This document shows positions 1-28,787 of a stretch of 28,787 nucleotides of DNA, piece after piece (position 1 is the stretch's first letter; every line of letters begins with the position of its first letter). Below the pieces are notes generated by a model. That model saw only the letters and a program-made list of their open reading frames with translations, made no database searches and was not told the DNA's origin. Origin of the DNA: a virus. The translations under genes were made by a program, and so were the position numbers. The DNA is taken from IMG/VR virus record IMGVR_UViG_3300046543_000089, positions 1-28,787 of that record. One strand, written 5' to 3'.

Positions 1-628
1 CGGCCGACGTCGCCTGCGAGTCCGCGTTCTGGACCTGCGGGTACATCGCGGGGTCCGCCTGGAGCAACCCCGTCTTAATCATCGCGTTCTGCAGGAACCC
101 GGCCGCCGCGTACTGGACGTGCGGATCCGTCAGGTCGTAGACCTGCCCGGTGGGTTGTCCGTTCGGGCCCATGACGGCCATCTTCGAACCGGTCTGGTCA
201 AACTGCACGGGGAGGTTCAGCTCACGCGCCTTGTTGGCGATCGCCGTGGCGCTGCCGGCGAGGTCGCCCGAGCCCACCTGCTGCGTGACGCCGTTGTAGA
301 AGTCGTGCGCCGCCTTGCCCACGTCCATGATGCTGCGGGTCTGGTCGTTCTTAAGCTGCAGCCCGGTGCCCTGCGCGGACTGGTTGCCGAACTGCGCCGC
401 CTTGAGCGGATCGCCGTGCCGCGCCATCGCCGTCTGCACGTCTTGGTTATACGTGGGCGAAGTGGGGTCGAGGCCCTGCACGTCCTGCTGCAGCGCGCGC
501 TGATTATCCATGTCCATCTGGATGGCTTGATTCTTCAGCTGCGTCTGCTTGGTGTCGGCGAGGCCCTGATACGTAGCGAGGCCCTGTTTCATGGCCGCAC
601 CGCCCGCAATAGCCCAGTCAATCGTCAT
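1..628 (-). CDS. Ejection (internal virion) protein, partial
   Basis: The frame opens with ATG at 628 and stays open to the left edge, so about 209 residues of a longer protein are visible. It is soluble-looking and rich in Gln, Ala, Asp and Asn, begins MTIDWAIAGG, and has no recognisable enzyme motif in the part seen. It lies 13 nt downstream of another Gln-rich virion-type gene at the end of the tail block, where short-tailed phages carry the proteins ejected into the host with the DNA. The role comes from position and composition, not from a domain. The truncation is an effect of the window edge. A long structural protein of another kind is possible. Confidence 0.6.
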   Translation of the reverse strand, partial: MTIDWAIAGGAAMKQGLATYQGLADTKQTQLKNQAIQMDMDNQRALQQDVQGLDPTSPTYNQDVQTAMARHGDPLKAAQFGNQSAQGTGLQLKNDQTRSIMDVGKAAHDFYNGVTQQVGSGDLAGSATAIANKARELNLPVQFDQTGSKMAVMGPNGQPTGQVYDLTDPHVQYAAAGFLQNAMIKTGLLQADPAMYPQVQNADSQATSA

Positions 629-641
629 GTCGTTTCTCGAT

Positions 642-2228
642 TTACGTGAAGCCGAAGGAGTTGGCGCCGACTCCCCAGTTGTTGTCTGCAGTCGCCGCAC
701 CCGCCGCCGCGCCGCTTCCTCCGCCGCCACCGCCACCTCCGCCACCGAGGCCGATGCCGAACGCGCCGAGGATGCCGCCACCGATACCGCCGATCGCAGC
801 GCCCCACGGGCCGAAATACCCGCCAATCGAGGCACCCGTCGAGGCCCCGCCTATGGCCCCCTTGAGACCGCTGGGGCTTGAACTGCTGCCACCGCCACTG
901 CTGCTCCCGCCGCTACTGCCGCCACCGCCCAGGCCGCCCAAGAGGTTGCCGCCGATGCCGCCGATGCCGCCGAGCATTCCGCCCAGCCCCGACGACTCCT
1001 GCGCGTTCAGCTGCTGCTGAGCCTGCACCTGATTGCTGTAGCCCTGCATCTGCGTGCCGTAGACGCTCGTGCCAAGCTGGCCGACGCCTTTCTGCATGTC
1101 GGCTGCCGTCGAGTACGCCTGATTGTTCGCACTGCTCGCGTTGAGCGCGCCGTTGAGCGCCATCTGGCCGGAGTTGATGATCTGGCCGTTCGTGTTGACC
1201 GCCTGACTGCCCGCGTTGAGCCCCAGCTGCGTGGCAGCGAGACCCTGATTGCCCGCCGACTGGCCAAGCTGTTGCGACGACAGGCCGAGCTGATCCGCGC
1301 CGAGACCGAGCTGACCCATGCCGAGCCCAAGCTGCTGCTGCGACTGCCCAAGCTGTTGCGAGCCGAGCCCAAGCTGGCCGGCGCCGAGGCCGAGCGTCTG
1401 CTGCTGCGCGGCGTACCCCGGCAGCGTGGCGCCGATCTGCTGCGCCTGCGTCTTCATGTTCCAGCCGAGCTGCTGCGCGGCCATGCGCGCGCGAGTCGCC
1501 GCTGCTGCCTGCTGCGCTGCCTGATTGATCTGGTTGCCGTTCCACATGCTCTGGTAAGCACCAGACGCCGGGTTCACGCCGGCAGCCTGCATCTGACGCA
1601 TCGACGCGGCCTGCGCGGCGTTCATCGTGTCGTTCACGTCACCAATGGCAAGCTGCGCCTGCTGTTGGTAGTTGGCGTCCGAGTCGTAGTTGTTCGCCTC
1701 CTGCATCATCTGCTGAGCAGCGGGCAGGAAGGTCTGGCCGTAGGCGTCGGTGTATTGCTGCCCGGTCGCGTTGAACCCCGCCTGCTGCTGGCGATACGCC
1801 GCGGCCTGCTGCTGGTACTGCTGCGCGGCCGTCATCATCGCAGCCTGCTGGTCGCGATACTGTCCGCCGAGGTTCTGGTAGTTCTGAGCCTGCTGGTCGA
1901 GCGCGTCCTGCTGGCCGTAGAACGTATTCGCCTGATCGTAGAGGCCCTGCTGTTGCTGCTGGAACGTGTTGGCCTGCTGCTGCATCTGGCCCGTCTGGTC
2001 CTGCGTCGTGGCCTGTTGCTGCGCGATCATCTGCTGGATCTGCGGCCCGTACTGGTCGATGTAGGCTTTCAGCTGCGCCTGCGAGAGCTGGTCGAGCGCG
2101 CCTTGCGCCTTGCCTACGGACGGGTCGACGGGCGGCGGCGGCGGGATCTCCCCACCACCTCCACCTTTGCCGTGCGGGTTTGCCCACACACCGTACTTGG
2201 CTTTCTGCAGGTATCGAAAAAGGCTCAT
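642..2228 (-). CDS. Gln/Gly-rich ejection (DNA-transfer) protein
   Basis: 528 residues in three zones. Residues 1-40 are a short N-terminus with Gly and Pro runs. Residues about 45-260 are extremely Gln/Ala-rich and probably helical. Residues about 278-347 are imperfect heptads of the type xxQLGLG. The C-terminus (about 420-510) is a Gly-rich hydrophobic stretch with GxxxG-like spacing, ending in a ten-glycine run. Low-complexity Gln-rich proteins with membrane-active Gly-zipper ends are typical of podovirus ejection proteins, which form a conduit across the cell envelope. The start ATG overlaps the stop of the acetyltransferase gene (ATGA). The function is inferred from composition and position; the open frame itself is secure. 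Confidence 0.7.
   Translation of the reverse strand: MSLFRYLQKAKYGVWANPHGKGGGGGEIPPPPPVDPSVGKAQGALDQLSQAQLKAYIDQYGPQIQQMIAQQQATTQDQTGQMQQQANTFQQQQQGLYDQANTFYGQQDALDQQAQNYQNLGGQYRDQQAAMMTAAQQYQQQAAAYRQQQAGFNATGQQYTDAYGQTFLPAAQQMMQEANNYDSDANYQQQAQLAIGDVNDTMNAAQAASMRQMQAAGVNPASGAYQSMWNGNQINQAAQQAAAATRARMAAQQLGWNMKTQAQQIGATLPGYAAQQQTLGLGAGQLGLGSQQLGQSQQQLGLGMGQLGLGADQLGLSSQQLGQSAGNQGLAATQLGLNAGSQAVNTNGQIINSGQMALNGALNASSANNQAYSTAADMQKGVGQLGTSVYGTQMQGYSNQVQAQQQLNAQESSGLGGMLGGIGGIGGNLLGGLGGGGSSGGSSSGGGSSSSPSGLKGAIGGASTGASIGGYFGPWGAAIGGIGGGILGAFGIGLGGGGGGGGGGSGAAAGAATADNNWGVGANSFGFT
1188..1397 (-). repeat. Heptad-coding repeat inside the ejection protein gene
   Basis: About ten consecutive 21-nt units encode variants of xQLGLGx (residues about 278-347). 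The units diverge at DNA level, but the seven-residue register of Leu and Gly holds. Confidence 0.7.
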
Positions 2229-2641
2229 GGCTTAATCCATCGACATTCGTCGCGCAACATTCCGTAGACAATCAGGTCGGTGCCATCCGCCATGCCGCGG
2301 CGCATCGTCCCCTCATAAACAAACCCGATGTGCTCATCGAACTTGCGCGCGGCGGCGTTACCGGTTGCCACGAGCCCCGTCACCCGCTCGACGCCCAGCT
2401 GCAGGAATGGGTAGGAGAAGAACCGGAACATCGCCTCCTTCGTGGCCCATTTGGCACCGGGCACCGCCGCGACGTGCATGCACAGGTCATTGCCGGAGTA
2501 GCGGTCGTAGACCACCGCTGCGATCAGGACTCCGTTGCGCTCGACGCCGATCGCGGTGCATTTCTGGAACGTCACCCCGATGCGATCAGCGGCCCACTTG
2601 GACACCCTCTCGTCCTCGCCATACACATATTCCAATGCCAT
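2225..2641 (-). CDS. GNAT-family N-acetyltransferase
   Basis: 138 residues with a GNAT fold pattern. A central strand and loop (ERNGVLIAAVVYDRY) is followed by a helix, then the C-terminal motif N-AARKF-EHIGF-YEGTMR (about residues 97-117), the usual acetyl-CoA-side helix and strand of the RimJ/RimL-like branch. It would transfer acetyl from acetyl-CoA to an amine; the substrate cannot be told. It sits between a 71-aa gene and the ejection protein, with ATGA coupling to the latter, so it is co-expressed with virion genes. A GTTAGCAGGT element with a TATAAA box lies just upstream, which may give it its own transcription start. The family call is firm. Confidence 0.85.
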   Translation of the reverse strand: MALEYVYGEDERVSKWAADRIGVTFQKCTAIGVERNGVLIAAVVYDRYSGNDLCMHVAAVPGAKWATKEAMFRFFSYPFLQLGVERVTGLVATGNAAARKFDEHIGFVYEGTMRRGMADGTDLIVYGMLRDECRWIKP

Positions 2642-2651
2642 AACTAGCTCA

Positions 2652-2674
2652 CTTTATAGCACCAACCTGCTAAC
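2652..2674 (-). promoter_or_regulatory. GTTAGCAGGTT element with TATAAA box
   Basis: On the minus strand GTTAGCAGGTT (2674-2664) is followed after 5 nt by TATAAA, about 12 nt before the acetyltransferase ATG. The same order with nearly the same spacing occurs downstream of the large terminase gene (21712-21732). It may be a promoter or operator. No good -35 hexamer is present, so sigma70 recognition is doubtful. Confidence 0.4.
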
Positions 2675-2681
2675 TTGAACA

Positions 2682-2897
2682 CTACGAACCGCTCGTGTTA
2701 AGCCGTTGGATGATGGTGTTGATGGTGGCGATGATCTGCGCGGTGGTCGCGGTGACCGGCAGCGCCACGAGAGGCACTGCACCGTGCCGCGCGCCGGTCA
2801 TTAGTTCGACGTTTTCCTTCAGCGCGTTGACGATCTTCGCGATGTCCGGCGACAGGTGCGACGTGGTCGGGATCGACGGCTTCTTGATCGCGCTCAT
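2682..2897 (-). CDS. Small hypothetical virion-block protein
   Basis: 71 residues with no recognised domain. The N-terminus (MSAIKKPSIPTTSHLSPDIA) looks extended. It is followed by a helix (IVNALKENVELMTG) and a second Thr/Ile-rich helix near the C-terminus (TAQIIATINTIIQRLN) that could oligomerise. The ATG overlaps the stop of the hub protein gene (ATGA), so translation is coupled. Small helical proteins at this place between the tail hub and the ejection proteins are common in podovirus blocks and are often minor tail parts, but nothing here shows a function. Confidence 0.65.
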   Translation of the reverse strand: MSAIKKPSIPTTSHLSPDIAKIVNALKENVELMTGARHGAVPLVALPVTATTAQIIATINTIIQRLNTSGS

Positions 2898-4726
2898 TGC
2901 TTCCTCAGCTCATCGATGGTGGTGGACATGGTCACGCGCCGCACCGGCGTGTTGCCGGTGATGAGCAGTTCCCAATGGGTCGCCTTGAACCCGGCCGGCA
3001 GCCGCACCGGATCGTCCGAGGTCACACCGATTTCGAACACCAGCTGGTCGTCGGCGAACGCCGCCACCTGGATGCTGCGCACGTCCTCCGGCTCGACAAT
3101 CGGCCGCAGGTCGCTGCCGTTAATCATCAGGTTGTCCACGATGATGTCGTTCGGGCATCCGCCGAGCGACTGGCCGCCGGCGACGCGCGCGTTGAACAGC
3201 GACAGGTTGTAGGCGAGGTCGACCTGGATCTGGTTGTTGTAGGCAAGGCCGCCCTGGATATAGCTGTAGTCAGCCTTCACCTTGAGCGCGCCGAAGTTGG
3301 TCGGCTCGTTCATCTGGAACAGCCGGCTCCTCCACTGGAAGATCGTCGCGTTGTGCGGGTCCGCGTCAAGCTGGTAGATGGCGTTGTCGTCAGCGCTCAC
3401 CGCGTAGATGTTGCTGTTGCGCCGGTCGATATACACACCTGTCGCCGGGAAGTCGTAGGTCGCCAGTGGTGGCGTGTCCGCGCGCGAGAACACGAACGCC
3501 GAGGTCGGGCCCGTGCCGTTGTTGAAGAACCCCATATACATGTTGTTGTAGAGGAGTCCCGCGATCGACACCGGGTTCAGCACCTGCCACTCGTCGCGCG
3601 TGTATAGCGCCTGCGTAATCAGATCCTGCACGCCGGGGCCGATCGCCATCAGTCCGTTCGGGCTCGAGTAGACGATGCCCCACTGGTCGGAGACGATCGA
3701 GCGCTTGCTCGTGCAGGGCTGCAGCACCGAGAGCTTCTCCGAACTCATCGCCGCGGGCGAGGATCCAGTCAGCAGATACGGGTTCGCCTCGGTGCCGACA
3801 AAGAGCGACGTGCCGAAGACGCCGAGCCCGACGATCGGATACTCGGTCGTCTGCATATAGGAGACGGGCCACGCGTGCGGCTTGTACGGCTCGCAGAACC
3901 AGATCTGGTTGCCGGTGAAGCCCGCGAGCATGCCGTTGGGCATCTCGACGAGGCCGCGCATGTCCGATGGCGGCGGGGTGTAGAAGGTCGAGGTGAGCAC
4001 CTCGCCAAGCTGCGTGACGGTGAGCGCATCAGTCGTGGACGTCGTGGGGAGCGCGATCTCCTTCACGAACTGGTACGAGACCGTGGCGGTACCCGTGACC
4101 GTCCGGTAGATGCGAATCTTCGTATAGTTGTAGGCGCCGACCGGCGGCACCTGCAGGGCCGAGAGCGTGACCGTGGCACCCGAGCTATTGCACGTCACCG
4201 TCGCGGCGGGGCTCGGCGCGGACTCTTCGACGATGGTGCCGAACTCGTTGATGAACGTGTAGACGTAGGCGCGCGTCTCGGTCGGCGCGGTGCCGCCCGA
4301 TGCCGAGAGCGTCGGCGCGGCCGTGGGCCCCGGCACGCCCATGTTGTAGTAGAGCCCCGGGTACGGGTAGCCCGGGTTCGAATCCGCCCAGGTGCTCAGC
4401 CCCCAGTGCGTCTTGCGCGGCGAGAAGCCGTCGCTCGTGTAATAGAGCCGCCAGTCACTGCTGTCCGCCAGCACGCCCGCAACGATGTCCACGTCCGAGT
4501 CGAACGTCAGCCACCGGGTCTGGTTGGCCGCCGGGTTGTAGTGTTGGTAGATCGTCTTGACGGCCGAGTTGATCGGCTGGTACGTGAATACCGGCTTGCG
4601 CCAAGGGCGCAACTCTCCCGACTGCAACTTCACGTTGCGCGCCAATTGGGCGTTCATCATCCCGAGCCGCGAGATGCCCGAGCGCGGGATGATGCCGGAG
4701 AAGCCGTCGAGAGCGATCGTGGTCAT
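2894..4726 (-). CDS. Tail hub/nozzle-type protein (P22 gp10-like role)
   Basis: 610 residues from the ATG at 4726, which overlaps the upstream stop (ATGA); an in-frame ATG at 4822 would run deep into that gene and is rejected. The N-terminus (ALDGFSGIIPRSGISRLG) is the Gly/Pro/Arg-containing opening common to podovirus tail-nozzle and packaged-DNA-stabilisation proteins. An Ig-like segment (about 125-240, AYVYTFINEFGTIVEESAPS) follows, then repeated beta-strand units with WF, GLV and NGL turns, suggesting a beta-propeller (about 250-500). It would sit below the head-tail adaptors and close the DNA channel. I infer the role from fold-like pattern, size and location; a receptor-facing hub is the alternative. 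Confidence 0.65.
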   Translation of the reverse strand: MTTIALDGFSGIIPRSGISRLGMMNAQLARNVKLQSGELRPWRKPVFTYQPINSAVKTIYQHYNPAANQTRWLTFDSDVDIVAGVLADSSDWRLYYTSDGFSPRKTHWGLSTWADSNPGYPYPGLYYNMGVPGPTAAPTLSASGGTAPTETRAYVYTFINEFGTIVEESAPSPAATVTCNSSGATVTLSALQVPPVGAYNYTKIRIYRTVTGTATVSYQFVKEIALPTTSTTDALTVTQLGEVLTSTFYTPPPSDMRGLVEMPNGMLAGFTGNQIWFCEPYKPHAWPVSYMQTTEYPIVGLGVFGTSLFVGTEANPYLLTGSSPAAMSSEKLSVLQPCTSKRSIVSDQWGIVYSSPNGLMAIGPGVQDLITQALYTRDEWQVLNPVSIAGLLYNNMYMGFFNNGTGPTSAFVFSRADTPPLATYDFPATGVYIDRRNSNIYAVSADDNAIYQLDADPHNATIFQWRSRLFQMNEPTNFGALKVKADYSYIQGGLAYNNQIQVDLAYNLSLFNARVAGGQSLGGCPNDIIVDNLMINGSDLRPIVEPEDVRSIQVAAFADDQLVFEIGVTSDDPVRLPAGFKATHWELLITGNTPVRRVTMSTTIDELRKQ

Positions 4727-5247
4727 TTGAACTTCGGCGTGAAGCAGATCGGCAGGCGGTTGTCCGGCCCGCGCGAGTCTGGAAGTTTGTCGATCAGCTT
4801 GAAGTTGGCGTCGAGCGCCCACCAGAGCTTGTATCCAAGCTTCAGCCCGCCGCTATTCGTGTGGCAGAAGTGGCGGCCGTCAAGCGTGTGCGCTTCGAAC
4901 TCGGTGAGCGTCGCGCCCTCGTGGACGAGCAGGGTAATCACCCACTCCTTCGGATCGTAGGGAAGCCCAAGCGGCCAGTAGCAGAAGCCGTATGCCGGGT
5001 TTCGCCAGAGCCACCTCACGCGCAGCCACCACTTCTCCCAGCCGATCGGCGCGGGCGCACCTGCGGGCAGGAAGTAGCCGTCGCGCCAGCCAGCGTCGAG
5101 CGGCGCGTCGAACGTCTGGAACCAGCACAGCCAGCTTGGCAAGTAGCCATCGTCCTTGCAGAACAAGGCGATCAGCGGCGCGAGCGGCACCGCGAGCAGG
5201 TAGGTGAACAGCACCTGCAGGAACGTAAAGTAGATGTATTCACTCAT
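4723..5247 (-). CDS. DUF7338-like membrane-associated protein
   Basis: 174 residues. The N-terminus has a strong membrane segment (about 5-30, FTFLQVLFTYLLAVPLAPLI), followed by Trp/Tyr-rich sequence (GWEKWWLRVRWLWRNP, WPLGLPYD) and a more polar C-terminus. This pattern recalls the DUF7338 phage family, whose function I do not know. The ATG overlaps the stop of the Rz gene, so it belongs to the lysis transcript, and its stop overlaps the hub gene start. It could modulate lysis or the membrane, but that is inference from position only. Confidence 0.6.
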   Translation of the reverse strand: MSEYIYFTFLQVLFTYLLAVPLAPLIALFCKDDGYLPSWLCWFQTFDAPLDAGWRDGYFLPAGAPAPIGWEKWWLRVRWLWRNPAYGFCYWPLGLPYDPKEWVITLLVHEGATLTEFEAHTLDGRHFCHTNSGGLKLGYKLWWALDANFKLIDKLPDSRGPDNRLPICFTPKFK

Positions 5248-5753
5248 TTCGATGCTCCCGCTTCTCCGTTGATCCAGTCCTGCAGCGCCTTTACCTGCTC
5301 ACCGTTTGCGCGGCAGCCGGTGTAGTTGTCGACGATGGTGCCGGCAACTTGTGCAGCTGGAACGGTGGGGCCATCAAGGCGGCCGGGGGTTTCGGGAAGG
5401 GGCACACCTGTGGCTGCGGCATCGTGGAGCAGCCGGAAGCCATAAGGCAGATCAGGAGTAGATAGCGGGACATATTTCACCACCTGCTTGGTTAGGGTCT
5501 TGCCCTGTTCGTGAATGACCTGGACGCGGTCAACGTACTGCGTCACCACCTTCTCGGTGACGGCAGCCTGCTTCACCTCGACCTTGGCGACGGCCTTGGC
5601 CTGGGCGAGCTTCGCGGCATCCCACTGGGTCTGCACATGGCGCGCGCCGTAGTGCCAGCCGGCGAAGAAGAGGGCCGTCGTCAGAATCAGGACGGCCGCC
5701 GCGCGCCAGTTGTCAGCGAGGAATTTACCGATCAGCGGAATGAATGCGAGCAT
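5244..5753 (-). CDS. Rz: i-spanin (Rz-like inner-membrane lysis protein)
   Basis: 169 residues. A single N-terminal membrane segment (about 18-34, AAAVLILTTALFFAGWHYG) is followed by an Ala/Lys/Glu/Val-rich helical stretch (about 40-85) that should form the periplasmic coiled coil. This is the usual i-spanin layout. The i-spanin spans from the inner membrane to the outer-membrane lipoprotein Rz1 and fuses the membranes at the end of lysis. The start ATG at 5753 forms TGATG with the stop of the holin gene; a GTG one codon upstream is less likely. The o-spanin gene is nested inside in another frame, which strongly supports the call. Confidence 0.85.
   Translation of the reverse strand: MLAFIPLIGKFLADNWRAAAVLILTTALFFAGWHYGARHVQTQWDAAKLAQAKAVAKVEVKQAAVTEKVVTQYVDRVQVIHEQGKTLTKQVVKYVPLSTPDLPYGFRLLHDAAATGVPLPETPGRLDGPTVPAAQVAGTIVDNYTGCRANGEQVKALQDWINGEAGASK
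5291..5473 (-). CDS. Rz1: o-spanin (Rz1-like lipoprotein), nested in Rz
   Basis: 60 residues in a second frame wholly inside the Rz gene, as in lambda-type nested spanins. The N-terminus has a signal peptide ending in a lipobox (LLLICLMASGC; lipidated Cys at about residue 15). The mature part is short and Pro-rich (PQPQVCPFPKPPAALMAPP), the hallmark of Rz1. It would be lipid-anchored in the outer membrane and contact the Rz C-terminus. The lipobox and Pro-rich composition in an out-of-phase frame are hard to explain by chance. Confidence 0.8.
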   Translation of the reverse strand: MSRYLLLICLMASGCSTMPQPQVCPFPKPPAALMAPPFQLHKLPAPSSTTTPAAAQTVSR

Positions 5754-6013
5754 CACGGCCCCTTCGAGACGTCTGGCACGATGGCAGCGGGCTTGACGCG
5801 CTGCGAGATCCCCGTCGCGATGACGAGGGCGCTAAAGCCCGTCGCGTACTGGACGAGGTCGAACTTCGGCAGCCACGTCGTGAGCTGGCTCACCGCGTAC
5901 AGCGCCATGCCGACGATGAAGCCGACGGTGCCGGAGATGCCGGTGAGCTCGTAGTCATGCCCATACTCGTCGGTGCTGCAGTCCTTCAGGACTTTCTTGA
6001 CGGTGGTGAACAT
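5753..6013 (-). CDS. Putative holin
   Basis: 86 residues with two predicted membrane segments (about 26-45, GISGTVGFIVGMALYAVSQL; about 54-72, VQYATGFSALVIATGIS), a charged N-terminus and a short polar C-terminus (class II holin layout). Holins time lysis by making inner-membrane holes for the endolysin. It lies just before Rz/Rz1 and downstream of the endolysin gene, with a small HNH gene between. Holins share little sequence, so the call rests on topology and place. The 91-aa membrane protein at 7284-7559 is the competing candidate. Confidence 0.65.
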   Translation of the reverse strand: MFTTVKKVLKDCSTDEYGHDYELTGISGTVGFIVGMALYAVSQLTTWLPKFDLVQYATGFSALVIATGISQRVKPAAIVPDVSKGP

Positions 6014-6015
6014 GG

Positions 6016-6534
6016 CTACTCCTTCGTCGTCCGCGTGCCGCGCAGCTTCGCGTCTTCCTTCTTCACATGCGCGATCGCCTTCACAATCTCGACGCCCTTC
6101 TTCACGGCGCGCAGCGCGAGCCAGATCGGCAGGGTGATGTCATGCACGCCGAGGTTGACGCCACGGTGGTGGCCGCCCGGTACCGGCACGCCGGCTACCT
6201 CGTGATGGCCGCAGAGGACCAGCAGGTTGCGGACGTCGTCCGGCGACTCGATCGCCTGCTCGCCCATCTTGTGGGTGTACCCGTACGGGTCGAAGACGTG
6301 CAGCGTGTCGAGCACCTTCTCGTGATCGAGAGCCGCCCACAGCGACCATTCGAACAGGTGGTGGACTTCACGCGCGTCGCGCGAGCCGCAGATCCAGCAC
6401 GGCACATCAAGCTGCTTGACGAGTAGGCGCTTGTTCTTGCGGAACTCGGACGACTCGGTGCGTTCTTCGTGCGCCGGGTAGAGCACGTCTTGGCTGAAGT
6501 GCTCGGCTTGCTCATGGACTTTATCAACGCTCAT
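6016..6534 (-). CDS. HNH-type zinc-binding nuclease-like protein
   Basis: 172 residues from ATG 6534, overlapping the endolysin stop (ATGA). A CWIC knuckle (Cys46, Cys49) and a His pair (VHH, 58-59) are followed by NLLVLCGHHE (Asn103, Cys108, His110/111) and GGHHRG (122-123). The CxxC...HH...N...CxxHH order matches HNH nucleases with a structural zinc. It would cut or nick DNA; no extra DNA-binding domain is seen, and the C-terminus is a Lys-rich helix. It is inserted between endolysin and holin without disturbing translational coupling, so it may be a homing-type gene or a packaging or recombination nuclease. Activity is not shown by sequence alone. Confidence 0.75.
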   Translation of the reverse strand: MSVDKVHEQAEHFSQDVLYPAHEERTESSEFRKNKRLLVKQLDVPCWICGSRDAREVHHLFEWSLWAALDHEKVLDTLHVFDPYGYTHKMGEQAIESPDDVRNLLVLCGHHEVAGVPVPGGHHRGVNLGVHDITLPIWLALRAVKKGVEIVKAIAHVKKEDAKLRGTRTTKE

Positions 6535-6953
6535 ACGGCTCCCGTGCTCATCATCTTCATGAGGCGCGTTGCGCGCGCGCCGACTTGCTTGGCCCACTTG
6601 CTGTCGAACATCTCGTCCGCGGCCTTCGTCCAGTCCCCTTTCTTCGCAGCGGCCAGGAAGTCCTGGAACTGGAGCAGGCGGCCTTGCATGTTGAACGCCA
6701 TGTTCATCATCACGCGCTGCCGGACCGGGTCCAGCGTGCGCCACCAGGGCAGCTCATGGTCCAGCCACGCTTCGGTCTCGGCGATGTCGTTCTGGTACAT
6801 CAGATCGATCTCGCTATCGCGGAAGCCCTTGTCGGTGAGATTGCGGCCGATGCCGCCGCTGACCTTGCCCACCGTATCCGTGTAGATACGCGGCCGGCGC
6901 GCTTCATCGCGCGTGAGCTCGGCCTTCAGAAGCGCGGGATCGTAGGGAGTCAT
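6531..6953 (-). CDS. Endolysin, T4-lysozyme type (GH24)
   Basis: 140 residues. The N-terminus shows the GH24 catalytic pattern: Glu17 (TRDEARRPR), eight residues to Asp26 (YTDT), then five residues to Ser32 in VSGGIGRNLT. The third position is Thr in T4 lysozyme, so the E-D-T triad is E-D-S here. The region MMNMAFNMQGRLLQFQDFLAAAKKGDW is the usual C-terminal helical lobe. It cleaves the MurNAc-GlcNAc bond of peptidoglycan. There is no signal peptide or SAR segment, so release through a holin is expected, in line with the candidate downstream. The length is normal or slightly short for the family. Confidence 0.85.
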   Translation of the reverse strand: MTPYDPALLKAELTRDEARRPRIYTDTVGKVSGGIGRNLTDKGFRDSEIDLMYQNDIAETEAWLDHELPWWRTLDPVRQRVMMNMAFNMQGRLLQFQDFLAAAKKGDWTKAADEMFDSKWAKQVGARATRLMKMMSTGAV

Positions 6954-7252
6954 TCCTTTGCTCCTTCGGCAGTTGCGGGACCGTCACCAGCTGCGGCGAC
7001 GTTGGCGGCTGCTTCAGCGAGGCTGATCGGCGCGGGCGCGGCGGCCTTCTTCGAGCCCTTGCCCTTCGCAATGATCTCGTCTGCCGCCTGCTTGTCGTGC
7101 AGCGCGAGCAGTTCCTTGCCCTCATCCGTCAGTTCGGTCGTCGGATACAGCGTGCCGATGTGCCGGCGCTCGAGCATCTCGCCAATAATCAGCTTGCCGC
7201 CAACGATCTCGGCACCGACGCGCTTGATGAAATCTTCAATCGAAATTGCCAT
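6950..7252 (-). CDS. Small protein of the lysis block
   Basis: 100 residues of unknown function. The first 60 look like a compact helical domain (ISIEDFIKRVGAEIVGGKLI, then RRHIGTLYPTTELTDEGKELL). The rest is a Lys/Ala linker and an Ala-rich tail (KGKGSKKAAAPAPISLAEAA) like the tails of structural or chaperone proteins. The stop overlaps the endolysin start (ATGA). The upstream leader carries GTTAGCGAG next to a purine-rich ribosome site (GTGGAG). I do not recognise the family. Confidence 0.6.
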   Translation of the reverse strand: MAISIEDFIKRVGAEIVGGKLIIGEMLERRHIGTLYPTTELTDEGKELLALHDKQAADEIIAKGKGSKKAAAPAPISLAEAAANVAAAGDGPATAEGAKE

Positions 7253-7283
7253 TCTTCACTCCACTCGCTAACAGGTTAGGGGG

Positions 7284-7559
7284 TTACTTCACTTTGTCGC
7301 GGATGTCTTCGCGAACTTGCTCAATCAGCTCTTTCATGTCCTGCTTAAACTCAGCGAGCATGACCTGCATGTCCGCCTTCCTCAGATAGCCGCCTGCCAC
7401 CTCGACCCGGAACTCCGTGTGGGCCTTCTGCAGCGAATCGTGCTTCTCTTCCGCGAGCCGCAGATCGTCCCGAACGCCCTTAACATAGGCCCCGATAACC
7501 CCGGCGACTGCGGTAAAGAGCAGCGTAATGGCTAACGAAAGCCAGGTATTCAGGTCCAT
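7284..7559 (-). CDS. N-terminal membrane anchor plus coiled coil, lysis-associated
   Basis: 91 residues. One N-terminal membrane segment (about 5-27, TWLSLAITLLFTAVAGVIGAY) is followed by a highly charged amphipathic helix to the end (GVRDDLRLAEEKHDSLQK and onwards). This layout is frequent in phage lysis regions, in XhlA-like holin partners and i-spanin-like proteins. Because a clear Rz/Rz1 pair exists, a holin partner or antiholin role is more likely than a second spanin. AGGG stands in ribosome-site position six bases before the ATG. It is the first gene after the tail fibre, separated by 40 nt holding a GTTAGCAGGTT element in the opposite orientation. Confidence 0.6.
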   Translation of the reverse strand: MDLNTWLSLAITLLFTAVAGVIGAYVKGVRDDLRLAEEKHDSLQKAHTEFRVEVAGGYLRKADMQVMLAEFKQDMKELIEQVREDIRDKVK

Positions 7560-7582
7560 GTTAATCCCTGTTCGGTGGTTTT

Positions 7583-7593
7583 GTTAGCAGGTT
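7583..7593 (+). repeat. GTTAGCAGGTT element, plus orientation
   Basis: An exact 11-bp copy of the intergenic element seen at 2664-2674 and 21722-21732, here inverted relative to the flanking leftward genes. It lies in the 40-nt gap between the fibre stop and the next start. Confidence 0.6.
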
Positions 7594-7599
7594 CCAAGT

Positions 7600-8706
7600 T
7601 TACGTAATGTCGGTGCCGGTGTACATGATGTACGCCAGCGCGTAGTACGGCGGCCGGTTCTCAATCGCTGCGCCCGAGCCGGTGTTCTGGATCGCGATGC
7701 CCGTCGTCGCGGCGTAGATGCCGATGCCAGTTGCTCGAGCAGTGAGGTAGGTCCCCGTGCCCGAATAGCTGAGGTAGACACCGGTGGCCGATCCAACGTT
7801 GTTCACGTTGGCAATCTGCGCCTGGACCCCCATGCCAGTGCCCGAACCAAAGATGCCAATGCCGGTGCCGGTTGGGCTCGTGTAGGGCCAGTTGTTATCG
7901 CTGTCCAGGCCGCCGTGCGAGCCGAGCTGCGAGCCCGCATACGTGCCCCACGGGTAACTGATCGACTCACCGTAGGGGACAACGTGCTGGTGGCCAGGAT
8001 CCGAGATACTGTGCGCGTGCCCCGGGTCACTGAGGCCGTGGCCGTGACCCGACTGGCTGATCGCGTGGTTGTGCCCCGGATCATTCACGTAGTGGGTGTG
8101 CGACGGATCGTTCACCGTGTGCGTGTGTGTCGGGTCGTAGACGGCGTGCGCGTGGCTCGGATCCGTGACGCCGTGGCCGTGGGCCGGCAGCTGGTTGACC
8201 GTGAGGCTGTAGGTCGCCGCACCGCCCGTCGCACCCACCGCATAGGCGCTGCCTGCGCCGACGATGAACTTGTCGCGCAGGTTGGGCGTGCCCGCCGTGC
8301 CGTCGCACAGGTGCCATCCCGCCGGGATGCTCGCGATCGAGCCGGACCACAGCGAAATGATGCCGGCGAACAGCGCGGTCATGTGGGTGTTGAGCGTCTG
8401 CTTGTCGACGAAGTCGTTCCAGAGCGCCGCCGGCGTGCGCAACTCGAAGCGGTCGCCCGCGAGGTACGCCGATGCGGTAGTGCCATCCTGTCCACGAAGT
8501 ACCGTGAACGTGTCAGCCGCAGTCGCCGTGACCTTCACAACCTCCTGCACGTTAGCAGCATTGGCGAGCGTGCCCCAAAACCAGTCACCGGGCGAGAGCG
8601 CGGGAAAGCGCGCACCCTGCCCCGACGTGAGCGAGATGGTCGTCTGCACCGCGGAGATGTTCCCCGCAAGCGTGCCGAACGCGGCGTTCTTGATCTTGAC
8701 AGTCAT
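7600..8706 (-). CDS. Tail fibre with phage collar domain and His-x-His array
   Basis: 368 residues. The N-terminal part (1-105) is a beta-rich virion-attachment region (TTISLTSGQGARFP, LRGQDGTTASAYLAGDRFEL). Residues 113-150 are a phage tail-collar domain (SIPAGWHLCDGT, TPNLRDKFIVGAG). Residues 176-241 hold eight HxH pairs spaced exactly nine residues apart, mostly in the form DPxHxH. The C-terminus is Gly/Thr-rich with the ENRPPYYALAYIM ending common in microcystin-dependent-protein-like fibres. HxH arrays in T4 gp37 bind iron along the trimer axis, and I infer a similar metal-threaded needle here. The gene has a strong ribosome site (AAGGAG) and follows the SGNH hydrolase gene after 9 nt. 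Confidence 0.85.
   Translation of the reverse strand: MTVKIKNAAFGTLAGNISAVQTTISLTSGQGARFPALSPGDWFWGTLANAANVQEVVKVTATAADTFTVLRGQDGTTASAYLAGDRFELRTPAALWNDFVDKQTLNTHMTALFAGIISLWSGSIASIPAGWHLCDGTAGTPNLRDKFIVGAGSAYAVGATGGAATYSLTVNQLPAHGHGVTDPSHAHAVYDPTHTHTVNDPSHTHYVNDPGHNHAISQSGHGHGLSDPGHAHSISDPGHQHVVPYGESISYPWGTYAGSQLGSHGGLDSDNNWPYTSPTGTGIGIFGSGTGMGVQAQIANVNNVGSATGVYLSYSGTGTYLTARATGIGIYAATTGIAIQNTGSGAAIENRPPYYALAYIMYTGTDIT
7984..8181 (-). repeat. 27-nt coding repeat giving eight HxH motifs
   Basis: His pairs start at residues 176, 185, 194, 203, 212, 221, 230 and 239, an exact nine-residue period, so the DNA repeats every 27 nt. Aspartate-proline precedes most units. The regularity points to a trimeric beta-structured shaft with a column of metal sites. 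Confidence 0.85.
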
Positions 8707-8715
8707 GCCCGCTCC

Positions 8716-9909
8716 TTACTGCTTACCCGGCTGCCAAAGCGCCTGCCAGCGGGTCTTGTTGATGATGGTCGGGTTGTTGACGCGATACTCTCCCGACTGA
8801 CTCGTGGCGATGCTCATCTGGATCCACGTCGTGCCAGCCGGAACCTTCGCCTCGCCAGAGAAGATCACGTCCTCGTTCATGCCCGAGTTCGATTCGAACT
8901 GCAGGTAATCGCCCGTGCTGAACTGCATCTGCACGTTCAGGCCCTTGTTGTAATCAAGCGCGCCAACGTTGCGCAGCGCGACGCGCACCGAGCAGAACAT
9001 CGTGTCCCCGGGCACAAACCCCCCGTCGGAGATGTCGACGTTGTTGCTATTGAGCAGCAGCACCTGCGCTTGATCCGTCTTCCGATAGACAACCGTCTTG
9101 CCGGTGTACGGGAACGCGGCATCCTCGTATGAGAGGAACGCGTTGGTCTGGTTGATCGACCACGCATCCGGCTCGTTCACCGGCGACGCGCTGTGCAGGT
9201 GGAGGAAGTTGCTGTTGTAGAGCAGGTTCGACATCTCGCCGAACACCGTCTCCGGGAAGACCCCGAAGTACGGCAGGCGCGAGAACTTGTGCGTGTACGG
9301 GTTCTGCAGCGCCGGCACCAGCAGGTCGGCCATCAGGTCCGTGCCATAGCTCGACGGGTGCGTGCCGTCGATCGTGAGGTTCGCGATCCAGCCGCCGAAC
9401 GTGTCGTTCGTGTCGATCGTGGCTTGGCACATGTCGACCAGCGGGATGCCGTAGTACTCGCACAGCATGTAGTAGAAGTACCGATTCTTGTACGCGTCGG
9501 GAGTGCCCGTCTTGGCCGGCGGCACGCAGATGACCGGCAGGACGCCGGCGTTCAGGCAGCCCGTGACCATCTGCTCGATGTAATTCATGTAGGCCGCGTT
9601 CGCCGCCGTGCCGAACGACCCCGATGTCACATCGTTCGTGCCACTCATGATGATGCAGACATCGGGGTTGTACGCGAGCACCTGCGAGGTGAGGCGCGCG
9701 ACGATCTGGAAGCTCTTTTCGCCGGGGACGCCCGCGTTATAAAGCGCGCGCATGCCCGCGCGCCATACGCCCTTCTCCGAGAAGCTGTTCCCGAAGTGCC
9801 ACATGCCATTCACGAGCGTGGCGTTTGCTGCGGTGATCGAGTCGCCAAGCACAACCGCAGTGCGCAGGACAGGCCGCAGGCCCGGTCGGGAAGGATTGCT
9901 GAGTCCCAT
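8716..9909 (-). CDS. SGNH/GDSL-hydrolase tail protein (second copy)
   Basis: 397 residues from ATG 9909. SGNH blocks: GDSIT (22-26, nucleophile Ser24), Gly in NAGVPG (58-63), GTND (90-93, Asn92) and DGTHP (181-185, Asp181/His184). It should be an esterase or deacetylase acting on an acylated surface glycan. The C-terminal 190 residues form a beta-sandwich-like carbohydrate-binding part ending NKTRWQALWQPGKQ, which matches the end of the other SGNH protein in this window (NKTTSEAIWKPGQM). The stop of the preceding small beta-protein is 2 nt away. It probably deacetylates the receptor polysaccharide alongside the tailspike. The in-frame ATG at 10065 lies inside the upstream gene and is rejected. 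Confidence 0.85.
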   Translation of the reverse strand: MGLSNPSRPGLRPVLRTAVVLGDSITAANATLVNGMWHFGNSFSEKGVWRAGMRALYNAGVPGEKSFQIVARLTSQVLAYNPDVCIIMSGTNDVTSGSFGTAANAAYMNYIEQMVTGCLNAGVLPVICVPPAKTGTPDAYKNRYFYYMLCEYYGIPLVDMCQATIDTNDTFGGWIANLTIDGTHPSSYGTDLMADLLVPALQNPYTHKFSRLPYFGVFPETVFGEMSNLLYNSNFLHLHSASPVNEPDAWSINQTNAFLSYEDAAFPYTGKTVVYRKTDQAQVLLLNSNNVDISDGGFVPGDTMFCSVRVALRNVGALDYNKGLNVQMQFSTGDYLQFESNSGMNEDVIFSGEAKVPAGTTWIQMSIATSQSGEYRVNNPTIINKTRWQALWQPGKQ

Positions 9910-9911
9910 GC

Positions 9912-10448
9912 TTACCCCTCGAAGATGGTTGCAGGTTGCCCAGCCGCGGCGCCGTAGACGCTGATCGCGCTGGTGTACGGGAGCGGGGGCGACCACGAGC
10001 CGCCGGGATAGACCGGCAGGCTGCCAGGAGCACCGGGCGCGGCTACACCGACCGGGCTCACCCACAACACTTGCGTGCCAGGGTTGATGACCTCGAGCGA
10101 CTTGCGACTCGCGTTCGACGCAACCATCTGCGTGGCCAGCCCCGTCCAGGTCAGTTCGAACTGCGCGCCCGTGCCGCTGCCGCTCGTCGAGACCTGCGAG
10201 ACCGGGTTGGTCGGGATGCTGCCGAACGCGATGTCCCCCACGTTCTGGATCGAGACGGCAGTGATCGCGCCTGCGGTCACTGCCTCGACCTTGAGCACCG
10301 CCCCGCCCGCGAGGGTGATCGTGTTGTTGACCGCGTAGCTCGCGCCGCTCGCGATGATCGCCGCGTTCGCCAGTCGGCCGTGAACCAGCCCGCTGCGATC
10401 GGTGGGTGTGACGTGCGCCGGGGTGGCGACTACTGGAAAATCAGCCAT
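9912..10448 (-). CDS. Beta-rich minor tail/adhesin protein
   Basis: 178 residues from ATG 10448 (2 nt after the previous stop). Residues about 35-105 carry a pattern widespread in phage virion proteins (NNTITLAGGAVLKVEAVTAG, then SGSGTGAQFELTW). Residues about 113-178 are a compact beta unit (ASRKSLEVINPGTQVLWVSP, then PGGSWSPPLPYTSAISVYGA) of the kind found in small head or tail decoration and spike-adaptor proteins. It directly precedes the SGNH hydrolase gene, as another small beta-protein precedes the first SGNH gene. It may be a structural partner of the hydrolase. The exact role is unknown. Confidence 0.6.
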   Translation of the reverse strand: MADFPVVATPAHVTPTDRSGLVHGRLANAAIIASGASYAVNNTITLAGGAVLKVEAVTAGAITAVSIQNVGDIAFGSIPTNPVSQVSTSGSGTGAQFELTWTGLATQMVASNASRKSLEVINPGTQVLWVSPVGVAAPGAPGSLPVYPGGSWSPPLPYTSAISVYGAAAGQPATIFEG

Positions 10449-10450
10449 GG

Positions 10451-10744
10451 TTAAGCGTCCTGTACCATTGCGAGCCAATACCGATGGCCGCCTTTGAAGA
10501 AATACATCGTCGGTCCGCCGCCCTTCGTCTCGTCCGCCAGGACCAGCGCGATGCCCTGCACCGTCGCCGGCATCGCGGCGAACGTCGCAAACGACGCCAT
10601 CGCGAGCACATTGCCGCCCGGGGTCGCGCCGTCATGCACATGCAGCCCGTTCGAATCCGTGTCGACCGTCACCTCGCCGCTCGCGCCGACGAACGTCGCG
10701 TGGTCCGTGGCGTTGCCCCGCCGCAGTTTGAGCGTCGTGCTCAT
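10451..10744 (-). CDS. Small tail protein with Mtd-N/fibre-type repeat
   Basis: 97 residues starting MSTTLKLRRGNATDHATFVG. The motif LRRG-(x)-HATF-GA-GEVTVDTD-x-LHVHDGATPGG is a very common phage tail-fibre unit, seen at the N-termini of Mtd-like tropism determinants and hyaluronidase-type fibres, where it forms a small trimeric beta-domain. The C-terminal half (AMPATVQGIALVLADETKGG, YFFKGGHRYWLAM) is a second short beta unit, perhaps a carbohydrate-binding tip. The ATG overlaps the upstream stop (ATGA). It is probably a short fibre or a fibre base that trimerises. Confidence 0.7.
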   Translation of the reverse strand: MSTTLKLRRGNATDHATFVGASGEVTVDTDSNGLHVHDGATPGGNVLAMASFATFAAMPATVQGIALVLADETKGGGPTMYFFKGGHRYWLAMVQDA

Positions 10745-11055
10745 GTCAGATCCCCCATGTCGTAGACGCCCACGCTGACTTCCGTGATCGTCCCGCAATC
10801 CATTGCGTTGCCTTCGGTGAACGCGCCCGCGATGGCCGCAGCAAACGCCGCGTCGGCCGCCGCGCTCGCCGCAGAGTTGACCGCCGCCGTCAGCGCGTCA
10901 GAGTAATCAACCGTGTTGTCGTGTTGCAGCTTGGCAAACGACTTGACCGGTCCGCCCTCGGTCGTCACCGTCGTGTTGATGTCCCCATGCACGATCTGGT
11001 GCGCGAGGCCCGTGTCGACGATGAACTCAGATACGGAATCAGCGAGCGTTGGCAT
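10741..11055 (-). CDS. Small tail protein with tailspike-type anchor domain
   Basis: 104 residues. The first 45 (DTGLAHQIVHGDINTTVTTE, then GGPVKSFAK) match the anchor of the tailspike encoded just upstream (VNLAHQIIHGDASTVVMTDG, then GGPVRSFAK). The rest is an Ala-rich helix (ALTAAVNSAASAAADAAFAAA) and a short beta end. The shared domain probably docks proteins to the tail, so this looks like an anchor with a short coiled-coil stalk, either a fibre base or the remnant of a spike that lost its body. TGATG overlap with the tailspike stop. ATG 11055 is chosen over the TTG one codon before. Confidence 0.7.
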   Translation of the reverse strand: MPTLADSVSEFIVDTGLAHQIVHGDINTTVTTEGGPVKSFAKLQHDNTVDYSDALTAAVNSAASAAADAAFAAAIAGAFTEGNAMDCGTITEVSVGVYDMGDLT

Positions 11056-12749
11056 CAATAGGTCCTTTGGTCAGCGAGGACCCACGCGCGACTCGCCGAT
11101 CCGCCGCCGCGGTGGAACACCACCTCGACGATCCCCCGGTTGCTCGCTGCGATCGTGCCGATCGTCGTGCCGCCCGAGTTCTTCACGGTGAGCGAGTGCG
11201 CCGACGTGTTGGTCTTCGTGAAGCGGAAGCGCCGGCCGCTAAAGAGCTGCGTGTCCGCTGGCAGCGTGACCGTGCGGTCGGCCGTGAGCGCAACGTCGAA
11301 CACCTGCTGCAGCGCCGAGTCGTAGGAGAGCGTCACGTTGGCGTCGCCCTGCATCTCGATCCGCGCCGGATCGTTCCAGTCCTCGACGACCGTGAAATCC
11401 GCCGATGCCGCCCCGCCCATGTCGGTGAGCATCACGTTCGACGCGAACGGCATCAGGATCTGCTTGAAGCGTGCGTAGCGCGTGCCCGGGCTCAGCACCG
11501 CTATGAAGTTGCCCACGAGGGTGCCAAACCCCTTGATGCTGAAGAACTCGACGTTGATGTACGAGCGCGTGCCCTCGCAGTGGAAGGCCGTGACCGTCTT
11601 GCCCGCCGGGATGCTAAGCGTCTCGGTGTAGATGAACTTGGCGATCAGCACGCCGTTCTGCACGTTGAACAGCGTGGTGTCGGTTGCGTAGGTCGCGCCC
11701 TCGAGCGCCCAGTGCCCGATGACGTGCGTGCCGCCGGAGACGTCGTAGAGCATGGCCGCGCCGGAGTCAGCGCTGTTGACCTCGATGTTGTCGTACTGCG
11801 CCGTCATCGCGTCGTGCCGGAACAGGACTTCCACCGCGCTCTGGCAGGTGATGTACAGGCGTTCGAAGCGGCAGTTCGGCTCGCCCGCGTTGGTCGTGAT
11901 GTAATTGACGCCACCGGCGAAGTCGCCGAGCCACATGTCGCGGTAGGTCATGCCCCACCACGTCACCGTCTGGCAGTCCATGAACCAGTAGAAGTTCGAC
12001 CCGCCGATGTCCTGGAACACGCAGTTGTAGATCGAACCGTCGCTCGGTCCGTCGATGCGGAACACCGCCGCGAGGGTGTTGCCCGTCTGCATGTTCGCGT
12101 GCATCAGCGTCATGCGCTCAAACACAAGCGTGTGGACAAAGTGCCCGTGGATCTTAAAGATCGGCACGTTGTCGGTCATCTGCTTGATGGTAGACCCGCC
12201 GCGCGAGCGCCCGGAGAAGCACAGCCCCGTGACGACCGAGGTGTCGTCCACGCCGATCGTAATCGGGGCGGTGATGCGGATCACGCCGTCGCCCAGGTCG
12301 AGCCCGCGTTTGGCCGCCACTGCCGCATCGAACGCGCGCTGCAACGCCACCGTATCGTCCGTCAAGTCATCCGCCGCGACGCCGAACTGCTTAACGTTGA
12401 ACGGGACGCGCAGCGCGCTCTGCAGTGTGAGCGGCGTCGCGCCGGAGCCGGTCTGCGTGATACCGATGAAGGAGCCGATGATCCACTGTGCGAGCGTCGA
12501 CAGGATCGACTGTCGCGCGCCGCTCGGGGTCGAGATGAGGATCTGCGAGTTGCCGTCGATGGTGCCCGCGTCGCCGAGCGAGCCGGAGAGGATGTCCGAG
12601 ATCGCCGCTTCGTTGTCCGCCTCGACCTTCGCGAACGAGCGCACCGGGCCGCCGTCCGTCATGACGACCGTGCTCGCGTCACCGTGAATGATCTGGTGCG
12701 CGAGGTTGACGTCGTAGACGAACGTGTCGAGGGTGGACTGCGTCGACAT
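11055..12749 (-). CDS. Tailspike with right-handed beta-helix (putative depolymerase)
   Basis: 564 residues. Residues 10-41 are the LAHQI-HGD / GGPV-SFAK virion-anchor motif. Residues about 115-145 (FNVKQFGVAADDLTDDTVAL) are the opening of pectate-lyase-superfamily beta-helix proteins. A long series of short strands follows to about residue 470, then a C-terminal beta-sandwich (TADRTVTLPADTQLFSGRRF and onwards) that may bind glycan or aid trimerisation. Such spikes cut capsule, LPS O-antigen or exopolysaccharide as receptor. Catalytic residues cannot be assigned by eye. Start ATG 12749 forms TAATG with the 72-aa gene stop; an ATG at 12854 would overlap that gene deeply and is rejected. Confidence 0.85.
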   Translation of the reverse strand: MSTQSTLDTFVYDVNLAHQIIHGDASTVVMTDGGPVRSFAKVEADNEAAISDILSGSLGDAGTIDGNSQILISTPSGARQSILSTLAQWIIGSFIGITQTGSGATPLTLQSALRVPFNVKQFGVAADDLTDDTVALQRAFDAAVAAKRGLDLGDGVIRITAPITIGVDDTSVVTGLCFSGRSRGGSTIKQMTDNVPIFKIHGHFVHTLVFERMTLMHANMQTGNTLAAVFRIDGPSDGSIYNCVFQDIGGSNFYWFMDCQTVTWWGMTYRDMWLGDFAGGVNYITTNAGEPNCRFERLYITCQSAVEVLFRHDAMTAQYDNIEVNSADSGAAMLYDVSGGTHVIGHWALEGATYATDTTLFNVQNGVLIAKFIYTETLSIPAGKTVTAFHCEGTRSYINVEFFSIKGFGTLVGNFIAVLSPGTRYARFKQILMPFASNVMLTDMGGAASADFTVVEDWNDPARIEMQGDANVTLSYDSALQQVFDVALTADRTVTLPADTQLFSGRRFRFTKTNTSAHSLTVKNSGGTTIGTIAASNRGIVEVVFHRGGGSASRAWVLADQRTY

Positions 12750-12967
12750 TACCAGTACCCCGGCGCGGGCATGGTGACGTGGAGCAGCGTGTGCAGCCCG
12801 CTGCGCGCCAGGAAGTCCTGCTGCGTCTGCGTGTCCTGATTGAACACGAAGCACTGGATCTCGAGATACGACGCCGCAGCGCGCGTCTCGATGATCTCCG
12901 CCGACACCGCGATCGTCTTCTCGATCTCAGTGAGCGTCGCGTTGACGAGGCTGACGTTGATCGTCAT
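12749..12967 (-). CDS. Small hypothetical tail-module protein
   Basis: 72 residues beginning MTINVSLVNATLTEIEKTIA, then IIETRAAASYLEIQCFVFNQ and QQDFLARSGLHTLLHVTMPA. It looks like a compact alpha/beta protein with no signal peptide, membrane segment or known motif. The start overlaps the BppU-like gene (ATGA) and the stop overlaps the tailspike start (TAATG), so it is coupled on both sides. It is likely a minor tail protein or a spike chaperone, by position only. Confidence 0.6.
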   Translation of the reverse strand: MTINVSLVNATLTEIEKTIAVSAEIIETRAAASYLEIQCFVFNQDTQTQQDFLARSGLHTLLHVTMPAPGYW

Positions 12968-13305
12968 GCGGCACGCACCCGGAAGCGCAGCAGGTCGAAG
13001 ACCGTCTGCACGTTGCCCGAGCCGAAGGTAACGACGATCTGCCCTTCGTACTGGCCCGGAGGCACGTCGAGCGTGGTGCCGGGGAAGTTGAACGTGATCT
13101 TGCCGTCGGTCCCGTCCGTCACGTAGGAGCAGTTGATGACCGCGAGCGGCGTCGTGCCGGCGCCATTGAGCTGCCGGAACTGCACCACGGCCGCCGTGCC
13201 TACCGGCGAGAGGTCGATCGGATCCCCGGTCGCCGCGTCAGTTAGCTGCAGGCCGATGAAGGGCAGGTTGTCACCCGCCACCAAGTCAACGGTAGCGATA
13301 GTCAT
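12964..13305 (-). CDS. BppU-N-like Ig-fold tail protein
   Basis: 113 residues forming one beta-sandwich domain: DLVAGDNLPFIGLQLTDAAT, then DLSPV and VVQFR, then DGKITFNFPG, then VPPGQYEGQIVVTFGSGNVQ and FDLLRFRVRA. The pattern (intrinsic property stated, then tDG...i.f, then PGqYeg.i.v.f) is that of the N-terminal domain of BppU/DUF2479 baseplate proteins, which attaches receptor-binding proteins to the tail. As a stand-alone protein upstream of the tailspike it may be a spike adaptor. ATGA coupling on both sides. The domain call is moderately firm; the role is inferred. Confidence 0.65.
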   Translation of the reverse strand: MTIATVDLVAGDNLPFIGLQLTDAATGDPIDLSPVGTAAVVQFRQLNGAGTTPLAVINCSYVTDGTDGKITFNFPGTTLDVPPGQYEGQIVVTFGSGNVQTVFDLLRFRVRAA

Positions 13306-13964
13306 ACTGTCCTCACGAATTCAACCCGCTGGCTGCCGCGAGTGTTCGATTTGCTGGTTCGGATGCGCGCCTTGTCCATCGCGACGCGGAACTTGAGCGC
13401 GTAGGTCTTGGCGTCGGCATCGTTGGCGAAGGGCTGCCCCGTCATGCTGTAGAGGCGCGCGCGGGCGCCGAAGCCGATCTCCTCGACATAGTGCTCGTAG
13501 AGCGCGCTGTCGACGTAGGTGCTGTTGCGCGTGGGCGCGAGCGCGACGCGCATGGTGAGCGCATTCGGGAGCGACGCGGTCGGGTACGGCACGAGGATGA
13601 TTTCCGGCTCGATCACACGCGTGTAATAGGCCGGGTTGCCGTCGATCGTGCGCCAGTCGAGCGTGCGGTAGATCTGCGAGAGCTCGTCGATCGACTTCGG
13701 GACGAGCAGCGTGCCGTTATACCAAGCCCCCACGATGTCCACGAGGACCGTGTTCGGGGGTGTGTCGACCGGGTAGTTCGGCACCTTGGCGGTACCCGAC
13801 GCCGGGTCGAGGTCTTCCTGCCAGTAGTGCGTCTTGCGGCAGAACTCAATCACCGCGTTGCGGACTGCGTTGATTGCGACGAACTCAGGCACGCCCGAGG
13901 CGTAGGGCGTCACTTCCGTCAGGAACTGGGAATAGTCGACCCCGAAGTTATAGTTCTCGCTCAC
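13302..13964 (-). CDS. Head-tail adaptor-type protein 2
   Basis: 220 residues with a GTG start at 13964 inside GTGA overlapping the previous stop. The pattern EFVAINAVRNAVIEFCRKTHYW-Q near the N-terminus, a YP-DTPPNT segment, then DWRTIDGNPAYYTRVIEPEI and a C-terminal helical part (EEIGFGARARLYSMTGQPFA) is typical of phage adaptor/connector proteins that follow the coat gene in podoviruses. It would sit beneath the portal and link to the nozzle protein. It stands next to another adaptor-like gene. The family is recognised by overall pattern rather than by a catalytic motif. Confidence 0.7.
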   Translation of the reverse strand: MSENYNFGVDYSQFLTEVTPYASGVPEFVAINAVRNAVIEFCRKTHYWQEDLDPASGTAKVPNYPVDTPPNTVLVDIVGAWYNGTLLVPKSIDELSQIYRTLDWRTIDGNPAYYTRVIEPEIILVPYPTASLPNALTMRVALAPTRNSTYVDSALYEHYVEEIGFGARARLYSMTGQPFANDADAKTYALKFRVAMDKARIRTSKSNTRGSQRVEFVRTV

Positions 13965-14647
13965 GAGGTTGCTCCAGGCACAGGCTGGTTCTTAGGCGGG
14001 ATCGACTGGTTCGGGTTGTTCGACGTCTCTTCCTTCTCGTTCATGCCGAGCGCGGCGGCAAACGCGGTCCAGTACTGATTCGCGAGCGCGAGGCCCGCGG
14101 CATACTCAGCGTCCTTCGCGTTGGTGCGGAACAGGACGTAGTCGAGCACGATGGCGGCGTAGACGTCGGCCACGTCGAGCGTGTCGGTCTCGTCCGTGAG
14201 CGGGGCGGGGACCTTCGAATAGTTGAGTTCGACGTAGTTGTTGCCATCCGCCGGTGGGTAGACGTAGAAGGCAAGCTGGTCCTGCACGTCGTAGACGTAG
14301 TTCTGCGTGACTGCGTTTTTCGCGCCGGAGTGCCATGTCGGCATGTGCGCGTCGAGCAACTCGCGCGAGACAACACGCACCACGCGCCCCGGCTTGTTGC
14401 CGTCGTTGCCCATGTTGCGGTAGATGTCGAGCAGGAGATGCCCGTCCGCAGGGAGTTGTTGCCGCGTGCCCGCAACCAGCTTCATGGCGACCGTGGTGCT
14501 GGTTGCGTTCGGCTGCACGAGCACGATCGTGCGCTGTGCGTCGTCGATCCAGGCGAGAACCTCCGCGCGAGTCCACCGGGTGTTCGCGTTATCGAGCAGC
14601 TGGATAGCCGCCTTGTCGATGATCTGCTTTCCAGTGATCGTGCCCAT
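13961..14647 (-). CDS. Head-tail adaptor-type protein 1 (DUF6682-like)
   Basis: 228 residues. ITGKQIIDKAAIQLLDNANT, then RWTRAEVLAWIDDAQRTIV is the characteristic N-terminal helix pair of DUF6682-like phage adaptor proteins. The middle has LDIYRNMG, RVVRVVSRELLDAHMPTWHS and a VYPPADG-NYVELNYSK-PAPL strand. The C-terminus has ADVYAAIVLDYVLFRTNAKD and ends in a disordered Asn/Pro tail. It would form the first ring under the portal. It is preceded by a strong stem-loop in the 42-nt gap from the small head protein gene, which may set its expression relative to coat. Confidence 0.75.
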   Translation of the reverse strand: MGTITGKQIIDKAAIQLLDNANTRWTRAEVLAWIDDAQRTIVLVQPNATSTTVAMKLVAGTRQQLPADGHLLLDIYRNMGNDGNKPGRVVRVVSRELLDAHMPTWHSGAKNAVTQNYVYDVQDQLAFYVYPPADGNNYVELNYSKVPAPLTDETDTLDVADVYAAIVLDYVLFRTNAKDAEYAAGLALANQYWTAFAAALGMNEKEETSNNPNQSIPPKNQPVPGATS

Positions 14648-14667
14648 CTCGGCTTCGCAAGTTGTGT

Positions 14668-14683
14668 GGGGGCCGAAGCCCCC
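14668..14683 (-). terminator. UUCG-capped stem-loop between head and adaptor genes
   Basis: On the minus strand GGGGGC-TTCG-GCCCCC forms a perfect 6-bp stem with the very stable C(UUCG)G tetraloop, 7 nt after the stop at 14690. No U-run follows (ACACAACTT), so full intrinsic termination is doubtful. Attenuation or RNA 3'-end protection of the abundant coat transcript is more likely. Confidence 0.6.
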
Positions 14684-14689
14684 GGGGCA

Positions 14690-15061
14690 TTACGCCGACA
14701 GGACCGAGACCCAGGTCATGCCGTCCGACGTGACGAGCAGCGCACTCTTCGTCACCGCGATCGAGATCGGGGCGTTGGCGGCGAGTCCGTTGATCGTGCC
14801 GCCAACCGGCGGGTAGACCTTCAGCGGGCCCGTCGCGCCGGTCACGACGCAGATGAGCTTCCGCGCAGCACCCTCGTTCTTGAGGATCGTGCCCGCGTTC
14901 GCGGCGACAGTCGTGAACAGGTTCACGCCGGCCGGCAGCGGCAGCGCGTCAGCGTTCGTGGTACCCGTCGCCGTCAGCGTGTTCGCGGTGTCGCCCGCAA
15001 TCGCCGCCTTGGCGTTCTGATCCCATTCCCCCAGGATCACCATGCTAGTTTCGTTGCTCAT
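14690..15061 (-). CDS. Small head protein (possible decoration protein)
   Basis: 123 residues from ATG 15061, with a GGAGAG ribosome site. Sequence features are strands and small residues: DTANTLTATGTTNADALPLP, then NLFTTVAANAGTILKNEGAA, then KLICVVTGATGPLKVYPPVG and a beta-strand end (SDGMTWVSVLS). A small all-beta protein directly after the coat gene is the usual place for a capsid decoration or cement protein. The CVVTGATG-LKVYPPVGGTING segment resembles small phage trimerising beta-domains. There is no direct proof. It is flanked by stem-loops on both sides, so its expression may be set separately from coat. Confidence 0.6.
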   Translation of the reverse strand: MSNETSMVILGEWDQNAKAAIAGDTANTLTATGTTNADALPLPAGVNLFTTVAANAGTILKNEGAARKLICVVTGATGPLKVYPPVGGTINGLAANAPISIAVTKSALLVTSDGMTWVSVLSA

Positions 15062-15087
15062 GCTTCTCTCCAGAGAGGTCGAGGAGA

Positions 15088-15103
15088 GGCGGCGCAAGCC
15101 GCC
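15088..15103 (-). terminator. Stem-loop after the coat gene
   Basis: GGCGGC and GCCGCC pair perfectly around four bases (TTGC on the minus strand), 13 nt after the coat stop. A pyrimidine stretch without a true U-run follows, so it is best read as an attenuator or mRNA-stabilising hairpin. Confidence 0.5.
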
Positions 15104-15115
15104 CCAACCTGCTGC

Positions 15116-16120
15116 TTAGTTCGCTGCGAGCAGCAGAGCGACCGCGTCCGGCTGCGTCACTTGGTAGCCGTAGACGTTCAGGCCACGAACCAAGTTGCCG
15201 AAGTCGTTCGGGTTCTGGAGCGACTCGACCTTCGCGATCTGCGAGGCGAACGAGATGCCTGCCTTGTGACCCGCGACGATCGAATGGCGCTTGAGCGTGC
15301 CGCCCACGGTGCCGCCCGAGAAGTCATGGCCCGCAGTCGCGCGCGGCGTGAGGTTGCTCACGTAGACCGTGAAGCGGTCGATCACGCCGATCTTGCCATT
15401 ACGCAGGATCGAGCTGCCGTCGCCCATGAACTGCGCTTGCGCGAGGTTCGACTGCATCAGGATCTGGCGCTCGACCGGCGTGATGACCAGCCAGCGATCC
15501 GTTTCCGGGATGTTCGCTTCGTCCAGCACCGAGCTGAGCGACGTGATGTACGACAGGATGTTCGCCGGCGTGAGGGCGATCGGTGCGGTATCCGTGCCGA
15601 GGTTGAACGAACCCGACACCTTGCCGGCCGTCGCGCCCATGTTGGTCGCGGCGCCACCGTTGTACGTGCCGAGCAGCACGTCCTTGTCGATGTTCATCTT
15701 CATCTGCATGGACGCGTCGTTCGTGAACATGTCCATGAGCTTCGGCTTGGCCTGATACTCGAGAACGTTGTTCACGTTCACGCCGAAGTACTTGCCCTTG
15801 TTGATCTGAAGCGTGATCGTCGACGGCGTCGGCACGTCGTAGTTCAGGTTCTGACCAACCGAGTAGCTGTAGATGTTGATCGTCGGGATGGTGTTGATGA
15901 TGACCGTGTCACCCATGCCCGAGATGTCGCCCTGCCAGTCCGTGTTGGCGATCTCGCCGAACACGGTGGCTGCGTAGAACTTCTGCGCGAGCTTGCCCGA
16001 CCAGAGGGCCGGAATGAAGGTGCCCGAATAGGCCGTGCCGCCGTAAGCGACCTGACCTGCCGGGGAGTTAAAGCCACCGCCGTTGATCGGATATACTGCG
16101 CCGGGAGTGATCGTGGACAT
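15116..16120 (-). CDS. Major capsid (coat) protein
   Basis: 334 residues. The N-terminal region (GTFIPALWSGKLAQKFYAAT, then FGEIANTDWQGDISGMGDTV) and the spaced TPSTITLQINKGKYFGVNVN, then LTPANILSYITSLSSVLDEA, IPETDRWLVITPVERQILMQ, and the C-terminal RHSIVAGHKAGISFASQIAK match the P22-coat/N4-gp56-like HK97-fold family of podoviruses. It follows the scaffold gene by 48 nt and has a strong ribosome site (TTAGGAG, six bases before ATG 16120). The length is normal for the family. It would form the icosahedral shell with the scaffold encoded upstream. Confidence 0.9.
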   Translation of the reverse strand: MSTITPGAVYPINGGGFNSPAGQVAYGGTAYSGTFIPALWSGKLAQKFYAATVFGEIANTDWQGDISGMGDTVIINTIPTINIYSYSVGQNLNYDVPTPSTITLQINKGKYFGVNVNNVLEYQAKPKLMDMFTNDASMQMKMNIDKDVLLGTYNGGAATNMGATAGKVSGSFNLGTDTAPIALTPANILSYITSLSSVLDEANIPETDRWLVITPVERQILMQSNLAQAQFMGDGSSILRNGKIGVIDRFTVYVSNLTPRATAGHDFSGGTVGGTLKRHSIVAGHKAGISFASQIAKVESLQNPNDFGNLVRGLNVYGYQVTQPDAVALLLAAN

Positions 16121-16168
16121 GCCATGCTCCTAACAAATGTTGGGTTCATGTCGCCACGACCGTGAGCG

Positions 16169-17155
16169 TCACGCTTGGACGCGTCCCTCGTTTGCGGCGA
16201 CGTAGATGTCTGCTTCAAGCTGCGCCGCTTCTTCTGCCGTGTAGGCCCCGCGTCGTACGTCCTGGAAGAACTGCGTAATGGATGCTTGCGACCACATACG
16301 CTTCTGTTCTTGAGGCGGCGTCGGGGTGTTGCGGCTCCGAGGCGGAGTGACCTGACGGTTGAGATCGTTCGCCGGGGGGGTGTTGTTCACAGGGGGGGTA
16401 GGAGGTGTCAACGTGCCTACGTATGCGTTGAAGATCTTCGCCGCGCGTTCCGCATCGAGGTTCTTCACTGCGTTGTCCAGCGCCGCTTGGCGCGGGAGCC
16501 CGTAGATCGGGTCAATCTCCTGCAGCCACGCGAGGAACCCGGGGTCGACATTGATCGCCGCCATGTTCTGCACGCTCCTGCCAAGGCGGTCGACGAATGT
16601 CTCGTGCGTATTGGCGGCTGCCTGCTGTGAAACCGTGCCCACCTGGGACTTGAGCTGTCCGTTCTCCTGCTTGAGCCGCTGAATCTCGCCGCCAAGCTCG
16701 GCCTTTACCTGGGCCACTGCCTGCGACGTTGCGCGCTCAATCAGTCCAACGAGGTCTGCTCCGAAACTCTCTTTGTCCTGGTCGGTAACAATCGGCGTCG
16801 GTGCTGCGGGGGCCGGGGCCGGCGCGGCTTGCTTCAGCGTCCCAACCTCAGCCATGAGCTGCTGGTTGCTGGCCATAAGCTGCCGTACGGCATCGTTCAA
16901 GCGCGGAACTTCTGCGTCGAACATTCCCTTGAGGGTGTGGTACTTCTGTTCCCACTTGGGCTCGGTCGGCTCCTGCGGTACAGGCGTCGGGGCCGGCTGC
17001 GGTGCGGGTGTCAGGGGCGGCTGCGGTGCCGGGGTGCCCTGCTGGATCGGCTCGCCAGTCTCCGGGTCCACTGCGGGGTTTCCGGTCTGAGCAAGCTGGG
17101 CCATATAGGCATCGGCTGCATCGGCTTGGGCCTGAACTGCGCTCGGCAACGGCAT
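16169..17155 (-). CDS. Capsid scaffolding protein
   Basis: 328 residues. The N-terminal third is Pro/Gln/Thr-rich and disordered (TPAPQPPLTPAPQPAPTPVP). The middle is helical with a coiled coil (about 150-180, GEIQRLKQENGQLKSQVGTV). The C-terminus has a Pro-rich linker and a basic helical end (RMWSQASITQFFQDVRRGAY, then EAAQLEADIYVAANEGRVQA), the sort of segment with which scaffolds bind coat. It lies directly before the coat gene. The ribosome site GGGGAGGAA is very strong. Its long leader carries three related hairpins (17185-17277), which suggests regulated translation. Confidence 0.85.
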   Translation of the reverse strand: MPLPSAVQAQADAADAYMAQLAQTGNPAVDPETGEPIQQGTPAPQPPLTPAPQPAPTPVPQEPTEPKWEQKYHTLKGMFDAEVPRLNDAVRQLMASNQQLMAEVGTLKQAAPAPAPAAPTPIVTDQDKESFGADLVGLIERATSQAVAQVKAELGGEIQRLKQENGQLKSQVGTVSQQAAANTHETFVDRLGRSVQNMAAINVDPGFLAWLQEIDPIYGLPRQAALDNAVKNLDAERAAKIFNAYVGTLTPPTPPVNNTPPANDLNRQVTPPRSRNTPTPPQEQKRMWSQASITQFFQDVRRGAYTAEEAAQLEADIYVAANEGRVQA

Positions 17156-17184
17156 ATCACTTCCTCCCCGCTCCGACTTGGTTT

Positions 17185-17277
17185 GGGCGCTCCGTCTTTA
17201 CGGTCAGCGCCCGCAGCTTTACGGTCTGCGGCAATGTGTTGGGTGTGTGCTGTTTGGCCCCGTCTCTACGGTCGGCC
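17185..17277 (-). promoter_or_regulatory. Three consecutive hairpins with a shared GACCGTARAG apex
   Basis: In the 136-nt leader of the scaffold gene (minus-strand reading): (A) 17212-17185, stem GGGCGCT/AGCGCCC around GACCGTAAAGACGG; (B) 17231-17211, stem CCGCAG/CTGCGG around ACCGTAAAG; (C) 17277-17256, stem GGCC/GGCC around GACCGTAGAGACGG. In A and C a second stem CCGT/ACGG sits above a GA bulge with loop AAAG or AGAG. The stems differ in sequence while the apex is conserved. That is the pattern of repeated protein- or RNA-binding sites, not of ordinary terminators. Confidence 0.7.
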
Positions 17278-17291
17278 GCGCAGCGCGGGTC

Positions 17292-17525
17292 CTACTTGGC
17301 CAGCTTGCGGGCGAGGGCTTCACCCTCATCCACGTACTGCAAAATCTTCTCGAGAACTTCAATCTCGGCTTGTGCTCGAGCAACATCGTCCATTGCACGC
17401 GCCTGCTTGAGCCGTCCTACCGCCTCGTCCAGCGACTCCCGAAGGTGTGTCACGAGGTGTGTGAACTCTGCTGCCCGCAGTCGCGAATACGCCGCATAGG
17501 TATGCGGCGAGACGACGCGCTTCAC
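17292..17525 (-). CDS. Small coiled-coil protein between portal and scaffold
   Basis: 77 residues, almost all helical and charged: SRLRAAEFTHLVTHLRESLD, then EAVGRLKQARAMDDVARAQA, then EIEVLEKILQYVDEGEALAR. Leu and Val at heptad positions imply a coiled-coil dimer. No family is recognised. It starts inside ATGA with the 69-aa gene. A small helical protein before the scaffold could be a portal or scaffold assembly helper. Confidence 0.6.
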   Translation of the reverse strand: MKRVVSPHTYAAYSRLRAAEFTHLVTHLRESLDEAVGRLKQARAMDDVARAQAEIEVLEKILQYVDEGEALARKLAK

Positions 17526-17731
17526 TTCGACAGCCCGTCGCCCTTGTTGGTGACTTGGCTGATTTCGCCGCCGCCGGGACGCTCGTGGAACTTGCCCGAG
17601 ATGGAAGTGGACGACGGCGAGCCAGCCACCGCACCAGCGCTGACGCTGCCGCCGGCGGTCACTTGACCCAGCTCGGCGCCATTGCGACCGTGCTGCAGGG
17701 CCGCCATGCTACCGGTTCCGCTCTTTGCCAT
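17522..17731 (-). CDS. Small Gly/Ser-rich protein
   Basis: 69 residues (MAKSGTGSMAALQHGRNGAE, then GGSVSAGAVAGSPSSTSISG, then FHERPGGGEISQVTNKGDGL). It is low-complexity and probably disordered, with no known domain. A clear ribosome site (TTAGGAG, six bases before ATG 17731) and ATGA coupling to the 77-aa gene support it as real. It may be a small head or assembly protein. Confidence 0.55.
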   Translation of the reverse strand: MAKSGTGSMAALQHGRNGAELGQVTAGGSVSAGAVAGSPSSTSISGKFHERPGGGEISQVTNKGDGLSK

Positions 17732-17794
17732 CTCGTACTCCTAACGTATGTATGTGTACGTGTCAACTACTTGCTGCGTACATGCTAACAAAGC

Positions 17795-17962
17795 TCAACC
17801 CGTTTGCGAAGGGGGTTTCGTGTCGACGATGAATGGATGGTTGTCCATCTGTCGCACGATGAAGCGCGGCGCGTCGGGCGGCGACATCAAGTTGAGGATC
17901 CGGACGGCTTCCTCGAGCGAGAAGCCTAGCCGGTGCATCTCCTGTATTTGCTCACCCACCAC
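17795..17962 (-). CDS. Small protein overlapping the portal 3' end
   Basis: 55 residues, beginning with GTG at 17962, 6 nt after a GGAG ribosome site and 8 nt before the end of the portal stop codon. The sequence reads MVGEQIQEMHRLGFSLEEAV, then RILNLMSPPDAPRFIVRQMD, then NHPFIVDTKPPSQTG. The helical HRLGFSLEEAVRILNLM part followed by PRFIVR-M-NHPFIV looks like a genuine small folded domain, and short genes just after the portal are usual in related blocks. The function is unknown. An internal ATG (residue 9) is an alternative start but lacks spacing from a ribosome site. Confidence 0.6.
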   Translation of the reverse strand: MVGEQIQEMHRLGFSLEEAVRILNLMSPPDAPRFIVRQMDNHPFIVDTKPPSQTG

Positions 17963-20213
17963 GGCTGGCTCCGAAGTTGTTCGTCACCGGCGCCCCGCTC
18001 GAGAGCTGCGCGCCCGGACCTGGACGCGGACCAGGAGCACCCTGGCCCTGCTGACCCTGCGGCGCTGGCGGCGCACCCGGCAGCAGGGGCACCTGCGACG
18101 GCCGGCCGGTCATGATCTCCTGGAGCTCCTGCGGCACCAGCGGCGCTTGGCCCGGAAGCATGACGCCGTGCTTAATCATGAACGCCTGCGCGAACTGCTG
18201 TTGCTGCATCTTCTGCTGCTGCGCCGCGGCGGCCTGCTGCTCCTGCGCCCAGCGCTGCTTGAGGACCGGCAGCGGCGCCACAATACCGGCATCCATGTCG
18301 AGCGTCTTGGCCGCGTTGCGGATGAGTTCGGCGATGCCTTCCTTGCCGACCACGTCCTGCACCATCTGGTTGCCGAGCGCGACCTGCAGGAACTGGCTCT
18401 GCTTCTGCTGCGCCGCGTCCTTCTGCATGAGCGCGACCGCGCCGCGCGCGACGACATTGACCGCGCCCTTGAGGTCGGAGTCGCTGCTGTAGCGCATGTT
18501 GTAGTAGTAGAGCCGGTCGATCGCCTGCTCGATAACCCGGTCATCGATGTTGCCGATGACCTGCTTGATCGACTTACCGGCGTTGCCCATCAGCATCGAC
18601 ATGCCCGAGGCCGTACGGCCAGCGCCGCCCGAAGGCGAGTCGCCGGTCATGTAGCGCGGGATGCCGGTGTATTCGTCGGCCAGCGCGGAGAACTGGTTGT
18701 AGACCATCATCAGTTCCTGGCTCATCGACTGCGGCTGGAAGAACTGCATCGGCGGCTGGCTGCTGTTGGACAGCGGATCGCTCGTGACCTGCCAGATCTT
18801 CCAGGGGTAAATCTGCGTGAGCTTCTCGCCCTCGGGCAGCCGATCGACGTTGTAGACGACCTGCGGCCCGCTCGCGAGCCCCATGTTGTTGACCAGCGCG
18901 CGGGCCGCCGCGTTGCAGATGCCCTGCGTGTCGCGGCACAGGTCCGCCACCGAGTTGCCCCAAAACGCGCCGGGGACTTCCTCGTACGATGCTTTGTAGT
19001 ACGGCTTGCGGCCGAGCGGGTCGGGGTTGATCGCAGCCTTGATGACCCAACTGCCGATGAGCCATGCCTCGATCGGGTACTCGGCGAGCGGATCCTGGAT
19101 CTCGGTCTCGTCCATGCCCCAGTCGATCAGCATCTGCCCCTGCACCGAGCCCCAAAACTGGAGCGCGTCGATCAGCTCGGAGGGGTTGGTCGCGACGCCG
19201 ATCGTCGCCTTGCCTTCAGCCGTCGCCTTGGCGGTGTCGACGTAGAGCCATTCCCGCAGGCCGCCCTTGCCGTAGGCATCGAGCACCGCGCGAATCGCTT
19301 GGTCCGAGTAGCCTTCGACGCCAATCAGCGCATTCAGGTCCGCACGTTGCAGCTTGTGGCGCTCGATCAGCCAGCTGTCCTCGACGTTCGACGCGTCCGG
19401 CGCCGGGTACATCATGAACGGGTCGACGCGCTCCCACTCGAGCGAGAGCTCCTGCTGCACGTCCGGCGCCCATCCGCCCGGGCCCTGCACCCACTTCAGC
19501 TTCGGGCGCTTGCGCACCACCGGCCCCTTCATGAAGGCCGAGGGGAATGTCGTGATGTCGTCGATGAATTCCGCGAGCGCGCGCAGCCAGCCGCCGCCGA
19601 GGAGCTGCGTCTGCATCTTGCGCTCCATCCGGTCGGCGTCCTGCTGCGCCATGTCTTGGATCTGCGCGAGGCCGATGTCCTTGAGCGCCATCAGCATCTG
19701 GCGCACCTCGAAGTCCGACGGGTTCTGGCCTTGCTGCATCGCCGCGGCAAGCTGCTGCTGCGCGATCTGCATGATCTCTTCGATCAGCTGCGGCGGCATG
19801 TCAGCGACCGGCGGCGCCTCGAGCGTCCACGGCTTGTCGTCGGTCGAGTTGAGCAGCACGTCGCGGATCCAAGATGCCGCCGCGCGGCACTTGTTCGACG
19901 TCAGCATCATGTAGATGGTCGTGCTGTTCTGCTCGGCAAGCTGCGCGAGCATATCCGGGTCGTACTCGCCGCGGCGCTGGCGCACCGACTGCAGCATCTT
20001 GATCTCGGCGGTCATCTCCTTGGCTTGGCGGGCGTCCCACCAGAGCTTCTTGATGTGCCCCGCGAACCCCTGCACGACCGAGTCGTTGTTCGCCGCCTGC
20101 GCGGCCGCGCGCTCCTCCGACTGCAGCTGGCTGAGCGACTTCATCTGCATGATGCCGCCAACCGAAGTCGATCCTGGCGCTTGGCCCGAGGTGAGGTTGA
20201 TGGCCTGTGCCAT
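17952..20213 (-). CDS. Portal protein
   Basis: 753 residues, in the large podovirus portal class. The core has VPGAFWGNSVADLCRDTQGI with ICNAAARALVNNMGLASGPQ, the portal helix hairpin region. Later come YTGIPRYMTGDSPSGGAGRT, then ASGMSMLMGNAGKSIKQVIG and NIDDRVIEQAIDRLYYYNM, a pattern typical of these portals. The C-terminus is Gln-rich helical (WAQEQQAAAAQQQKMQQQQF) and Pro/Gly-rich, possibly a barrel or disordered tail. It forms the dodecameric DNA entry ring and docks the terminase. Start ATG 20213 makes TAATG with the SGNH gene stop. Confidence 0.9.
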   Translation of the reverse strand: MAQAINLTSGQAPGSTSVGGIMQMKSLSQLQSEERAAAQAANNDSVVQGFAGHIKKLWWDARQAKEMTAEIKMLQSVRQRRGEYDPDMLAQLAEQNSTTIYMMLTSNKCRAAASWIRDVLLNSTDDKPWTLEAPPVADMPPQLIEEIMQIAQQQLAAAMQQGQNPSDFEVRQMLMALKDIGLAQIQDMAQQDADRMERKMQTQLLGGGWLRALAEFIDDITTFPSAFMKGPVVRKRPKLKWVQGPGGWAPDVQQELSLEWERVDPFMMYPAPDASNVEDSWLIERHKLQRADLNALIGVEGYSDQAIRAVLDAYGKGGLREWLYVDTAKATAEGKATIGVATNPSELIDALQFWGSVQGQMLIDWGMDETEIQDPLAEYPIEAWLIGSWVIKAAINPDPLGRKPYYKASYEEVPGAFWGNSVADLCRDTQGICNAAARALVNNMGLASGPQVVYNVDRLPEGEKLTQIYPWKIWQVTSDPLSNSSQPPMQFFQPQSMSQELMMVYNQFSALADEYTGIPRYMTGDSPSGGAGRTASGMSMLMGNAGKSIKQVIGNIDDRVIEQAIDRLYYYNMRYSSDSDLKGAVNVVARGAVALMQKDAAQQKQSQFLQVALGNQMVQDVVGKEGIAELIRNAAKTLDMDAGIVAPLPVLKQRWAQEQQAAAAQQQKMQQQQFAQAFMIKHGVMLPGQAPLVPQELQEIMTGRPSQVPLLPGAPPAPQGQQGQGAPGPRPGPGAQLSSGAPVTNNFGASRGG

Positions 20214-21385
20214 TACATTTGCCCCGGTTTCCAGATGGCTTCAGACGTGGTCTTGTTCCAGAGCGTGAAGTTGTTCACCGCGTAGACCCCGACGTCCTGC
20301 ACGAACAGCTGCGGCGTCGCATTGCCGGGAGTCGCCGGCGCCACGATCTCCTGGCAGAACACGTACTCGCCGTTCGTCTTGACCTGATTGATCGGCGCGG
20401 CCGTGCCGCCGGAGTCGAATGCGAGCGCTGCCGTGTAGCCATTGGGGCTCGCCGCGAGACCCGTGACCTTCAGGTGGCCCGAGTAGACCAGCGTGTCGCC
20501 CGCAGAGTACGACGCGGAGCTCGCCCCCGCACCGAACAGCGCATAGGCGCCCGTGCCGCTCGACTTCGTGTACGTGAAAGTGTTGCCGGTGTAGGGAGCA
20601 GCCGCCGCCGCGCTCGCGCCGGTCGCACCCGTAAAGTTCGGGCCCCAACCCGTCGGGTTCGTGCCGCCGGCCGCGAACGAGCCGTTCTGCAGCATGTTCG
20701 CTTGGTTGTTGGAAGCCGCTTCCGAGAAGCCCGCGAGGTACACCGGCGCAATCAGCGAGCCCGGGTTCGCGAGCGACGCGCCGAACGCATCCGAGATGGT
20801 CTGCGCGCCCAGGTCGTTGGGGTGAGTGCCGTCGGCAGAGAGCGTCGCCTTATAGTTTCCCGTCGATGCGTCGACGGTCAGGCGGAACATGTCGAGCAGC
20901 GGCAGCCCGTAGTACTGCGCGAGCATGTAGTAGAAGCGCTGGACGTTGCGGCAGGCAACCGGGTAGTTGTTGTTCGCCGGCGGCGTCGTGAGGATGACCG
21001 CCACGCCCGCGTTCAGCAGCGTGCGCACCGTCTGCTCGAGCGTGTTCATCAGCGCGGTGATGCCCGCGTTGGTGCCGCAGGTGGGCAGATCGTTGGTGCC
21101 GGACTGCAACAGGCACACATCCGCGCCCTTCGCGATCACGTCGGTGATGACCCGGGACAGGATCTGCGCGGCCGTCTGGCCGCTGACGCCGGCGTTGCTC
21201 AAGACCTGGAACCGGCCGCCGCCCTTCATCAGCGTCGCTTCGGCGTAGCCATTCGAGAGGGTCCAGACTCCACCGCCCGAGACGGCAGAGTTGGATTGCG
21301 TGATCGAATCCCCGAGGGGGATGGCGCGCAGCAGCGCCCGTTTGGCGAGGACTGCGCTGAATGGGGCGAAGGCGCGCATGCCCAT
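20213..21385 (-). CDS. SGNH/GDSL-hydrolase tail or head protein (first copy)
   Basis: 390 residues. SGNH blocks: GDSIT (25-29, Ser27), Gly in NAGVSG (64-69), GTND (96-99, Asn98) and DGTHPN (185-190, Asp185/His188). The C-terminal half is a beta-sandwich-like region (NNQANMLQNGSFAAGGTNPT and onwards), ending NKTTSEAIWKPGQM, related to the ending of the second SGNH protein at 8716-9909. It should hydrolyse ester (acetyl) groups on a surface glycan. Its position between terminase and portal is unusual for a receptor-modifying enzyme. It is translationally coupled to the small beta-protein before it and the portal after it. Confidence 0.85.
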   Translation of the reverse strand: MGMRAFAPFSAVLAKRALLRAIPLGDSITQSNSAVSGGGVWTLSNGYAEATLMKGGGRFQVLSNAGVSGQTAAQILSRVITDVIAKGADVCLLQSGTNDLPTCGTNAGITALMNTLEQTVRTLLNAGVAVILTTPPANNNYPVACRNVQRFYYMLAQYYGLPLLDMFRLTVDASTGNYKATLSADGTHPNDLGAQTISDAFGASLANPGSLIAPVYLAGFSEAASNNQANMLQNGSFAAGGTNPTGWGPNFTGATGASAAAAAPYTGNTFTYTKSSGTGAYALFGAGASSASYSAGDTLVYSGHLKVTGLAASPNGYTAALAFDSGGTAAPINQVKTNGEYVFCQEIVAPATPGNATPQLFVQDVGVYAVNNFTLWNKTTSEAIWKPGQM

Positions 21386-21678
21386 TACGACCCCCAGCCG
21401 GCCGAGACCGAGAGTGCCGCGGTGCCGGTCAGCGTAATCGCCGCCAGCTTCTTCATCCCCGCGACGCCGAAGACTTCGACGAGCCCCGGCGGGATCGGCA
21501 CGCCGGCGGTGGTCGCCGCGATGCTCGTGTCACCGGCCGCGAGGTAGGCGGTGTTCGCACCGCCGTTGTAGATGCGCACCGCCGCGCAGCCCGCAGGCAG
21601 CGTGATCGAGCTGCTCGCCACGCCGGCGGTCAGCACCTGCGTGCTTGTATTCGGATTCAGCTCGAAGGGAGTGTCCAT
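21385..21678 (-). CDS. Small beta-rich protein preceding the first SGNH gene
   Basis: 97 residues from ATG 21678. A TTG at 21690 would add four residues and has GAG 11 nt before it, so the start is uncertain. Sequence: NPNTSTQVLTAGVASSSITL, then PAGCAAVRIYNGGANTAYLA, then GVPIPPGLVEVFGVAGMKKL, then AAITLTGTAALSVSAGWGS. It is a compact all-beta domain like small phage spike or decoration units. It recalls in kind the C-terminal half of the 178-aa protein before the other SGNH gene. TAATG coupling to the hydrolase gene suggests a structural partner. Confidence 0.65.
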   Translation of the reverse strand: MDTPFELNPNTSTQVLTAGVASSSITLPAGCAAVRIYNGGANTAYLAAGDTSIAATTAGVPIPPGLVEVFGVAGMKKLAAITLTGTAALSVSAGWGS

Positions 21679-21704
21679 AGCCGTCGGCAAGTGTAGGGGA
21701 ACTC

Positions 21705-21732
21705 GCTAACGTATAGCACATAACCTGCTAAC
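21705..21732 (-). promoter_or_regulatory. Double GTTAGC element with TATA box after terminase gene
   Basis: Minus strand: GTTAGCAGGTT (21732-21722), then ATGTGC, TATAC, then GTTAGCGAG (21710-21702). The first part has the same layout as the element at 2652-2674. It lies in the 62-nt gap between the terminase stop and the next gene, one of the few real gaps in the block, so it is a good place for an internal promoter or operator. Confidence 0.45.
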
Positions 21733-21740
21733 AGGAAAGA

Positions 21741-23144
21741 TCAAACCCACCTAAATGGGGACGCACCGATTACCTGCGCTTTGGTCCGCGTCGAGCCGCC
21801 CGTCAGGTTGCCGTCGGCGTGCATCGCGGCGTACTGGTGCGAGTCGGCGATGTGCGAGTGCCGGTTCTTCTCCGGGGTGTCGTCAACGTCACCGTTGTTG
21901 CGCAGCTTGTAGCGATAGCCGCCGCGCAGCGCGTTGATGAGCGCCTTGCAGCGCGGGTCGATCAGGTGGGCGGGCTTGCCGTCCACCATCCGGGTCAGCC
22001 ACTGGTCGACCGCCGACACCCGCTGCACGATCGAGTTGCTGCGCGCGGAGATGACGCGGAAGCCCTCTTGCTTCAGGATGTCGAACACGCTCCTCTCGTC
22101 GGTCTGCGCGCGCTGGGTGCCTGCCGGGTCGCCTACCACGAGCACATCCATCCCCGCGAAGCGCGAGGCCAGCAGCGGCCTCAATTTCTCGCGGATGAAC
22201 CGCAGCTCACCCATCCCGTCGCTGGTCAGCTCGTCGTACGTGAGGAAGCGCCCCTGCGGGTCGATCTGGTTGATCGTGCAGGCCGGCGTCAGCCCGAAGT
22301 CGTGCCCGAGGATCAGCGGCCGCGTGCTCATGCGGATCGGCCGCAACTCGCTCTTGGCGACGTGCAGGTCCATGTCGAAGGAGCGGAACACCGGCTGGCC
22401 GGAGAGCGACTTGCCGAATTTGCCGTGGACAAAGATGTCGATCCAGTCCTGCGACTTCCCTTCGCACAAGTTCTCGTAGTAGTCGTCCTTCAGGTAGTGC
22501 AGCCAGTCGGCAGACGGCGAGAGCCCCGACGGCTGGAAGAACACCGCGGCGTTGGCCGGCGGGTTCGACAGGTACGTCTCCCAAAACGTGTCAAGGTCAG
22601 GGGGGTTGCTCATCCCCCAAAACTTGTCGATCTGGTTGCCGTAGTCGTCGCACGCGCCCACGCCGTTGTCCGCCTTCGATGGGTAGCGCCCCAGGCGCCC
22701 CTGCAGCGTGTCGAACACCTCGGGGTTCAGCTCCCGGAACTCGTCCGCGATCGCGAAGGTCGCCTGCAGCGAGAGCAGCCGCCGCACGTCGCCCGCGTCG
22801 TCGAGGCCCCGGAACAGCACTTCGCACTCGACGTCGGAGAACTTGAGCACGAACCGGTAGTTGGTCTTCTCGAGCATGCCGGCGAGGCCGTCAGGGTACC
22901 AGCGCAGGAAGTCGGGGATCGACGTGTCGCGCAGCTGCTCGCGGGACTGCCGAATCCAGATCGCGCGCGAGCGCCGGATGCCGTCGCGGCACGCGCGGAT
23001 GCGCTTCGACTCGTAGGCGATCTTCAGGATGCCCGCGGTGGTCTTCGTCGAGCCGACCGGGCCCACGACCAAGTTGATGAACTTGTCGGAGGCGAAGAAC
23101 CCCGAGAGGGTGCGGGGGGGCTGGTAGCTCAGCTGCTCGCTCAT
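21741..23144 (-). CDS. terL: Terminase large subunit
   Basis: 467 residues. ATPase domain: Walker A GPVGSTKT (28-35), Walker B ATFAIADE (128-135, Asp134/Glu135) and a coupling-type segment FWGMSNPPD (175-183). Nuclease domain of RNase H type: Asp282 in LILGHDFGLTP, Asp339 in VLVVGDPAG and Asp434 in HSHIADSHQY. It drives DNA into the prohead through the portal and cuts concatemers. The length and motif order are complete. ATG 23144 overlaps the small-subunit stop (ATGA). The Walker A loop has Val-Gly-Ser instead of the classic Gly-rich loop but keeps GxxGxxKT. Confidence 0.93.
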   Translation of the reverse strand: MSEQLSYQPPRTLSGFFASDKFINLVVGPVGSTKTTAGILKIAYESKRIRACRDGIRRSRAIWIRQSREQLRDTSIPDFLRWYPDGLAGMLEKTNYRFVLKFSDVECEVLFRGLDDAGDVRRLLSLQATFAIADEFRELNPEVFDTLQGRLGRYPSKADNGVGACDDYGNQIDKFWGMSNPPDLDTFWETYLSNPPANAAVFFQPSGLSPSADWLHYLKDDYYENLCEGKSQDWIDIFVHGKFGKSLSGQPVFRSFDMDLHVAKSELRPIRMSTRPLILGHDFGLTPACTINQIDPQGRFLTYDELTSDGMGELRFIREKLRPLLASRFAGMDVLVVGDPAGTQRAQTDERSVFDILKQEGFRVISARSNSIVQRVSAVDQWLTRMVDGKPAHLIDPRCKALINALRGGYRYKLRNNGDVDDTPEKNRHSHIADSHQYAAMHADGNLTGGSTRTKAQVIGASPFRWV

Positions 23145-23647
23145 GCGTCCGGGATCTCGTGGTCAGGGATGTCGATCGTGAGGACCGGATCGGAGACGGT
23201 GGGGGTGATGTCGATCGCGGCGGCGGCAGCGGGCCCGGGGAGCGTGATGTTGATCGTGAAGCCACTGCCCTGCTGCGCGGCCGCGGCCTTCGGCGCCTTG
23301 TCGCCCCACTTCACAAGCGCCTCAGTGACGGCCAGCTTCTGCATCAGCGGCACGTCGGACGACAGGCCGATGCGGCCCAGGTCGTCGAGCATCATCTCGG
23401 CCAGCAGCCCTGCCTTGGTCCGAAACGTCCAGCCCTCGGCCGCGAGCTCCGCGCGCTTCTTGTCGACCGCATCGAGGAACGGCTGCCATGTGGCGAGCTG
23501 GTCCCAACGCACTCCCGCGAAGCCGTACCGGCGCGCGACGTCCACGGGCTCCTCGAGCCCCTTGGCCATCTCCGCGACCATCTCGGCCGGGATCTGCAGC
23601 CGCGCGTCGTTGAGCGGATCGAAGGGTACGAGCTCCTTGTCCTTCAT
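23141..23647 (-). CDS. Probable terminase small subunit
   Basis: 168 residues. The N-terminal half is helical (NDARLQIPAEMVAEMAKGLE, then EPVDVARRYGFAGVRWDQLA), with a helix-turn-helix-like VARRYGFAGVRWDQL. A central helical oligomerisation part follows (DAVDKKRAELAAEGWTFRTK, then AGLLAEMMLDDLGRIGLSSD), and the C-terminus is Ala-rich and beta-like, ending EIPDA. It stands directly before terL with ATGA overlap, the standard site for the DNA-recognising small subunit. The family match is by layout; no database hit is claimed. Confidence 0.7.
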   Translation of the reverse strand: MKDKELVPFDPLNDARLQIPAEMVAEMAKGLEEPVDVARRYGFAGVRWDQLATWQPFLDAVDKKRAELAAEGWTFRTKAGLLAEMMLDDLGRIGLSSDVPLMQKLAVTEALVKWGDKAPKAAAAQQGSGFTINITLPGPAAAAAIDITPTVSDPVLTIDIPDHEIPDA

Positions 23648-24045
23648 TTCGGCTGCTTGAGGAACTTGCGCAGGGCCACCATCAACGCGGTGTGCAGGTA
23701 GGCGAACGACTCGTTGGCCTTGCCCGGTTCGGTCGTCAGGCCGACATCCTCAGCGATGCCGAAGCAGACGTGGATCAGCTCGTGCGCGAGCGTGACCTCA
23801 GAGCCGTCGAAGACCCCCACGAGGTACACCGGCCGGCCCGACCACTCGCCCGTCTTCTTGTCGGTCGTCTGGATGCAGCAAGTGACGCCGCCGCTCGCCA
23901 GCTGTTTGTCGCTGGGCAGCCCCGCCCACACCTTCATCGCGCGGAAGTCGGCGGCTGTGTTGACCATGCACACCTGCCCGCCGTAGATCGGGATCTTGCA
24001 TCCACGGGCAGCCTTGGGCCACGTCGGCTTAGTGTTTTTTGACAT
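23644..24045 (-). CDS. HExxH zinc metallopeptidase-like protein
   Basis: 133 residues from ATG 24045; an upstream in-frame ATG at 24093 would overlap the previous gene much further. Residues 86-93 (LAHELIHV) carry a zinc-binding HExxH motif (His88, Glu89, His92), and NESFAYLH (111-118) offers Glu112 as third ligand, as in small gluzincin and ImmA/IrrE-like peptidases. Cys residues (16, 26, 56, 57, 94) are unusually many. It could process a host regulator or a phage protein; the substrate is unknown. It overlaps the preceding gene by 17 nt and the terminase small-subunit gene by ATGA. Confidence 0.7.
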   Translation of the reverse strand: MSKNTKPTWPKAARGCKIPIYGGQVCMVNTAADFRAMKVWAGLPSDKQLASGGVTCCIQTTDKKTGEWSGRPVYLVGVFDGSEVTLAHELIHVCFGIAEDVGLTTEPGKANESFAYLHTALMVALRKFLKQPK

Positions 24046-24238
24046 CAGAGGGTGTGCAGATGAAGTCGGCGACGTCCCTGAGTGCGCGCGCAAAGCGCTG
24101 GTTCAGGTCCATGTCCTTCAGGTTGCCGTTCGCATGAACGTCCAGCTTGCCCTGCTCGTCGAGGTAGAAGTCCACGACAAAGACCGGCGTCTGCCCTTCG
24201 GGCTTGGGTGGTAGAGGTTCTTGCGTCGGATCGCTCAT
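24029..24238 (-). CDS. Small hypothetical protein
   Basis: 69 residues: a Pro-rich start (MSDPTQEPLPPKPEGQTPVF), a beta-hairpin (VVDFYLDEQGKLDVHANGNL) and a helix (LNQRFARALRDVADFICTPS). This is a small alpha/beta domain without a recognised family. The start is inside ATGA with the ribbon-helix-helix gene, and the C-terminal codons overlap the metallopeptidase start by 17 nt. Confidence 0.65.
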   Translation of the reverse strand: MSDPTQEPLPPKPEGQTPVFVVDFYLDEQGKLDVHANGNLKDMDLNQRFARALRDVADFICTPSDVKKH

Positions 24239-24390
24239 TTCGGCTCCATGTCGAGGTACTCGAGGAGGGCTCGGCGAACGTGCTCCGACACCGGCGTGCC
24301 GACGGCGGCCGCGCGCTTCTTCAACTCCGCAACCACCCGCGGCGGCAGGAAGAAGTTGCAGCGGATCATCGGTTCCGGTGTCTTGCTCAT
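24235..24390 (-). CDS. Ribbon-helix-helix DNA-binding protein
   Basis: 51 residues. IRCNFFLPPRVVAELKKRAA, then VGTPVSEHVRRALLEYLD is a CopG/Arc-type ribbon-helix-helix: one beta-strand (MIRCNFFLP), helix A (PRVVAELKKRAAA), turn GTPVS, helix B (EHVRRALLEYL). Such dimers insert paired strands into the major groove and often repress their own operon. It starts at ATG 24390 (TAATG with the Tad2-like gene) and stops in ATGA with the next gene. It is a plausible regulator of the leftward block or of the nearby inverted repeats. Confidence 0.8.
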   Translation of the reverse strand: MSKTPEPMIRCNFFLPPRVVAELKKRAAAVGTPVSEHVRRALLEYLDMEPK

Positions 24391-24668
24391 TACGCGACCA
24401 TCCAGTCTTCGGCGTTCAGGTCCGGCGTGGTGGTGTGCCACGGCCCGCTCTCCTTGCCGTCGGTAAGGATGAACGGATCGAGCGGCGCACCGGGCTTCGC
24501 GTTGGCGAACCCGGGGTGCGTGAGGAACTTGCCATCCGGCCAGTGCGCGCGCTTGACGCTCTTGTCGGCCTTCATCCAGGCGAGTGCGGTGGTGAAGTCG
24601 GCGGGCCCGTCTTCCGGGATCTCCGGTTCGTCGGGCGGGAGGTTCGGGGTGTGATCTGCTTCGGTCAT
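24390..24668 (-). CDS. Tad2-like (DUF2829) protein, copy 2
   Basis: 92 residues from ATG 24668. After a Pro-rich start comes DFTTALAWMKADKSVKRAHW with PDGKFL, and at the end TTTPDLNAEDWMVA. The framework F..AL.wmK.dk.VkR..W......(x30)...DL.AeDW is that of DUF2829, the family of Thoeris anti-defence protein Tad2, which binds cyclic ADP-ribose-type and some cyclic nucleotide signals and blocks defence activation. It is coupled by ATGA to a second member upstream. The family assignment is by motif order; the bound ligand cannot be predicted. Confidence 0.75.
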   Translation of the reverse strand: MTEADHTPNLPPDEPEIPEDGPADFTTALAWMKADKSVKRAHWPDGKFLTHPGFANAKPGAPLDPFILTDGKESGPWHTTTPDLNAEDWMVA

Positions 24669-24925
24669 TTCGCAAGTCTCCAATCGTTGGCCAGGATGTC
24701 GGTCTGGTCGGGTTGCCACGAGGTGAACGCGTCGTCTTCCTGGACCACGTCGATCACCGCAGCCTTCCGGTGGTGTCCGCAGCGCACGTACTCAACGTCC
24801 GTGATCTCGAGCCACTTGCCGCCGTTCCACTCGGTGCGCGTCACGCGCTCGCCCATGCGCAGCCACTGAAGGGCCACGCCGAAGTCGACTATGTCAGTCG
24901 TGAGCGGCAGGCTTAGCTGCTGCAT
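24665..24925 (-). CDS. Tad2-like (DUF2829) protein, copy 1
   Basis: 86 residues from ATG 24925, which has a strong ribosome site (AGGAGGG, seven bases before). Core motifs are VDFGVALQWLRMGERVTRTE with WNGGKWLEI, and SWQPDQTDILANDWRLAK at the C-terminus. The RTEWNGGKW and SWxPxQTDILAxDW blocks are close to the DUF2829/Tad2 consensus, closer than in copy 2. It probably forms a tetramer that sequesters Thoeris/CBASS signalling molecules. The gene is among the first of the leftward block, which would suit early expression. The longer frame to 25000 is rejected on the ribosome-site evidence. Confidence 0.8.
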   Translation of the reverse strand: MQQLSLPLTTDIVDFGVALQWLRMGERVTRTEWNGGKWLEITDVEYVRCGHHRKAAVIDVVQEDDAFTSWQPDQTDILANDWRLAK

Positions 24926-25016
24926 GAGATAGCCCTCCTGCAAATGCGAAGACAATGTCCAGATACATGCAGACGGCAAGCCCGTTGAGCATGTACGCAT
25001 AGATCGGCAGCATCAT
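24894..25016 (-). CDS. Small hydrophobic peptide, first gene of leftward block
   Basis: 40 residues (MMLPIYAYMLNGLAVCMYLD, then IVFAFAGGLSHAAAKPAAHD) with one membrane-spanning stretch (about 3-27) and a short polar tail. AGGAG lies eight bases before ATG 25016, so initiation is credible. A second ATG follows at once. It overlaps the first Tad2-like gene by 32 nt in another frame. It may be a membrane microprotein or a translated leader that sets translation of the anti-defence gene. No family is known. Confidence 0.5.
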   Translation of the reverse strand: MMLPIYAYMLNGLAVCMYLDIVFAFAGGLSHAAAKPAAHD

Positions 25017-25040
25017 CTGGACAACTCCTGTGTGTTTGGT

Positions 25041-25077
25041 CGTGAGCACGGCCCCTCGGGTAAGAAACCTGCTCACG
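25041..25077 (-). promoter_or_regulatory. Leader stem-loop before the leftward block
   Basis: CGTGAGCA (25041-25048) and TGCTCACG (25070-25077) are perfect complements around a 21-nt loop, 25-60 nt upstream of the first leftward start codon. It could be an operator dyad on DNA or a leader hairpin in RNA. Two further G-C pairs can form beyond a one-base bulge. Confidence 0.5.
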
Positions 25078-25096
25078 GTGGCCAGCTTAGTGGGCG

Positions 25097-25244
25097 CAAG
25101 CACCTAACCGGCAAGGAAAAGTTAGCAGGTATGTATGCGTATGTCCAAATATTTTTTCGTGTGCGTAGGATGTATGTATGCCTAAAAAATAGGAGGCGCG
25201 ATACGAGTAAGGGGTAATCGGGGTGCCCCCCCGGGGGGTGCTTG
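25097..25244. repeat. Separated half-sites CAAGCACC and GGTGCTTG
   Basis: CAAGCACC at 25097-25104 and its complement GGTGCTTG at 25237-25244 flank 132 nt containing the GTTAGCAGGT element and the first G/C runs. The same two halves form compact hairpins at 25724-25750 and 26383-26409. Confidence 0.55.
25121..25130 (+). repeat. GTTAGCAGGT element in the divergent region
   Basis: A 10-bp copy of the intergenic element, here followed by ATGTATGCGTATG instead of the TATA box. It stands between the leftward leader and the structured region. Confidence 0.55.
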
Positions 25245-25276
25245 GTCCTCCTGGGGGGTGGGGGTGGGGGCCAAGC
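25211..25276 (+). other. Extreme G/C-run segment with G-quadruplex and hairpin potential
   Basis: Runs in order: GGGG (25211), GGGG (25220), seven C (25226-25232), six G (25233-25238), then GGGGGG-T-GGGGG-T-GGGGG (25253-25270). The last three runs with the preceding six-G run satisfy a G-quadruplex pattern with five-or-more-G tracts. Alternatively, 25240-25250 pairs with 25266-25276 in an 11-bp stem with two G-U pairs. No reading frame with known content explains it. Confidence 0.6.
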
Positions 25277-25760
25277 CTGAATGCGACGCACTCGCGTTGA
25301 CAGGCGGTGAATTCACCGATCGACCACTAGCAAGGGAGCCCTGTTCCCGAGTAACGGCAAGCCCCTAAGCCCGGAAGGTTGTAAGCGGGGACCATGCAAG
25401 CGGACGCGTAGACGCTCTGTTAAGGGGTAGACACGCAATGTCGCCAGCGGCAAGTGGTGCGATCGGATACTAGGCACTCCTACGAGTGAGCACGTAAAGC
25501 CGAGGTCGCGGGTCAGGTTCAATCACTGACCGGTAGGGATAACTCACTAAAGCGTGAGCCAGATGAACGGCGCGTTTACGAGTGGCGAATTCCTAGGTGG
25601 CGCGAAACCCGCGGGACGCCACAAGCACGGAGGGAGTGTGCGCATTCTCTCTGTGTAAGTCCTACGCCGCTGAATCGATAACCAAGCTATAGGCGGCGTG
25701 GGCAAGAGTTCCGTAAGGACTCTCAAGCACCTTAATCCTAGGGTGCTTGATACCACTTAC
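25277..25760 (+). ncRNA. Putative structured non-coding RNA or long structured 5' leader
   Basis: About 480 nt without a convincing gene but dense in perfect local stems: CGGTGAATTCACCG palindrome (25305-25318); CACTC/GAGTG (25475-25488); GGTCAG/CTGACC (25511-25531) with loop GTTCAATCA; CTCAC/GTGAG (25543-25558); GTGGCG/CGCCAC (25597-25622); a 10-bp stem 25661-25670 with 25693-25702; AGAGTTCC-GTAA-GGACTCT (25705-25723) with a GNRA tetraloop; and TCAAGCACC/GGTGCTTGA (25723-25750). The GNRA loop is correct only on the plus strand, which is also the direction of the following gene. No match to tRNA, tmRNA, RNase P or intron signatures was convincing. The boundaries are approximate. Confidence 0.5.
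25724..25750 (+). repeat. CAAGCACC stem-loop, copy 1
   Basis: CAAGCACC, a ten-base loop (TTAATCCTAG), then GGTGCTTGA. It ends 25 nt before the ATG of the 178-aa gene and just before its ribosome site (CAGGGG). It is 24 of 27 positions identical to copy 2, with the stem fully conserved. Confidence 0.7.
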
Positions 25761-25775
25761 TGACAGGGGTTTATC

Positions 25776-26312
25776 ATGGCTAAGGCATTTGAACTGGCAT
25801 CCGGCGCCGATCTCGTGGTCTACATCGGCAAGATTGGTCGCGCAGGTGCCAAGTTGGACAAGATGATCCAACACGCTGCCGTCCACGCAATTGGTCACGC
25901 CATTGCGCATGGCGACATCAAGTACGCGAATGAATTGCTTGAGGCATTGCCCAAGGGCGGTCGCAAGCAAGCGTTTGTGAAGTACATGGAAACGTTTGGT
26001 CCGTTTGCGTTCAGTACGCAAGCGAAGAAGTTTGGCTTCTTCAAGCGCGATGGTCTCGCGTTCGATGGTGCGGCATTGCTTGAAGGACAGCAATGGCACG
26101 AGACCATCAAGGAGGAACTGGTGTCCACGCTTGACGTGGAGGATATGGTTGCCAAGATGCTCAAGCGCATCGAGGCTGCCGTGAAGAAGGATCCGAAGTC
26201 GGTCAAGGGCATGGATCTGTACAGCGCAGTGAGCGCAGCTGTGGCTGAGTACCATTCCACGAGCATCACGGAAGATGACGACGTCGAACTGCCGGCTGTC
26301 AAGGCAGCGTGA
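25776..26312 (+). CDS. Conserved-looking early phage protein of unknown function
   Basis: 178 residues. Helical N-terminal half: VYIGKIGRAGAKLDKMIQHA, then VHAIGHAIAHGDIKYANELL, then EALPKGGRKQAFVKYMETFG and PFAFSTQAKKFGFFKR. It has an acidic C-terminus (SITEDDDVELPAV). The order of small-helix, K-L...I, AI.HGD...A..L..AL..G.R..A....FGPF resembles a protein I remember as common in early regions of short-tailed phages, without known function. The lack of catalytic motifs and the basic helices allow nucleic-acid binding. It is the first rightward gene, with a CAGGGG ribosome site. Its leader holds the duplicated stem-loop, which could be an autoregulatory target. Confidence 0.75.
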   Translation: MAKAFELASGADLVVYIGKIGRAGAKLDKMIQHAAVHAIGHAIAHGDIKYANELLEALPKGGRKQAFVKYMETFGPFAFSTQAKKFGFFKRDGLAFDGAALLEGQQWHETIKEELVSTLDVEDMVAKMLKRIEAAVKKDPKSVKGMDLYSAVSAAVAEYHSTSITEDDDVELPAVKAA

Positions 26313-26485
26313 TGTTCCGTAGCCACGTCGCCATCATGATGGAGCGCGACGCGGTCTATGCCGCGCGCTCTCCCGATCAACCCAAGCACCTCAATCGTGG
26401 GGTGCTTGAGCGGCTGCCTCGTATCTGGAGAGGTGGCAAGCAGTACGTTGTGAAGCAGGATGGTAAGTTGCAAGCCATCTTGTAG
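26312..26485 (+). CDS. Small basic protein coupled to the 178-aa gene
   Basis: 57 residues starting at ATG 26312 within TGATG: MFRSHVAIMMERDAVYAARS, then PDQPKHLNRGVLERLPRIWR, then GGKQYVVKQDGKLQAIL. It is basic, with a helix and a beta-hairpin (RIWRGGKQYVVKQDGKLQAI), and could bind nucleic acid. Its codons 25-33 encode the second copy of the CAAGCACC stem-loop, so part of its sequence may be constrained by RNA structure rather than by protein. A GGCGGTG/CACCGCC hairpin follows 10 nt after the stop. Confidence 0.6.
   Translation: MFRSHVAIMMERDAVYAARSPDQPKHLNRGVLERLPRIWRGGKQYVVKQDGKLQAIL
26383..26409 (+). repeat. CAAGCACC stem-loop, copy 2 (inside a gene)
   Basis: CAAGCACC, a ten-base loop (TCAATCGTGG), then GGTGCTTGA. 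The stem is identical to copy 1 and seven of ten loop bases agree. It lies within the 57-aa coding frame. Confidence 0.7.
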
Positions 26486-26805
26486 CTTGATATCTGGCGG
26501 TGGCTAATTCACCGCCCGTTCCATTAGCAGATACGAACCCTATATGCCATAAGGGTTTGAGGTATATAACTAGCTATCTGGCTATTTGTCCGGTAGAAAT
26601 ATGGTGTATCGCGTGAGAGTCCACGAGCCTAAGTTAAATACTCGTGGCGCACATGGTATCTCTCACTCTCATACAGCACGCACCCATAAATTCGCCGACA
26701 TTTGCGTGGATGCTGTGGAATCAAGGACTTAGCGCAACACGAACCGCCCGATACCTGGCACTTTACCGCCAGATACCTGCTCACAACCATGAGGATTAAA
26801 CCCAC
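26486..26805 (+). other. 320-nt intergenic stretch with nested hairpins
   Basis: No gene is supported here. It holds: stem GGCGGTG/CACCGCC (26496-26516), terminator-like but without a U-run; AACCCT/AGGGTT (26536-26557); a two-tier structure GTGAGAG/CTCTCAC (26613-26619, 26660-26666) enclosing CCACGAG/CTCGTGG (26621-26627, 26641-26647); and CTGGC/GCCAG (26755-26772) flanked by two GATACCTG copies (26750, 26772). AT content is higher than in the leftward block. Confidence 0.6.
26496..26516 (+). terminator. Stem-loop after the 57-aa gene
   Basis: Perfect 7-bp stem GGCGGTG/CACCGCC with loop GCTAATT, 10 nt after the stop at 26485. CGTTCCATT follows, so a weak terminator or an mRNA 3'-end structure. 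Confidence 0.45.
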
Positions 26806-27138
26806 ATGAACGCGCAACTTATTCAGACGCTCGTCGACTTCCCGGACGACAAGCCATTCGTGCGCATCACAAGCTGGCACATGATGGGCTGTTCATTGTA
26901 TGGGGTTGCGCTCGATCATCCGCGTCTCGGATGCCAGTCAATCAAGTCCAGCACTATCGTGGCATTTGATCCTGACCTCGGCATGGTCGAGACATTAAAC
27001 ACGCTATACGTGTTGGACTTGACTAACCCACGATTCAAGCCACGCATCGTGGAGTCCATTGTTCCACTGCCGACGCGCACGGATCCGGTCCTGTTGTTGA
27101 CGGATCAACGCAAGGGTTTACCCGAAGCTGTGGCGTAA
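26806..27138 (+). CDS. Small protein, DUF6957-like pattern
   Basis: 110 residues. VRITSWHMMGCSLYGVALDH, then PRLGCQSIKSSTIVAFDPDL, then MVETLNTLYVLDL form a beta-rich core: W...G..L.G....HPR......I..S.I......VeTlNTlY.L. I recall this order from DUF6957-type proteins of proteobacteria and their phages, of unknown function. The C-terminus (PRIVESIVPLPTRTDPVLLL) is extended. The ribosome site is weak (GAGG, 11 bases before). A six-codon minicistron (ATG 26789) ends in TGA overlapping the start as ATGA and may help initiation. Confidence 0.65.
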   Translation: MNAQLIQTLVDFPDDKPFVRITSWHMMGCSLYGVALDHPRLGCQSIKSSTIVAFDPDLGMVETLNTLYVLDLTNPRFKPRIVESIVPLPTRTDPVLLLTDQRKGLPEAVA

Positions 27139-27163
27139 CCCACTAACCATCTGTTCTTTCCGC

Positions 27164-27192
27164 TAGACAACCCGCTAACGTGTGTATATATT
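27164..27192 (+). promoter_or_regulatory. Sigma70-type promoter before the AP2 gene
   Basis: TAGACA (27164-27169), a 17-bp spacer, then TATATT (27187-27192); each hexamer has five of six consensus bases. Transcription would start near 27199, about 30 nt before the AP2-protein ATG. Confidence 0.65.
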
Positions 27193-27209
27193 CAACCCAT
27201 CGCGTTAGC
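27174..27209 (+). promoter_or_regulatory. Dyad GCTAACG/CGTTAGC around the promoter
   Basis: GCTAACG (27174-27180) lies in the promoter spacer and CGTTAGC (27203-27209) just past the expected start site; the perfect 7-bp inverted halves are 22 bp apart, bracketing the -10 box. This is a typical place for a repressor. The half-site shares its core with the GTTAGC elements found elsewhere. Confidence 0.5.
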
Positions 27210-27227
27210 ATCAACCCGGAGTAGCGC

Positions 27228-27461
27228 ATGTACTCAGACAGTGGTGAGAACATCAACCCGCTTGGCCGAGTCGGCGTGATGTCGGAGCAGTTGAAATACA
27301 GCGTGGTGTTCCGGGCATACATCTACGTCAAGCAGGCTGGTGGATACAAGCGGATCAGCCTCGGCACGCACGCCACATTGGATGAGGCAGCGCACGCCTA
27401 CAACAAGGCCGCCATTCGTTACCACGGTGACGCGGCCAAGCTAAACCCTGTCGGAACCTGA
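27228..27461 (+). CDS. Stand-alone AP2-domain protein
   Basis: 77 residues. After a short N-terminus, FRAYIYVKQAGGYKRISLGT, then HATLDEAAHAYNKAAIRYHG and DAAKLNPV is a complete AP2 signature: strands (YIYVKQ, YKRISLG), then LGT..T.dEAA.AYn.AAi.yhG..AkLN with the amphipathic helix. AP2 domains bind GC-rich DNA through the three strands. In phages they usually sit on HNH homing nucleases; here no nuclease part is present, so it could be a regulator or a remnant. The start at 27228 is supported by GGAG six bases before. Confidence 0.8.
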   Translation: MYSDSGENINPLGRVGVMSEQLKYSVVFRAYIYVKQAGGYKRISLGTHATLDEAAHAYNKAAIRYHGDAAKLNPVGT

Positions 27462-27533
27462 TACATCCCCGCGAGCCTTAAGCGGTTGCCGCCGGCCGAC
27501 CGAGCCTAACCAAGCCGTCCTCATGATCGCGGG

Positions 27534-27577
27534 CCATCTCTTCGAGTCTTCTACCTGTGTTCGCGGCGAAGAGATGG
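27534..27577 (+). promoter_or_regulatory. 11-bp perfect inverted repeat
   Basis: CCATCTCTTCG (27534-27544) and CGAAGAGATGG (27567-27577) around a 22-nt loop, in the 197-nt gap between the AP2 gene and the next gene. It would form a strong RNA stem or a wide DNA dyad. No U-run follows, so it is not a plain terminator. No gene is seen in the gap. Confidence 0.6.
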
Positions 27578-27658
27578 ATGAAGTAGTAAGGACAGCAAGC
27601 CGGCACCAACACTGCAGCACGCACGTTCACCTATCACAAACGCACACGAGGCTACACC

Positions 27659-27874
27659 ATGAACAACGCAACCGTGGATGACGCGATCTTCTCGACCATC
27701 GGCCAACTGATGCAGGACGCCTTCAATGGTTGGGCACCTGCGATCGCCGTGCTGGCTCTGTTCGGTATCGTGCTGCTCGTCATGCTGGTCCTGGGCACCG
27801 TCGATGCCTTTGCCAAGCGCGACGTGGCATCCAGCGAGGCAGACGTCTATACAGACACCAAGGTGCGGGAATGA
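27659..27874 (+). CDS. Small single-span membrane protein
   Basis: 71 residues: a polar N-terminus (MNNATVDDAIFSTIGQLMQD), one membrane segment (about 26-48, APAIAVLALFGIVLLVMLVL), then a charged tail (DAFAKRDVASSEADVYTDTK). No signal cleavage site or lipobox. GAGG precedes the ATG by 8 nt. It is first in a run of translationally coupled tiny genes (ATGA with the next). It is not in a lysis setting, so an envelope-modifying or superinfection-type role is more likely than holin, though unproven. Confidence 0.65.
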   Translation: MNNATVDDAIFSTIGQLMQDAFNGWAPAIAVLALFGIVLLVMLVLGTVDAFAKRDVASSEADVYTDTKVRE

Positions 27875-28065
27875 CTTCCCCCCACGGTCTCTTCGACAAG
27901 CGCGCCGAGCACAACCACGCGCAGATCGAGTACTGGATCGGGCACTACACCACGAGGCTCGCCAACGAGGTGATGAGCGAGCGCGACATGAAGTGGTGTG
28001 AGGAGCGGCTGGCAACGATGGTCGCGGCACGCATGGGCGCGGTGGCCGACGAGGTGAGCGCATGA
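27871..28065 (+). CDS. Small helical protein, EYWxxxYTTRL motif
   Basis: 64 residues from ATG 27871 (ATGA): MTSPHGLFDKRAEHNHAQIE, then YWIGHYTTRLANEVMSERDM, then KWCEERLATMVAARMGAVAD. It is amphipathic helical throughout. The pattern H.n...IeYWi..Yt.RL recurs in the protein at 28478-28657 (AHENIAYWTARLLEL), which suggests a small paralogous family. The function is unknown. Confidence 0.6.
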   Translation: MTSPHGLFDKRAEHNHAQIEYWIGHYTTRLANEVMSERDMKWCEERLATMVAARMGAVADEVSA

Positions 28066-28202
28066 CACTCGCCCTCTCACTATTCATCATGCTGGTCCTG
28101 CCTTGTGTGCTGTCGACACGGCGCATCTGGATGGCTGACTGGCAGTTTTGGGCGATCTGCGGGTTGATCGTGTGCGGCGTACTCATCGGGACAACACTGT
28201 GA
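28062..28202 (+). CDS. Tiny two-span membrane protein
   Basis: 46 residues from ATG 28062 (ATGA with the previous stop): MTLALSLFIMLVLPCVLSTR, then RIWMADWQFWAICGLIVCGV, then LIGTTL. Two hydrophobic stretches (about 2-17 and 28-45) are joined by a basic/aromatic loop. Translational coupling at both ends supports expression. The role is unknown. Confidence 0.55.
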   Translation: MTLALSLFIMLVLPCVLSTRRIWMADWQFWAICGLIVCGVLIGTTL

Positions 28203-28291
28203 TGGACGACCCTAACAACATCCCGGGCTGGTTGTTCGCCGTTGCGCTGATCGTGTTCGGCGTCATGCTGCTCGCACCTTGGAACGGCTGA
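28202..28291 (+). CDS. Tiny single-span membrane peptide
   Basis: 29 residues from ATG 28202, sharing one base with the previous stop (TGATG): MDDPNNIPGWLFAVALIVFG, then VMLLAPWNG. One membrane stretch (about 10-26) has an acidic N-terminal end. It is too short for family assignment. It is supported by coupling and by lying between two coupled genes. Confidence 0.5.
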   Translation: MDDPNNIPGWLFAVALIVFGVMLLAPWNG

Positions 28292-28292
28292 G

Positions 28293-28478
28293 ATGACCCA
28301 GTACTTTCCAAAGCACGCCATCGCTGAGCTTGAGCGTCGGCTGAAGCGGGAGGATGCGCTGCACGACATCAATACGCACCTCGCATGGTTGGCTGAGCCT
28401 AGACCCGGTGGCCCAGCACTGCGTGAGCAGGTTGAGAAGGCTCTCGCGGAAGCGACCACAAGATTGTTGGAGTTGTGA
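28293..28478 (+). CDS. Small helical protein ending TTRLLEL
   Basis: 61 residues: MTQYFPKHAIAELERRLKRE, then DALHDINTHLAWLAEPRPGG, then PALREQVEKALAEATTRLLEL. Two charged helices are joined by a PRPGG turn. It is one base after the previous stop. Its last 20 nt are identical to the end of the next gene, so the two share the C-terminal RLLEL and a common repeat. Confidence 0.6.
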   Translation: MTQYFPKHAIAELERRLKREDALHDINTHLAWLAEPRPGGPALREQVEKALAEATTRLLEL

Positions 28479-28657
28479 TGGACACCGTCATTGAATACGA
28501 GCAGCACTGGGCGCGCGTAAAGCAAGACCGTGAGAAAGAAGCGTGCCGTGAGCAGATCAGGCAGCAGCAGATGTGGCTCAAGACAGGTAGTAAGAAGGAC
28601 CAGGAGCGCGCGCACGAGAACATCGCTTACTGGACCGCAAGATTGTTGGAGTTGTGA
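28459..28657 (+). repeat. 20-nt direct repeat at the ends of two adjacent genes
   Basis: CAAGATTGTTGGAGTTGTGA occurs at 28459-28478 and 28638-28657, each time forming the last codons and stop of a small gene. With one mismatch it extends four bases further upstream. It contains GGAG, which can serve as ribosome site for the following gene. Confidence 0.75.
28478..28657 (+). CDS. Small helical protein ending TARLLEL
   Basis: 59 residues from ATG 28478, one base overlap with the previous stop (TGATG): MDTVIEYEQHWARVKQDREK, then EACREQIRQQQMWLKTGSKK, then DQERAHENIAYWTARLLEL. It is highly charged and helical. AHENIAYWTARL resembles NHAQIEYWIGHYTTRL of the 64-aa protein at 27871-28065. The GGAG inside the 20-nt repeat is its likely ribosome site. 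The function is unknown. Confidence 0.6.
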   Translation: MDTVIEYEQHWARVKQDREKEACREQIRQQQMWLKTGSKKDQERAHENIAYWTARLLEL

Positions 28658-28676
28658 CTGAGCATCGGAGGATGTC

Positions 28677-28787
28677 ATGCACACCGCACATACTGAGTTG
28701 ACGTTACACGCGCACCACTACACCGAGTACGGCCAGATCGATGGCGGGCGTTGGTTCGAACGCCGAGTCGTGGACTACGGCTCGGTC
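28677..28787 (+). CDS. Small protein, partial at right edge
   Basis: ATG 28677 follows CGGAGGA closely and the frame stays open to the edge: 37 residues (MHTAHTELTLHAHHYTEYGQ, then IDGGRWFERRVVDYGSV). It looks like the start of a beta-rich small protein. A competing ATG at 28672 stops after nine codons. Identity unknown. Confidence 0.5.
   Translation, partial: MHTAHTELTLHAHHYTEYGQIDGGRWFERRVVDYGSV

Follow-up and report, generated by a model that had tools for sequence, protein, structure and literature searches.

What do two overlapping genes of the Tad2-like family do for a phage that carries them at the head of its packaging block, and do their products act together or apart? We address this question in a window of 28,787 bases (the whole stretch of DNA analysed here), which is an IMG/VR virus record and probably a fragment. 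Its virion genes are podovirus-like (internal virion protein, head-tail adaptor/portal, major head protein and terminase), and no DNA-level match to any annotated phage record was found for positions 10000-28787.

Locus layout, family membership and predicted fold

The two genes, Tad2-1 (24665-24925, 86 aa) and Tad2-2 (24390-24668, 92 aa), lie on the minus strand and overlap by the four bases ATGA. They head a leftward block in which a ribbon-helix-helix (RHH) protein (24235-24381, minus strand; PF01402, 26.0 bits against a cut-off of 20.5) is followed by proteins of 69 aa and 132 aa, a candidate for the terminase small subunit (TerS; 23141-23647, minus strand) and the terminase large subunit (TerL; 21741-23144, minus strand; phrog_2, E 2e-22), an arrangement that agrees with the preliminary description, which had placed the pair at the head of the packaging block. 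The TerS candidate, which precedes TerL and is conserved in relatives, gave no match in family searches. On the other side of the pair, a rightward phrog_1448 gene starts at 25776.

The two proteins had been described from the sequence as adjacent, ATGA-coupled members of DUF2829 that are clearly diverged from each other, and both points hold: the minus-strand ORFs at 24390-24925 score 58.0 bits (Tad2-1) and 39.6 bits (Tad2-2) against PF11195 (Tad2-like), whose gathering score is 25 bits, values far beyond chance, and they share 26% identity. The Tad2-like domain comprises residues 14-84 of Tad2-1 and residues 24-91 of Tad2-2, which has an acidic N-terminal extension of 22 residues. When solved structures were searched with the sequence of Tad2-1, ModTad2, SPO1 Tad2, AcrIIA7/HgmTad2 and SptTad2 were recovered; none of these entries was matched by Tad2-2 in a single-sequence search, whereas the family profile does match solved Tad2 structures.

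AlphaFold2 models of the single chains (pLDDT 90.4 for Tad2-1 and 84.5 for Tad2-2) were compared with known structures, a check that the preliminary description had proposed, and both resemble Tad2 best. The Tad2-1 model aligns with SPO1 Tad2 (8WJE) at Z 11.7 (77 residues, 3.1 Å) and with ModTad2 (8V3E) at Z 11.4 (73 residues, 2.1 Å), and the Tad2-2 model aligns with 8WJE at Z 11.1 (71 residues, 3.1 Å). For both models the high-scoring fold matches are Tad2 entries only, with the next ones at Z ~6 and below, and Foldseek ranks ModTad2 first for Tad2-1 (E 8.3e-7). The best match outside Tad2 is a neck protein of phage 812 (PDB 8QKH; Z 6.0 and 5.4), a likeness that may be just a common arrangement and that scores below the level treated as informative by the tool.

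Family and predicted fold are thereby common to the window pair and to three groups of characterised proteins, namely SPO1 Tad2 (gp34.65; PDB 8SME, 8SMF, 8WJE), a gcADPR sponge; ModTad2 from a Myroides odoratus prophage (PDB 8V3E, 9EIB), a His-ADPR sponge directed at type II Thoeris; and HgmTad2/AcrIIA7 and SptTad2 (PDB 8KBI-8KBM, 8WJD; Z ~10-11), which bind ADP-ribose and cyclic dinucleotide signals. We regard the assignment of both window proteins to the Tad2-like family, judged by profile scores and predicted structures, as solid.

Searching with the window TerL identified 62 related viral loci, and 50 of these records were searched for PF11195. Only L026, whose TerL is 83-84% identical to that of the window, gave a match; the records of the other 49 relatives, many of them short fragments and several 43-62 kb long, gave none. 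In L026 the gene order is identical, the pair again overlaps by ATGA, and the RHH gene comes next. Another relative, L079, has TerS and TerL as in L026, but its contig starts past the position of the pair. Because the RHH gene is found near TerS in ~34 relatives, almost none of which has a Tad2 match, it is not a regulator dedicated to the pair, and we rejected such an Aca-like role; it is a core neighbour that stands outside the pair. The Tad2 pair itself behaves like an insert before the core RHH-TerS-TerL block.

Head or packaging genes lie close to Tad2-like genes in 6 of the 14 annotated phages examined (MalagasyRose, Philippe, Curiosium, phiAH14a, SpaA1 and TMW 1.1397 P1), so that this location is common, not general. 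Genes of PF13876 (Phage_gp49_66) adjoin or lie near Tad2-like genes in phages N4, Parlo and Huey (PF13876 near Tad2-like genes at L131 1881-2731, L130 2018-3181 and L132 2276-3391), and the two perhaps constitute a shared module.

Upstream of Tad2-1 lies a leader hairpin of 35 bases, GTGAGCAGGTTTCTTACCCGAGGGGCCGTGCTCAC (25042-25076, minus strand), and the same hairpin occurs in L026 at 165-199, with folding energies of -19.0 and -20.6 kcal/mol. The changes between the two keep the stem paired through G-U and G-C, and a T-run is absent. In relatives without the pair the hairpin pattern was not found, save for one match elsewhere in L037, and an exact-pattern scan of IMG/VR, with a pattern that did not fit L026 either, gave no match. 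Scans around the leader found no terminator and no sigma-70-like promoter, and Rfam returned nothing near its gathering score. Between hairpin and Tad2-1, overlapping the start of the latter, a putative hydrophobic ORF of 40 aa (24894-25016, minus strand) has a good ribosome-binding site; we read it from the sequence and the alignment, in which it is absent from L026.

Pocket loops and probable ligand class

The ligand pocket of SPO1 Tad2 is formed by the beta1-beta2, beta3-beta4 and beta4-alpha3 loops, strand beta4 and helix alpha3, with contributions from two protomers, and cyclic dinucleotides bind Tad2 elsewhere, via an insertion between beta2 and beta5 (reviewed in PMC12043709). 3'3'-cGAMP is not a ligand of SPO1 Tad2 (PMC11722364). 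For ModTad2, binding of His-ADPR and inhibition of type II Thoeris have been reported (PMC13299392; PDB 9EIB title).

Tad2-1 has both canonical loops of SPO1 Tad2, WNG and QTD. Its beta1-beta2 loop reads RTEWNGGK, with the lysine one position further along than in SPO1 Tad2, and its beta4-alpha3 segment is WQPDQTDILANDW, with the motif QTD-ILANDW. Both loops are changed in Tad2-2, where RAHWPDGK and WHTTTPDLNAEDW (motifs WPDG and TPDLNAEDW) depart from the canonical WNG and QTD/SD forms. The QTD motif that the preliminary description had ascribed to both proteins is accordingly intact in Tad2-1, with TPDLNAEDW in its place in Tad2-2, and the loss of pocket residues that it had named as a point to look for is found in part, in the loops of Tad2-2, those of Tad2-1 being kept. 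With such loops, Tad2-2 should not be classed as a canonical sponge; it may still serve as a sponge or as a component of one.

The conserved tryptophans are 37 residues apart in Tad2-1 and 34 in Tad2-2, compared with 48 in SPO1 Tad2 and ModTad2 and 66 in HgmTad2. Both window proteins lack the long insertion after beta2 that characterises HgmTad2 and SptTad2 and that is linked to cyclic dinucleotides. The window pair differs further from SPO1 Tad2, which is a single gene without a QLSLPL tail (see below), and from ModTad2, a single protein with a canonical WNGKG loop and a longer beta hairpin. Since the cyclic-dinucleotide insertion is missing, a TIR-made ADP-ribose signal is the likelier ligand of Tad2-1, as opposed to a cyclic dinucleotide. 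The same absence (37 and 34 residues against 66) makes the capture of CBASS cyclic dinucleotides, which had been suggested for the pair, unlikely in either copy and leaves a CBASS role without support.

Tad2 doublets and proposed joint action

The orthologue of Tad2-1 in L026 is encoded at 223-480 (48% identity, BLASTP) and that of Tad2-2 at 480-722 (36% identity, BLASTP; 41% over aligned codons). On a tree, the two Tad2-1 copies pair with each other, as do the two Tad2-2 copies, at moderate support (~90%) and with long branches that blur deeper placement; this pairing indicates that the doublet most likely predates the split between the window phage and L026. Estimates of dN/dS between the two, which are rough because synonymous change is high, are 0.31 for Tad2-1, 0.63 for Tad2-2, 0.17 for TerL and 0.29 for TerS, and show that both Tad2 genes are under purifying selection, Tad2-2 less so. 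Both Tad2-2 copies have the segment WHTT..LNA.DW in common. Neither copy in L026 keeps the canonical loops, so this pair may by now have a different ligand or function, which counts against the sponge reading preferred below.

Close relatives of Tad2-2 were found neither in annotated phages nor in plasmids or IMG/VR by single-protein search. Tad2-like genes occur in 4 of 398 Pseudomonadota genomes, one of which has five copies, and scans of bacterial genome contigs gave one Tad2-like locus. In the Pseudomonadota genome with five copies, G378, the Tad2-like domains are distributed over four contigs, and two of the domains lie ~1 kb apart.

Tandem Tad2 genes are already known, as annotation: the 2012 table of phage SpaA1 lists ORF60 and ORF61 both as DUF2829 homologues of SPO1 gp34.65. 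SpaA1 has four Tad2-like genes, of which these two overlap by 1 base. Scanning 233 loci (171 distinct best domains), we counted 21 doublets, a few of them spaced by 167 to 735 bases; three further apparent doublets (L154, L218 and L224) look like split single domains and are not among the 21. Two main forms emerged. The first consists of overlapping genes, as in SpaA1 and its contigs and in contigs L233-L251, which have close relatives of one SpaA1 gene, and the second of single ORFs in which a divergent N-terminal domain is fused to a canonical C-terminal one (L290, L284, L291, L287, L300, L277, L302 and L003; Pfam calls two stretches in L290 and L003, and one in L300 and L302).

Exactly one copy carries WNG in 18 of the 21 doublets, and WNG is present in 139 of 147 single copies; because the probes contained WNG and included two from SpaA1, and merging was limited to identical domains, these counts show recurrence, not frequency. 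The combination of one divergent and one canonical Tad2 copy is thus a recurring doublet type in unrelated phages. Like the window pair, the doublets of SpaA1 and of the Bacillus-type contigs L233-L251 are overlapping Tad2-like genes, as a rule a canonical copy plus a divergent one. They differ in that the divergent copy, which is of another subfamily, stands first, the overlap is 1 base and there is no clamp-type tail.

Domains found as a fusion in one genome often interact where they are encoded separately, and by this usual argument the fused doublets favour a physical association of the copies; as the divergent domain of the fused proteins is of another subfamily than Tad2-2, the argument is one of analogy. 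The hetero-oligomer considered in the preliminary description draws indirect support from the divergent-plus-canonical doublets and the single-ORF fusions.

On sequence and predicted structure, a sponge function of the pair is probable. Our preferred reading goes further and is tentative, at somewhat less than an even chance: the pair would be a phage counter-defence cassette, inserted before the packaging genes, whose two products act jointly. Tad2-1 would sponge a TIR-made ADP-ribose signal (gcADPR isomers or His-ADPR) through its canonical pocket, a ligand class and an anti-Thoeris activity that we infer. Tad2-2 would be a duplicated or co-acquired partner with changed pocket loops, made by coupled translation, and would most likely assemble with Tad2-1 into a mixed tetramer of altered ligand range. 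Canonical Tad2 sponges are homotetramers with their pockets at the contacts between protomers, so that bringing in a partner with different loops would alter the pocket.

The copies could instead be two independent homomeric sponges, Tad2-1 capturing a TIR-type signal and Tad2-2 another nucleotide signal in a re-shaped pocket. Their pocket loops differ strongly, and the scattered, unlinked Tad2-like genes of some phages (three each in G062 and G063, four in SpaA1) indicate that separate action is possible. However, the insertion linked to cyclic dinucleotides is in neither copy, and the ATGA overlap seen here and in L026, like the fusions at other loci, points to copies that work together; we consider independent sponges unlikely.

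The Tad2-1 tail and the remaining alternatives

Outside its Tad2 domain, Tad2-1 has an N-terminal tail, MQQLSLPLTTD (24893-24925, minus strand), of which residues 3-8 (24902-24919, minus strand) are exactly QLSLPL, a hexapeptide of the clamp-binding type. QLSLPL is the N-terminal hexapeptide that E. coli Hda requires to bind the beta sliding clamp (PMC3836487), and it has been put into the exonuclease subunit DnaQ as a strong clamp-binding version (PMC4703070, PMC4478557). In Hda, too, it lies near the N terminus (PMC3836487); Hda has no other similarity to Tad2-1. The tail of the L026 orthologue, MEQLELPLTGQ, has the motif as QLELPL. Between the two phages, 7 of 11 residues are identical in the tail and 34 of 75 in the remainder, and each of the six residues conserved behind Met1 has a different, synonymous codon in the two phages (6/6), which suggests selection on the tail peptide itself. 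The tail is modelled with low confidence (mean pLDDT ~61 over residues 1-10), as expected for a flexible docking peptide.

By composition, the chance of QLxLPL in a 12-residue tail is ~1e-5, for a motif that was noticed after the fact. Across 1.34 million six-frame residues, QLxLPL is confined to Tad2-1, L026 and the beginning of one ORF in L145, by our estimate about as many occurrences as expected from composition. At the L145 locus (214-876, minus strand), this ORF comes after a divergent Tad2-like gene and starts with MKQLDLPL, a clamp-type N-terminal peptide. We treat clamp docking of Tad2-1 as a lead, not a result. An extended version of the joint cassette, in which QLSLPL would tether the Tad2-1 sponge to the host beta clamp and Tad2-2 would complete a mixed sponge at the replication site, is a long shot. 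To our knowledge, neither a clamp-addressed counter-defence sponge nor a heteromeric Tad2 is described in the literature found.

The tail also bears on whether the Tad2 fold serves another role here, either in host takeover at the replication clamp or in the virion or its neck. Such a role would fit the conservation of the clamp-type tail at the protein level, the position of the genes at the head of the packaging block and the weak fold match to the neck protein of phage 812 (Z 6.0 and 5.4). Yet every strong sequence and fold match is to a Tad2 sponge, the neck match falls under the informative level of the tool, and close relatives keep their virion genes without the pair, which is hence not an essential part of the virion; we find this role decidedly unlikely.

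That Tad2-2 is a duplicate in decay and does little by itself, Tad2-1 alone being of consequence, would account for its lost pocket-loop residues and for its faster evolution than its neighbours (dN/dS 0.63), but is very unlikely given a dN/dS below 1, a frame intact in both phages, the WHTT..LNA.DW segment common to both Tad2-2 copies, a doublet kept since before the phages split and changed loops in both L026 copies.

Tad2 sponges are treated as single genes in the literature found. Doublets that combine a canonical copy with one of altered loops, as overlapping genes or as fusions, are a recurrent feature of several phage lineages, and this recurrence makes it directly testable whether Tad2 sponges can be heteromeric and thereby capture more kinds of signal. 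The clamp-type tail, if its proposed function is true, would link a sponge to the replisome, a link absent from the literature found. If neither the heteromer nor the clamp link holds, the locus would be a clean example of an anti-defence-type insert beside packaging genes.

Follow-up and report, generated by a model that had tools for sequence, protein, structure and literature searches.

A structured RNA at the head of the rightward, phrog_1448-led genes of environmental phages

Closest described systems and gene context of the locus

To our knowledge, few large structured RNAs are known from phages, and none of them has an established function. In phage HK022, the put RNA, located between the early promoter and the first terminator, mediates anti-termination. 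ROOL and GOLLD RNAs are encoded by phages and prophages, often near tRNA islands, and their function is unknown (PMC12286853); the ROOL RNA studied measures ~659 nt, and many GOLLD RNAs exceed 800 nt (PMC12286853). The sequence analyzed here in its entirety (hereafter, the window) is the 28.8-kb IMG/VR virus record IMGVR_UViG_3300046543_000089, in which a structured, non-coding stretch lies directly 5′ of a gene of protein family phrog_1448. This phrog_1448 leader RNA resembles ROOL and GOLLD in being large, pseudoknotted, phage-encoded, and non-coding, in being supported by covariation, and in lacking a known function. It differs from them by being shorter (400–560 nt), by having neither a match to an Rfam model nor tRNAs nearby, and by always heading an operon that starts with phrog_1448. 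The likeness to GOLLD and ROOL drawn in the initial annotation of the window thus holds for style only, but not for sequence, covariance model, or proximity to tRNAs. As a model match and tRNAs are lacking, and as the fixed genomic context is a different one, the RNA is assigned to a new family, to which ROOL and GOLLD are the closest in style. Whether the window provides the founding sequence of a family of structured phage RNAs of ~400–560 nt, with which transcription of the rightward (by its position, early) unit begins and which exist as free RNA, is in our judgment evenly balanced.

The virion genes of the window, among them those for an internal virion protein (2894–4822), the major head protein (15116–16120), a portal-like protein (17952–20213), and the terminase (TerL; 21741–23144), are located on the minus strand; the rightward genes start at position 25776, and the structured stretch takes up the greater part of the divergent interval separating the leftward virion unit from the rightward unit. 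GDSL lipase/esterase-like proteins are also encoded among the virion genes (8716–10065 and 20213–21385, both on the minus strand), one of them adjoining the portal gene. The first rightward gene (25776–26312, plus strand) encodes a phrog_1448 protein of 178 aa (PHROGs E 2.4e-29), for which an all-helical core was predicted (pLDDT 75). Comparison of this predicted structure with the PDB resulted in no fold match, so the protein gives no hint at a function. Between the phrog_1448 gene and the next clear gene, ~320 nt (26480–26800, plus strand) contain no evident gene. Further 3′, a 77-aa ORF (27228–27461, plus strand) encodes a DNA-binding AP2 domain, lacks a nuclease domain, and resembles what is left of an HNH/AP2 homing endonuclease.

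When compared with Rfam, the window yielded no match at the gathering score and, at E ≤ 5, only two spurious sub-threshold matches; nor did the RNA at the loci of its relatives (see below) match any Rfam covariance model. The covariance check proposed initially was thus carried out and left the element unassigned. Self-splicing introns, tmRNA, RNase P, ribozymes, and riboswitches were ruled out because none of the Rfam models matched. ARAGORN detected neither a tRNA nor a tmRNA in the window, and no tRNAs were found in the relatives' loci scanned. Using blastn, no DNA similar to the window was found in 50,697 cultured phage records, and the leaders of two groups of relatives (groups A and B) were without a match in cultured phages as well. 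An earlier description of a phrog_1448 leader RNA was not found in the open-access literature.

A cultured carrier with a confirmed match to the RNA was not among the collections searched. The cultured phages Vibrio VPp1 and Acinetobacter Aristophanes resemble the window in that plus-strand structured stretches are located 5′ of the homologous early gene (phrog_1448), but their leaders do not match any of the RNA models R1–R3 and another small gene intervenes. In Rhizobium phage RHph_TM3_14A (MN988472, 17522–18201), the TerL of which is related (38% identity), GGGGGGTGGGGGAGGGGG lies in a divergent intergenic region whose plus strand is structured (z −2.85 versus −1.89) and which has, at the corresponding place, a tract similar to that at 25227–25275 of the window. 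Its downstream genes, however, are not phrog_1448 and no RNA model matches, the likeness being one of architecture only. Pseudomonas phage Rollin (TerL, 43%) was dropped as a comparison, the corresponding region being unannotated and containing a run of N. More than 9 kb of its record (OR577172.1, 51782–61282) are without annotated genes despite leftward ORFs, i.e., the record is under-annotated.

Fold of the RNA in the window

The initial annotation had described stacked stems on a structured plus strand between 25277 and 25760, which folding of this body of the RNA bore out. The plus strand reached −195.8 kcal/mol (z −3.94), and none of 100 dinucleotide shuffles was as good, compared with a z of −0.72 for the minus strand, where 22 of 100 shuffles were as good. 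For 25200–25765, plus-strand folding resulted in a z of −4.06. When the whole window was tiled, the plus-strand tile from 25678 was the most extreme of 142 (z −4.1); that the minus strand of this tile also reached −4.1 is due to the tile being full of symmetric hairpins. Since 25277–25580 alone folded at chance level (z −0.63), the case against chance, as far as the single sequence is concerned, rests on long-range pairing and on the 3′ part of the element, the last third of which is where the perfect hairpins sit.

The element is larger than first delimited and extends from about 25190 to about 25775, as a G-rich stretch (25227–25275) and a predicted closing helix (25206–25216/25751–25761) belong to one unit with 25277–25760; the original limits were thus too narrow, the stems within them correctly placed. 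Upstream, a promoter-like region (25123–25192, plus strand; direct repeat D2) consists of two GTATGTATG-type repeats (25123–25141 and 25166–25184) followed by AAAAAATAGG; it is the presumed start of rightward transcription, its promoter function being inferred. The 5′ strand of the closing helix comes next (pairing probability 0.92–0.98; predicted from the single sequence only). This helix is strong in the window and in some members of group B, but its position is inconsistent among the relatives, which is why it is kept as a prediction and rejected as a general feature. The C/G-rich 5′ domain (25227–25275, plus strand) contains a 12-bp stem (25227–25238/25247–25258; probability 0.95) and ends in GGGGGGTGGGGGTGGGGG. 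A pattern of its G-rich stretch matched one other viral contig, that of relative L003, at the corresponding place; the tract found at the place of GGGGGGTGGGGGTGGGGG is C-rich in group A relatives and G-rich again in RHph_TM3_14A. Located just 3′ of the promoter-like repeat, GGGGGGTGGGGGTGGGGG (25252–25270, plus strand) has G-quadruplex potential.

Within the body of the RNA, again on the plus strand, the T-arm-like loop noted initially (25511–25531) was recovered as a 6-bp stem, GGUCAG/CUGACC, with a pairing probability of 1.0, followed by GGUAGGGAUA (the feature as a whole spanning 25511–25541). Group A relatives contain a 6-bp hairpin that covaries, with both partners changed in 4 of 6 pairs, and that has (G)GUAGGGAUA 3′ of it; homology of the two hairpins is suggestive, not proven. 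A GUGGCG/CGCCAC hairpin (25582–25622; probability 0.72) precedes a 14-bp hairpin (25625–25656; probability 1.0), which is the most stable of the element and had escaped the initial annotation. The 10-bp stem 25661–25670/25693–25702, which had not, extends to 11 bp (probability 0.92); it encloses …GAAUCGAUAACCAAGCUAUAG and, at 25661–25702, occupies the position that the covarying core stem has in the relatives. The bulged stem with a GNRA tetraloop (25705–25723) is likewise present, with a GUAA loop (probability 0.82) and without a U-tract, at the place where group A has an intrinsic terminator. A terminal 11-bp hairpin (25723–25750), matched by model R1 with 22.5 bits, is followed, at 25751–25775, by the 3′ strand of the predicted closing helix and by a linker with the ribosome-binding site (AGGGG, 25765–25769). 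The terminal hairpin recurs, with 89% identity (repeat D1; R1, 14.1 bits), just 3′ of the phrog_1448 gene (26383–26409, plus strand); this second copy is possibly an RNA-processing site.

A protein-coding reading of the leader was rejected because no frame is open or conserved, the longest one on the plus strand measuring 34 aa, and because the ORFs present, two of 69 aa on the minus strand, did not match any phage protein family. The absence of a protein frame had already been noted initially, and a conserved frame, which had been named as a finding that would speak against a structured RNA, was not found.

Relatives, linkage to phrog_1448, and covariation

A single-protein search with the phrog_1448 protein of the window revealed no relative. 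Via TerL, 62 related contigs were retrieved, 11 of which carry a phrog_1448 gene in the same arrangement, and a profile built from the phrog_1448 proteins of these 11 led to 55 loci in viral contigs (related contigs are given L numbers here). When the 900-nt leaders of the 55 loci plus the window, L003, and L013 were compared by blastn, 49 formed one component; blastn did not link the leaders of the window, L003, and a few others, whose divergence is too great. With nhmmer, the leader of the window was collinear with those of L006 (query 63–682; E 3e-4) and L003 (41–691; E 9e-4). The contigs of L002 and L055, whose TerL is more than 80% identical to that of the window, stop shortly before the leader is reached. 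A 16-mer common to the window and L064 was discarded, as its matches were mostly due to chance. In bacterial genomes, phrog_1448 was not found, hence no prophage was identified. A search of complete relatives for a phage-type RNA polymerase found none, the control being likewise silent. An excess of folding confined to the plus strand was observed for L046 (z −4.4), L005 (−4.4), L013 (−5.7), L006 (−3.0), and L003 (−2.9), and no excess for L033, L027, and L045 (z about −0.4).

A DNA pattern of the core module only (see below), which holds no protein information, matched 21 of 2.9 million viral contigs, 13 of them already known from the protein search and 8 new. Six of the new ones carry phrog_1448 immediately 3′; the other two break off, but have the same terminase and portal. 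Overall, phrog_1448 adjoins the RNA in 19 of the 21 contigs and the remaining 2 are cut by the contig end, i.e., RNA and gene are tightly linked. The RNA was never observed without the downstream operon. Some phage contigs also carry, in the leftward part of the divergent region that holds the RNA, the Rhizobiales sRNA Atu_At1 (RF02496) above the gathering score (L084:2353–2458(−), L085:2333–2439(−), L089, L090, and L114:1137–1243(−)), a hint that the host is alphaproteobacterial and that one of its sRNAs has a phage-borne copy.

Covarying pairs in homologous phages, which the initial annotation had named as its test, were found in the relatives at the same position. In the full-length leader of group A (RNAalifold, n = 10 sequences), 93 pairs were predicted, with 94% of the cells paired and 39 of the 93 pairs changed on both sides. 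Compensatory cells amounted to 108, versus 34 after shuffling and 12–17 when the partner was slid by 1–3 columns. As the structure was derived from its own alignment, the slid control favors the structure with regard to paired cells, which makes the compensatory counts the stronger measure; as the sequences of group A are closely related, the cell counts overstate the number of independent events. The rows of alignments A3, A6, and A7 were picked and trimmed by eye.

The 3′ module of group A is an H-type pseudoknot (GUUAUG/CAUAAC with CCCUUGAGUG/CACUCAAGGG; 99% paired), the second stem of which covaries. That of group B is a different pseudoknot, composed of an invariant GCGCC/GGCGC and a 5-bp stem, all five pairs of which are compensatory (score 0.576 versus 0.152). 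A core module, consisting of a 10-bp stem, CAAAG, an inner hairpin, and CCCAUA, is present in groups A and C and in L064, L066, L087, and L113, its alignment comprising three clades and several singletons; group B lacks it and has a different pseudoknot module instead. In the 10-bp core stem, both partners changed in 9 of 10 pairs and every cell is paired; 16 of the 19 pairs of the module are compensatory (score 0.82, versus 0.19 shuffled and at most 0.18 slid). Independent, pattern-based extraction yielded ~8 quite different 10-bp stems, nearly all of them perfectly paired. The unpaired motifs CAAAG...CCCAUA and AUAUCG...ACCAA are invariant in the relatives. The covariation indicates that evolution preserves the fold, and we hold with high confidence that the relatives represent a real, selected RNA family.

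The RNA might merely be a structured 5′ end that keeps host nucleases away from the early mRNA or spaces the ribosome, in which case nothing but a stable fold would count. The fast turnover of sequence, the different 3′ modules of groups A and B, and the position of the ribosome-binding site, which in most relatives is in a mostly unpaired linker past the terminal hairpin, can be accommodated by such a role, but invariant unpaired motifs and pseudoknots exceed what stability needs and a terminator (see below) would defeat the purpose, which leaves this explanation rather improbable.

The window meets the criterion for a leader of this kind (400–560 nt of non-coding sequence directly 5′ of phrog_1448, in a divergent intergenic region) and has the GTGTGTATA/GTATGTATG repeat and A-tract at its 5′ end (25166–25192). 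Model R1, which was built without the window, found 25723–25750 with an E of 5e-4 over 372 kb and of 5e-6 over 3.8 kb; this terminal hairpin, (U)CAAG...CUUGA, is kept ~25 nt 5′ of the start codon in group A, L064, and L066. The second-best match of the core model R3 in the region is exactly at 25661–25702, but it is weak (9.6 bits, E 0.17), and the window yielded no match to the 3′ module of group A or to that of group B. The window is a divergent member, the covariation having been measured in its relatives, not in itself; it is joined to the family by its position, gene order, promoter-like repeat, terminal hairpin, and collinear nhmmer matches, with the T-arm-like hairpin as a suggestive addition. 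Its membership in the phrog_1448 leader RNA family is considered probable. Were the fold of the window a product of chance, with an RNA existing only in the relatives, the unremarkable folding of its 5′ half, the nonsignificant core match, and the lack of a close homologue of its leader would be explained, but not a z of about −4 for the whole element, unmatched by any of 100 shuffles and on one strand only, nor the gene order, promoter-like repeat, and terminal hairpin in common with the relatives; we consider chance a very improbable explanation.

Ends of the RNA and possible modes of action

In nearly all relatives, GTGTGTATA/GTATGTATG and an A-tract, often followed by ACGTAA, are located 460–620 nt 5′ of the gene, and the 5′ end of nearly all members comprises a GTGTGTATA or GTATGTATG repeat, an A- or T-tract, and then a C- or G-rich tract. 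Repeat and tract are read here as the promoter region of the family, which is unproven. The same promoter-like element and C-tract also occur in a TerL relative (L038:6890–7250(−)) in which the leader is shorter and another gene comes first; the promoter block is therefore older or more mobile than the RNA.

At the other end, 14 of 44 leaders have an intrinsic terminator (a stem followed by at least five T) after the RNA, compared with 0.63 expected from shuffles, none in the control segment, and 2 on the reverse strand. The stem of the terminator varies in kind (a pseudoknot arm, a separate hairpin, the last hairpin, or two in tandem), but the T-tract keeps its position, which suggests that termination itself is selected. 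Past this position follow the terminal hairpin, the unpaired linker, and the ribosome-binding site. In one clade, group A, the terminator separates the RNA from the rightward genes, and no promoter was found between terminator and gene. No terminator was found in the window (24900–27300), and L003 and group B lack one as well.

Hairpins and G/C tracts could also act as DNA, for instance as a replication origin or a primer/R-loop region, for which the divergent intergenic position would be suitable, as would the long G- or C-tracts just 3′ of the promoter in most members. As the folding is strand-specific, the covariation includes G-U pairs, and the terminators are oriented with transcription, a DNA element is hardly credible.

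With a terminator 5′ of the first gene and no promoter in between, the RNA is either the product itself, with mRNA made by read-through, or a regulator of termination. For the former, which is the preferred reading, RNA polymerase would start at the conserved repeat/A-tract promoter (itself inferred) as infection begins, and the RNA would fold while emerging from the polymerase. Its release would be brought about by the intrinsic terminator in one clade and by cleavage at the conserved terminal hairpin in the others, including the window, with read-through supplying the mRNA. The free RNA may then serve as a stable RNA or RNA–protein particle during host takeover, possibly together with the phrog_1448 protein. 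Because the window has neither a terminator nor a significant core match, a free RNA would here need processing; the second copy of the terminal hairpin would fit a processing site, which might free the RNA in the window. In T7, processing sites occur between early genes. Transcript evidence is lacking and the function is inferred; a free-standing, separate early RNA is given somewhat less than an even chance. Speaking against it is the constant linkage to the downstream operon, which is not required of a trans-acting RNA.

This linkage is in line with the main rival, ranked next, a cis-acting leader for anti-termination or attenuation, which acts on its own polymerase in a put-like manner or switches between terminator and read-through and thereby makes the operon conditional. 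So is the location of the RNA, 3′ of the promoter-like repeat and 5′ of the first gene, and so is its arrangement in group A, directly 5′ of an intrinsic terminator, sometimes of two in tandem, with no promoter before the gene and with the terminator stem being one arm of the pseudoknot. However, a terminator is missing from the window, L003, and group B, terminator-like sites in the early regions of group A that were scanned barely outnumber those in shuffles, and 400–560 nt is far larger than the known put RNAs. The likeness to the put RNA of phage HK022 (mentioned in PMC6256539) applies to the group A relatives, in which a structured RNA lies between the early promoter and the first terminator of the early operon; the phrog_1448 leader RNA differs by its much larger size and multiple pseudoknots, by the lack of a terminator in the window, and by an interaction with polymerase that is only inferred. 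Cis action of this kind, though the strongest competitor of the free-standing RNA, is on the whole unlikely.

The initial annotation had left it at a new structured RNA, either free-standing or a 5′ leader, which is supported; the element indeed lies at the head of the rightward genes. What has been shown computationally is the strand-specific fold of the window, the fixed linkage to phrog_1448, and, in the corresponding place of the relatives, compensatory changes and pseudoknots. Dozens of environmental phage contigs carry the RNA; as Rfam does not detect it, current annotation misses it. That it is tied to one place, the start of the rightward operon, and to one protein family provides a functional handle that is absent for GOLLD and ROOL. 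Clades with and without a terminator, and two pseudoknot modules in one slot, amount to a natural experiment from which the requirements of such RNAs may be learned. It is a tentative idea that a multi-pseudoknot RNA is made first, is released as a particle, and, jointly with the phrog_1448 protein, redirects the host or its RNA polymerase; if true, the RNA would be an RNA-based early takeover factor and represent a new class of large phage RNA.
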